From Galerina marginata (lineage: Eukaryota; Basidiomycota; Agaricomycetes; Agaricales; Galerinaceae), in contig JAECYW010000011.1 in NCBI GenBank assembly GCA_023014335.1, forward strand, positions 1,116,001 through 1,180,000: DNA of 64,000 nt, read 5' to 3'. The notes below the pieces were generated by a model. It did no database searches. It saw only the letters and a program-made list of their open reading frames with translations, and was not told where the DNA came from. Shown here piece by piece: positions 1-64,000 of this stretch. Numbering within the stretch: the stretch's first letter is position 1; every line of letters starts with the position of its first letter. Both the position numbers and the translations under genes were made by a program.

Positions 1-198
1 GTGTGTTACGCTTTATATTCTAGCCAAATACTGGCAGTTGACGAATATTTGGCATGACGATGTAGTTTTGCCCTTACAGTCGCGCGTTGACAAATGGTAC
101 AGTGGTCAATGTTTCGCTGGCTTAACCATGACTTTGCTGGACGAAACGACATCAACAACTATAATGTGCAACTGATTACTCGAATATTATCTAGAGCG

Positions 199-3100
199 TT
201 ACACTTTGCGCTTTTTCTTAAGACATCGGTGTCCTGCTTCGCGATGGCGAACACATGTGTCCTCTGCTGCCTGATAACGCCGTCGGGCACAACCTGGTCT
301 CATGTCACCGTATTCGTCGTCCTCAGAGTCACGGCGCCTTCCCGTTCCCCGAGCAGGGTCCACCCCTCTTCGAGAGGCTGTGTATTTCGAAGAAGAAACT
401 CTGCGCCCTTGCATTCTGTCAACGTCTTCGTCCAAGGCCACATGTATCGGGATTTTGCTGACACTGTTCTGCTTTTTTTCGTCGGCTCCATCGTCTGAGG
501 GAACATATATGGGCTGTGAAATGGATGACTGGAATCGAGTTTCTTCTCTTTCATGAGCCTTGTCGTATGACACCGGCAGCAATTTGCGCCTACCAGTTTT
601 CTCTCTTTGATCTGCCCAGCCGTCGGAGTGAACAGGTATCTGTTGTGAGTTGGAAGACATAAGACGCCCTTCACCAATCTGAACTCCGGTCCTGACCACT
701 AAGTTTCTGGTTCCACTTTCGTTCTGCTCCATGTTCTGGATCGATTGTGGGAGTTATATGAAAGAACTCTTTCAATTATCGCCATCAACAATGAGAATGA
801 ACACTAACCTTGGAGGCGGCATAATTCAGGGAGTTCCGGCCACTAACAATACCAAGTTGAGCTTCCGCCCTCTGAACGTCGCCATGTAGACATTAATGAC
901 GACAATCGTCTTTGTAGGGACATAGATGATTAGGAATACTCTTTACATACCGAAATATAGGTTGTCAATGTAGACTGGATTATGGTAGATCCCTTGTAGA
1001 GTGAGTGCACCTTGTTGCTGAAGATTTGGTCGATTACATCTTGTCGGACTGCCGACTTCGATAAGATGAGGGGCAGGGTTCTGCGTGTTTGCATCATTGA
1101 TTTGTGTCGAGGTTGAGCATAGAAAAATCGTACCTTAAAACTGAATCTGCATCATAAGATGGCCTGTAATGTAGATCTGATAAGTAAAAATTGTAAGACA
1201 TGATTTTCGGAGGACATTCCCTGGTTTTCCTCCCGATTGCAGGAGGTAGCCTTGAGGCTTATATTTCAAAAGAGACAATGCCATGTCTGCATATTGGTTA
1301 TCGTCCACGTAGTATCCAATGTTAGAGTCGTCATCAAAGAGCTCCATTACAACCTGCAATAATTCCGGAGACGAATACCAAATATCCAGGCCTTGTTTAC
1401 TTTCCAGATCCCAGAGATTCGGAGAAACATGGAACATATACCGCAGGGCTTCATAATCGAGCAGTTTTGCTGGGCATGCCATCTGGACTAATGCAGCGAA
1501 AATGAGAAGATGCTTTAGGGCAGCGTCTTGAAGGTAAAATTCAATTCTCGGTTGAATAATACGTGCATATGCAGAGAGTTTATGCAGGTACAGAGTTTCC
1601 TTGTCTGGGAATGACTAAAGAAGAGACTCAGGCTTGGACTATAGAAGAAGAGTAGATGACCCTACCGAATGTTTGATAGCCTTCAGGACTGAAGGGGTAA
1701 GGTCTGAGAAACGATCTAACTCATTGGTGTTTGCGTTCCAAACGGAAAAATCAACAACGTTTGGGAGGTCCCAACATTCAATAGCCTTTCTTAGTTCGTC
1801 GGTTGGAGTGGCTTTTGAGAAGAAAAAAGAGCAGTTCTGATAAATGAATTGTTTGACAGCTGGTACGTTGAATGGCGTTAGTAAAAGTGAGGCAGTTTTA
1901 TTAGTCACCAAGCATACCATGCCTATTTTTGCATCCAGACGGCCGAAGAGTACATTGTTGCGCAAGGTCGGCGTAGACTCTTCCAGTGTCAATCCAGAAT
2001 TGACCTGACCTGGATCTGTCAAAAAGGTAATCTCCAAGTGAAACATGGAAGAAGCGAACTTCTTCATCACCAACAACAGTGAGAAGGCTTTCCAGATCGA
2101 AGAGAAAGTGTTGGATATCACCCGTGTCTAGGTTGAGAAGTTGTTGCAGAAAATTGGGCTTACGAAGCAGAGTACCAATATTTTCGTCCGGTATATATGG
2201 CGCAAGAAAAATACCTAGGATGCGAAGAGTATGAGGCAGGACCTCTTGCTCAACAGTCATAAAGACGGTCGAGTAAAGGTTATCTAATGGTTGGAAAGGC
2301 TTCAGGTTTCCAGGGTCAGTAGTCCCAAGTAACATATCTAGCCGTTTCGCTGGATTGTGTCTGATAGAACTGACAAACTTGCTGACCGTCGCAGCATAGA
2401 TAAATTGTCCGGAAGCGTTCGATACCAGTCTGTTGATGACATCTTGGGATGGCCATGGTGAATATGTCGGGAGGCAGAGTTTAAAGGGATGGTTTTCCTG
2501 AATTTGCCGGAAATTGTCGGTAAGATACGCCTTTATATCAGCATCCGGGTTGTAAGATTTGTCGAGTACCAATCGGAATGATAATTTGTTTAGTTCACCA
2601 CGGTCAAACGCGCCGCGAATGTGGTGTTCAGGACGGCTCGATACCAGCACCGAGAACGGCATTGGAAGCTCCAGTAAGATGCGACATAAGACTTGCAGAA
2701 TTTCACATTGCCTGTCAGGGTCACTGCATTCGTCCAGACCGTCGACAACGATGACTCGAGGAAATTGACCAGGGTTGAAGGACGGATCACGATTGTCGCG
2801 ATGAATGGCGCGGATTGGTGAGACTATTAAGGCCTGGGCTTGATGCCAAAGTGAAAGAGAAAAGATGAGGGGGTTTTGCTCCATTGCCTTCTCAATGTAT
2901 GGACGTGTTCGAGGAATAGAGAGAGCAAGCTGGTACGCAAGGGTGGCAATAAAATGATCTGAACTATTTCGACCAATGGCCGTTCGAAAGAAGGAGAAGC
3001 TACCAAGGAGAAAGCCCCCATCGAAGAGGGTGTGGGCGATTGTTCGCAAGATAGACGATTTACCTGACCCAGCTGGTCCATAAAGCCATATGATGGGGTA

Positions 3101-3411
3101 GGTAAAAATTAAGGTCGTTGCCCAGGCTTCGAGATAGTGAAGGATCGCGACACGAGTTCCTGGATGACATTTCGGTTGGTTTGAGACCTCGCTGGAATTG
3201 TGGAGTGCTCCTGCAGCAACTTGATTCTGAAGCTGCAAAAAACCTTACGGAACGAGTGATCATTCACATTCACCAGATGAGCTCGGTAAATATTCCGAGG
3301 GCAAAAAGGCGCACCTGTCGATGACTTTGAGCCTCCTTGAATATTGACAACATCTCCGGCCACATAAGTCGTCGAGCCGCCAGTGACGACGATGTTGCTG
3401 TTCCTATACAT
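199..3411 (-). CDS. NACHT-domain STAND NTPase with Trf4-like tail and C-terminal NLS
   Basis: A multi-exon minus-strand gene of roughly 900 codons. The proposed ATG (3411) begins a short exon reading MYRNSNIVVTGGSTTYVAGD, the usual glycine-rich lead of mushroom NACHT proteins. The main exon (about 3232-1918) has Walker A GPAGSGKSS and Walker B VIVVDGLDEC, the NACHT signature. It then continues through clear introns 1860-1917 (branch site CTAAC), 1615-1665, 1081-1133, 872-950 and 736-808. The last exon (735-199) is a charged, low-complexity tail ending LKKKRKV, an SV40-type nuclear import signal. That tail resembles the tail of the Trf4 gene at 54.6-57.1 kb. STAND NTPases act as nucleotide-switched signalling scaffolds, in fungi often in non-self recognition; the role here is inferred. 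The donor of the first intron (near 3315) and one junction near 1180-1210 do not resolve in phase, so a damaged allele is possible. Confidence 0.75.
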
Positions 3412-6168
3412 GGGAGGGAAACGAGCGAGGGAGGTGAAAGGACTGCACAGCCGAATGTGCACTTGGATATGTACTTGAGGCTAGGACTGAACAGGACCAC
3501 CACGAGGCGATGCTCTATCCAAGACATCGTCCGATTTTGCCATGACATCGTGGAAAGGGTGCAATTTCCGGAACCACAGCATCGACGTATTCAGTGCGAA
3601 CGACCCAGAGAACAGGAGAGGAGATCGTTGTGTGCTCCATGCTCTTGGTAATTCGCCAGAATGTTGGCATCGGAAAGAAAACATGCTATTCCTTCCTGCG
3701 CTTTGCAAGTGAGAAGGAAATGACGCTTTGATTCACTATGAAAGCGATTTACACAAGTCAGTTAATCATGGTCAGCAGATCAACTGTGGTACGAATAAAG
3801 ATGAATAACAGAGATTTACAATTCGGGTGCTTGCAGGAATTGGCTTTCATCGCAGGTTCAAAAGTGAGTGAAAGCCGACGACTGAAGAGGAGTGACGAAT
3901 CACTTTGTAGGTCTTAACTGAAGCGTCTTGTTCGACATGGCCAAGGGCCGTCATTCTTTGGCGAGAAGACTTGAAGGTGAAGCAAGCTTGCAGGAATGAC
4001 TGCTTAATCTCGCTCAATATCGAGGGAGGGAAGATGGTTATTGAAAATTCGTCACATGGGATTTGAGCCGGGAAATACTATAGAATCGTATCCCAGGCCA
4101 GGATTGAAGTTACGAATAACTTCATGCCAATCGACCATCTGAATTCCAAATGGCATATTGTAAACAACCTGGTATCATTCTTGAAGATGAAGACAAATCT
4201 ACCTGAAGGTGCGACCTAGTGAGTTACAGCCTGAGCGAAATTGCTCGAGGTCTGGTATCAACTGAAAGCAGTACTCGTCATTCCTGCCTTACTTCGTCCA
4301 CCCATCCAACCCGAGATTCTTCAGCCCGGGTTAACAAAATTTATTCCAAGGTGAAAATCCAGGTTTGAACTCGATCCTCCGCCTCCACGTTGTTGCAACC
4401 GGCAGCAGGCTCAAAAGCCAAGCAAGGAGGAAGAGCCTAGTTAGGGCAATCTCCTGTTCAACATCCTCCTGACTTTCATATAAGTCGGAAACATAACCGT
4501 TTCCTTGTTCTCGTCGTGCGTTGGTACACAGGAACGGCTATGCTTCAGCAATTAGCGGTAGCAGAGGCGAACGCATTGTCATTTTGCACTGCTGTGTGAT
4601 ATTCATGAATGCCGCCTACATCTCTCGAAGGAGAGGCTCACGAGGCTCGAATCGCATCGCCGAGTTGTATTTGAGCATCAGATTGAATTTGGCGGAACTC
4701 GAAAGGGCTGTACGGAGCACTAACCGCGAAGGCTGGAAGTGGAGGCCACATACGTGTACTTCATTAGAGAGGGGTACTAGCTCGCAGTAAAGCACCGACA
4801 CGAAACGGTATAAGGTTCAACGATGGAAGTTCCAGTGCCAAAAGTGAAAGCAGGAAGCGACACCACATCTTTATCCGAGATAAGGAGGATAAAATTTGAG
4901 GCCTTGAGGCCTGAAGCTTGAAGATTGGAGTTTCGACTCGCAATGTTGTCCCACGTCGACGGCCATGGCTGGGGATATGCTATGCACTTTTTCGACCAGC
5001 ATCAAAGGACAGTAGGGATATAACGAGAGAGGACATATAGAGAGTTGAAGCTTCGTTGAAGCCCTGGGGGAAGAAGGCAGTTTCAACGGCGAGAATGATT
5101 GTGCAAACAAACTCAAAACATCTTTCTCACAAACCACCGTCTCGTGCAGGCACACGGCCGCGCTCGTGTCCTCCTGCACAATAACTACTTCTCTTAACTT
5201 GCTGGGACATGGTAATTGGGGCCTGGGGGTTGACGTCGAAGCTTCTGAAGGCCTGAGAGTACTCTGAGTGCCACATGGATCTCCCCTTGCACTGTCGTCA
5301 TTTTCAAACATCATTTATCAAGCCCGGAGCCATCAGGAGCCACCCCTTACTGGAGACTTACTCTGCCCACCGTACAGTCAATGGGAGCCACGCTAGGTTC
5401 AGCCTGCAATGATACTGTTCCGTTCAATGTTCACCCTGTCGGCTCTGAGTCTGACAAGGCGACAAACCGGAACCGGGCTTTTCATATTTCATTCCACCGT
5501 ATGTCTCTTTAAAATCTAATTCAAGGCTGGCCCGCTTATTTGTGAACCTAGTCTAGTCACATTCGCTAATATATAGACCATGGCGCATCTTAGAATGCTG
5601 AATGAAATACTTTTCGTCCGGTTTCAAGACCCGTGGAAGGCCATGCATGACATATGTTAGTTCTCTTTTTCTCTTTATTACAAAGAGGTACCGAAGAACG
5701 TTCCTGTTTTTCCCCTACAGGTGCAGGACAAAGGATATTGTGTGCTTGTCGTTTGATCAAGTGACGAGACGATATCTTATCCCAGAGTTAACCCAAAATA
5801 ACTTGGGCTGGAATAGCAGTTGCATCTCGCTGTTTCTTACAATTCTAAGCTAAAAGGACGAAGACGACGAAGAGACGCACCCGATTGATCAGAACCCTCT
5901 TCGTCTTTGAAAATCCGCGTTACTGAACAGGCTCTAAGGTTCCGTCCTTTAAGGTTCACTGCCCTCTCTGGCCGGTCCATTCACAGATCGTCGATGATCC
6001 TTTTAGAATCGCCAAAATAGTTCGAGCAGGTGGATGTAAATCGTCCTTACTTCAAGCTAAAATGCGGCCCTAAGAACAGTTACGACAGCTAGATGAAACG
6101 ACGCACCAGGCCAGGCTCAAATGCTCTCTGAACCACCCAATGCCTTTGGGAAGAGATGGCCCCACATC
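3412..6168. other. Gene-poor stretch upstream of the NACHT gene
   Basis: No gene can be supported here. Several open frames of 60-150 codons exist. The longest (4871-5314, minus) is Ser/Pro-rich and has no recognisable motif. A short exon-like piece at 5596-5653 (plus) is followed by a plausible intron, but the product would be only about 34 residues. The stretch probably holds the NACHT promoter (3412 onwards) plus old, decayed sequence. Confidence 0.4.
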
Positions 6169-6740
6169 CTATGCGAGACCCGCCAGGTCGCACTCAAAGG
6201 GTTGATACCGGTCGGTGCTACCTTGTGGGTCGGACGTCCAAGGCGTCTTTAACAATGTCGATGAGCAAGGTCTAGATTCTCCTTCATTCCAAGCGATGGT
6301 CTTTCTGAGGGCTGCGGTTGAAAGAAACGATTCCGTCAACCCTCTCGAAACCCTGCCACAATCGGCCTTGCTGTCCTCGGAAGTGGAAGTGGTGAGCCAA
6401 CGGTGTTGATGATAATTAAGAGCTACCGTCTTGCCATCGATGATGTTCATCTTCTTAGTTGTGCGAGGATATGCCATTTCGTACCAGAACATAGGTGGAC
6501 AAAGCACCGTTGTTTCTGGGTGGGTGTCGTTTTGCGTGCCTGTTATCGGATCGACCAGAGGACAAGAAGATCGCCCGTCCAGCATCTGAATTTTACCTTA
6601 CGGTGATATAGTTACTATCGACAACAAGAAAGACACATCTTTGATGCCTTCCACAGGGAAATGAAGTGGTGCCCAAGTGGTGCTCCACATTTCTTGGTCG
6701 AAATTTTCGAAAACAACATATAACGCAATGTCTCCGTGCT
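6169..6740 (-). pseudogene. Decayed exons of an unidentified protein
   Basis: On the minus strand, 6735-6640 reads as convincing protein (DIALYVVFENFDQEMWSTTW and onward to FPVEGIKDVS). The natural continuation FLVVDSNYITV lies one frame away, as if one base had been lost near 6645. Only about 16 nt, starting with GTAAG and ending CAG, then separate it from a 138-codon open stretch (6585-6169) containing MFWYEMAYPRTTKKMNIIDG. That gap is far too short for an intron. The frame break and the shrunken intron suggest a dying gene. I do not recognise the family. A sequencing error is the alternative. Confidence 0.35.
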
Positions 6741-7458
6741 GTGATGACGTCTACGTATTGTTGTCACATTCGTACCCACTGGCAGAATCCGAATAATGAA
6801 CACGGAACAAACTCTTATTCGGTTAAATATGTCATGAAAGGCCGTAAGGCTTAAGCTCGAGCTTCTAGTCTAATGCTAAGTACTTCAGGGTTTAAATTTA
6901 GGGACCCCGGGGGATACTCCAGGTTTTGATTTTTCAATCAGAGAGCCCGAATGGACCCTCCCTTTCACAAAATTATCTCTTTAAAGTTTTAAAACTCTTT
7001 CTGCATGTACTCTACTTAATTGAGACTATTAAGAGGGTAGGTATGTCTACCTAAATATGGAAAATTGACAATGTCGAAATGCATTTCTTGTCTTGTGAAG
7101 CCCCAACTTTAGCGCCAGCGGTCCCGTCCGCTTAAATTAAGAAATTTCAATCCCGACGGACTATTTTTGTTGACGAGATGTAGATTCTCCCATTGATTCT
7201 TCTCTCGTCCTAGTTGTCTACGAATGGTGAGTCTGCCCAACGGTGTCAGTCTCTGGACAAAAACTGGAGCGTTAGACTCGAATTACCTGCACTAGGCGCG
7301 TTGAGTTATTGCAAGGTTATTGCGTCTTCCGATTTGGGCCTGTGGGAATCACGAACTAATTCGGTAGCCATCAAAATTAGAGATCAACCCGAGTATGGAA
7401 TGACACAAACTCTACCACACTGTTGAATCTATTGCCTTTAGCAAGTAAGGGTAGCCTT
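6741..7458. other. Upstream region of fusion gene A
   Basis: About 700 bp without a supportable gene. It contains AT-rich tracts and a short segment with GCGCC...CGCTTAAAT near 7111-7136. A weakly similar segment occurs near 18.9 kb upstream of fusion gene B. Regulatory sites further from the start than the conserved module at 7459 may lie here, but none can be named. Confidence 0.4.
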
Positions 7459-7512
7459 TATCCACCAATGCTACGAAGCTTCCACGTCAGGACCCCAACA
7501 TCCGAACAAGAA
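7459..7512 (+). promoter_or_regulatory. Conserved promoter module, copy 1 (CCAAT-containing)
   Basis: In the gene direction this 54-bp block starts TATCCACCAATG, then CGAA, GTCAGGACCCCAA and CCGAACAAGAA. It begins 260 bp before the ATG of fusion gene A. The same block with the same order of sub-motifs occurs twice upstream of fusion gene B (18231-18283 and 18401-18454). CCAAT is the known binding core of the fungal Hap complex. The other conserved parts would be binding sites for unknown factors. Confidence 0.7.
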
Positions 7513-7566
7513 ATATGTCAATTCTATTCGCCGCGTTGGCGCAATGCTGCAGGGTACTGACTGGAG

Positions 7567-7573
7567 TATAAAA
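7567..7573 (+). promoter_or_regulatory. TATA box of fusion gene A
   Basis: TATAAAA, 146 bp before the ATG and about 55 bp after the conserved module. Fusion gene B has the same box at almost the same distance (148 bp). This supports it as the core promoter and implies a 5' UTR of about 110-120 nt. Confidence 0.7.
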
Positions 7574-7718
7574 GCGACCAGAAAACGAGTTCCTAACGCC
7601 TCAAACTCAAACTTGGGTGACGCGCCGGTTTTGTTATTTGAAAAGTGGGATCTTCTTGCGTATAAACTGCTCATACATAATGACTGACTCGACTTTTTCA
7701 TAGAACACTACCCTCATC

Positions 7719-10292
7719 ATGTCCGCCGAAATCATCAACGCTGCCGTGGCTCATCATGCTGACTGGCCCGCACCTGGTACCAAAATTCAGAAAATGTCGG
7801 AAATCGACCTTCCCCGCAAATCCAGCGGCACCGAATGGTGGTACTACAATTTTCACCTTTCGCTCGTCGATGGACGAAAGGCGTCGGCTTTCATCGCCTT
7901 CTTTCGTACAGCCAGTCTCAAACCACCAACCTCACCGATATCTCCCCCAAAAGATGGCCCCGGGTGCGACGTCCAGCCACCAGTCGAGTACGAGCTTTGT
8001 CACACACATCTCCTGAATTTCGCTATTTCGATTCTTCCCGCCGACCAGACCGAGGAACCTTCTCCATCATCTTCAATGCCACAACCTGGGGCACCAGAAG
8101 ACGCACCCAAGGGCCAGTATTTCTTCACGAGCGCCATGGACTCGGACAACGCTGCGTTTATGTGCAGTATGCTTGAAGTCGAAACCCGCATGGATCCCCT
8201 CATCTTGCAGTCCATCCTAGAAGTCATGCGCGAAAAGAAAATCCCCGAACCAGATACCCTCATCCCAGGTGACGTCTTAGTTTCCGAGAAAGGTGTCCTC
8301 GACCTCCAATATGGCGATCTCGCGAGTGTCGTGTGCAGCACAAACTCTGACGGCGATGATGTGTACCACATTGTCGCTCGCGCTGTCGACGGTTCGTACG
8401 GTTTCGAGCTCGACCTTACCCCACGGAAGCCCCCCATCAACCACGGAGCGAACGGCGTCGTTCAGGGAGATCTTGTCTCCCCAGAGGATGGGATGTATTA
8501 TTGCTTCGTCCCTCGCTGCGAAGTATCGGGCTCTCTACTCATCGACAACGCATCAGTCGAGGTGGATAGCAACAATTCCATGGGTTGGTACGACCGGGAG
8601 TTCGGCGGCGGCATTCGAAAATGGTATCAGGCTTCAGCAAGCAATACGGAGAGTTCGTGGACGTGGGCCTCAGCGCAGCTGTCGAACGGTTGGGATCTGA
8701 CCATTTACACGCTGTGGGATGTCGACATCTACAGCGGAGAATCTGTCATCCGAGACAAACGAGCCATCGCCATCCAGGCAGACGGTACACGTATCGAGTG
8801 CGATGAACACAGTCTGGATCGCGTTGAGACCTGGACATCCATGCTCACTCTGAACGAGTATGGGACCAAGTGGGCGCTTGCTGTGCCCCAACTGGACATC
8901 CAGCTTTCGTTGGAAGCTCCGTTTGTTAAGCAGGAATTCAGGACAATGTGCGCTGGCAGGGGATATTGGGAAGGGAGAGTCTCCGTTGCCGGGACCATGG
9001 AAGGCAAGCAGGTGGACGGGTTCGGTTTCGTTGAGGTAAGTCTTCTGCACATAACCTGGCGAATTCTTGCTCATTATTCACAGATTGTCCCACCACAATT
9101 TGTCACGAAATTCGACCAATACCTGAAACGTATCAGCGCCTTGACTGCGGTGGAGGTGACCAAGATCTACCCTGATTATCTCATCGACGCAGAGCATGCT
9201 ATGAACGTCCTTGCCTTCCAATCTCCAAGTGATCCTGCCAATCCCGAGCCTGACACCCTTTCCCCACTTCGCTTTACCCAGGACATGTGCCTCGACACGC
9301 TGTACAAGCACTTCTTCGCACCTGTTCGCCATTTGACCGACCGTGGAGGAAAATCATGGCGATCCTTCCTCACTGTCGCATGTATCGCCGTCTTCGGTGC
9401 CGATCCCGAGCGCTTCAGACCCTTGCTTGCTGCCGCGGAACTGCTTCACACCGGATCACTCATCATCGACGATATTCAGGACCAAAGTCCCATGCGTCGT
9501 GGTGTCGACTCGGTGCATACCATCTGGGGAACGGCCACTGCCATCAACGCTGGAACGGCGGCCTACTTTGCATTCGAGACCGCGATGCGGTCAATGTCTC
9601 GCCACACACGACCTGAACAAACAGTTCGTCTTTACGAGCTCTTTTTCGAGACAATGCGAGCCGCGCATGCAGGACAAGCTCTGGATATCGCTGGCCAGCA
9701 GCGTTCCGATCTGGACGACATATTGGCGGGTCGTGTCCATCCTTCCATCCTCGAAAAGCGCGTCATCGCTGTCCACCGCCTGAAAACCGCTATCATTGCA
9801 GCGAACTTGGCTAAGATGTCAGCCAACATTGCCGAGGCATCCTCCGCGCAAATCAACGCTTTATCCACACATCTTGAACGCGTTGGAATTGCATTCCAGA
9901 TTATTGACGACGTCTATGACATTCGGGGATGGTCGCACGTGGGTAACACCGAAGGCCTCTCCGTCAAGAAGCCAGTGCTGAAGCGCCGTGGTGACGACAT
10001 CCGTTCTGGGAAGATCAGCATCCCGATCGCGAAGGCAGGATCGATGATGCCCCTGGACGAGGCGCAGTGGGTATGGGAAACGGTCCTCAGCAAGCCTGGA
10101 AACGACGACGTTACGACGCAGAAAGTTATTGACAAGCTAGAGGCCTATGGGATCGTCGACGAATGTGTGAAGGAAGCTCATAAAATGGTGGACGATTCAT
10201 GGTTAGACTTGGAGCCGCATTTGAAAGATAATCCGTTCAAGATCTACCTCCGCACTTTAGGCTGGTACTTGGTGAAGTACAACAGCATCTAA
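7719..10292 (+). CDS. Fusion gene A: AttH/CrtC lipocalin-like domain + polyprenyl diphosphate synthase
   Basis: Two exons, 7719-9035 and 9084-10292, encode 841 aa. Residues 1 to about 440 are an AttH/CrtC-type lipocalin-like region with the family's TEWWY signature (E39-Y42) and a GWYDREFGGG segment. Residues about 470-841 are a trans-prenyl diphosphate synthase: GGK for IPP binding, first Asp motif DDIQD (568-572) followed by RRG, GQALDI, second Asp motif IIDDVYD (714-718), and GKISIP. All metal- and substrate-binding residues are present, so it should condense IPP with an allylic diphosphate. Product length cannot be read from sequence. CrtC proteins hydrate carotenoids, and related fungal lipocalins promote cyclisation, so an action on the prenyl product is an inference. 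The phase-0 intron (48 nt) contains no stop; read-through would insert 16 residues at the domain junction. A near-identical convergent copy lies at 15439-18014. Confidence 0.9.
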   Translation: MSAEIINAAVAHHADWPAPGTKIQKMSEIDLPRKSSGTEWWYYNFHLSLVDGRKASAFIAFFRTASLKPPTSPISPPKDGPGCDVQPPVEYELCHTHLLNFAISILPADQTEEPSPSSSMPQPGAPEDAPKGQYFFTSAMDSDNAAFMCSMLEVETRMDPLILQSILEVMREKKIPEPDTLIPGDVLVSEKGVLDLQYGDLASVVCSTNSDGDDVYHIVARAVDGSYGFELDLTPRKPPINHGANGVVQGDLVSPEDGMYYCFVPRCEVSGSLLIDNASVEVDSNNSMGWYDREFGGGIRKWYQASASNTESSWTWASAQLSNGWDLTIYTLWDVDIYSGESVIRDKRAIAIQADGTRIECDEHSLDRVETWTSMLTLNEYGTKWALAVPQLDIQLSLEAPFVKQEFRTMCAGRGYWEGRVSVAGTMEGKQVDGFGFVEVSLLHITWRILAHYSQIVPPQFVTKFDQYLKRISALTAVEVTKIYPDYLIDAEHAMNVLAFQSPSDPANPEPDTLSPLRFTQDMCLDTLYKHFFAPVRHLTDRGGKSWRSFLTVACIAVFGADPERFRPLLAAAELLHTGSLIIDDIQDQSPMRRGVDSVHTIWGTATAINAGTAAYFAFETAMRSMSRHTRPEQTVRLYELFFETMRAAHAGQALDIAGQQRSDLDDILAGRVHPSILEKRVIAVHRLKTAIIAANLAKMSANIAEASSAQINALSTHLERVGIAFQIIDDVYDIRGWSHVGNTEGLSVKKPVLKRRGDDIRSGKISIPIAKAGSMMPLDEAQWVWETVLSKPGNDDVTTQKVIDKLEAYGIVDECVKEAHKMVDDSWLDLEPHLKDNPFKIYLRTLGWYLVKYNSI

Positions 10293-10783
10293 ATTACCTA
10301 CGCTTTTTTCTCGTTCTTATGATGCTTATGTTACATAGATGTCAGCTTTAGTAGAACTATCAGCTCCGTCTCTAATACAATCTACGGTCCTCGTATAACT
10401 GACTACGTTGGCGTCGTCGATCTGATAGCCCGGTCTTCTCCAACTCCTTCACTCCGTCAACGAGCGAATACGTCAACTGAAGTTTTCAATAAGACAAAGC
10501 ACAAAATTCGATATGGTTTACTTCTTACTGTATTGAACATCATGGCACTCAAAACACGCTTGGAAATGAAATGCCCGGTGTTGGTGGCACAGTTCACGTG
10601 GAGGGCCGCTGGAGCGCATCAAAGCCGTGGAAATCGAACAAGAATGTTAACGAAGGCTTATTATTTAAATATAGATATCTCTCTACTTCAAGTTCGGGAG
10701 TCGGGACTGCCATACTACTCTTACTTAATAAGTTAAAACAAACCAGGCTCCAGCCCAGCACCGAAGGCCCGTTTTCTTGCTTT
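10293..10783. other. 3' flank between convergent genes
   Basis: About 490 bp between the stop of fusion gene A and the stop of the surface-protein gene on the opposite strand. It should hold both 3' UTRs. No gene or structured element was recognised. Confidence 0.5.
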
Positions 10784-11804
10784 CTAGCAAGAGAGCATGA
10801 AATGCGATCCAAAAATGACGCTCGCAACCAGCAGTCCCCAGTGGGTTGCCACAGCCCCAACGGTCAAGCTTTCTGCGCTGCTGGATTTTCCGCCCGACAA
10901 CCCACCTAATGATCCACCACTATCGCCGTTGCCACTCGACCCACTGGAAGAGCCGTCGTCGTTACCGCCACTGGTGCTCGTCCCGCTCGAAGAAGTTCCC
11001 GATGACAAACCACCACTGTTAGTCCCCGTGTTGCCGTTTCCACTAGGTGTCGTTCCACCAGAAGATGCGGATGGCAAGCCACCACCGCTAGTGCCACTAG
11101 GTGTCGTCCCACCGGACGGCCCGGAAGATCCAGATGGCACACCACCATTATTACCGCCTGAATTGGTGGATCCCGAATTTGATGTGGATCCTGTAGTACT
11201 ACCAGTCCCGGCGCTGCTAGTTGAATCCACTGGGAACCCCGCTTGCGCACATGCTTGCTCGTACGCTTCATGCGGATACGGGCATTAGCTATGGCAATGG
11301 CAGGAAGGTGCGAGCCAAAAATAACACACCAGACTGAGTAGGCAGCGTAAAAGCTGGAGACGGCGCATTATCTAACTGCTGCTGTTGGGCGAGACATGAT
11401 TGACACCCAGGGATAGCCTGTGCAATGTCCGATCGGCATCCACATTGCAAGTCGGTGCTGCTGCAATTCTATGTGAAAATTATGGGAATTCAAACAGACA
11501 AATCGTGGATGATGAGTTTGACTTACGGCGATCTCGGCGAATGGCCCACACTGCGTAAGGCATGCTTGTAGTTCTTTCTGTGCTTCTGGCGAAGTTTGAG
11601 TGGTTTGGCGCCTGCTCAAGGCCGTGAGGACGGGTGACGGGAGCAAGTGACCCAATCCCAATACTGGCTCGGGATGAGGGGACGCGGCTACTATATTGAC
11701 CAATTTTGACCTCTATAACCGTGCCATAATAGCGAGAACTTGAACAACTCACCGTGCTCTAGGCATAGCGACAACAAAAGAGCGAGGATAGTGAAGGGAT
11801 GCAT
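10784..11804 (-). CDS. Secreted eight-cysteine (CFEM-like) Ser/Gly-rich GPI-type surface protein
   Basis: Reading the minus strand from ATG 11804, the first exon gives a signal peptide (MHPFTILALLLSLCLEH). A 61-nt intron follows, then an exon ending ACLTQCGPFAEIA, an intron, and an exon with NCSSTDLQCGC and GCQSCL. A last intron with branch site CTAAT leads to YEQAC and a long Ser/Gly/Thr-rich stalk. The C-terminus is hydrophobic (GLLVASVIFG), as in GPI-anchored proteins. Cysteine spacing is C-x3-C-x8-C-x3-D-x2-C-x-C-x10-C-x2-C, then a distant C. This resembles the CFEM pattern known from fungal surface and haem-binding proteins. I infer a cell-wall or plasma-membrane protein; haem binding is not shown. 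It has two relatives just downstream in the window. Confidence 0.75.
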
Positions 11805-12553
11805 CGTGAACAATGGACTGCAGCACAAGGAACAGAGGTGTATCTAAGGCATCCAAGGGAGGCACAAGTCATTTTATTTCTAGGACCCAAGTGTCGGCGA
11901 TGCATATATAAAAAGGCACAATATGAATGGAAAGAAAAGCCATGGCAATAGCAAGACGTTCAACTGTTCGAGCGCCGATCTTTCAAATAAGTGTCGAACT
12001 GTCTGTCATTCAATCAAATTCTTAACCAACTGAATGATCTAATCTTCAAGTCTCCGTTCTGATCGGCAACACATCCCATCAATTTTGCAGACAGAACTGG
12101 CAGCAGTGGAGTCAAATCGACAACGAAGCCATCGAATTGCATATGTAGACGCTGTGGATAGAGTATCGCTCATCCATGAGAGTTGGAGACTGTGTCGGGC
12201 ACTCACACTGATAGTAATTCAACTCTGATGGGAAAACTTACTGAATTAGGCAACTTCATTCCTCTTCCGGGTAACTGCACATTACATAACAGCGGTTGAT
12301 CAAATGATTTGACAATACTCGTTTCTGAGCGTTGGGAGGTATTTGGAACCTCCGGATTTCTCATACTTTATTGTTCATCTCGCATTAATGACTGATCGGA
12401 CTGTCACATTAGCACACCAGCTTACAGCCTATTATAGTTTGGGATAATTTGATAGCCGTTAGAGCCACGAAGACACTTCCTCGAGAAAATGAAGCAGTTT
12501 GCAAGATAAAGAACGAAGCATAAATGAATTAGATCCAGCCTCCTCCTGCGAAG
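11805..12553. other. Spacer between the two surface-protein genes
   Basis: About 750 bp with no supportable gene. It must contain the promoter of the gene starting at 11804 and the 3' UTR of the next. A TATATAAAAA stretch near 11906-11915 lies upstream of the 11804 start in that gene's direction, but its reverse complement is not a clean TATA box, so I do not assign it. Confidence 0.35.
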
Positions 12554-13339
12554 CTATAACAACAGAACCGAGCCAACGACAACACCGCAAATCCACATCA
12601 GCAACCCCACTCGATAAGCCCAAGAGTCGGCGGTTACTGTTCCATAAGAAGTTTTTGCAGTAAGGCCCAGTCCTCCAGTATTTCCGCCACTGTTCGCGTT
12701 TCCGTTCGAAGCCACACCTCCGTTCGACTTCGAAGCTGGCACGGTATTACCATTGTTGTTTTGATTGGTCGTCAAACCGCCGGACCCCACATTTGCACAT
12801 TGTTGGTATTCTTGAATTGCTTGTTAGTCGACTACGCAAATAATTTCACAGCAACAAATAAACTCACGAGTACCATCGGGGACAGTAAGCGTCGTTTGTG
12901 GTTCACTTGCTATCTTGGCAGCAGCAGTAGAAGGGTCAATGGCGCTTTCGTTATTTTCAAATGCCTGCTGCTGCACTAAACATGCCTGACAACCTTTGGC
13001 TGCTGCTCCTATAATGGCACAGTCACATGGGTTTCCAGAACCACAGTTCTAGAAAATGGCTCGCATATTAGTGAAGTAGGGGGTTGATAAGACAAAGAAA
13101 GAAAATGCATTACAATTGCTTGGATTAACGCGCTACACTCAGTGTTACATACAGTTGGAAAAGTAACCTTTGATTGACGTGCGGTTAATGTACGTGTGAC
13201 TCCAGCATTAACAGGAGTGAGCGCAGCACTGACGGCTTAAATTTCATTTTGTATGAGATATGATTACAATATTTATGCGATGCCTACCGTGAACAACGAG
13301 GAGTATGAAAAAGAGGGTGTTGATGGCGCTGGAGGGCAT
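12554..13339 (-). CDS. Second secreted eight-cysteine GPI-type surface protein
   Basis: A paralogue of the gene at 10784-11804 with the same exon plan. Exon 1 encodes the signal peptide MPSSAINTLFFILLVVH and splices at 13292. Exon 2 carries the N-terminal region with VCNTECSALIQAI. After an intron, exon 3 carries NCGSGNPCDC and GCQACLVQQQ. The last exon begins YQQCANVG, continues with an Asn/Gly/Ser-rich stalk and ends in a hydrophobic segment (VGLLMWICGVVVGSVLLL) typical of a GPI signal. The stalk is much shorter than in the neighbour. Eight cysteines are kept, but the Asp two residues before the fourth Cys of the CFEM pattern is not. The location between the two fusion genes is striking, but the function is unknown. 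Confidence 0.7.
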
Positions 13340-13799
13340 AAGGAACGACTTAAGCTGGGTGCACAGCACTAAAGATGCAGAGGGAAGAATGATACTGACG
13401 ATTATACGTTCCACGTTAGTGTGGAAGATATAAAGCATGTCGCGAGAGGCCAGACAGTCGACAGTCGTGGAAATGACATGTGAAGCGTCAGCGCTGAAAG
13501 CCATCAAGGTATCTGTCACCAACGCTTTTGAGATATTTCGGTACACGGCGCAAGGCCGGTGGACAAATTGTAGATAACCCATTGCACAGTACATAGCATT
13601 GCACAGATGTTGGGTCAAAATCGTGTCTGCATCATTAAAATAGAACGTGTGAGCTGAGGGTACGCTCCTCAAGGTTATAAACCACAGGAGTATATGAGCT
13701 CGAAGCCGAGCTTTAGAGCTGCGTTAAGAAACATGAGGCGCCGCTCCCGATCCTCTGGTATTTTGCGATTCCACTGGAAGTCGATGCGACATGGTTGTT

Positions 13800-14240
13800 C
13801 TTACTCAGCCAGCCGCCCAACACCAGGCTTGGACAAACTCGTTGATACTTTATAAGTCGGTCCGTGTGTTAACTTGGACTTCCTTCTTCAAGTAATAGTG
13901 AACAGAAACTCACGAGCGACATTAGTAGTTGTCTCAGGCTCATTGGTAGTAGTAATACAAGAGTCTACGCCAGCGGCGGAGTTCAGAGCGGTCAAGGAGT
14001 TGGATTGCTTTATGGATCTTGTAAAGTATAGGCACTGGGTATTCAACCCGCAATTCTGTTACGCAAAAGGTGTCGTGTTAGCACCGAGTATAATACTAAT
14101 AAAGGTGGCCGTACGGGTAGCGTAAAGAGAAAACTTACCAGCGCATTGACCAGTGATTGGCATCGGAAGGGAAAGTTAAATCTCCTTGCCGGGCGTGCAA
14201 GGCATTCGCTCGCTGGATGAGTGACGCGTTAACCTCTTTA
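13800..14240 (-). pseudogene. Broken third member of the surface-protein family
   Basis: The minus strand keeps the intron-exon rhythm of the two neighbours. One exon ends CQSLVNAL, an intron gtaagt...cgtaacag follows, then an exon starts NCGLNTQC and runs to ITTTNEPETTTNVA before a gtgagt donor. A piece reading KYQRVC occupies the place of YQQC. The first exon would have to change frame between LTFPS and CQSLVNAL, and several cysteines (including the C-x-C) are gone. No convincing signal peptide was found upstream. Best read as a relic of a tandem duplication. Confidence 0.5.
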
Positions 14241-15438
14241 AAAACGATTAACTTTCTAGTCAGCATAAAGGAATTGTCCATGATGGGTAGCGTATTGTGT
14301 GAGACTGGGCAGCAGCCAAAGATGTGGACTGTGATGTGAAAAATCAAATATTTATAACGGTCCATGCTCGCTTTAGAAGCTTCTAGGCTCGCAGCCAGTA
14401 ACACCCCATGATGAGCGCTGAAATATGTCAAAATCAGTTGTTACTAATCAGCACAAGTGGCAATTAATTTCGCACCTGCAGACTCACGAGATGGTGTAAT
14501 GACAATTACCGAAACATTTACACGAACAGTATTTCTAGATACGGCATGACCAGCATGATCCAGAAGGGTGCGCTTGGACGGGAAAGCCATGGGCCATGGC
14601 CAGTGGATTCAAAAATTGAGGAAGCAACCAGATCCGATTGCATCAAAGACGTTTTGCTCGTCCATAAGTAGCCTCACGACGCCTGAAGGAATCACAGAGC
14701 ATGGTATGTGGCCCAAAGTCTTCAAACAGGAATGAGCATGGCTAGGGAAGGATTAGAGGCGGGGCTCAGCGAGGCAAACTTATGACATACTACGATGCGT
14801 GAAGGCGGACCACATACACCCCAATAGGGCCAACCGCTTCTTTTTAGAGTTTTTTTCGCGATGACAATCAACGAGCTTTGTACTTTGACGCCATAAAATG
14901 TGGCACTTCGATGTCGAATTGAAGAGGGACTGCCGCCAAGTCAAATTGGGGATGGGACCGTCGGCTTACGACGTTGTCAAAGTTGTCCAACGAGGGCCGT
15001 AATACGAGCACTGTACATCGTTATAGCCCTGCTATCTATCACACACGCGCTTTCATCCATTGAAGATGTGAGGGCGTGCAAGCAAGCGGGCCAAGAAGCG
15101 GGCAGAAGAATGCGCGATAGTGGATGAAAACAGATCTTGGTTTAGCCAGTTACCACTAGTCATGCTCAGTAGCGCGACTTAGTCATCACATGTTCACAGG
15201 AGCACTTTCTGAGTCTTTCTCCAGAGTTTTTCGGAGAATTTTACCGCTGCCCTTACCGCTGCCTCATCCGCAATACGAGTAAAATCACTACAAGGAATAT
15301 GAAAATGCGCAAGTGAAACGACGTTTGATTAACTGCTAATATAGTCGGCTACACGAGAACGAAAAATGTACAGTAAAAGGTACGGAAGGCGAAGATGACA
15401 TTTGTAGATACAAAAAGGAAAATGGCATAGGTTGTATT
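14241..15438. other. Spacer before the 3' end of fusion gene B
   Basis: About 1.2 kb without a supportable gene. It must hold the 3' UTR of fusion gene B (stop at 15439). Open frames here are short and lack recognisable domains. Confidence 0.4.
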
Positions 15439-18014
15439 CTAGATGCTGTTGTACTTCACCAAGTACCAGCCTAGAGTACGGAGGTAGATCTTGAACGGAT
15501 TATCAACGAGATGCGGCTCCAAGTCCAACCAGGAATCGTCCACCATTTTATGAGCTTCCTTCACACACTCGTCGACGATCCCGTAGGCCTCTAACTTGTC
15601 GATAACTTTCTGCGTCGTAATGTCGTCGTTTCCAGGCTTGCTGAGAACCGTTTCCCATACCCACTGCGCCTCGTCCAGGGGCATCATCGATCCTGCCTTC
15701 GCGATCGGGATGCTGATCTTTCCAGAACGGATGTCGTCACCACGGCGCTTTAGGACTGGCTTCTTGACGGAGAGTCCATTGGCGCTAACCACGTGCGACC
15801 ATCCCCGAATATCATAGACGTCGTCGATTATCTGGAATGCAATCCCAACACGCTCAAGATGTGTGGACAAAGCGTTGATTTGCACAGAAGACGCCTCCGC
15901 AATATTGGCTGACATTCTACCCAAGTTTGCCGCAATGATGGCCGTCTTCAGGCGGTGAACGGAAATGACGCGGCTCTCGAGAGTGGATGGGTGGACGCGG
16001 CCTGCCAATATGTCGTCCAGATCCGAGCGTTGCTGGCCGGCGATATCCAGGGCTTGTCCTGCATGCGCGGCTCGCATTGTCTCGAAAAACAGTTCGTAAA
16101 GACGGACTGTCTGTTCAGGCCGTGTTTGGCGACCCATCGACCGCATCGCGGTCTCGAATGCAAAGTAGGCGGCTGTTCCAGCGTTGATGGCAGTGGCCGT
16201 TCCCCAGATGGTATGCACTGCGTCAACACCACGACGCATGGGGCTTTGGTCCTGAATATCATCGATGATGAGGGACCCAGTGTGAAGCAGTTCCGCGGCA
16301 GCAAGCAATGGTCGGAAGCGCTCAGGATCGGCACCGAAGACGGCGATACATGCGACAGTGAGGAAAGATCGCCATGATTTTCCCCCACGGTCGGTCAAAT
16401 GGCGGACAGGTGCGAAGAAGTGCTTGTACAACGTGTCGAGGCACATGTCCTGCGTAAAGCGAAGTGGGGAAAGCCGGGTGTCAGGCTCGGGATTGGCAGG
16501 ATCACTTGGAGATTGGAAGGCAAGGACGTTCATGGCATGTTCTGCGTCGATGAGATAGTCGGGGTAAATCTTCGACACCTCCACCGCCGTCAGGGCGCCG
16601 ACGCGTTTCAGGTATTGGTCGAATTTCGTGACAAATTGTGGTGGAACAATCTGCGAATAATGAGCAAAATCCCGCCAGGTTATGTGTGAAGACTTACCTC
16701 AACGAAGCCGAACCCATCCACCTGCTTGCCTTCCATGGTCCCGGCGACGGAGACTCTCCCTTCCCAATATCCCCTGCCGGCGCACATTGTCCTGAATTCC
16801 TGCTTAACAAACGGAGCCTCCAGCGAAAGATAAATATCCAGTTGGGGCATAGCGAGTGCCCACCTGGTCCCATACTCGTTCAGAGTGAGCATGGATGTCC
16901 AGGTCTCGACGCGATCCAGACTGTGTTCGTCGCACTCGATACGTGTACCGTCCGGCGGGATAGCGATAGCTCGTTTGTCTCGGATGACAGATTCTCCGCT
17001 GTAGATGTCTACGTCCCATAGCGTGTAGATGGTCAGATCCCAACCGTTCGACAGCTGCGCTGAGGCCCATGTCCATGAGCTCTCCGTATTGCTTGCTGAA
17101 GCCTGATACCACTTTCGAATGCCGCCTCCGAACTCCCGGTCGTACCAACCCATGGAATTGCCGGCATCCACCTGGACTGATACGTTGTCAATGAGGACGG
17201 AGCCTGATACTTCGCAGCGAGGGACGAAGCAATAATACATCCCATCCTCCGGGGAGACGAGGTCGCCCTGAACGACGCCGTTTGCTCCATGGTTAATGGG
17301 GGGCTTCCGTGGGGTAAGGTCAAGCTCAAAACCGTACGAACCGTCGACCGCGCGAGCGACAATGTGGTACACATCGTCGCCGTCTGAGCTCGCGCTTCGT
17401 ACAACACTGGCGAGATTACCATATTGGAGGTTAAGAACCCCTTCTTGGGAAACCAAGACGTTTCCTGGGATGAGGATGTCTGGTTGGGGGATCTTCTCCT
17501 CGCGCATGACTTCTAGGATAGACTGCAAGATGAGGGGATCCATACGGGTTTCTACTTCGAGCATACTGCGCATAAATGCAGCGTTGTCCGAGTCCATGGC
17601 ACTTGTGAAGAAGTACTGAGCCTTTGGTGCGTCCTCAGATACCCCTGACGCTGGCATTGATGATGCTTGCGTCGGTTCTTCGAGCGGCTCAGCTGGGAGG
17701 ATCGAAACGGCGAAATTGAGGAGGTGCGTATGGCAAAGCTCGTACTCGACCGGTGGTTGGCCGTCGCTCCCGGGGACCTCCTCCGAGTACGCAATCGGCG
17801 AGGTTGATGGCTTGAGGCTAGTCGTTCGAAAGAAGGCAATGAAAGCCGATGCCTTTCGTCCATCGACGAGCGAAAGGTGAAAGTTGTAGTACCACCATTC
17901 GGTGCCGCTGGATTTGCGGGGAAGGTCGATTTCCGACATTTTCTCGATCTTGGTACCGGGTGCGGGCCAGTCGGCATGGTGAGCAACAGCAGCACCGATA
18001 ATTTCGGCAGACAT
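15439..18014 (-). CDS. Fusion gene B: second AttH/CrtC lipocalin-like + polyprenyl diphosphate synthase
   Basis: Convergent paralogue of the gene at 7719-10292. Exon 1 is 18014-16698 (439 codons) and exon 2 is 16650-15439, giving 842 aa. The single phase-0 intron sits at the identical residue but is 47 nt, so it cannot be read through. TEWWY, GGK, DDIQD (569-573), RRG, GQALDI, IIDDVYD (715-719) and GKISIP are all intact. The two proteins differ by scattered substitutions. Most changes fall in two Pro/Ser-rich loops of the lipocalin-like half (about residues 75-90 and 110-135) and around the segment after the second Asp motif (SHVGNTEG versus SHVVSANG). One extra Arg occurs in the inter-domain linker. 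Both copies look functional. Promoter architecture is shared, with the upstream module doubled here. Confidence 0.9.
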
Positions 18015-18161
18015 GTTGAGGACAGTGTTCTGACGAATAGGTTTAGTCAGTCATGAACGAGTTATCGAAAGAATACGGCACCTTTCAGCTTATGAAGTCT
18101 GCGGATCACCAACACTTGATTCTGAAGGTTGTTGGTACAACCCCCTCGTCTTCCGGGTAGC

Positions 18162-18168
18162 TTTTATA
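18162..18168 (-). promoter_or_regulatory. TATA box of fusion gene B
   Basis: TATAAAA on the minus strand, 148 bp before the ATG at 18014. This matches fusion gene A in sequence and spacing. Confidence 0.7.
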
Positions 18169-18230
18169 CGTTTATTCGTTCAGTGTTCAAAGGTCTCTCC
18201 CTGGCCACGCGGCCAATAAAATTGACGTGG

Positions 18231-18283
18231 TTCATTTCGAACGCTGGGGTCCTGACATCGACAGTTCGTAGCATTGGTGGATA
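18231..18283 (-). promoter_or_regulatory. Conserved promoter module, copy 2
   Basis: On the minus strand it reads TATCCACCAATGCTACGAAC, then GTCAGGACCCCA and TTCGAA. It starts 269 bp before the ATG of fusion gene B. It matches the module before gene A in order, orientation and spacing. Confidence 0.7.
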
Positions 18284-18400
18284 AGAACGAAGGCAAGACA
18301 CGTTGGTACCACCGCCCTTACTTGCTAAAAGGAAGTAGATCAGTTGAGAGTCCTTACTCGTTTCGAAAAACATACGGAAAAACACTGGAAAGCGACATGG

Positions 18401-18454
18401 TTCTTGTTCGAATATTGGGGTCCTGACGAGGAAAGTTCGCGCCATTGGTGGATA
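18401..18454 (-). promoter_or_regulatory. Conserved promoter module, copy 3 (tandem)
   Basis: A second module, 170 bp further upstream of fusion gene B and in the same orientation. It has TATCCACCAATG, GCGAACTTTCC, GTCAGGACCCCAA and TTCGAACAAGAACC. In its last third it is closer to the gene A module than copy 2 is. Confidence 0.7.
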
Positions 18455-19734
18455 AGGTCTAAGAACAAGAACAAGAGATCTCCGTGTCTGAAAGAAGTAC
18501 ATGAATTGGAGTTGCTCGTGCGGTTACATGCATACTGGTTTCAACCAATCTGACAGCTGTCAAGTTCCAGAAGGGAAGGGATTTATTTCCCACGAGTCCA
18601 AATCGAGAAACACAACAACTCGGCGCGCGCCTATCTATAGCACAAACCGGCAGTCCTGCCCGCCTCTCGTGAACCAGATATAATTTTGAAAATACCAGTG
18701 AATTACATGTCAAACATTTTTCTATTGTTTACTTTACATAAGAACCCTTGAGAAACTCTGACAGCGCTGGGTCAGCCTCACCGTTCAAAGAGAATCACGC
18801 TAAACCCATACCCCCGGGAAGCCTCACACCATGAGTTATGAGGGGTCAATTTTGGTTTAAACCTGGGTTTGGTGTACGGATGGATATTATGGTTCCCGAT
18901 TTAAGCGAGCGGCAGGCGCCAAAATTGGATGTATACACGGCACGGTCTTATTCAAGCCAACTGCCGGAGTTCCCATGAAAGACCAAGACAAGAGATTTGT
19001 AGGCTTCGGTGTTGAAAATTTCTATATTTAGATAGATACTGACCATTTCAATCGCTTCGATGATTTCGTGCAGAAAGAAGTTTACAAAGTTGAGGAAAGT
19101 TGAAGAGAGGATTCAACTTGGTTGTTTGAGCTAGAAAATGTTTGCAGTATTGTCCGGGGTCCTTGAAACTTTAGGAGGGAAAATTGAAAGCTTGGACTTA
19201 CGATATTCACCCTTTCATAATTCACGTTTGACCGAAATAAGAGTCTGTTCCGTAGCCACCATCGTATTATTTGGTGGACGGAAATGAATCACGGACGATC
19301 AATCCTTCATGTCTCGAGATTTACGACACAGAGAATGTGGGGCATCACTTCACTTCTCTGTCGAAGCTGTATGCTTCCAAAGACATCAGAAGCTATCACC
19401 CTACTTGGGTTGGTCTGTTTTGACGGAGGTCGAACTGTCGCGGCATGTCGTTAGATTCTGACCGTGCATTTGCTGTCAAGATAAGATGGTAACAGTGTTG
19501 GCAAACTACCGGCGATGTACCTTGCACTCGTATTTCAGTGATGTCATTCTGGCGTCATATAAAATAGTACCGGGGTCAGAAGGTAGCTTTTAATTATGAT
19601 ATGGTTGCCGCTCACCAGCGCCGAGGACAAAAATGGCCGATTCCGGTGGTCTGCGAAAGAGGCGAACGGAACACTTTCTTAGAGCTATGACTCAGTCCGG
19701 TCTCATCGTGGCCTGGATGACTGTGTCGAATTGT
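18455..19734. other. Non-coding stretch
   Basis: Nothing recognisable as a gene. It contains the far-upstream region of fusion gene B and short low-information frames. Confidence 0.4.
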
Positions 19735-20310
19735 GTCACTCGACAGGGTTTACTCATACCCGTTGCTTCTTCTGCAAAGGGCGTGGAGCACGGAGTGCGG
19801 GGCCTTTCTGAGCCGCCAGTAGATGCTTGACTTTGCACTGAAAAAAAATTGACAAGGAAGAAAATGAAGTGGTAAAGTATAGACCTTTCCTGCCACCCGC
19901 GGAGGCGAGTGGCAAAGTGATAGTGGTGATGTTAGTGTCTGTGTTCGCGTCTCTCGTTTGAAGTCAAACAACGCTTTTTTAAAGATTTGCGTTTGCATAT
20001 ACCGCATATGAGGACATTCATACTTCAGCCCAGGAGTGGCGCTGGCCTAACCGTCTAAAGAGGTTGGAGTCCCGTTCCTCTCCTTTCCTGTTTAATCCCA
20101 CAATGTTAGTTCATGCCATGAAGTGGGACGTCCAACCAGCAGCCAGTGCGATAAAACATTCCTTTCCCTGTCATTTCTTTCAGTAGTAATGTAGGGACTG
20201 AGCACCGACTGTACCGGCGGAGGCTCAGAGACCCGATGATGCCTGCACTCCGTGCTCCACGCCTTTCGAGGAGAAGAAGTGGGTTATCAGTAAACCCTAT
20301 CGCACAATGT
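19735..20310. repeat. Long imperfect inverted repeat (hairpin or MITE-like)
   Basis: Two arms, about 19735-19875 and 20165-20310, are reverse complements of each other with mismatches and small gaps. The best-kept core is GTGGAGCACGGAGTGC at 19783-19798, matched by GCACTCCGTGCTCCAC near 20251-20266. The AGGGTTTACT / AGTAAACCCT ends also match. The loop is about 290 nt. No transposase frame is present. It could be a non-autonomous DNA element or a hairpin RNA source. A target-site duplication was not identified. Confidence 0.6.
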
Positions 20311-22264
20311 CATTCAAGACAAAAATGAAGTATGGGCGATTTAAATCTGCCCCCTCGAATTATGTTTGGCAGTTCTAAAGGAAACACCTTTCAAAGTCTA
20401 CCGGAAATAGGCAAGCCAGAGATATTCAAAGGACCAGAACTTACCCTTTTTTTAAGGCCTACCGAACGTCAATTGACCCGTTGTCACGCCTCATACATCT
20501 TCGTCCATCTGACTGGCCTAAAAGCGAAGTGTGTCGCTGACCGTACCTTTGGGCTTCGGCTTCCTTGCGAACTTCTGGAAAGGCTTAGTAGTCTCCATGT
20601 AATCTGGACGGTGGAAGTCGGAGAAAAGAAGAACAAAGGGAAACAAATATCCGTGAGTCGTCGTCGATTGACCTAATATCTGAGACTCAATTCCAGTCGA
20701 AGTTATTGGAGGTAAACACTGGTTAAGTTGACCTCTTGATTGTCCCAAGGTATTGTCCCGAATTAACCAGCGACAAGCAACAGCCTCCGTTCACAGACAA
20801 CTGTAAGGGAGAAACAAGAACCTTCGTCATCACCTCTTTGTAGCTAGAATAACTGACGTATCTCATTCCTAGCACCCAGCATCTATAAGTGCCACAAAGC
20901 CGAACCCAGGTATCTGGTTCGACTGAGATGCGCCATGGTCTGCACTTTGGTAGGTTAGCGTCTCGCTGCTTGTGGTAACAGATAAGTAGGCTAGAGATAA
21001 CAGAAATTATTGACAGGGTCCAGCGTTTGATCTGATCTGCAGAGGAAATACGGGAAGATGAAAGACCCACAAGCACCAGAAGAGGTCGGGTCTCGGACCA
21101 GTAGTAAGGGGTGTTTAAAAGAGTTTTCAAAGCGTCAAGCGGGGAGTTTATGGTAAAAAGCCTTTATACACGTCTTTGGGGGCATTATCAGGTTAAGCGA
21201 CGTCTCTTCCCAGCTGGAGGACGTGAGCGCTTGCAGCATTGTGCCAGCTTTGTTGAACAGAACATTTTGTAACTGGCTGGTTAGCCTTCGTTAATACCTC
21301 CGAACTCTGTGGAGAGGAAAGGATCACCTCAGTTCGGACAGTGATTCGCCGACAGATCTTCAGTTACGGTTGCAGGAAAGATGCTATGGGAGTGCTCATG
21401 ACCGCGATAACCAAGGTGCATTTGAGTTGCCACGGAGTTATCTCATCACACGCAAAATACACTTTGCCGTTCGGCAGTTACAAACTCCGAGGCGGCAGCT
21501 TGGCACCAACTTATTGTAGCCTGCAGCAGGAGAAAACGAAGATCTTTCAAATAGGATGACTTTGATTCACGATTGCCACCAACGTCCTTGTAGTCGCCGT
21601 TGACAGCACCTTCTCCACAACCCATCTCTCAGATTACTTATCTGTCGTCTCTCATATCCATACCCCGAGACCAACCCGAGACCGTCGACAGATTTTGATC
21701 GCTTCGTATTCGCCCGCGCTTTCTTCAAGTGGTAACCTTACTTTGGTCGAGGGCGAGCCAGCTGCCAGGTGATCGATCGAGGTCCCCTTCCAAGCTTGCG
21801 GATGATCATTGTTTGTCCAAATCTCTTTCAGAAAATTGACCAAGTTGAGCTAAGAAGTAGCCTACTAGCCAGTCAAATTGTTCTTCATGGTGAAGTAAGA
21901 GTCGTAAAGCTTACTTCGATGCTTTATTTTTATTTTTGCAGGTCATTAATTGATTACAATGGGATGCATTTTTTAGAAGGAAAAGCTGCTGATTCGGCAA
22001 TTGGGTTGCAATGGGAGGTCGCATTTGTAGGGACACCAAGCACCTAGCGTTGCTAGTTTACACATGAAGTATATTAAACCCGAACTAGCATTTAATCGAA
22101 ATATTCAGAACCTTTATTTGCTTGACATTTTACCTTGATTTCGTCGGATTGCTTTTAGAGCCTTGTTCCAATCTGGCGGCATATCATAGTACAGCTTCCA
22201 CACGAATGAACGATCTTGTGGTTCTGTTATTGTATATGTTTCTTCCTGAAGCACTGGACAGCTT
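20311..22264. other. Non-coding stretch with one exon-like fragment
   Basis: No complete gene. On the minus strand, 21850-21740 reads VNFLKEIWTNNDHPQAWKG and then TSIDHLAAGSPSTK before a GTAAGG donor. This looks like one real exon or an exon relic of a protein I cannot name. No partner exons were found. Other frames look random. Confidence 0.35.
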
Positions 22265-23600
22265 TTACGACGGAGCGTTGCAACCGGGGACTCCGGCTAG
22301 CACACAGTCACGCCATGCTGCGTACAAAAGTAAAACGAAGTTCTGCCCTTCTGGACTGCCCGCGGTATATGGCGTGCGGTCTCCCCATCCAAGCGGGTTC
22401 ACAGCAGGCGTTGCAGTGCCGTTGGACGTAATATGGCCATTAGAGGCCAAAGTAAGTCGGATGTGTTCGGCCCATGCAATATAAGTTTGTATAGTGGCGC
22501 TGGAAAGCGGAGATGCCGACCCTTGGGACGAACACAAGGTAGAAAGACGGTAGGCAACGCTAGCGAGTAGCGCGCTCCCAGACGTCTCGCCGAACCAGGT
22601 GGTGTCGTCGATGTAGTTTCGGAGAAAGCCCTGGTCAGGCGATGCTTTCATGGCTGCGTTCAAAATTTCGCTGATTAACTGCACGAGGGATGCAATGGAC
22701 TGCTGGGTCCAGGCAGCTCCACCAGAGTTTGCGAGTAAGGATGATGGCGCTTTGACGAGTGTGGCGAGGACGCGCATGGTCCCAGCAGCTGCCCAAGCGT
22801 TTCCGGTTGACCAAATTCCTGGATCCATGTTGACCGGGCCGAGGATGTGGGTCCACAGGCCGGAAGCGGAGGATGGATGGGTCTTGGGAGGTGTGGCGGT
22901 TGTGGTGGTATTTGCGCGTAAAGCTTGCCTGTACAACAGACATTGTTGCACTGCGATTTGAAGTATCGTTGCATTGTTCGACGCTACTCCGTAATACGCA
23001 AGGAATGGAGGTGCCATATATATGAAGTCGGCCCTTACCAACGAAAAATAAATTTGGGTAAGCACAAATGCCGATCTAAAAAATTTAAAGCCACTCTTAC
23101 CAAAGCTCAGCGTACATGACTCTATGGGAAATAGCACCGTTGGGCCATTTTGGCGCTTGATTAAGGACATAGAGCGCTTCTGCCTTCGCGGCTGCTGCGA
23201 ATGATGCGTTGGTTGTTCCTAACAACACTGCGCTAACGCCCAAGCTTGCAGGATCTCCCACTGCGCCGTCTCCATCACTCAAACCATTTGGTGGTGCGGC
23301 AATGACAATCTTCTGCTTTGCATATGTCAAGGACGGGGAACTACTGGGGGTTACGGTGGGCACTGGGAAGGGGCTATTGCCAAAAACCGCAAGAGGCGCG
23401 TCAAAGAGCTCAAGTAGAGCCTCGGATGCCGTTCCATACTCCCAAGAGTGCGATGGCAGGGCAGTAGCCCGGGCCAGCACTGCATTGACATCAAAGCCAG
23501 GCGAAAAGGGTATCGCGGTTGACGTAGCGCGGGTCGAGGCCGACACATGGGTAACCAGGAGTATGGTGCTAAGCGCCAACGAAAACACGCAACAGTACAT
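22265..23600 (-). CDS. Secreted glycosidase of the six-hairpin type, GH105-like
   Basis: Two exons (23600-23101 and 23033-22265, intron 67 nt) give 422 aa. The ATG at 23600 starts a signal peptide (MYCCVFSLALSTILLVTHVSA). I preferred it to an upstream in-frame Met because the preceding residues are Pro/Ser-rich and not signal-like. The mature part contains ISHRVMYAELWADFIYMAPP and WSTGNAWAAAGTMRVL, hallmarks of fungal GH105-like (alpha/alpha)6-barrel proteins. It ends GWGDRTPYTAGSPEGQNFVL. GH105 enzymes remove unsaturated uronic acids from pectin or rhamnogalacturonan fragments, so a role in plant polysaccharide breakdown outside the cell is likely. The substrate is not determined. Confidence 0.8.
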
Positions 23601-24755
23601 ATCCAATACTTCAGAGCTGTATGTAGGGGTGGGCGGGGAAGACCTCGGTGGAAGCAAGTAGCCAATTTGCAACCTTTAAGTCAACCGCCTCGTCGGAAGA
23701 AGTGCACATGACTTTTGTCAGAAGCAAGCTGCCACGAAGCGAGGCGGGTAATTATTCTTCTGTTCGTGTCCTCGTACGAAGACCGCGACATGCGAAATTA
23801 GGCAACCCAGGCATATGTGTGCTACTTCCGCACATTGCATTTGGATTCGCAATACATCGAAGATCAAAGCAGCAGAGAATTTGAATGCTTTATACAAATT
23901 CGTTATGGCAAGACAGCGAGCTGTGCCTACGTGCACTCAAGAACTAGAATGACGTGAATAGCAGGTTAACCACTGGACGCATAGCGGTATGTAGATTTCT
24001 CGGCTTTGTTCGACAAGGACCATCGCAATGATGGCCTGAAAAGCCGATGGCAATGTTATTTCGATGAGAAGTATAACAGTCGATGGGCAAGGAATCTGAG
24101 CAGAACGTCGGGCCTCGGCCAAGCTTCAGTTCTCTGGACCCATGCTTTCTGCCACTACTGAGTTACTTTTGGTCAGCGGTTATTGTACGCAAAGGGCAAT
24201 TTGAAGAGAACCAAAACTCATCGCGATCAGTATAAACGGTAAGCGCTTTTTCCTCTGTTGAGGCGTCTGGCCATTCGGGCAGAGTCGTTGGGTCGAGTTG
24301 AAAGAATCATTATTGAAACCCCGCAATCGTGGCGCCACAGCAGCGTGACCCAGACAACCGTACGATTCCCGCACTCCGGCGCGTCTGGCTCGTCCTTGTG
24401 GTCAAAGCAGCGTCGGTGGGCCAGTCAAGAGGGCGGTATTCGCTGTCAACATACATGCGGCTTTAGTCCTTATCGATATCACGCAGCTGCACTGGGTGTT
24501 CTCTCTAAATTCGGCGTTGACAGCGGTGTTCCTGGTGTTCAGTGGAAGAACACATCCTCCGAAAGGACACCGTCACAAGGGCCCGGGCTAGGATAGCTGA
24601 CCTCGCGTACGCTTACGCTCTTGCAGTCATAAGCACATCAGTTAATTTTTAGTGTCATGTGGGAACATAAAATTAGGTAGGAATAGGTTTGTCCGTCTCT
24701 AACAAGCGAAAATAAGAGGAAAAAAGGTAAAGCGAAGGAAGCCTATCCCAGGAGG
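23601..24755. other. Intergenic region between the GH105-like gene and TOP3
   Basis: About 1.15 kb. It holds the promoter of the glycosidase gene and the 3' flank of TOP3. No gene was recognised. Confidence 0.45.
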
Positions 24756-27700
24756 CTAATATCCATCAGCCGCCCCGAACGCAGATTTCTTCTTGGCACC
24801 TCGTCCGCGTTTTCCCCTCGAAGCGCTGCCGCTGCCCCTTCCACGCTTCGAGCCGCCTGAGGAATTCGACCGCTTCGAGCCACCAGCACCGCCGCCTTGC
24901 GTGCATTCTGATCAAAGACATTAGCCACACAATTCTGAAGGGGGGTTGACAAGGGTAGACAGCTCACTGGAACTCCAATGACCCGTTTGACCACACTTGA
25001 AGCACGGGTTGCCAGACGCATCCGCTCCAGAGGAATTGGATTTACTTTTGCCAGAGGCACCATTTGGACAGGCTGCACAAGCTAAATCAATATTCTGTCA
25101 AAATAGGCGACATAAATAACAATTACCCGAACTCCAATGACCCGTTTCGCCGCACTTGAAGCACGAGCCATCCGACGTATCTGATCCAGCAAAGGTGGAT
25201 TTACCCTTGGCGGATCCGCCATTAGGACAGGCTGAACAAGTCAACATTCTGCTGTACCAGAAAGCATCGAACTTCCGTTACCTGAGCTATAGTGGCCAGG
25301 TTGCTGGCATTTGAAGCAGGTTGCGCTGGCGGCTTTGTCATTGGCATTGGTACCAAAGCTTCTTGATCTCTTGTTGCTAGAGCCATCACCGTTCGGACAG
25401 TCTGGAGAAGCACGTGGAGGCCCCAAGTTAGCGACGTTGCCACTGAAACAATTTAAAAGAAGGTACGGACCACTAGCCCAATGGCCAGTTTCGTTACACT
25501 AAACGCGAATTTATTAGCAGCTCGGCGCACTTCCCGACAATGAAAACGAACCTTGAAACATGTTGACGATTCAGCATTGTTGGACGACGCATTCAAAGAC
25601 TGGGTTCTCGAAGACATCCTACCACCCCCCATTCCGGAACCTCCACCCTGCGAAGGCTCATCGGCCCATTCAAAGAAACCACACGACGCGTGATCCGCTT
25701 TGCGGCATTTCCAGAACCTCCGGCCTTTGTTTTCGTTGTCCTTTTGGACTGTAAAGAGGATCGCATCTTCGTTGCACTTGCACGACCGCATCGGCGGTTC
25801 TCCGGCTGCAGATGTATCTCGAGTCTATATTGCACATTTTTCACCGTTAGAAAAGCTGCCATAAAGGGAGAAAATGAAAGCTGACTGATGAATAAGACCG
25901 CTTGGCTGGAACACTGCCTGACGCCGTTCTTGATCCACTAGCTGCAGGGCCATCTTCGACCCACTGAAAGAATCCACAGCCGGAGGGACCCTTGGTACAT
26001 CCCCAGAATTTCTTGCCCTTGGAAGCCGTGTCACGTACCACCGTCCTCTCAACGGCCTCGAGATTGCAGTTACATTTAACAGAGCCATCACCTGGTGCAT
26101 ATGCCCCACCCTTAGAAGAGGTTGAAGCAACCGAAGTTGCTTGCCACGTAGGAGAAACGTAAAGAGGCGCAGTTTGCCGGGAACTTGAAGCCACTGCTGT
26201 TGAAGACGTCGAAACGGGTGCGCTTGGCCGGACTGTTATCGATGTTGCAGAAGAAACAGGTGCCGTCCGCGACGACCCAGCTTGACGAGCAGATGGCGCA
26301 GCCGTCGTTGTACGTGCTTGAGGCATATCGAAATCATCTACAAAATCTCAAGATCAGTGCGTCTCAAGGTAAAGATGTTGCCCATTACTCACCATCATTA
26401 TCCGAATCGTCAACCGTGATTATGCCCCCAGCATTAGGTGCCCCACCTCGACTTCGACCTCGACCACGACCCCGTGCATTTCCTCGTGTAGCTCTTGAAG
26501 CAGGTCGTCCTCGAGCGCCTCCACGTCCACCACCGCCTCCGCCTGGTCCGTCATTGCCGCCGCCGCCGCCGCCGCCAGGCCCTTGCCCTCCTCCCCCTTG
26601 TTCGTTCTGGGGTTCTCCCTCACCAGAAAGGTACCGCGTTACGCTCTGTCGCCAAAACGTAAACTATGGTTCAGAAACAAGTACCTGGTGGATAGATGCT
26701 TACAGCCGTCACTCGCTCAAATTCTCGTCGCACAATGATGAACATTTCCTTGTACTGGTCGAGACTATGCATGAGCATGTCATTCTTGCTCGTTGTGCCT
26801 TCGCAGACTTGGACCATCCGTCGTTCAGTCTACAGCCGTGTTAGTTCAGTTTATTAAACGATTGATGGGTTGACGAAGGAACTTAGACACAGACCTCTCG
26901 ACGCAATTGGGGCTTGCTGACATTCTTCGCGAGACCGATTTGGTTATACCCCTCGATTAAACCAATGCCCAGTGTAGACGGGACGAGGTACTTGGTCGCT
27001 CCTTCCTGGCGCTCAATAACATAGTGACGGTCGATGATCGTTTCAATGTGCTGTGCTATTGTAGCGTCCGTGCCTGCAAGAGGGAGTTGTCTATGAGACG
27101 CCATTCGATAACCCGAGAAATGAATAGAAACAAACCAATTCCATTCTTATCCATAAGAGTTACCAGGTCAGCTTCGGTTAGATAGTTGGGCTTTGACGTT
27201 TGTCCTTCCCGAACCTCGCATGTCGTGGGTTCAAACTCTTCGCCCTCTTGAAAGTCAGGAACATAATGACCATTCCATTTTTCGTAAACGTAGACGTTAA
27301 GATAGTTCTTCTCTTTTACAACCAAGCCTAAGGATTTATATCAGCAAACATCGGCGCAGGTCGGAGATAAGGACAAAACCTGTTGCAGAGAATTCCTCCC
27401 CTCCACACATGACGTCGACCGTCGTCTGCCAGCCTTCTGCATCTTTCGAACAGCATGCTAAGTATCGTCGGGTGATGTACTCGTAGACCTTCTTCTCTTC
27501 TCCATTCAAGTTGTTGGCATGGGCTGTTGGGTGGATGGGTGGATGGGCTTTATCGTTGTGTTTGCCTTTCCGTGGGGTGCTGTAGCCACCTTGTTGCAAT
27601 CTGATGCACTGGTTTAGAAGAGTATAATTGACTTCAGAAATGTGCTTACGAAGTGGCAAATTCACCCCATGCAGGGTCCACAGTTTGTTTTCCTATCAAG

Positions 27701-29007
27701 GACATATGGTCGAATTGCGGGTCGAATTCATCCGTTTCTGTACGAGGATACGAAACAAAGCCTTGGTTATATAGCTTTTCAGCCAACTGTTCTTTGATCA
27801 GCATCCCCTAGATTGTTATTTTAGACTCGAAGTACGCACATCTAAAACCTTCTTTGGGGCCAGTCTAAGCAGCCTCGATCCAGCTTTCTGCAGCTCCACG
27901 GTCGTCAGAGGCAATGGTTTCCTAGTGATGAGATGATCTAGCAGAATGTCGATTTTATGTAGGTAAACACCGTTCATACCATTTCTTGGTCATCTTGTTT
28001 GTGACTTTGGTGACAATGGCCGGGGAGTTTTCTATAAGCGCGTAGAGAGTTCCGACTACGGCCTGGTCGAAAAGATGGTTCCGTTTCCAGTTGAATTTCG
28101 TTTCTTCGTCTCCTTGTGATGCACTCTGCCGTGTCAACGATAGGTATATATACCAGAATGTCTCCGGGTCAAAGTTCTTGACTAGTTTGTACCGCTGCAC
28201 TACGAAGCCCAGTGTAGGAAACTGACATGGACCTTTATCGATATAAATAAAAGATAAGCAGATATTTGAAGGAGGCTAACCGTATGACACGACGCTCTTT
28301 TCTTCTGCAATTTGCGGAACGCGACCCTGCAGAGTCAGGGTTTGTAATCTCGTGAATGCTGCCCCGACCTTCAGGTCCAGAAATATACGAGCCTCCACCG
28401 CGTCCGCTTGTCTTCTGTCGAGCTCAACCGGATGCTGTGCTGCGTTATGAATCTGTCTATCCAAAGGATCATAAACTTCAGCCTTAAGCAGACAAAAGGC
28501 GACATACTGGGCAATAATCGCGCTAAACCTCGCTCGCTTGATTCGAATAGTCGGTTTGGCCTTGCGACAGACTCGAGCCACCTCCATGCCGATGTGTTCC
28601 CCTTCCCTATCACAATCTGTCCAAATCATGAGGACGTCCGCACGTCGCGCCTGCGTTAGGAGATTTTGTTCAATGGCTTTCTTGTCCGAGGGTATCAGCG
28701 TCTCAACAGGAGCGTCGAAGAGTTCGAATGCATCGCAGGAGTTCCACTTCCGATGTCTGTCGCCAAAATCATGCGCCGTCAGGTGTCCCAAAACCGCCGT
28801 GACAACGAAGAAAGACTGTGTATGTGGGTAGTCGAACTCATAGTTTTTGATGTACTGGGACTGGCTATTGTGCTTTTCATGGAATCAGGACAACTCGGCG
28901 CGTTAAAATGACAGATATTGACGCACTGTGGTGTATTGACCCCCTGATAAAATTTGAGTGATGGATTTCGAAATTGAAGGCTTTTCAGCGACACATAAGA
29001 CCCTCAT
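24756..29007 (-). CDS. TOP3: DNA topoisomerase III with RGG, GRF and zinc-knuckle tail
   Basis: A many-exon minus-strand gene. It starts MRVLCVAEKPSISKS at 29007, the canonical type IA topoisomerase N-terminus. The toprim motif is WTDCDREGEHIG (D-x-D-x-E) and the catalytic tyrosine lies in GFVSYPRTETDEFDP. HPVELDRRQADAVEAR and GIGTDATIAQHIETII are also diagnostic. After the core come a Gly/Arg-rich segment (about 26640-26400), two GRF-type zinc fingers (GKKFWGCTKGPSGCGFFQW and GRRFWKCRKADHASCGFFEW), and four CCHC knuckles of type CFKCxxTGHWSS. A basic Ser/Gly/Lys tail follows. It passes single strands to resolve recombination intermediates, usually with a RecQ helicase. One 51-nt intron near 28,450-28,510 is in frame and stop-free. 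It is recognised because IIAQQIHNAAQHPV is restored by splicing. The start is 237 bp from that of the divergent UTP25 gene. Confidence 0.93.
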
Positions 29008-29243
29008 AGGCGCGTCTAAGATATTGGTTTTATTCAAGAAGTATCCACCACCTGGACGTAGGTCAGTGTGGTATGTAGAACGGTGGCAAGTTTGGGTGGG
29101 AGTCAACAAATGGACGCGTCCCTTACGTGACCGGGCCACGGGAACGCGATTTCTGTTTGGTCCTGTTGTCCGACGCCATTCGAATTTTGGGTCGACGAAA
29201 CGGAGGTTGCTCTATACTTTATCTGTACCGCCTCTAGCCCGCC
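29008..29243. promoter_or_regulatory. Bidirectional promoter between TOP3 and UTP25
   Basis: Only 236 bp separate the two divergent start codons, so both genes must share this control region. No TATA box stands out. Confidence 0.6.
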
Positions 29244-31717
29244 ATGGACGAAGGAAACTCTGTCACGACCAAGCTTCTTACGCTCTTGAATGTGTCTGCG
29301 ACAAAAATAGGAAAAAGGAAGCGATTTGACGAAGAATTTGTACCTGCTGAAAAGCTAAACAAACGGAGGTCGATAACATTCGCCGATCCCATTAAAACCT
29401 CAGAAAAGGCAAAGGTAGCCGTCCTAGAAGTTGAGAAAGAGGTCGTTGTTTCTATGAACGGCAAAAGTGTAGGAGATGACGATGAAGTCGATGACCATGA
29501 GGTGGAAGGTGTGTTCCGGTGCTTACGATCGACTTTGCTCTCCAATTCACTGCCAAATTAATAGAAACTGCATCGTCTGATAATTATCAGAAACACTTCG
29601 GACTGAATCCTATATGTCTATCGGAATCTTCAAGAACAGCGGTAGACAGCCGGTCATGGGCAAATTCAAGAGAGAAATGCGGCAAGCTCGGATCAGCAAT
29701 GGTATCGATTCCCTCAAATTCAGGAGCCAGCACTTCGACTAGCGCCTCTGAAATCGATGTAGGCACATAATCTATTCTTCACAGAATAATGACCTTAAAT
29801 TTGTTAATACCTCAGATCCTTGAAAATCTCAAGGAGCCGTTTTCAAGAAGGCAGTCCAAGCAAGCAAAAGGTAAGCCTACCTGAAAGCGCTTAAGCACTT
29901 AATCTCATCCCCGATATTTTAGGCCAAGCGGAGCTGCAGAATGAGATTCTTTCAACCCTGTCTACGCGAAAAGATCTCTACGTCACCTCGACTCCTCTAG
30001 AAACGAAAAGACCAACAAGAGAGGCAATCGCTCTTCATGCTCTGAATCACGTAACCAAGTCCGTACGCCTGGCCTACTGGTTATTATCACATTTTCTGAC
30101 CGTGCCTCAAGAAAGCGCCGCCGCGTTCTAAAAAACAACGAACGTCTAACCCGCGCAGCAAAGGCAAATCCAGATGCACCTCCTCTCGAAGACGTTCAAG
30201 ACCAAGGATTCACCCGTCCCTCCGTTCTTGTCCTCCTGCCATTCCGCTCCTCCGCCCTCGACTGGTTCCGAGCCATCACCTCACATACTCCTCCACCCTC
30301 CTTCCAGATTGAAAACCAGTCTCGCTTCCTAGCAGAATACGGACTGCCAGAAGGGGCCATTGACAAACTGGTAACAGCCGAGCCGGGCACGTACCCGCCA
30401 GACCATGTCGACACGTTCAAGGGCAACGTCGATGATAACTTCAGAGTGGGAATGAAGTTGACTCGGAAAACGATCAAGATGTTCGCGGATTTCTATGGGT
30501 GTGATATTATCATCGCTAGTCCGCTCGGTCTCCGTCGATCCATCGAAAAAGAAAAGTTTGTTATGTTCAACATTCCTTATACTGCACCTTTTTCTCATTT
30601 TGATTAAGAAATGGTGACTATCTGTCATCCATTGAGGTTCTTGTTATCGACCAGATGGATGCGCTGACGATGCAAAATTGGGAACACATCAAGGTTGGTC
30701 ATTATCTTATATCTTCCCTATTCACCGTCCTGAAGCCTCCCTGCAGTTTGTTATGTCGCACATTAATAAGCTTCCCAAAGAATCACACGACACTGATTTT
30801 TCGCGCATAAAGCCTTGGTATCTCGATGGACAGTAAGTAAATAACCAATTTTTTCTTGCTCATAATCATCTCGGTTGCACAGTGCTGCATATCTGCGCCA
30901 ATCGATTCTTTTGTCAGCATACGAAACGGCCGAAACGCGGTCGTTGTACAACACGGAACTTAAAAATGTAGAAGGCAAAATCAGGACCGAAAGGACATGG
31001 TTGCCGGTTGAAATACCTTCCGGAATCGATCAGGTATGACAGTACCCACCAAATTGCCCACGAAGTGGTATTAATCCTACCATCAGAACTTCATGCACTT
31101 CGACTGTGTCAGTCCAACAGACGAACCTGAAAAACGGTTCCACCATTTCACAACACAAGTATGCCCATCACTCCCACATCCCGCTGAATTCAACTTAACC
31201 CTTTCACAGCTCCTCCCGTCTGTCCTGAAGTCCGCTGTGCAAAGCACCAATACCATCATCTTCATTCCTTCCTCCTTTGACTTCATTCGCATCCAAAACC
31301 ACTTCCGAAAAACCCCAGGCGTGACATACGCCGTCCTATCCGAGTACGCTCTCCTTCCCTCTTCCTCTCTGTCCCCCAAACTAACTAATCTAACCCCCCT
31401 CCCAAAGATACTCCTCAAACCAAGACATCTCCCGCGCCAGACAAGCCTTCTTCAAGGGCGAAAAGTCCTTCCTCCTCGTCAGCGAGCGGTTCCACTTCTA
31501 CAAGCGGTACAAGATCCGCGGAAGCCGCAACATCATCTTCTATGGCCCTCCCGACCACCCGCAGTATTTCACCGAATTTCTGTCGTACCCTTTCCTTGAC
31601 GAAGGCGTGGAGGCTGCGGACGTTACTTGTAGGGTGTTGTTTTCGAAGTATGATAGGTTTAAGTTGGAGAGGATTGCTGGGACGGAGGCCGCGGTTGAGC
31701 TGCTACGGGCGTCGTAA
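29244..31717 (+). CDS. UTP25: U3 snoRNA-associated protein 25 (rRNA processing)
   Basis: A multi-exon plus-strand gene. The N-terminus ([20 protein letters not shown]) is followed by an acidic region. The conserved UTP25/DEF core has [60 protein letters not shown] and [15 protein letters not shown]. It continues with [19 protein letters not shown] and ends with [23 protein letters not shown]25 is a helicase-like small-subunit processome factor in the nucleolus. The position of a DEAD box is DQMD here, as expected for this degenerate helicase fold. I place the stop at 31715-31717. Exon joins at about 31,340-31,410 restore [19 protein letters not shown]. Confidence 0.92.
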
Positions 31718-32106
31718 TTTCTGTGTGGTGTATCTTTCAACGAGACTATTGGATTATCGTCCTGCATAACTATTTGGTTGGAATGACGCCGATAATTATA
31801 ATGGTGTTGTTAGTATTTTAGGATGACGATGGTGGTCCTGTTGGGTTTTTGTTTCAAATCTCTTACTGACTCTCATTGCTTCTTGGCCCCTGCTCAGGTT
31901 ATGTCTAACGTTTTGACTTCGAACCTCTCGATGAAAATTTTTGCTGAAGAACATTCGACTCGCCAGTGGGATATTTTTCGGTGCTGGAGTCTAGATAAAA
32001 TTCTGTGAGCGCTTGAAATTCACAACAAATGCGATTTAAGTTAGGCCTCAAACCGTTTTAAATTCTTTTCTATTGAGGTTCCACTTTTGTAAGCCCACAT
32101 CAGCGG
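31718..32106. other. Intergenic, UTP25 3' flank
   Basis: About 390 bp with no gene; contains the UTP25 3' UTR and the upstream region of tRNA-Val. Confidence 0.6.
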
Positions 32107-32178
32107 GGTCGATGGCGTAGTTGGTTATCGCATCTGTCTAACACACAGAAGGTCCTCAGTTCGAGCCTGGGTCGACTC
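32107..32178 (+). tRNA. tRNA-Val (anticodon AAC)
   Basis: Folds as a cloverleaf. The acceptor stem is GGTCGAT with GTCGACT, and the D arm contains GCGTAGTTGGTTATCGC. The anticodon stem TCTGT/ACAGA has loop CTAACAC, giving anticodon AAC. The T arm is CTCAG-TTCGAGC-CTGGG. No intron. The exact 5' end could shift by one base. Confidence 0.9.
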
Positions 32179-32516
32179 ACATTTTTGAAAGTTATTCGAC
32201 CGAGGCACTATCTGATATTTAGGATGCAGATCAAAGGGCAGATTACAATTTTTTTCTACTGCAGATAATGACTAGTAATGAATCTCCAAAAAATATGGTA
32301 CAGATATACAAGAGCGTCATGGTCGACTATGTATTTACACATCTAAGTATATCAATGAAGTATATCGTACACCGTCACATTCATACACCACGCCCTCCAA
32401 CCAAAAACCAAGCGGCAGGTACTGTCAGCCATCACCATCCGCGCAGCAGGCATATATATACATCTCCGTCGCCAACCACACCGTCATACAACCTCGGCAT
32501 TCGCTCCCGGGTGGGC
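32179..32516. other. Spacer between tRNA-Val and the ATG3 stop
   Basis: AT-rich, about 340 bp. The start of the tRNA 3' flank and the ATG3 3' UTR lie here. Nothing else was seen. Confidence 0.5.
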
Positions 32517-34017
32517 TCAGAAAGAAGTGGTCGAATCGACCTCAATCGTGGGTACGATCGACGCGATGAACTTGAGGAAAACCACCAAGTAGAAATCCAC
32601 ACGCATACCCTCGACCTCCTCCTCGTCCGCATTGGGCGCGACGTCCTTCCCCGTCCCGCTCGCCTTCCTGCTGAAGAGCCACTTCTTCTTGCTCGCGTCC
32701 TTGTCTTTCGCCGTCGGCGAGGCCGCACCGGACCCGGAAGGCGTCTTGCGCGCGAGCTGCTCGGCGACGACGCTGTTGTTCATGCGCTCGATGACCTTTT
32801 TCATGACGCTCGCGTGCTTGCAGGGGTGCACGGACGCGGCTTGTAGCGAGGCTGAGTGGATGAAGGGTTCGATCGTCACGGTTTTGTGGGCGTGGTCGGC
32901 GGAGATGTCTTGGAAGATCTGTGTTGGCGTGAGAGGAGTGCCGTTCTGGATTTCGATAAGAGTGAGCTAGAGTATGAGGAATAGAATGACTGGATAGGTA
33001 GTATACCTCGTCGTAGCCGATCAGCCAGACTCTTGGGGTTTGGTAGTACTTGTCGTAGGTGATCATCACATCGTACGTGCGTACTTGCAGAAGGTTGCCC
33101 TTGGCCGCCTCAGCTGGACTAAACGCGACTATGAGTCAAATCGACTCATATCGAGAAGTGAGAGCACTTGCCTTGACTCAACCAAGCCAGAAGGGAACGA
33201 TTTCGACGCTCCAGCGCCAGAAGCTTTCGGCGCAGCCGTGGCCTCATCCCCGTCCTCCAGGTCGTCTTCCTCCATATCAGGAATCTCGTCCAAATCCAGG
33301 ATCTCCGGCTCCTTATTCGAGGTGCCTAAAGACATACCACCAATTCCTGAGGCGAGGTCGTCTCCGTCGCCCGGGATATCAATGTCAGGAATTTCTGTGA
33401 TGTGATCTGCTGCAGATTCCTTCGACACCGTGCGGCCTGCGTGCGTTTCTACCCATTCATCGCCTTCTGCACTTGGGGTCGACGAGTCTGCAAAGGAAAG
33501 AAGGCGTTCGGCGTCCTCATCCGCGTCGGTGTAGGCGAGAGAAGTGGCACGGCGCAGGCAAGGCACACCGCGGGTTACGAGGTACTGCTTGTCCGCCGGC
33601 AGGAAATCCCTCGTTTTTGACGCATCTCCTTTCTCCCTGTCAGCCAACGAGAGTGATCAGATGGCAGCACAGACCAAAAGGCGATAGGATGAGCGGGCGC
33701 ACCATGTCCACACAGGGAACTTGTACACCAAGAAGTCACCGGCGGCTACGAACTCCTCTACGCCATCTGGATAAGCCAAACGACGTGTATTTTGGTGCTA
33801 GTTGGACGTACCGGGGGTAATACGACCGTGTTCTTTGAACTTGCTCTCTTTGAGGACCTAAGGTGCTGATCGGTGAGCTGATCATGGGGTGCAGCGGCGG
33901 CGTGCTGCGCTTACGGGGCTGATGTACTCGCGCACCGCGAAAAAGTGGGACTACGACGGATCACTGTGAGCTCGATGGGGTGCAACGGGACAGCAGACGG
34001 ACCTGTATGGTTTGCAT
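32517..34017 (-). CDS. ATG3: Autophagy E2-like conjugating enzyme Atg3
   Basis: A minus-strand gene with several short exons. It begins MQTIQ at 34017, then [26 protein letters not shown] and [16 protein letters not shown], the conserved Atg3 N-terminus. A flexible acidic middle ([29 protein letters not shown]) precedes the E2 core with [20 protein letters not shown]. The catalytic cysteine is in [16 protein letters not shown]. The C-terminus is [20 protein letters not shown]. Atg3 transfers Atg8 to phosphatidylethanolamine on autophagosome membranes. A Ser/Lys-rich insertion ([20 protein letters not shown]) lies between the active-site helix and the final helix, as in other basidiomycetes. 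Confidence 0.93.
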
Positions 34018-34447
34018 AACTGGTTGCTGTGAGAGTAGTTGGTTGTAGAGTGCAAAGGGGGGACAGATACTCAATAGGAAATCGATTCGAATTGGCAACC
34101 TTACTGCAACCACGTGCCCTGCCTATCTAGTTTTGTCTTTTGTTTCCGACATATCTTTCGGGTTTTTTATCCTCCAAGGTCTGCTGAGAATACACGACCT
34201 ATCTACAACCTATCTTTCACTCGGAGAGATATCCGACGGAAAGAATCGGTGCCGGAAAGCCACACCTTAAAGAGTAGGCGCACGGGTCGTGTGCAGGGTA
34301 TGCTCGAAATTTCAATCAGAAATGGGTAATAGAACAAGATATCTAGATATAAAGCAGCGATTAAATCCAAGAACAAGGCGTAGATGAGAACTAAAAGGCA
34401 ACCATGAGCGTGTAGAAGAATAAGGACAAGAAAATAAATCTCACAGG
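34018..34447. other. ATG3 promoter and LYAR 3' flank
   Basis: 430 bp between the ATG3 start and the stop of the zinc-finger gene, both on the minus strand. No other gene was seen. Confidence 0.5.
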
Positions 34448-35921
34448 TCATGAAACAGATATCACAGAAGGCGTCGGCTCTAAGTGCTTGCTCTTCTTCT
34501 CCTTTTTGTGCTTTTTTTCTTTCCTCTTCGTCGAGTCTACCGCTGGCGTCGAACTCGAATCCACATCCACATCCATGGCATCCCCGGAAGGTTCGTCTTC
34601 CTTCTCTTTCTTCTTCTTCTTTTTCTTCTCGCCTGTCGCGTCAACTCCATTCACAACCTCCTCTTCACCCCTCTTCCGCTTCTTCTCCTTCTTGTTCACC
34701 TCCACTTCTTCCTGGACAGGACTTGACGAGTCGTCAGCAACGCTCGTGTTCTTCTTTTTCTTCTTCTTGTCAGCCTTGCCCCCCTCCTCGCTCGCCTCGA
34801 CAACGAGAGCCTCTTCCTTGGCCTTCTTCTCCTTCTTCTTTTTCTTCTTCTCCGTTTCATCTTCGCCTTCAGGAGCAGCCATCTCTACATCGACACCCTC
34901 CTCCTTACTCTTCTTTTTCTTCTCCGAGTCTTTATCTTTCTTATCTTTCTTCGATTTTCTCTTCACTTCCTCGGTCGAAGGACCGGGAGAAGGATCCGAT
35001 ACAGGTTCAACGATAGGAGTAGCCTTTTCCTTTTCCTTCTCCTTCGAAACCTTTGTCTTTTTATTAGCCGTAATCGACTAAAAATGCGAACATTGATCCC
35101 AATTAGCATCTCCAGCTAATAGTCAACGATAAATTCCAAACAAGCTCACCGGCTCATCGCCAACAGCAGCTTTCCCCTTGACGCTTTTTTGGTGTCCATT
35201 CACAGCCGCTCCGTTATTCTTCGAAGGTGCCTGTGTAACTGGTGCAGGCGGCGTCTGAGCAACGGGCGAAGGCCGTGTAGATGTACCAAGGGGCGTGTCA
35301 TTGGCGCCTGTGACCTTCGATCTCTGACCCCAAACACCATAGCCCCCTCCATACCCTCCCCCGCCCTGGTATCCATTGTTCCCGTTCCCATACGTGCTAG
35401 GAGCATGGTTCCATTGGGCATTCGACTGGCGCACTGAAGCGACAGGTTGGGGCTGCTCTTCAGCTTTTGGTATTCCATTATTTTTCGGTGCAGTAGCAGC
35501 AGCAGCTCCCTATCGCGGTTCGTCAAACAAATGCCAGTCATGTTCAGCGAAAACTCAATGAAGGGATAAGAGGACGATATATGGACACACCGTTTTCGGG
35601 CCTTTATACAGGCTCTTCTGATATTTCTCAGCTTCGGATATACAGGAAGTATGCCCCTTGTATTCAGCAGGAGAGTTGAAAGTCTTCGAGCAGTCGATGC
35701 AGTCGTACCCGCTGTGGCATCGCGTTCGGTGTTGATCGAGCTTCGGCTTTTTTACGACGTCGCCACAGGCTATAATGGTGCCCAGTTTAGCGGCTCCTAG
35801 AAAAGCAGGCCTATGCCCATGAACAAATGAACTGACCATGACATCTAGGAAAGAACCAGACGAATGTTAACGTAGTACTACTAGTACAATTCAAGCGCTG
35901 GACTCACTGGAAGGAAACCAT
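34448..35921 (-). CDS. LYAR-type C2HC zinc-finger nucleolar protein
   Basis: Minus strand, start 35921. Exon 1 is only 14 nt (35921-35908), exon 2 only 8 nt (35844-35837), and exon 3 begins at 35769. Joined, they read MVSFQCHACGDVVKKPKLDQ and continue HRTRCHSGYDCIDCSKTFN. This is the LYAR zinc finger, followed by YKGHTSCISEAEKYQ. A Gly/Tyr/Pro-rich middle (NGYQGGGGYGGGYGVWG) follows, then a very long Lys/Glu-rich C-terminal region typical of nucleolar proteins. LYAR proteins bind nucleic acid and act in ribosome biogenesis. Without the 8-nt exon neither the frame nor the first Cys pair is made, so the micro-exon is essential. Confidence 0.87.
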
Positions 35922-36294
35922 TTTGATGCCTATGTTCTTCTCAAATAACGAGAAGAAGTCTATCTAGGTCAAGAGGTTATCCAAAACCCTGCAGATATTT
36001 CAAACAGAATAGAGGGAGAAAGAGCAGATTCAGGACATCAAACGCGATCGCGAAAAAATGCTGCACGTGCGAAATAACTTGAAGCGTCTCCGGCACGCGG
36101 TCCGAGCAGCCACTACAACTGCAATCTGCAGCCCGCAACAATGTTGTGGATTATATTCCTCTGAGATGGGTACGAACGATACATTAAATCTTTATAATTG
36201 GTATATGTGAAACCCGAAATACAAGTGATGCTAAATAGTGGAAAGAAAAGGTATGGAACGCCAACCAACCGACCAAAACCGAAAAACATGCCCT
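35922..36294. other. Intergenic, LYAR promoter
   Basis: About 370 bp between two minus-strand genes; no gene seen. Confidence 0.5.
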
Positions 36295-37039
36295 TCATGA
36301 CATGAGCTTGACTACCCAGGTCTCCTCGCACTTTTTAGCGTGAGGGAGCAACCTCAGCTTCGCATAATCGTCGTCCTTCTCTAGCCCTCTGAAGAGCGTC
36401 GTATCCCCAAGATAGTCGATCCTCAAAGGCCTCTTATCCGACAACTTATCCTTCTCCAATCTCTGCTTCACCGCGTCCTGAATCGTTGCCACCTGGTCCT
36501 TCTCCTTGATGATGAAGCCCCATTCCGAGTCCGCGATCGGGTCCTGCAAGGCGCTGTACAGCGAGTTCCAGACATCCTCGCACGTTACGTTCGTCTGCGA
36601 CACGATGTCGATCTGCCATGGAAAGGCCTTGGAGACGAGCCGCATGTGAGTCGTGGCCTTGGCCAGTGCGTAGTGATGTCGGTGTGTGTTGTATACTGAG
36701 GTGAGGATGGACGATGAGGAGGTGGGTTTGATCTTTACGTCGAAGCGGAGGAGTGTTGTGTCCTCCGCGAGGACTGGGTTTAGGGAGGGGTATTTAGGTG
36801 AATGTGTGTTCGTTGCTGGCGACGAGGTCAGTGTATGTTTGTGCCAAAAAGTGAAAGACAATGCCTGAAGGTGAAGTGACGGGTACTGGCACTGGCACCT
36901 GTAGACGGTACGCGTCTGGGCTGTACCACCCTTGTGGAGAATGTTGCTGCCAAGGAGGAGCGTATGCTCTGTGGTCCGAGAGTGGTTGTAGGTATCGTGG
37001 AGGATGGCCTTGCCACCCTGGTCCAGGCCAAGAGGACAT
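36295..37039 (-). CDS. DUF6699-type protein (basidiomycete-specific)
   Basis: The N-terminal part is Pro/Trp/Tyr-rich (MSSWPGPGWQGHPPRYLQPL). The C-terminal part is 188 codons, with LAEDTTLLRFDVKI, FPWQIDIVSQTNVTCEDVWN and LRIDYLGDTTLFRGLEKDDD. This pattern (LLxFDV followed by a W-x-I-x-V strand, a helix and a closing strand) is that of the DUF6699 family, common in Agaricomycetes and of unknown function. The frame changes near 36,860. A 37-nt intron (gtgccagtg...ccttcag) would join CTG CAA to GCA TTG in frame, but that is unusually short, so the junction is unresolved. Confidence 0.65.
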
Positions 37040-39210
37040 TGGGTAAAAGTACGGGGGGCGACGTTCGTACACGACGAAAAATATGTAGGGGTGGAAGAGT
37101 GAATTGAGCTTGGCGTCCTCCGGTCCCGACTTTATACCGCAGCGGATGGGAAGTAGATAAGATTAATATGTCAGGGTTCCCGCCTGTAGCCAATCGGGAT
37201 GACGAAAATTGAGTCAAGAAATGTCAAGCTCTTTTCAATGTTCCCCCGATATATTTAGCGAGCGGATGGCTGTCCAAGCAGCTGCTCCTCAGCAGTGTCA
37301 GCACACGACAAGTTCTGAAAGATCGTTTCGTTTGTCAAAAAGTGGATTGCCCCAAGATCTGCAGGATCTCAACCAAGAATGAGTTGTAGTTCAAGCACTG
37401 CCTGTAACTAAAATTAACATCGTTTACCTCTTATTAATTGCCATGAGCACGAAGTGGCAGGTCGAGAGTGTTTGGCGACGTGAGCTGTGCAAAGCTGAGC
37501 GCCGAACGACATCAACGCATCAGATTGCAGTGGGCGTGGGAACGTATTTGTCACTATGAGCCTGGGTGCGCACTCGTGCAATTGCAGAAGTTAAGCGTGG
37601 CTAATTAATTAACCACAGTGAACACAAGAGGAGTCACCAGAGATTTCATTTGACAATTTTCAGATCTCTGAATCAGACTGTCGACCATGTTGTGGGTCCA
37701 CCGATCCGCCATTTTATTGCAAAAGAGCAAAAAAATTGGGCCACTAGGGATACCCGGATAGAGATGCCAGAGAGTATATGTATTTATGGATCTGTCGAAA
37801 GGCTTGATTTTTTTAAAAAAAATGACAACATCTTTGGGCCTCAGGCCTCAGGAATCACGACCATGCGAAGACGCAGGATTTTATCCTCCGATAAAGCGAT
37901 GTCAACCTCCTTTCTATATCTAGATTATTGCCTCCACGATTTTTTTTTCTGCGGAATTTTCTCGTCGTGTGTATAAATAGGTGTGAAAGTAAAATTTACA
38001 ATACCTAAATGACTCTTGTCTAAAAGTCTTATGCTATTATTCGACCCTCGTTGAGTCCGAACTAGCAGATAGAAGCCCATGAAAAGACAGAGATCAAGTT
38101 GATGCAGAGCGAATGGCTTCAAAACACATGGCATTTTACACTTAGAAGATTGCATGCAGAAATTTTGATTGTCTATCGTTTCCCCAAAACTGGACCAAAA
38201 AATTGAGCATTTTTTATATCTGCGTTACAAGTAGAATTCAGTATCTCGGAGAAGTACTCGTTTCCCGCCGTGTCAGAAGACTGACAGGCCGTGTCTGCAG
38301 GGCCAACAGAAGTCCGAGTGTCCCGGTTGTGGGTTTGGCGCCGGTGACCAAATAAGCGCCCAACCATACGCTAAGGCACGCCAGCCTCCGACCACGACGG
38401 CGTTTACCCTTAGGCCAGTCAGCATTATCACAGGAGTCAGTTATTACGCGAGAATTTATATGTATTTATATGCAGACAGGAGCATAGGTGGTACGTATGT
38501 CCATGACCAGATCGCAGCTGCCTGGAATTCGCCCGAGTTCCGTGACCAGTGCTCGACTTCTGAACGAAGCTGGTCGACTACCGAAGAAAGTCCAGTTTAA
38601 AACTCAGAATCAGTCTTTAATGAGTTACCCCTCATGAGAAATGGCTTTGGTCAAGCCAGCACACCGATGTTGAGGAGCATCAGCATTTCTGACAATTGTT
38701 CTAAGGCTCACAGGCTGACCACGGTAGAATCTTACAACAAGGCGTCATATAGGTGCCATTGAAAGCTATAAACCTTGGGGTCATGAGGACACTTATATCG
38801 AAATTATACATCTCATCCGGCGTTTCATTTCGGTATCATCAACAACAATACATAAGTAAGCAGTGCATAAAGCACAATGACTTTGAACGCGGACATCGGG
38901 CACGGAGGCATAGAAGGAGACGCAGTCAAGACCCAACCATCAGGACCGATCGAGATTCTGATAAGAAATCCCGTTTCGCCAACATTTTCGACAACAGCAA
39001 TAAAGAAGAAAAGGTGAGCCGTGTACGTGGGCTCGCGGGGCTGAGAATAAGCTCGGGAATGCATAGAAAGCGCTGATAATTTGGTTTGAGGGTAACTAGA
39101 GTCCTCGAAAGGAGTACATAGACCATGATAATACCTCACTTTGTATTTAGAAAGGGGTGATCTCAAGGGATAGGATCGCAACTACCCTTCGAGTGTCCAA
39201 GTCGACTCTC
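37040..39210. other. Gene-poor stretch
   Basis: About 2.2 kb with short frames only and several AT-rich blocks (notably 37,700-38,220). No domain or repeat structure was recognised. Confidence 0.4.
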
Positions 39211-40379
39211 TTAGAAGTCCAATAAATGAGCCCGTATAGACATAGCTTTAGGTGAGCCAGCCATCTCTGGGTTAGCCTGAACAAATTTGTCAAGGGCGCC
39301 AGCAGCTGCATTGAACCATTCCGCACGACGGACTAGATACTTCTCCACCCAATAAGCATAGGAGCTTTTACTTCCAATCGCCGAATGAAATGCTTGCTGC
39401 TCCTCATCTGCTACTATAGGAAGTATTTTGCCAGCGATATCATCGGGGAGGCCCGAAGAGTGGAGTGAAGATGCAAAATGCTCGATGAAGGAAAGACGAT
39501 CTTTAAGGAACAAATTATCGGGTGAACTGTCGTCATCCAGAGCTATCACTGCGGGACATCTGGCGGCAAATTGTAGGGGTAGTCGACAAACCCAGTCGTC
39601 CCAGTCCAAGATCCTGTTGAGATGAATGATTAGTTACGTCGAGATAACAGTGATATGGATTAGGGGCATAATATTTTCAATCCTCACCCAGTGATATTAA
39701 AATCGCTGTCAACAAGAATATTCCTCGGATTGAGGTCCGTATGCATGAGCGGAAATGGCAAGGTATCCAAGGACGAAATGTGGTACTTTTCTTCGGCCAT
39801 GGCACGATAGATCAGACAGTCGATGGGGTCGAACAAAGGGAGGTCACCATTGAAGATACGTCTGAGGCGCGAATCGATCCTCCTGAGCATCCAAACGAGT
39901 GCTGACCTAGTGCTAGTACTAGATAGTGTCGTGTCTGTAGTACGCACCAACATGTCGGCAGAATACTGGGCTAGCTGAGCTAGGACCTTTTCTCGAGCCT
40001 CTGGGGGAGGAAAGGTCGCGTTCCATGTCAACATCGAGCCCTCGATCCAGTCTAGAAGGATATAGGGCGTTCCAACGGCATCTCCGTTCTCGCTGTCGGA
40101 CCAAGCATGCACAGTTGCGATGGGTATAGTGGGTACGGTATTCTTCACATAGTTCATTGTTGCCATTGACACCGTGGGCTCAACGGGTGCCATGTCGTGT
40201 GGAACACGAAGTGCCCAGCTTGTGCCATCCTCGAATACGATGGGGTGGATTATGTTGCAACCACCTGAGAACTCGTCATTATTAGAGGTACAAGGTTGCC
40301 CCTTGATCGAGGAAGCAGTCTTGTAAACCTGGTCCCAGTTGATTTTCGCGCGTGTAGCTCGTAATTGGTCAGTAAATGC
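39211..40379 (-). CDS. APH-fold (aminoglycoside phosphotransferase-like) kinase, 5' end unresolved
   Basis: Three blocks on the minus strand are clear. One (from 40379) reads AFTDQLRATRAKINWDQVYK and has SGGCNIIHPIVFEDGTSWAL, an ATP-lid and lysine-region equivalent. A second has the catalytic loop LMHTDLNPRNILVD (H-x-D-x4-N). The third, after an intron near 39,613-39,686, has ILDWDDWV, the metal-binding Asp. This is the APH/choline-kinase fold (PF01636), a large family in mushrooms whose substrates are mostly unknown. The exon with the start codon could not be fixed: candidate upstream frames (to about 40,640) do not join in phase. Confidence 0.75.
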
Positions 40380-41044
40380 CTACGAGAAAGAACTAAGACG
40401 ACGACCATAATTTCAGATTCGAATTTGTACTCGTACCATCAGGGACCAGGCCACAGGATACCCAGTAAAGGTCCAAGAGGGTCCAGTGGCACTCCACTGG
40501 AAATCCGACTGATGATGGAGGTAATCCTAGGGAACTGCATGATGAGGATGGACCAACCATCTCTGATGCCTTTTACAAAGAAATCTTCCACGATTTTGTG
40601 GATAAACCATCCCAAATCCGTGATTCTGCTAAAGCGCTTCATATCGTGGTGAAGAAATTGAGAGCCAAGAACGTCTCGTTCTCAAGATGGGTTCCTTTCG
40701 TTCATATGGGCAAATAAAGAAGCATGTATAATTGTCCCACTTATCTTATTCTTGTTGTCGAACCTGTCCTGTGTACTGCTCAAGGCCAAGGGCCAGATTG
40801 CAAACGCTGTACATATAGCAAGAAGTAATGTAAATCTAGGTTCTACTAGCTCTACTTCTATCAACAAAAATGTAACATCTACGTCTACTTCTACTTGCAA
40901 CAACTCTATGGGACAGCCGATAACGGCAAAACATGTAGAACAAATAGATAAAGTCGCCAACGAGCCATGACCACCAGTCCGCATTAGTGACAGTTAATTA
41001 GCACCAACTCAACTCGACCAACCCTTCGCTGACGCTAGATGGAT
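40380..41044. other. Region upstream of the APH-like gene
   Basis: Probably contains the missing first exon of the APH-like gene (40,440-40,640 is open on the minus strand) and the 3' flank of CCP1. No other gene was supported. Confidence 0.4.
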
Positions 41045-42621
41045 TTATTTCTTTTCCTCCGCCTTCTGGTCTTTAGCGTCCTTCTGCTCGTCAACAGTGG
41101 GCATGATCCACGGCTCAGGGGCAACGAACTGCTGCGTCGGCACACCAAGCTCAAAAAGTCGGGCGACAGAAGTGGAGAAACTATTGTAGTGGGTTTAATC
41201 GCGCAATTGCAGAGACGAAAAGAAGAGAAACGCACTCCTTGAACCACAGATCCTGGTTGTCAGCGTAGGACTTGGCGAACTTCTTGAAGGATTTGTCTTG
41301 GACGAGCACGTAATCGGTACTAGGGGTTGAAACAAAGTTATTAGAATTACCCAGCACCGAGTCAACGATCAAAGTCAAGATGGGACGTACGGTAACATCA
41401 TCAAGCTGCGGGTCTTCTTGTCCTCGAGTTGCTTGGGTCCATCCCAGCGTTTCCAGACCCACTTGTCATCAAAGAGAAGTCGGAAGTAATCGTTGGTGAC
41501 GGTGGTAGGGGCGAAAGTCCAAGGGCCGTCAAATCCAGAGCGGTCACGGTGGCATCGTCCTAAAGCGTGAGCGCCAGAGAGGGCTACAATTTCCTGGTCA
41601 TTGAAACTGAAAGGCTGACCGTTAACACTGCAAAGGGAGGAAAACAGATCATCACCCACCCCATACGGTAAAAGATGTTCCGCAGATGGTCAGCGCCTTG
41701 GCTGGCATCGGGAAGACGGCCGTCGGGGGTAGCTTCAGTAGCCTCACCATCGATACGTCCTGGGCGCCATGGAACCTTGGGGCCGGCCATTTCCTACAGC
41801 AGTAGATCCTCGTTTTACAATCGTGTCATATAGAACCGGAATTTACGAACCTGAATAGCAGCAACCCCACCGAGAGTCCAGAGGTCACCATAGCTGATCC
41901 AAGGATATTCCTGCTTCACTTTCTCCATGAGCGCGCGAGCAACGTCCAGACCTGCATTTGCGGGGTGCTGAGCCTCAGTTTCGAAACGCATCGTCGCGTA
42001 GTTGCTGTCGTGGATTCATTCGAATCAGCTTATATTCTACAACACAGAGACGGACAGTGCGCACCTGCCACCAGTGTTGGTCGCCTTATCGTATGTACCG
42101 GACGAGTGCCAAGCGAGACGGAGGACGACTGGTCCATATGAACCGTCTGAAAGGCTGGTCGTCAGCGATTGGATTCAAGAGTCGGTGCGTTATCCAAACA
42201 CACCATCGTATTCGCCAGCGTCGTCGATGACCTCAGCAATCCTGTTGTAAACCTAATGATCCATCCGATAAGCAAAGGCCCGGAAGGCACAACAGCAAAA
42301 AAGTACCTTGATGTAGTCCTCCTTGCTCGGCACGAAATTTGCCTTGACTTTCGCGACCTGCAGACCCGACTTGATCGAGTTGTTGGCCTCGCTAGTGTTA
42401 TAGAAGTAATAAGCAACAGCTCCAGCAGCCGCAACTCCAATGCCGACGAAGAGCCCAGTGTTAGACGACGACTTGGCCTCGGACGCGGGTGGCGGCGGCG
42501 GTGGGGTCGAGAACTTGCGGTTAAAATTCGAGCGGAATGTGGCCTTGGGCAGCTGGGCAACTCTGCGCAGAGGGCTGGCCCCTGCCCTGCAGAGAGGAGC
42601 GCGGAAGACGCTGAAGGACAT
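41045..42621 (-). CDS. CCP1: Mitochondrial cytochrome c peroxidase
   Basis: Start at 42621 ([20 protein letters not shown]), an Arg-rich presequence for mitochondrial import. A Pro run and a single hydrophobic segment ([19 protein letters not shown]) follow, matching the bipartite signal that directs Ccp1 to the intermembrane space. The catalytic part has [14 protein letters not shown] with distal Arg, Trp and His, [13 protein letters not shown] with the proximal haem-ligand His, and [20 protein letters not shown]. It ends in a charged tail. The enzyme reduces hydrogen peroxide with cytochrome c. Introns are short and regularly spaced. The stop is at 41045-41047. Confidence 0.95.
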
Positions 42622-43453
42622 GGGTTCGAGTTGGTGGTAGGAGTTCAAGAAATGAAATGAAACACTTTTTCGATTTTGACTTCCGGCGTCACCTCATTTC
42701 TCCGGCGGTTTCCTACTCTTTCGTCGACGTTTGACCTTAGCGTAAATCCAATCTGGAATTATCTGACAGCTTCTAGGTTTTCCCGAATCTAGGCGCTCGA
42801 CATCCGCCGCATTACGGCTTTCGACTTTGGGCCTCTAGAGCCTGGCCAATAATGCATCCCGTATTGATACGAATCCTTTCGCATTCCAGGCGCCATGTAC
42901 AAGCCACATGCCTCTGACTAAACATTTCGGAGCACCTTCAATCAGCCAATCATAACACCAGATTTTATCATGAGCTTCATATCCGGGGAAACGTTTTCGG
43001 CCGTTATCGCCCAGTACCCGGCGAAGTATTACTCGGGTTGCGACCACGACGGGAATGGGAATGGATAAGCTCAGCGCTCAGCGTTGGCTTAGCGTCGTGC
43101 TTTCGGTGGTTGGTGGAAGTGGATGGAGAATAAAACCCATCTTCAACTTGTATGTTATTTATACTGCCGTTCTGTTCTGTTCTTTTCTTATTCCCAGCGT
43201 ACTCAAATTGAGAGAACTGAATTGACCAGCTGACATTCTTGTCTTCCACTCATCATCTTCTCACTCTTCTCGACATTTTCACATGCTGTGGTCTCACTGG
43301 ATTCTCCCCCGCGGTATTGAGTTCTGGAAAAATGTTTAAGCGCTCGAGCTCGCTCGAGGCAAAAAAATCTACGATAACGTGACACGCGCCCGACACGATG
43401 GAGTATGTTGTCCCCTACAAGAGCAGGGTTTACTCGGGTTGGTGAAGACCCAT
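42622..43453. other. CCP1 promoter and 3' flank of the hydrolase gene
   Basis: 830 bp between two minus-strand genes. No supportable gene. Confidence 0.5.
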
Positions 43454-45261
43454 TTACAACTTTGCCCGCTCCGCGCCTGTCGCTACCGAACTGAATCTGT
43501 GGTTCAGGAATAGCGCGATATCCTCGGCTGAGGCAGGTTCAGCAAGCATTCGAATACAAGTTGTCAAAACTTACCTGTTTCCTTGGGTTTCTCCTGGACG
43601 ACCTTGAGAGGAACATTAAATTGCTTGATATCCAACAAATAAAAGGGACGTACCAAGTGTCCAGCACCAGGTATCCGAACATTTGACGCGTTCGTTGAGC
43701 GACGCCACACAGTCTGCCGCGCGACTTCCGATCCACCAACCCTATTGAAAACTTCAGTTCCATTTACCTTGCACAGAGTAAGCGGATAATCATACAGATT
43801 ACTAGCGTCGTCCCTCCCACCCATAATCCACCGCAGCTCTACCTTCTCGTCCAAAGTTGGTAACAACTCCCAGCCTTCATTCATCGTCCGACGTTCCGTG
43901 AACTCGCTCGCCTCCCAAGCGGGATTGCACTTCAGGCGCACTTCGCCGGTCTTCTCGTCTTTGTATAGCCCATGCTCGACGTAGAGGTCCAGAACCTCAG
44001 GGTCGAATGGTTGAAACAGAGGCGATTTAAGGAAGGCCTTTTTTGCGTCTTGTCTACAATTGGTTCGTTTGGGGAGGGATAAGTACGCGGGTAAAATTCA
44101 CTAACCTGGAAGGCCAAGATGACCGCCTTCCGAGAGTGCTCGTAATGATGGCGGGCTTACGCTTTGAGTTGTTGTTGGACGCCGGGAAAAGCGTCGTTTC
44201 TAGTAAAATAAGGGCGGAAAATAGCTTGGGGTAGCTTATTCCGCACAATGCACTGATAAAGCATTGTCAGTTCGTGCTCCGTAGTGCAACAAATGGAATG
44301 AAACATACGTTCCATCACCGCCGAGCGAATGACCTAGCGCTATTAGCTTTCGGTCAGCAAAACCGTTCTTTATCCTTGCACTTGTCAGAGACGCGGGAAG
44401 ACGCGTCAGTTGGAACGGGAGGTCTTTTCCAAAGCAGTCACGTCCTTCCGGGAGGTGGTATATGAGGAAGTTGGCAAGGTCACGACCATAGTCTGATCTA
44501 TCGGCTGCTCAGATTATGATGAGGTCAACATAGAAGTAAAAGCAGAAGAATATACTGACGCAATTTGGTGATATGGACGCCGTTGATCAAGGCAGCATCT
44601 CCGTGGTTAATAGCTTCCAGCGACCAAATTTCCTCGATTCGAATAGAGGAAGAAGATGACTCTGTCATTTCGACGAGGTGCTTAAAAGCAGTCTCCCAGA
44701 TCTGCAAAGAAACCGTCAGTAAATAATTGGGCTAAACAGTGCGTCACACTTGACCTCTTTATGAAAGCCGATAGGGTGGGTAGCGACTAGAGTAACACCC
44801 CGCGCATTTTCTCCACCCTCGGCTGCGGTCTTGTTCCTCCGTATCCGCAACACAGTATTCCAAAGCCCTACTTCACTAGCCTTAACGCCAGCCTTTGGAT
44901 CAGGGAACACCTTCTCCGCCTCCAACTTCTCCCAAATCATCCTCTCCACTGTCTTATCCAACCACTTCTTCCGGTCCCCTTTCGCGGTCTGACTAGGGAA
45001 GCTCTCCAAAGGTGGTACGCTTATCTGTCCTTGTGCAGAGGGAGCGCGTGGAAAGGCCGCGGGGAGGATGTGCACAGAGAGTGTGTGGGTAGATGTGAAG
45101 GCGCATTTGCGGCTAAGTTCCTTCGGAAGAGGGTTCGGAAGTGGAACAACTGAAGGTGGGGCGAGGAGTGGGGCGAGCCGTCTACGGGGGTTTACGGTGA
45201 ATTGGCCTTTGATAGGGCGAGGAGGGTAAGGGTAGTGTGGTTTGCCTGATAGGGGATCCAT
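43454..45261 (-). CDS. Alpha/beta hydrolase
   Basis: Start at 45261 (MDPLSGKPHYPYPPRPIKG). The nucleophile elbow is in LIALGHSLGGDG (G-H-S-L-G), and a downstream segment has ELRWIMGGRDDASN, the usual place of the acid residue. GAGHL, the catalytic-His region, is joined by an intron (gtacgtccc...atcaag) to QFNVPLKVVQEKPKET. A final exon reads AEDIALFLNHRFSSV and stops at 43454. Several short introns, one within the elbow region, interrupt the gene. The family is common in basidiomycetes. Substrate unknown; esterase or lipase-like activity is the inference. No signal peptide is evident. Confidence 0.82.
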
Positions 45262-48200
45262 GGACGATATTTCGTGCAAGTGCTTTGGGTAGGTATTGCC
45301 TCTTACACCGTTGCTGCAATTGCCACAGAATAAAGGTGTTATATGTTAGGAAGATAGCCTAGAAAATCTCGAATGTTAACTGTACTTTTTGGGTGCACTC
45401 GGGGTAATTTAAATCCACTTACAGCCCGAATGCCGGTCAAATCATAAACATGAGCCTTTCGTTCCGTATGGCATCCAGTTCAATAGTAGGATACTCGCGC
45501 CTTGCTCTAGTTGTCCCAGCACTGAAGAGCTGGCGGCCTATAGACGACGTTGTGGTTGTTGCCAGAAGGCCCAGAACGTCCGTTGTCGCAAGACACTGAC
45601 AGTGCAAGAGTAACTGATGCTCGGAACCCGGCTAACCATCGAACCGGTCGCGCGGTCACGTGTACAAATATTTGGTTTGGAACGCGTCGACACGAAATCT
45701 CGATTGTCCTTTAGCTTCCAGCCAACTCGTCCATCCCTCGACAATTTTCCACCATCGCTTTCTCATTGCTCGTTTAAATGTTCTCTCGCCTGAAGCCGAT
45801 CCCCCTTTTGACTCAGAGTCGAAGCTTATCTAAGTAATCCTCTTTGCTTCTACCACCAAGTCTCAAAATGAACAATACTAGTAGGCAAAGTCAAGGAAGA
45901 TCCGCCTTGGTCTGATAAATCTCTACGTAACACGCCGTAGCTTCGTGTCCTTGTTGTTTTCAAGTTCTCTCGAGCGATTTTACTTCCTTGGCCTGGTCCA
46001 CATGAAGTTTGCCCGTGGCTCAGAATGACGGCTTCAAGTGCCATCTCCATCCAGGTATGGCTTTTCGAAGGACTCTTGACCTTCGCACAGTCAAATATCC
46101 TCACCTCGACGATTGTTCTTCCTACCCATAGCGGTAATCGTCTTCTACCTGCTTGTATCCACGCGGATGGGCTACGTCGGGACGGCGGAATGAGGCATGG
46201 GATGCAGGCTCTGTACGGTCCCTCTGTTCGCGTCGACGAACCTCCTGTTCTGCGCCCGTTTGAAGAAAGTTTCCATTCATGACACCTAAGAGAAAGAGGG
46301 GTTACCAAGGAATAAGGAAGAAAAAAAACCGGAGTTTGATGATATTAATCCTCCGTGAATCCAAATGCTCCCTGTGTTTCAAGGCCATCCTCATAAGGCA
46401 CGACGGCCACGAACGGGTTCACGCGGGAGAAACCTCATCTTAGCGTTATTTTGGGGCTGTGGAAATGGGCGGCTTGGTTGCCCTTGGGTAGATATATGAT
46501 CACGATGGGGAGCCTCGTCTCCTGCACGCTTGTTGAGAGAAGTAGAAATATAGATGTCAGGTTTGGATATTGCTGCACATTCTCATAAATTCGCTTTTAA
46601 CCTCTACGAGTCATATATTTCTATTTCTAGGAGCACTGCCGTTGCTGATCATGAACTCGTACAAGATTTAACGAGGACCGCGGGTTTGACCGCCGCCGAG
46701 GCCGGCGACTCGCGGCGTCACTCTAACTGCTCCAGCAACCAACTAGCAGCTGGTAACATCATTCTTCCATGACTGCTCCACCTGAAACATACGGTTCCAC
46801 TGTCAAATACCATCATGGTCCGCTTTCCGAGAAGGGTACCTTTATTCACTCAACAAAACTCGTAACTCTCAGTGGCGAATGATAGCTAGACGGAACGGGC
46901 ACGGTAAGGCTCGCGCACGATCCTATCAATCACCGTCTACGAAGGCTCATCGGGTGTTCTCATTTTCCCGATATACTCGTTTCATTGGCTGTAATGTCGT
47001 GCTTGGAGGAAACTACCTCGACTCACTGTGCTTGTAACTCGGGGTCCACAGGCGTGCACCTGGTCGACTTGGTGGACATCGACGGAAATATTCAGTGTTG
47101 CGCATGGAATATGTAGTGCGTTTTGACTCTATTCTTCTCGAATTACTGATGGATGGTTCTCGAACCAGATTGCCTAGAATGTACCTTAGGGTCGATGAGG
47201 GGGTAAACTGCAGTTCGATGCATCCATTTCCCAGGCGTCTATAAACCAAAAATACACCAAGGTCGAGCCTCAGTTGACAGCCTCGTATCAACTGGAACAT
47301 AACTATGGCCGTATGTTTTAGGTATGTTTCCTGTCCAATGAACTCTACTTCTTACTTCGCATCTGTATCACATGTCGAAAGAGGAGAACGACTCCCAGAC
47401 CTTTACCCTGGATAGCTTTTCCACCTTCAGTGGCACCTCCACCCCTACCTGGGGCCACCCTCCATTTAATGATCTATCCATCAATACTTGAACATCTGTG
47501 CTCCATTTTCAGCGGGTCTCTCGAGAGTTTCGACACGTTTCTGTCCTCGCGCAGCTACATCCGACCTTTCAATTGAGTTCAGGTTTCTTGGGCTTCGTTG
47601 TGTTCAAATACTTACGAGATATACTCCAGATTGCGGCTATAGCACGGGAACAGGCAAGCCACGATATACCTGAGCCCATAATCTCTCGTCCCGCAATCAT
47701 CAATTGGGTGCGTTTACGAGGTCGTCCAAGAACTGGTGACTCATCGGTGAGAAATCTGCGGAATTCTGTCACTCAAAGATTTTTGAATCGTTTGTTCCGC
47801 ACCATTGGCTAGATACTAATTCTTCTGATTTTTGGATCCATGCTCATAATAACGCGGTCCCAAGCCTCCCAGACAATTAGCCTCACTGAATCACAACGTG
47901 TTGAGCCTGCGAATTCCCGCCGCGCAGGTACAGAACTCTGCTGTAGGTGTCACAGTTGATAACAGCCTTGGGAGATATGTTTCGCCCTTAATTTTGAATC
48001 ATGCTGCGATAAATCAGCTTCTGATGCCTTGTGAAATGGAGCCCCTTCGACGAACTTCACTTCATGCAGGGAAGACAACTGTCACCTGTGAGTTGTTTGT
48101 TGTATTTCAGGCCTAGGCAGCTAGGATCTGCATGCTATATGTTCGCACAACGGTGTCGAAGATATTCTATGGGTCACGTCAAGTTGATGGATGCATATGG

Positions 48201-48967
48201 TGGCTACTACTCCAGTTTACACAGGGAAGTAATGAAGACTATTGATCGACTAGAAAGGCGACACCGGTTTGTCTCCGCGTATGTATCGATTCACTTTTCC
48301 CAACACTCCTTCGCGCTTATGAAATGAGCCTGTATACCATGCATGACGTCAGATTTCTACTATCCCTGTATCCTGGCATATACACTGGGCGACTTGAGAC
48401 ATGATGCATGATAGGTGAGCGTTGACGGATCCCGCGCGCGATGACTGATATTCACGCTGTGCCCTCGCGGCACCTGGGCGTAAAATTGTCTATTTGGCCT
48501 CTGCGCAAAGTCGGCATGATTTAGACTGGTATAGCATCTCACGGACAGTCCGCAGCCCATGAAATACTTTGACTTTAAGCAAAGCCAAATTTCTGCCGTT
48601 GTGAGAAATGCTCCGCCAGGCCAAGTTCCTTTACGCCGAACTGGATAGGCACCGCGATCGGCCCAGGGCCGGATTTACTAACTTCGTGACCGTGACTGCC
48701 GAGTTGATCGAAATAGTCCTTAAATGGTAGTTGTGTCCATTATCTCCTTCTTGACCTGAAAATGATCAAAGATTCGTTCCAGTACAATTTCCCCGGTCCC
48801 TCACCCCCTGGGACTAACCTGTGTCAAACCGAGTTTACCTCGTTATTCATATTCTGCTGTGCATTTAAATACTTGGGCTAGCACTGATGGATGTGGTTTC
48901 TGATACCTCTATCACATTCCTAGGTAACTCCTACCTAGGACATCCTCTACGAACCTAGTCACCGAAG
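45262..48967. other. Gene-poor stretch of 3.7 kb
   Basis: Only short frames without recognisable motifs. The longest (45850-46308, minus) is Arg/Ser-rich and overlaps an equally open frame on the other strand, the look of random GC-rich sequence. The end of the stretch should carry the promoter of the P450 gene at 48968. Confidence 0.4.
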
Positions 48968-51252
48968 ATGGCCGGTGTACTGTCGAAAGACTCTATCTCT
49001 ACGCTTGCTATTGGCCTGGTGGCCGTCTTTCTGCTGCGTACGCTAGTTGAGAGAATTAGACGGCCAAAGTACTTGCCCGGACCTCGTCGACTTCCGTTTG
49101 TCGGTAATCTCTTTGATATGCCAGAGACAGAGAGTTGGGTTACATACAGGCAGTGGAAAGATACTTATGGTAAGTTTACCCTTTCCCAAACAATTTGGAG
49201 AATATCTTTCGACATTACACACAGGCGACGCTATCTATCTTGAAATTCTAGGCAGTCCTCTCGTGATCTTAAATTCTTATAAGGCCTGCATCGAGCTACT
49301 GGAGAAAAGAGCTGAGATATACTCCGATCGCCCTGTTGGAACCATGGCAAATATAATGTAATTATTTTTTTCAAAGCTTCCTCGTTGACGCTCAACTCGT
49401 TTTTCTTTCACTTAGAATGGGATGGAGTCAGTCTGTGGTTATGGCACCGTACAATGATCGCTGGCGTCGGTTCCGCAGAATTTGTGCACAAACAATGAGA
49501 AAGGACGCGGTTAAGCAATTTCACCCTATACAGGAGAGAGAGGTAGCGCGTTACCTTGGGACGCTTTTAAAAGATCCCAAGCACTACATGGCGAACTTCC
49601 GGTTGTGAGTCCAATCATATCTGGCCCATTCATAAGTGGGGAGCACTTAGTTTTTACCCGGTGCAGCACTGCTGCTCGCAGTCTACTCTGGAACATCTAC
49701 GGCATTCAAGTCAACGAGTCTAACAGCCCAGTGAGCCCCGCTTAGCCGTCTGCAAAGCTCTGTGCGACTTTCTCATCCTTTCCTCTCCAGATCATCACTA
49801 CGGCCGAAAAGGCGATGGCAATGGGCGTGTTCGCAGCACAACCTGGAAACTTCCTGGTGGATTTTTTCCCTGCACGTAAGCCGTGTATGAACCGACCTTG
49901 ACCTCATATCCCTAAAGGATCCTTCTATTATTAGTTGCCCATGTGCCCAGCTGGTTCCCAGGTACTGGATGGAAAGAATTTGCCCGAAAAGGACGTATTT
50001 TGGCCTATGAAATGGTTAACATTCCGTTCGACATGACAGTCAAGGAAATGGTGAGATTTTCAAGAAGGTGGTTTTCTCCATCGGCCGTCTGACTTGAATC
50101 GCAGAAATCGGGAGACCATGAACCGTCTTTCACTTCCATCAACCTCGAGAAAAATGAGGACGAAGATATCGTCAAATGGTGTTCTGCAAGCATGCTCTCA
50201 GGCAAGTTAATTCCTAATTAATGCGAGTACATTATTGGCTGATTTGCGTCACCACCTCCATGTAGCTGGAACGGACACAGTAGGTTCTACTCAGTTTATT
50301 CTCTCTGTAACCGCCATTCATAAATTTCAAGAGTGTGGCCTCCATGCATAACTTCTTCTTAGCGATGGCTCTCAACCCTGATATTCAAAAACGTTGTCAA
50401 GCTGAAATCGATTCGGTCACTGGAGGAAGTCGTCTTCCAGTTATCGCAGACCGCGACAATCTGCCCTACGTGAACGCCACAATGTGGGAGCTCCTTCGAT
50501 GGCAACCCGTTTCCCCGCTAGGTATGAGCCCCGTCGAGAATGCCGTTCTCTTCAATGACCTGGTTTGCTGCTCTTTAAAATAGCTTTGCCTCATCGGGTG
50601 ACGAAGGACGACGTTTACAATGGTATATCGTTATTTTGGTATTTTTTGTTGTTCAAATGGTTTAATTCGTACTCTAGGATGCTTTATTCCTGCTGGAAGT
50701 GTTGTCATGGGAAATACCTGGTAAAATTTTCGACAATACCTCGTCGTTCTTACTTACTGACTTTCCTCAGGGCTGTCGCCAGAGATCCAGATTTGTTCGA
50801 AGACCCCGATAGGTTCAACCCTGATCGCTACCTTCCCTATTTCGACAAAACTATTCCTCATGATCCCACAAAACTGCCTCTAAATCCCAATGAATTTGCG
50901 TTTGGATTTGGCCGTCGGTAAGTCATGATAATGATACCTTCGACTCTTTTTAAATTGGCCGTGATTCCATAGTATCTGCGCTGGATTGCATTATGCCGAA
51001 ACCATGTTCTTGATATCCATGGCTCGCGTTTTAGCTACTTTCGACATCGGCAAAGAGACGGATCAAAATGGGAACCAAATCACTCCAGAACTGAAATTTA
51101 ATTCTTCCATTGTTCGGTGAGCAGTGAACGAATGTAGGACTTTGGGGTTTGGGATTGACAAACCACGTTTCAGGGAACCTTTCGATTTCGAATGCTCTAT
51201 CAAACCCCGTTCCGAAGCTGCTGAAGCTTTGGCTATAGGATCCCTTTATTGA
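48968..51252 (+). CDS. Cytochrome P450 (OrdA-like), first of two
   Basis: The N-terminal membrane anchor is MAGVLSKDSISTLAIGLVAV, followed by the Pro hinge LPGPRRLPFVGNL. The I-helix reads SAGTDT, the K-helix ELLR (E-x-x-R), the PERF region FNPDRYLP and the haem motif FGFGRRICAG. About ten short introns separate these pieces; all joins checked by eye keep the frame. One intron (50202-50265) starts GCAAGT, a GC-AG intron, placed by the need to read SAGTDT. All catalytic residues are intact, so a working microsomal monooxygenase is expected, needing an NADPH-P450 reductase. The sequence type resembles CYP families expanded in mushrooms (OrdA-like). Substrate unknown. Confidence 0.9.
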
Positions 51253-52169
51253 TTATCTATTTTATCCAAATTTTATCGTCGTTCTATCATTGTATTTTTC
51301 ATCCATACATTTATGTATTTTCGAAGACTCGCCGACTGACCTGTTTTAATTCTACCGGACCGTCGTTTTGCAGTAAACGATATCTAATCATACTACTCGG
51401 GCGCTTACACGCGAAGTTGCGGCGTGTTTCAAATTCACAAGCCGAAAGGCAAATTTAAAATGCAATTAAATCCTCTCTTGTTAAATCAAGGCCCATGTAA
51501 TGGTGCTCGGGTCACTGGAAAGGAAATGAGGGTGTTGGTACTGAATTGGGCAAGATTCATAATTCCTTAGTTCAACGGATAGGCGAGCCAAACTTTGGCA
51601 GAATAGCCTTGCGCAACGGAAGATGCCGAGGATCCAGCCACACTGATCATCACTCCTTGTTTCAGACCAGCGCTTTCCTTCCTCCAACTCCTGCCAAGAT
51701 GTCTGGGCCACTACTACCCAACCCAACCCAGGCTTCGTGGTACATTCACTCTGCTCGACTGGCTGCAGTGTTTCAGATTTTGCCTTCTGTCTATCGGACG
51801 ACTCTATCCTCATTCACTTCAGTCTTTTGGGCCTTGTCCACTTCAGCGTTTCCATGTCCAACAACGCATTAAGCCACACCTTGTACCTCACAAGAGTGTT
51901 CTGGCCTTAATTGTATTCTATATGTTGTCTGTTAACTCTGATTAACGTAGATTTAAAGGCGAAGAAAATGACCTGCTCGAGTCTCATTATAAAGGAGCCT
52001 CTCTTGACTCACCTTTGGGTTCGAGATAACCCCTATCTACCATTCCTCCTCTTTTTGGGCTTGAGACTCTATGCTATTTGGTTTTATTCTGCGTATTTAA
52101 CCTTGCCTTCATAACGCCACACATCGAACACTCGTCTCTCCTACCTTTCGACAATATCCTTTCGACAAT
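51253..52169. other. Intergenic between the P450 and F-box genes
   Basis: About 900 bp without a supportable gene. A 13-bp direct repeat (CTTTCGACAATAT, twice in tandem) lies just before the F-box start, around 52145-52170. Confidence 0.45.
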
Positions 52170-54396
52170 ATGAACTCGCCCTCTCTTCCTTTGGTCAGGT
52201 CTAGTTGCAATATTGCCTTGCCACCTATTGCCTTGCCACCCGAAATGTTCCAGGAAATCTCCTCACATCTCGCACCCTCCGATGTTCTCTCGTTGTCGTT
52301 GGTAGTGAGTGTTGATCCTGTCTCGGGGTTGCTGAGAGTGAAAGTTGATGTTTTTCCAAGTCTCGTTATTTCCATCACTTTCTTCAGCCAGTTCTATACC
52401 ATTCTCTTGATCTCAAATCATTCTATTGCAGGCATGTCCTACGCTTCTTGCTTCGTAGACCATATCCTGCCCGCTATATTCGCAAGCTTGTACTGAGGCC
52501 AAGCTCTCACTTCTTAGTGAGTGGGACGACTAGCGAGCGGGCAAAGAAAAAGGAAGCAGAAGTTCTTCGAACCTTTCACGGTCTTGTTCCGTGTCTTCAA
52601 TCTCTTCATACTTTTGTATGGGATGGTTTGTTCTCTCCAGGTCCGATCCATGATAGTATTTGGTCAGAGTTGACGAGAAGGTAGGTCTACTTTTTGTTCC
52701 TTATTTTCAAAATACACTTTTCTAAGCTCAGACCTTTTTTTCAGCTGTCCTAAGCTTCGGAATGTTGGTTCTGTCCTTGGTTGGCGGGAGGCAATTAATC
52801 CTGATACCAAGGTATATTTAAATCACATTCTATTTGCTTTTATCAATGGCCTATCCCTGTGCAGTTATTCAGCTTCCAGAATTTGAAATCGTTTTCTCTC
52901 ATCCCGAAATATAGAGAAGTAGACGCGGTGTCCATGACCGACTGCCCTTCTGGTTAGCCTGTTTTTTCTTATTTTTTTGCCTTCCAACTTACCAAATCGT
53001 AAAGCTCACGATTTCGCGAAACTGCCGAAGGATCTCTGTGAAATGATCGTAAAAAACTCGCTCGACCTCGAACGGCTAACCATTGGGTGCCCGACGACAA
53101 GCTGCAATGAACGCGTATTCGACTTGAGACCGTTGATGCATGCATACTGGCCTAAGCTCGAATCCCTCACTTTGGGTCAGACATATGTCAGTGCAGCTGA
53201 ACCGTCTGAGGATGAACCTCCGTCACCTTTAGCAGCGTTGTTCTCTAACTTTATCGGTCGACACCGGCAGTCCTTAAAGAGACTCTCAATCCCGCGCCAT
53301 ATTGATAGCTCTCAGGCGGCCCGAGAGCATTGCTACCCTTCCATGACATTGGACTTCGTGACTTCGGTCCTTGAGAAATACACTGGTCCGATGCCTCTGT
53401 CAATCGATCCCAAGCTAGACAACAAAGCAAATTCCTCTGGCCTTCGAGACCTATCTCTTTGTTTAAAACCGCTTGCTTTTTCCGACATGGCACCTCTCGG
53501 GGAACTACTGAAATGCTGTACGAGCCTGATGTCGCTAGCTGTTTGGGTCGATTTTACTCGAGACGCGCCAGACATGCAAGTGGGTCACACAGGTGCATTA
53601 GGCACTATGCTTGAGGGTTCTCCTGGCCTTACACACCTGGATATCAGGTGTTCAACTCAAAGGGCGCAGACGTTCAGAGCGGTATGTCTTTCACTTAACC
53701 CCTGCCTGCTCATGTTTGACCTTACTGTGGTACTTTATTGAGATTGACATCCATCAAGCCCTTTTGACCTTGCCTTCACTCCAGGTATTCAAGCTAACAA
53801 AAGTTTCCCACAAGAGTCGTTTCTACGACGCAGACGACATGCTTGAAACCGTCTTGCGCATTGTTCGATTTACCTCCTCCGCGTCCACCCTACAGAAAAT
53901 CAGCCTGTGGTATGCTTGGAAGCCATGGACCAGCTATGATACAGTAGGAATGATAAAGATGGGGACATACGACATCGTGCATCCGACGGGCCCGCTATCG
54001 CACATCCCTTTCATCAAGGCGGAGGAGTGTAATCAGGAGCACCTGGAAGCGCATCTTGGTGAATGCCGCGCTGCAAATATACTTGCAGAAGTACCCAGCG
54101 CGACTTATGGCACGCTACCAGAAGTTGAGCATGGAGAGATGTATTTTCTTCATGACTCCATCGCTTCCAAGCCACTCAGCCGACTCTCTCCTCCAGCTGT
54201 TTCAACCGCTTTGCCACTGGATTCCGACACCAGTTCGGGCTATACCCATACTAATGACTGCTATGTACCTCAAAATGGCTGTCGGGGTATTTGCGTCTGC
54301 CCGCATAGGCGATATGTTTATGACTCAACCTGTCCGTCAACTCCCAGCTTCAGTCCCTGGGATGCGCCCTCTCCACCTTTGTGGGCCATGGATTAA
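52170..54396 (+). CDS. F-box/LRR-type protein
   Basis: The N-terminus has an F-box-like helix (LPPEMFQEISSHLAPSDVLS) from the start at 52170. Exons with leucine-rich, weakly repeated segments follow (FHGLVPCLQSLHTFVWDG, LKRLSIPRHI, LRDLSLCLKPL, LTHLDIRCST, LQVFKLTKVSHK). Such proteins are substrate adaptors of SCF ubiquitin ligases and are very numerous in mushrooms. Introns lie near 52,305-52,435, 52,680-52,745, 52,813-52,863, 52,953-53,007 and 53,684-53,755. The C-terminal exon is open to 54396, but a second open frame overlaps it there. The exact end is therefore uncertain. Confidence 0.7.
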
Positions 54397-54630
54397 AATG
54401 CTGTTCATTAAACTTGAGTTCGCGATGTAAACCGGGACATGGATTCGGTTATAAGTATACCACGTAGATTCACCTAATATTGAAAGCATTCGATTATCGA
54501 TAGGGGTCACAGCCAACCCCAGTTTAGCGAGCTATCTATTTGGCAGGCCTTGTAAATCCAAACAACTTATTGTGCTTCTGAATGAACTCTTCCTGGACCA
54601 CCTTCACACTATCTCTCCAGCTCTCCTTCT

Positions 54631-57122
54631 ATGTCCCCTGAACCTTCAAGGTCGCATTCCAGAGACAAAGCAGAATCCAATGGCGGCGGTCGTCTCTCAC
54701 GGAAAGCTCGCAGGGAACAACGAGTTGCGGCTAAGCGCTCGGGGGGAAGTGACACGCCTGTGGCCAATGGTTCATCCACCGCACGGAAACAAGTACTGGA
54801 AACAGGAAAGGACCCGCGGCCAAAATCGCCGAACGGAACTACCCCAAAAAACGCACAGAACGACAAATTTGCGACGTTTGAGGAAGGCGAGGATTTCGTA
54901 GCTTTCACAATATCTGACTCGGACGACGAGGCTGGTCCTAGTAACCGGGATCAAAAACAAAAACAAAAAGAGTCGAAGGTCGACGTCGAGCAGGACGATG
55001 AGGTCCAGCTCGTCGTTACCGATACGCGAATTGGCGATACACGGGTAGACAAGGTCAAGTCCGAGCGGGCGAAGGAGAAGTCGAAAATGCAGGACCCACC
55101 ATCGGCTTTACGCACATCTGAAAGAGAATGGGACCGGAACAAGGTTGAAGAAACCGATAGAGGCAGAAATGGGAGACATAAACGCAAGCATGGTGATGAT
55201 TATGACCGTGACGACGGGTACGCGAATAAAAAGCAGAGGATGGACGCGGCGTCGAGAAAGTGTCCTTGGGTGCGGGGATTAGATCTGCAGCGGTGTCAGA
55301 ATGTCGCTGAAATGTGCGTCCTTGAACTTTGGTCCTTATTTCGCTCATTAAACTCTTATTTCGACTTAGGTTACACAAGGAGGTCGAAGCTTTCGTTCAT
55401 TGGATATCACCCTCTCCTGTCGAAGATGAAATTCGCGGATTGATTGTGACTCAAATAACAAAAGTTGTTACCGCCTCCTTCCCAGATGCTGTTGTATCTC
55501 CCTTTGGGAGCTATCAAACGAAGCTCTACTTACCACTGGGGTGTGTCTTTTTCTTTGAACCACGTTCCATGATTTGCGTACTAACAGGTGCTCAGGGATA
55601 TTGATCTCGTTGTTCTTTCCGATGCCATGGCTTACAGCGACAAATCTACAGTTCTACACCTTCTCGCTAACACGCTCAAACGCGCTGGGATAACGTCGCA
55701 TGTTACTATCATTGCGAAAGCCAAAGTCCCAATCGTAAAATTCATCACCACACATGGCAGATTCAAAGTCGATATCAGTATAAATCAAGGGAACGGGCTC
55801 GTATCGGGTCAGATTATCTCCGGCTTTCTGAAAAACTTGGTACCTACTGTCAATGGAAACGAAAGCAAGGCGCTTCGGAGTCTGGTAATGATAACCAAGG
55901 CGTTTCTCAGCCAAAGAAGCATGAATGAAGTTTATACCGGCGGCCTTGGAAGTTATAGTATCGTTTGCCTCGCTGTGAGCTTCTTGCAGATGCATCCGAA
56001 GATCAGGAGAGCAGAAATCGACCCAGAGAAGAATCTAGGTGTGCTTATGATGGAGTTTTTCGAGCTATACGGTCAACACTTTAACTATGATGAGGTTGGG
56101 ATATCGCTACGCGACGGTGGGACCTATTTCAGCAAGAGGCAGAGAGGGTGGCATACGGATTACAAGAGGAACATGTTGTCGATCGAGGACCCTGCTGATC
56201 CATGTAAGTCATCGGCTCACAACGCAAAAAACCAGTCGATTAAATCTACCTCGCAGCGAACGACATCTCCAGCGGCTCCTACAACTTTCACAAAGTCCGG
56301 ACTGCTTTTGCTGGGTGTCATGGAATTCTTACCTCGACCGCGTATCTACGCGCTGGAATACTGAGCTCGCGCCATCATGGAAGATCTGTCAACCTTCGGG
56401 GTCATTATGAGTCCGAGGACTTGAGTATTCTGTCCACGGTCATGGGTATCACGCAGGAGGTGAGCTGTCCGTGTTTTGATTCTACTTGTGTATTGATGAG
56501 TGTGAAGACGATCAATCATCGGAGACTAGTAAAGGAGCTCTACGATCGGGAGGTCCTCCATAACATTGTTGGTGTTAAACCACTTCCGACGTATGTCCAC
56601 TCAGATGATGAGGATGATGGAAGAGGGGTCGGCACAACACCTGTACCGATATACGTGCATTCGGACGATGAGGATAATAGGACGGAAGAACGGAGGGGCT
56701 CTTCTTCCAAAACGAAGGCCTCTCGTGATGCTGTAGAATCTGCTTGGGATCGAAGTCGTGACGCCGACGATGACTACTATGACGAGCGTTCAAGTCGCGA
56801 CCGACGGCGTCATCGGAACTCTGTGGCAGATGAAGAGCGGGGCCGTTATGACATTGGACGTCAGCCTCCCAAGAAACGTCGGAGGACGGGTCGGGTCGAT
56901 GAGACGGTGTATTTTGTTGACGACGACGACGACGAAGACCACGTGCAACGGAAGTACGACGAAGAGGAAGAAGAGGCGTATATGAGCGACGAGGTTGATA
57001 GTCGTCGTGACCGCGATCGTTCACGAAGGTCAAGGTCTAGAGAATCGAGAAAGGGCGACAGGAGAGATTATTGGCTGTCAAAGGCCATTGGTATTGGAGG
57101 TTCATTAGATGATAGTAGCTAG
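54631..57122 (+). CDS. TRF4: Non-canonical poly(A) polymerase, Trf4/Cid14 type
   Basis: A long, charged, disordered N-terminus precedes the catalytic core. The core has LHKEVEAFVHWISP, then VSPFGSYQTKLYLPLGDIDL with the nucleotidyltransferase signature (G-S...D-x-D). KFITTHGRFKVDISIN carries the third Asp. The PAP-associated domain includes LGVLMMEFFELYGQHFNYDE. The C-terminal tail (from about 56,560) holds repeats of the form PxYVHSDDED, an SSSK segment, a basic PPKKRRRTGR motif and an Arg/Ser/Asp-rich end. Trf4-type enzymes add short A tails to nuclear RNAs for exosome decay (TRAMP). Introns include one at about 56,461-56,509 that joins GITQE to TINHRRLVKE. The tail is related to that of the NACHT gene at the other end of the window. 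Confidence 0.9.
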
Positions 57123-57979
57123 AACTATAGGTTTTTTTGTAGGATTTTTTACTTTTGAATTACTGATTGCAGATGCATTACCATCGGCAAGTAAGGTGGC
57201 ACAAGCAGCCTATTTCCCTTTATGGTCGGCGCTAATCACCGTTTCGATAGCTCAGTTGGAAATGTACCAGTATCCTAGCGACCGTCGCCCCTTGCAGCGT
57301 CTACAACAAATTATAATAACCCTTCATTAAAATTGATCCCTCACCTGGATCTATGTTTATTCCAAAGCCGCTATCTGTGCCTACTTTTCCAGCTAAAAGA
57401 TATCGTTCTCAATAAATGAATCGCCACCCAGTTCTTAGAACTTTAACGTAAATTATTCCTCCTCCGGTCTGTCGTCCAGTTGCCATCGTTTTGACAGTAA
57501 TATTCGAACAGGTTTTGGGAGTCTGAAATGATTTTGGTATCGCAACCCGACCTTTTCGAGCGTCTGAGGTATTACGATAGTCGATCAAGAAGTTGACCAG
57601 GGGCACACACCACGAACTCTCCAGCGTAAAATTATCAAAAATTATTCCTCATTCCCGTCTGTCGACAAATCCACGTAGCTATCAACACTTGAACTCACTG
57701 AGATGATTTTTGTAGGTGCCGGTTACCAACGGCGTCTAATTTCCGCGTACTTGGACAAATTGACCAAACCGCAAGCAACAGCAGCAATCGTCGAAAAAAC
57801 CATCGTCCTTTGTCAATCCTTTCAGTGTTTTTATCCCTTGCTTCTATCCTTCTAATTTTTTGTCCTTTTCAAAGGAAGATGAGGAAGTTTTCTGCTTTAT
57901 CTTACCGGCTCTTTGAATTCCTTGGGGTTTTGGCAGTTCTGCTTGCCTCGAGTTAATTCTTTCACTTCGTCGTTTATAT
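57123..57979. other. Intergenic with a tRNA-like fragment
   Basis: No gene. It contains the Trf4 3' flank, a copy of a tRNA 5' half (57243-57260) and AT-rich sequence before tRNA-Tyr. Confidence 0.5.
57243..57260 (+). repeat. tRNA-Tyr 5'-half relic
   Basis: TTCGATAGCTCAGTTGG matches the first 18 bases of the intact tRNA-Tyr gene (TTCGATAGCTCAGCTGG) with one change. The rest of the cloverleaf is missing, so this is not a functional tRNA. Confidence 0.5.
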
Positions 57980-58076
57980 CCTTCGATAGCTCAGCTGGGA
58001 GAGCGTGGGACTGTAATTAAGAAAGCTTACGTAAGCAATTATCCCGAGGCCATCGGTTCGATCCCGATTCGAAGGA
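57980..58076 (+). tRNA. tRNA-Tyr (anticodon GTA) with 24-nt intron
   Basis: The acceptor stem CCTTCGA pairs with TCGAAGG. The D arm is GCTC...GAGC, the anticodon stem TGGGA/TCCCG, and the anticodon GTA lies at 58013-58015. The T arm TCGGTTCGATCCCGA is canonical. An intron at 58017-58040, one base 3' of the anticodon, is in the standard position for nuclear tRNA-Tyr. It carries the perfect 12-bp palindrome GCTTACGTAAGC (58025-58036). Confidence 0.93.
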
Positions 58077-58628
58077 TGCTTTTTGCGCCAGGAAACGGGG
58101 ATGGAGGAGTGTACGGAATTAGAAGCACAGCCACTGATGCGATCAAATATTTTAAACTCCGCACAGTGCCAACGTCTGGCGACCACATTTTTGGACTTCT
58201 AACTTGTTTATGGCAATGCTGTTGGCCTTGTTAAAATCTAGCCGTTTACCAGGCATTTACAAGGCGAGTCGAGCGATCCGAATTTTGCAGAATATCATTA
58301 TGTTTCGACTCCCGGGACACCTAACTTCGCGCTCTAAACCCAATCTATGATGCTTTGAACAACGAGTCCATTGGAGTCGGGTTTGTCTATCGCTTTTTGC
58401 ATTCGCTAGGCCCTTAGTATCCGCTGCTATACTCGACCCTGTCGTGCTCTCTCCTCGCCCTCGCCATCGGGTCTCGTCTCTCGTTCTTGCCGTCGCACGG
58501 ATATTGTCGTTGTTGCTCTCCTGGCTGACATCCGGTTGTCGTGTGCCGATTTTGAACCATATTGGGCCAATACGTATACGGAAGGCGGAAGGTCGGTGGG
58601 TTGACCAGAATGGCGAGGCGAGATGACG
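58077..58628. other. Intergenic
   Basis: About 550 bp with only short frames and no recognised element. Confidence 0.4.
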
Positions 58629-59063
58629 ATGATGGGAGGGACGATGTCGGTGGTGGTGAGCAGAGCGATTGATCAAAGCGACGCGCTGGTCGTCAATTAT
58701 GAGAGGTAACCATTACGACCTCTGCCAAGCTCGACCTTTCAACCTGACCCACTTTTTCATAGTCGCCTGAGTACAGACGATTTCGATTTCTATTATCCTG
58801 AAACCCCCACCCACGATTCTCTCAAAGGACATGGATCCGAAGAGTTATTTGAAATATCACCGAGGACATTGATGCGGCGCTGTCCATGCACATCGCAGAT
58901 GTCGGCACCATACGAGGCATCGGGGTTCAATGGGCGAACGCGCGATGGGAAACTTTATGAGGGCTGGCAATATGAGGCACGCGCAATGCAAGCTGCGTTG
59001 ATGCGGGACATGTTGCCGCGGATATGTATCTACCCATTGTCCCGGACGTTCCAGTGTGCGTAG
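58629..59063 (+). CDS. Possible small hypothetical protein
   Basis: The first exon, 58629-58705 (MMGGTMSVVVSRAIDQ...), ends at a GTAACC donor. An intron ending TTTTTCATAG leads in frame to RLSTDDFDFYYPETPTHDSL and on to a stop at 59063. The product would be about 130 aa, acidic then basic, with CPCTSQM. No domain or signal peptide was recognised. The intact frame across a plausible intron is the only support, so it may be chance or a gene fragment. Confidence 0.3.
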
Positions 59064-59984
59064 AAGGCGCTGGCAATGCGTACACGGAATGCAGAGTGTG
59101 ATTCTGTAGATCCGCTATGCCGCTATGCCGCGAGGAAATGGACCAAACGAATGGCGGGAGGAAGCTTTCGAAGTCGATTTTAGAAAAGGAGCAGCCCCGG
59201 TGGCTTAAGGTCGTAAATGCCCGATCAACGATGTCATTGTAATTGACTGACTGGATTTGGGCTAAGAATACCCCTTACGGTATGCAAACTTCCTTGATTT
59301 CAGTCCATCTCTGAGCTTGAGGCTTGTTTCGCTTTGTAGACCTATGCTTTGAGGTCAAGTCTTCCGCATCGTATAATCAAAATACAAAACTGGAATATAC
59401 ACCAAGGACGACAGCCACTTCGCTGAATACCCTCCTCGCAACTTCTACATCTGGTAGGTATGAAAGCCGCCACCGACATCGGACGAAAGACTGCGACATC
59501 GGCCCAGCCTCTCCCCTTTACTACCACAGAACCACGCCGCTCGTGCTGTCCAGGCCATCGCAGTCTCTTTTTTACATGGGAATCGCTCCCAGGTGACCGG
59601 TACAACCTAATAATATAACCCTCCCGCTGAAGCCTTGCGCTTACGCCTTACGATTGTTCCCAGGAAATGACTAAACCTGCCAAAATGGTCACAATGATAC
59701 CGCGCTATTTCGATTTCTTTCACGTTTGAGTATGCAAGCAGTAATCTTGATTACCTGGAATTCTTGATCTATAACGCAAAATTTGGCTTCTGACCGAATA
59801 CCTTTCTTTTGCGTCATTCTCCTGCGGCCCTTCTTTTATTGGTTCATTGGGTCTTCTTAAGCCGGCTAAGCCAACTTGGCTTCTTTCCCGTCCCCCATTC
59901 TGCAGCAAGATGATACCGTCTCTGAGCTTCATTGGGTCTAATCCACGCCTCAGCAACCTCTCTCTCAACTTAAATGTTGCGACA
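59064..59984. other. Upstream region of the second P450
   Basis: About 900 bp. It includes the promoter of the P450 and an in-frame upstream Met at 59910 that could extend its N-terminus by 25 residues. Confidence 0.45.
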
Positions 59985-62563
59985 ATGATCGTTGTAGTCG
60001 CCATTACAGCCGTTATTCTAGGGCTTCATGGCTCGACGTCAGCGTTTAATAAATCTGGAACGCTAAGACGACCACCAGGGCAACCTCGCCGTTTTTTTGG
60101 TCTCAATAAGACAGCTCCTGGGTTGCTTCCGTGGAAGGTCTTTACTGCATTGAATAAGAAATATGGTGTGTTTGGAGTTCTCCCGATCGTTGCTCGGCCA
60201 TGTGGGTTGACGAGTGTGCACATATTCCAAGGCCCTATTGCATCCTTTTATCAAGGAAACACGCTGGTTGTCGGTGAGTAAAATCCCCTAGACTCTCCTG
60301 CAATTTCTTGACTACATCCTGCTACTCAGTTTTGCAGACAGTCAAAGCCGCTACGGACCTGCTCGAGAAACGGGGAAGTATCTATTCTAGCAGACCCCGT
60401 AACATCATGGCGTACGTGTATAGGGGTCTACACTTTGCCTACCACTATATAAATTTAATTTTAGGGCAGAACTGATGTCTGGAGGGATGCGAGGGCTAAG
60501 CATGACTTATGGGCAGAGGTGGAGGAATTGGCGATCTGTAAGTGTTCTCGCTCTCTGATTATCGGATAAAATCAAACACATGCACAGCTCATGCATGCCG
60601 GACTGGGAATCGAGGCCTCAAATGGATACAAAGCTCTTCAAAGTCTTGAATCCAAGATCCTGCTGAATGATCTCCTCAATGAAACTGACCCCAAGAAATA
60701 CCCAGCACACATTCGACGGTGTGATTTGTCCCATTCCTGTGCCAAATCCTTTGATGTTTATTCAGTGTAATGACGACTAGGTACATAACTTCAGTTGTCT
60801 TTTTCATCGGCTATGGACGTCGAGTGGGGACACTTGACGATCCAGTTGTTGTGGCAAATACGAAGACGGAAGAAGGTGAGCTAGTTTCTTTTCTCTGCAA
60901 CTCCTTGCTCTGATGAAATTATGCAAGGTTTCTTACGGTAGGCCTGGCCCCAGCTTCATGACTTCATCTGCATGACTTTTACATCATATGAACTCTAGCT
61001 ATGCGTGGGTATCATCATCCTGTTGCTCCTCCTCTTAAGATCTGAATGTTGAAATATAGAACCCCAGGAAAATACATAGTCGAATCCGTAAGCAATGATA
61101 TTCTCTAACTCGTGCCTGAGATTAAATTCTCGTTTCTGGCTCACCTGCCTACGCAGTGGCCCATCCTCTTAAAACTGCCTGTAAGTTGCATATTCCACAA
61201 AACAAAATTCATTGAACCAATTCAATGACCCATCAAAATCCAGCGCTTCATGCAGTGGTTCCGGTACGGACCGGAAGCGCAGCGCAAGAAAGATGAAAAA
61301 TTGTACGTGTCGATCATGGACAGCGTCAGGAAGCAGATGTCGCTAGGTCATGCCCACCCATCCATTGCCACAAGGGGCGTGCTGAGGCAGGCTGATTTCG
61401 GACTGAGCGATCTGGAGACGGCATTTGCGCTCTCTGCGCCTTTTTCTGCCGGGGTAGGGACGGTGAGTGCATTATTTGTTTATAAAATGTGGATTCTCAC
61501 CCGCACATTATTGTTACCCTTGGAAGACTTTCGCTACTCTTGATATTTTTTTCCGTGAGTATTCCACACTCCCTCCTTCTCCCTTCTCCCTTTGCCTCCT
61601 CTATCTATGATATATTATGGACTGTCTATCTCTCCGTCTATGCAGTGGCCATGTTACACTACCCACAAGTCATGCATAAAGCTCAAGAGGAAATCGACAC
61701 CGTCGTTGGCTCTCACCGCCTTCCAGACTTTGAAGACGCGGAATCATTGCCCTACATACGAGCCATTGTTAAAGAGACCTTGAGGTTTGTCCTTGCCTGC
61801 CATCTGGCCATAAATTAACCAGATCTTGGTAGATGGCGTCCAATAATAGCCACAGGCATCTCCCACAGTGTCATCGCTGACGATGAGTATGAAGGATGGC
61901 ATATCCCAAAAGGGAGCGCTATTTATCCGAATGTATAGTACGTGCAAGATTGCCATTTAACTTCATTTAATGACCGTTGTCAACATGCTACCCTCAACAT
62001 TATAATGCAGCGCGATGAGCAAGGACGAGGAGGTAAGTATGGTTCTCCTCCCACTTCAACTAACAATTCACGGATCAATCCTTAGATGTTTCCTTCTGCG
62101 GATGAGTTCATACCCGAGCGATATCTCGAATCCAAAGCCAAAGACTCGAACTCGAATACACCCCCTCCTCACTCCTCCTTTTTCTTCGGCTTTGGACGGA
62201 GGATCTGTCCTGGAATGCATGTTGCTCAGAACTCGTTGTTAATTCTTATTGCAAGGTCAGCATTCATCCGCTATGCTAGAATCTCTAACTGAACTCAGAC
62301 AATTCAGACTTTTGTGGGCCTGGGATGTTGTCCCTCCGAAAGACTCTGGCGGAAACCCCGTACTTCCATCAAAGGCCACGGAAGATTTCAGTGGAGGCCT
62401 CATACTTCGTCCGGAAAAATTCATCTACCTGCTGCAAATGAGGAGAGGGGAAGAGGGTATTGCGTTGATAAAAGAAGAGGCAAGGCGGGCAGCAGAAGAG
62501 GCTGCTGCGTATGGCTGGCATAGTGGGGAAAAAATCCGCCCACACTTTATTCGTAAAATTTGA
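59985..62563 (+). CDS. Cytochrome P450, second; I-helix Asp replaced by Gly
   Basis: I start at ATG 59985 because it opens directly into the membrane anchor (MIVVVAITAVILGLHGSTSA). The Met at 59910 is the alternative. Next come the Pro-rich hinge (RRPPGQPRRF), RGSIYSSRPRNIM, and the C-helix GQRWRNWRSLMH. K-helix VKETLRWRP, the PERF region FIPERYLESK and haem motif FFFGFGRRICPGMH follow. Splicing the I-helix exons gives SAGVGTTFATLDIFFLAMLH. The acidic residue of the usual A-G-x-D/E-T motif is Gly here. This pair normally helps deliver protons to haem oxygen, so chemistry or activity may be altered. A charged helical extension (EEARRAAEEAAAYGW) ends the protein. Many short introns; frame kept at all joins checked. 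Confidence 0.87.
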
Positions 62564-62579
62564 GTCCTCACAAAGATAT

Positions 62580-62840
62580 TTAACGTGCGCGTAAATGTTT
62601 CTGTGTCCCCGTAAAAATATTTGGCGCCTCCAAAACCTTTAAAGCCTGTGCGCGGAAACATTCTCACTGCGCAAATAATTTATTGGCTGTCCCGAAGAAA
62701 TATTTACACTGCGCGTAATTACATTCAGTGTGCGCGGAAAGGTAATCGATGCGCGGGAATATATTTAGTGTGCGCGGAAATATATTTAGTGCGCGCAGAA
62801 ATATAATCAATGCGCGAATTTGTATTAACTCTGCGGAACG
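62580..62840. repeat. Degenerate minisatellite, unit about 20-22 bp
   Basis: At least nine imperfect units of the form GTGCGCGGAAATATATTTA follow one another. Good examples start near 62752, 62771, 62792 and 62811. Each unit joins a GC-only core (GTGCGCG) to an AT-only stretch. Spacing is irregular in the left half and regular in the right half. It begins just after the stop of the P450 gene. Confidence 0.7.
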
Positions 62841-63714
62841 CTCCCTAAGAGTTCTTTTCTTTCAAGCCTTGCCGACATGCCGTGATTATGTAAATGATCC
62901 GTTGATGGCATTTTCGGCACCAGCTAAACCTGGCAAGGTGAACTTAGATACCCAAGACTCGAGAGTCGTCTTACCTACTTAGTGAATTCTTGGCCAAGTT
63001 CATGACGCCTGAGAGTGCACACAGTGAGGTTACTTCAAACTCATTAACATTGCAAAAGCTTATTACAACAACCCTCTACGCAAAAACAGGTTGAACTAAT
63101 TTAATAACGATTCTGTGCGTTGTATCGAGGCAGCTGTTGGCGGAGGCGTATCCAAAATCGCCTCCGATAAGCCCAAATTGAGTATATGAAATGTTTGTAC
63201 ATCAAAACTATCTACAAGAACACATGTCATCTCGTAGGCGGAGGAACCGGAGGTGGATGGGAGGCAAATCATTCACGAATGGCCTTGCAACACTGGGTTC
63301 TGGAAGAGGTGGGTGAATGGGGGATAGATGAGGCGGAGGGTGGTTGGTTGGTGCAGACTGGGGGCCGCGGTTGTGGGAGTCCCAATGGGCGCCGTCGTCT
63401 GCGAAATGGGCGGGGATGGGGAGTGGAACGGCGGTCCGTGGATGCGGAACGAGGATGGCGCTGTAAATGAAACGCAGGCCGCGGGAAGCCCAACGCCCGC
63501 AAAACGGCGGGCTTGTGGGTAGTGTTGGATGTCGTATACAAAATGGTGGGCCAAGGTGTTGCATCGGTCGTACAAGGGTGGCCCGTTGTGTGTGGTTTGC
63601 AAAACAGAGGTACCTGAGGTCATGGAGGGTTGGCTGTGGGCGCAAAAGGGGCTGAGGCTGCGGGGGCACGCCCGCACCATTTGTGAAACAGGTAGCGCTC
63701 AGCGGCGGGCGTCA
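62841..63714. other. Non-coding, G-rich stretch
   Basis: No supportable gene. From 63,240 to 63,680 the plus strand is G-rich with many GGCGG and GGTGG runs, which makes long open frames on both strands by composition alone. Confidence 0.45.
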
Positions 63715-63960
63715 AAACACGTCCACTAGCAGCTGAAGCCCCTCATATGAGGACTCCAGCACAATACGAGCCTCACATGAGCTTGTATTGCTTGCCAGCA
63801 AGTGCATGGACACCGACGAAAGCGGCGGGAGGAGTTGAAACGCACCCACTGGCAACCAGAGCCCCTCATATGAGGGCTTTGACACAACACGAGCCTCATA
63901 TGAGCTCGTGCTGCTTGCCAGCAGGTGTGTCGGTAACTCGCCGACGAGGGGACACCTAGC
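63715..63960 (+). repeat. Two tandem copies of a 123-bp repeat with ATATGA palindromes
   Basis: The unit includes GCCCCTCATATGAGG, then ACACGAGCCTCATATGAGCT and GCTTGCCAGCA. Copy 1 runs about 63715-63837 and copy 2 about 63838-63960. The GCCCCTCATA landmark is at 63738 and again at 63861, giving the 123-bp period. Each copy has two palindromic CTCATATGAG-type sites (the second is CTCACATGAG in copy 1). The array may continue beyond the window. Confidence 0.75.
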
Positions 63961-64000
63961 GCAAGTTTCCAAGCGCCGGACGTCGCAGGTGGGCGCAGTG

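Follow-up and report, generated by a model that had tools for sequence, protein, structure and literature searches.

Two convergent genes of Galerina marginata join a predicted lipocalin barrel to a prenyl diphosphate synthase: a candidate terpenoid-modifying fusion family widespread in bacteria

Two genes of Galerina marginata each fuse an N-terminal lipocalin-like half, related to CrtC and AttH, to a C-terminal trans-prenyl diphosphate synthase. Both halves retain conserved active sites and are under purifying selection, and the fused halves share common descent with relatives in other organisms; the fusion is widespread in bacteria and is not peculiar to G. marginata. The reading that we favour, and to which we give about an even chance, is that of a bifunctional protein which makes a C20-type prenyl diphosphate, the far end of which is protonated by the barrel and then most likely hydrated, or possibly cyclised.

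The gene pair and its surroundings

Gene A (841 amino acids, forward strand) runs from an ATG at 7719 to a stop codon ending at 10292 of the window, the whole 64,000-nucleotide stretch of DNA analysed here, and gene B (842 amino acids, reverse strand) from an ATG at 18014 to a stop codon ending at 15439. The genes are convergent, with an intergenic distance of 5,146 bp, and the gene models bear out a preliminary description of two intact fusion genes about 5 kb apart on opposite strands and sharing an intron position. In gene A exon 1 (7719..9035) codes for the lipocalin half with PF07143 and PF17186 (residues 1-439), and exon 2 (9084..10292, including the stop) for the synthase half with PF00348; the corresponding exons of gene B, on the reverse strand, are 16698..18014 (residues 1-439) and 15439..16650 (including the stop). 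The single intron of each gene lies at the same place, exactly at the lipocalin/synthase domain junction, and measures 48 nt in gene A (9036..9083, GTAAGT...CACAG) and 47 nt in gene B (16651..16697, GTAAGT...CGCAG, with an in-frame TAA inside). The two genes carry an identical residue in 777 of 841 aligned codons, and comparison between them gives dN/dS values of 0.0547/0.4827 (NG86) and 0.0599/0.383 (YN00) for the lipocalin half, and of 0.0259/0.3593 (NG86) and 0.0253/0.2912 (YN00) for the synthase half. Purifying selection thus acts on both, with ratios of about 0.11 and 0.07 respectively.

The inverted repeat formed by the pair spans the gene itself (7680-10294 versus 18054-15436, 89.2% identity), together with short upstream blocks. 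The window contains three copies of one upstream element, which shuffled sequence (100 shuffles) contained 0.00 times on average. One copy precedes gene A at 7459..7496 (forward strand), 222 bp ahead of the ATG, and two precede gene B, on the reverse strand, at 18246..18283 and farther out at 18417..18454. The limits of the region singled out earlier, 7459 and 18454, are the outer edges of this repeated element. Among the window neighbours we found no pathway gene adjoining the pair, and the closest P450 match in the window, among the matches listed, lies about 40 kb from the fusion genes.

Conserved active sites and the putative reaction

The profile searches suggested as a check in the preliminary description place CrtC (PF07143), Lipocalin_9 (PF17186) and polyprenyl_synt (PF00348) above their curated cut-offs in the gene A frame and likewise in the two pieces of gene B, CrtC scoring 49.3 bits against a cut-off of 22.5; the TEWWY, DDIQD, DDVYD, GGK and GKISIP motifs reported there are all present in both genes. 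The predicted fold of the C-terminal half matches that of trans-prenyl diphosphate synthases. Its first and second Asp-rich motifs lie in gene A at 9468..9482 (DDIQD) and 9906..9920 (DDVYD) on the forward strand. Both window genes carry the two motifs and the IPP-binding Lys/Arg, sites that were also counted over 81 aligned proteins (69 out of 134 proteins plus 12 locus proteins). Small residues ahead of the first Asp-rich motif are compatible with GGPP, and GGPP (C20) would be the most likely product; no NCBIfam equivalog cut-off was reached, the best score being 113.1 bits against 468.

Structure prediction renders the N-terminal half as beta-barrels. Glu39, Trp41, Trp290, Asp292, Trp314 and Trp316 are each kept in at least 75 of the 81 proteins, and the alignment matches Asp292, in the Trp290-Tyr291-Asp292 stretch of gene A (8586..8594, forward strand), with the catalytic Asp268 of CrtC, and Trp314-Thr-Trp316 (8658..8666, forward strand) with its Trp283 and Trp285. 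The comparison covers six alignable catalytic residues of CrtC, Trp110 not being placed with confidence, and the remaining three depart from the CrtC pattern: His239 is not retained (position 258 is Asp in 46 of 81, Gly in 11 of 81, or another residue), Trp241 is replaced by Phe or Tyr in 75 of 81 (position 260), and Tyr266 by Trp in 79 of 81 (position 290). We therefore rejected CrtC proper as a label for the fusion.

On the favoured reading there would be one bifunctional protein per gene. Its C-terminal half would act as a metal-dependent synthase, most likely yielding GGPP, and its N-terminal half, a double barrel like those of AttH and kievitone hydratase, would receive the terminal isoprene of the chain, a transfer between halves that we infer along with chain length and reaction. 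Asp292, in a tryptophan-lined cavity, would protonate the terminal double bond, after which the cation would be quenched; by analogy with CrtC and kievitone hydratase the likeliest outcome would be hydration to a tertiary alcohol. In bacteria the product might afterwards be oxidised, glycosylated or exported. An earlier suggestion that one half makes a prenyl diphosphate and the other modifies or cyclises it is partly supported; cyclisation ranks below hydration. Several observations weigh against hydration, namely the three altered CrtC positions, the occurrence of Glu (five actinobacterial rows) or Gln (P0016) at the Asp292 position, and a Polyangium copy (L016) devoid of the WTW motif. AttH, to which no activity is assigned, has this Asp too, and its presence is therefore no proof of hydration. 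Only three of the 31 loci have P450 and glycosyltransferase (GT28) genes beside the fusion; the other 28 lack this set. Furthermore, RgCrtC converted only 4% of geranylgeraniol, and in the portions of that work considered here a diphosphate is not named among its substrates.

We regard it as unlikely that the barrel is instead a proton-initiated terpene cyclase, in which Asp292 would protonate the terminal double bond and rings would close without water, a class-II-like chemistry in a lipocalin fold. The CrtC authors, in the sections considered, likened their mechanism to that of squalene-hopene cyclase (PMC4717167; PMC12402844). At the three loci with P450s and a glycosyltransferase no other terpene cyclase was recognised among the neighbour genes scanned with Pfam, the absence of the CrtC His could favour exclusion of water, and the build of the fusion parallels that of fungal prenyltransferase-cyclase chimeras. 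Against this, CrtC and kievitone hydratase, which have the same fold and known prenyl chemistry, both hydrate, and we know of no terpene cyclase with a lipocalin fold. Equally improbable in our view is that the barrel serves as a lyase on a phosphorylated tertiary carbon, as a pericyclase-like catalyst such as a Diels-Alderase, or as a mere holder which hands on the prenyl diphosphate: kievitone hydratase appears to be a clearly closer relative than the lyase and pericyclase folds, and conservation of the six barrel residues would be unexpected in a pure holder. All of these rank below the hydratase reading.

Relatives and common descent

Relatives of the fusion were found beyond G. marginata in Agaricales, and in Actinomycetota, Myxococcota, Bacteroidota and a PX-domain group that is probably eukaryotic, and we rejected the notion that it is new and confined to fungi. 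That the two halves are transcribed separately and only appear fused through a reading artefact, as the siting of the sole intron exactly at the domain junction might hint, is barely credible given that both halves share a single frame of more than 600 amino acids at 31 bacterial loci, eight whole genomes have one open, stop-free match each, the frames of A and B agree only once the 48 and 47 nt introns are removed, coverage of the query reaches 97-100% in ten named fungal gene models, and two metagenomic agaric ORFs leave the family sequence directly after GFVE, as with an unspliced intron. We rejected chance or a gene-model artefact in view of the common intron, the dN/dS values and the one-frame bacterial relatives.

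The 83 fused synthase halves that were sampled all fall in a single clade apart from 14 unfused synthases (13 chosen from 49 loci that matched a synthase alone, plus one CrtE), and the lipocalin halves fall into the same main groups. The PX-like group comprises 16 rows, picked beforehand, of which 8 carry a PX annotation; in a 53-row tree, a chosen set with some sequence ends trimmed, P0142, previously grouped with actinobacterial rows, is placed among the PX rows. Genes in GC-rich loci were called by third-position GC. A search of the order around Spirosoma gave 1 of 291, solely the already known copy. We tentatively advance, as a possibility that we hold to be less than even, that a metal-free, Asp-driven hydratase or cyclase of lipocalin fold became permanently coupled to its own synthase as an old bacterial invention, was acquired separately by agarics and the PX-domain group, and yields a class of diterpenoids, hydrated at the terminus or cyclised through protonation, for which no genes have so far been identified.

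Significance and closest known systems

Searches of open-access PMC papers, judged by titles and abstract openings, brought up no description of the fusion. Such proteins are easily overlooked: a large survey of fungal prenyl synthases admitted only proteins of 200-500 amino acids (PMC7484799), a size range that shuts out the fusion of about 840. If our proposals hold, hundreds of proteins now named solely by their prenyl synthase half would be self-contained makers of modified terpenoids, offering a coupled, cofactor-free enzyme for terminal terpene hydration, and one metabolic enzyme would have passed from bacteria to two other groups.

The barrel shares its predicted fold and a W-Y-D-R stretch around the aligned Asp with kievitone hydratase of Nectria haematococca (PDB 7a0q, 7a0t; 17% identity), a single-domain enzyme of an isoflavonoid substrate to whose plan the fusion adds a prenyl synthase. 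CrtC of R. litoralis (16-19% identity) has in common with it the PF07143 domain and the Asp268, Trp283 and Trp285 equivalents but is itself unfused, and CrtC is known to act on prenyl chains as long as C40. AttH (NE1406, PDB 2ich) shares the Asp, lacks a synthase half and has no assigned function. The lipocalin-fold Diels-Alderases CghA, Fsa2 and Phm7 appear more distant, and the sequence profile did not retrieve them at E <= 10. The fused synthase half has the same fold and all the catalytic motifs of GGPP synthases and other trans-prenyl diphosphate synthases, whereas the 14 unfused synthases fall outside its clade. Fungal prenyltransferase-terpene cyclase chimeras, such as talaropentaene synthase, have a C-terminal prenyl diphosphate synthase with a second domain in front. 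The fusion follows the same two-part plan, but where the front domain of the chimeras is an alpha-helical cyclase, a domain absent from the N-terminal half of the fusion, Pfam matches to CrtC and Lipocalin_9 and structure prediction point to a beta-barrel of the CrtC kind.

The gene pair and related sequences in the Galerina genome

The window carries two intact genes in tail to tail orientation, 5,146 bp apart: gene A (7719-10292, + strand; 841 aa) and gene B (18014-15439, - strand; 842 aa), each with the Pfam domains CrtC, Lipocalin_9 and polyprenyl_synt. Each gene has a single intron, of 48 nt in A (9036-9083) and 47 nt in B (16651-16697), at the same place and exactly at the domain junction; bacterial fusions are uninterrupted. 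This confirms the preliminary description of a convergent pair of lipocalin-prenyl diphosphate synthase fusions about 5 kb apart with a common intron position. The reading frame of gene A is open across its own intron, and as the gene B intron is 47 nt long and holds a TAA, the two genes share a common frame only after splicing. Two metagenomic agaric ORFs (P0012 and P0013) stop matching at this intron point.

Identical residues occupy 777 of 841 aligned codons of the two genes, and 189 of the 265 base differences lie at third positions. The dN/dS values (NG86) are 0.0547/0.4827 in the lipocalin half and 0.0259/0.3593 in the synthase half. Gene B is nearer than gene A to the Galerina marginata protein P0001 (96.3% against 92.0% identity, in agreement with the trees), and therefore the duplication probably predates the species split between the window's fungus and the source of P0001.

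Elsewhere in the 69.3 Mb assembly, of which the window is C3:1116001-1180000, there is an open copy in two pieces with 59% and 71% identity (C25:128213-130790), in which two conserved tryptophans are replaced. Two copies interrupted by stop codons, either within the lipocalin part or along the whole length (C42:1302657-1305208 and 1317707-1320282), and fusion pieces on C1 (2996539-2997626 and 3023044-3023529) and C12 (311156-312289) were also found. Unfused synthases are present as well, by motif reading of FPP type (C5), COQ1 type (C42, C12) and GGPP type (C24, C43), so that the fusion would not be the sole source of GGPP.

An upstream element with a CCAAT stretch precedes gene A (7459-7496, +), occurs twice before gene B (18246-18283 and 18417-18454, both -) and lies 222 bp before the second C1 piece (C1:3023752-3023786, -), a spacing shared with gene A. 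A genome search with its motif of 35 places, allowing up to 3 mismatches, returned these 4 copies, all free of mismatches and all 5' of a fusion gene or piece; the reversed control gave none. The element could serve a regulatory function or be a remnant of duplication.

Between genes A and B lie two Ser/Gly-rich reading frames (10787-11284 and 12557-12823, both -) for which Pfam gave no match. Other genes of the window encode a NACHT-type ATPase (1904-3244, -), a GH88-like protein (22268-23218, -), a topoisomerase (28279-28884, -), a tRNA-Val (32106-32180, +) and a poly(A) polymerase-type protein (55585-56361, +). P450 matches at 50341-50526 and 61648-62253 come from a search in which 92 of 362 candidates were scored, and the terpene synthase profile PF19086 had no match within the window.

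Distribution and descent of the fusion

A search with the gene A frame recovered 16 proteins, 14 of which have both halves by length and coverage. The 10 named ones among these come from seven genera, all Agaricales: Galerina, Gymnopilus, Hypsizygus, Phlegmacium, Dendrothele, Moniliophthora and Paramarasmius. Close pairs in Hypsizygus marmoreus (P0004/P0005) and Paramarasmius palmivorus (P0009/P0011), the members of each lying on contigs recorded as equally long and so perhaps on one contig, represent separate duplications in the trees. With six fungal fusions and distant relatives as query, 714 of 7989 scored candidates reached E <= 1e-3. The 120 listed all contain PF07143, PF17186 and PF00348, and eight (P0014, P0017, P0018, P0024, P0029, P0039, P0052 and P0062) additionally have an N-terminal phosphoinositide-binding PX domain, possibly a membrane address.

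Scanning genome contigs of bacteria and archaea gave at least 80 loci. At least 31 of them (L001-L030, L034) contain a fusion frame of more than 600 aa; these come from Myxococcales, Polyangium, Bacteroidota (Flavobacterium, Spirosoma and a MAG), Streptomyces, Nocardiopsis, Actinorugispora and MAGs called proteobacteria. The distribution is patchy, as genome samples, each including its centre, contained the fusion in 44 of 377 (phylum around a Myxococcales MAG), 5 of 395 (phylum around a Bacteroidetes MAG, three at 26-27% identity), 6 of 394 (class around Nocardiopsis) and 1 of 291 genomes (order around Spirosoma).

The trees all come from quick searches, with SH-aLRT as the only support measure. 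In the synthase-half tree, 83 fusions make up a single clade separate from 14 unfused synthases (support 99). The lipocalin-half tree has the same main groups: the 13 fungal rows, the 16 PX-like rows and the 6 actinobacterial rows are one clade each. Fungi, actinobacteria and P0117, whose relatives are named Pseudonocardiaceae and Actinomycetota MAGs and Kitasatospora, group together with support of 97 (lipocalin half) and 99 (synthase half). A full-length tree, midpoint-rooted and comprising 53 rows, puts the fungi beside 17 rows that are actinobacterial or P0117-like (100) and groups the PX-like rows, which their PX domain suggests to be eukaryotic, with the remaining bacteria. The simplest reading would be one ancient bacterial fusion followed by two passages into other groups.

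Bacterial gene neighborhoods

Among the loci listed, P450/glycosyltransferase neighborhoods occur in 3 of 31. In Spirosoma (L009) and the Bacteroidetes MAG (L030) the fusion is accompanied by two P450s, a GT28/MGDG-type glycosyltransferase and, directly 3' of it, an LMF1 (lipase maturation factor) family gene (L009:12251-14536; L030:12220-14505), with an additional FkbM methyltransferase in L009. In a proteobacterial MAG (L011) the neighbors of the fusion are a P450, an epimerase, a kinase-like gene and a glycosyltransferase that shares 44% identity with the L009 enzyme. Of 10 actinobacterial loci, 7 have an ABC ATPase (61-95% identity to the one in L027) and a permease-like gene next to the fusion. 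The same holds for all 6 loci from another search, of which one or more also belong to the first set; generic ABC genes (29-37% identity) found elsewhere were excluded from the count. The permease-like gene is weakly called (ABC2_membrane_3 under cut-off in two of four tested, no match in two). In L034 the start of each gene coincides with the end of the preceding one, and two of the three remaining actinobacterial loci (L021, L024) have MMPL transporters nearby. No common pathway genes were found around the fusion in Flavobacterium and most Myxococcota loci; loci L105-L145 have short flanks only.

Comparison with known lipocalin-like enzymes

The fusion is a widespread, uncharacterized two-domain family. 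Searches of the literature, mostly of open-access papers, found no description of it; the preliminary description likewise named no characterized protein of the same architecture. The suggestion made there that the synthase half makes a prenyl diphosphate, which the other half modifies or cyclizes, appears broadly sound. Published studies report that CrtC is inactivated by Ala at His239, Trp241, Tyr266 or Asp268 (PMC4717167), and that it binds the chain in a cavity between two beta-barrels, with Asp268, Trp110, Trp283 and Trp285 critical (PMC12402844). At the positions of HxW, YxD and WTW in CrtC, represented by a sequence from an annotated photosynthesis cluster, the fusion proteins carry (Gly/Asp)x(Tyr/Phe), WxD and WTW. 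Read against these mutants, the alignment indicates that the fusions keep the proposed proton donor and two cation-stabilizing tryptophans and lack the His. The aligned Asp is also present in AttH, and hence it is by itself no proof of the reaction. In profile alignment kievitone hydratase likewise lacks the His and has W-Y-D-R, as in the fusion, which thus looks more like kievitone hydratase than CrtC. The front half of the fusion appears to belong with the prenyl hydratases.
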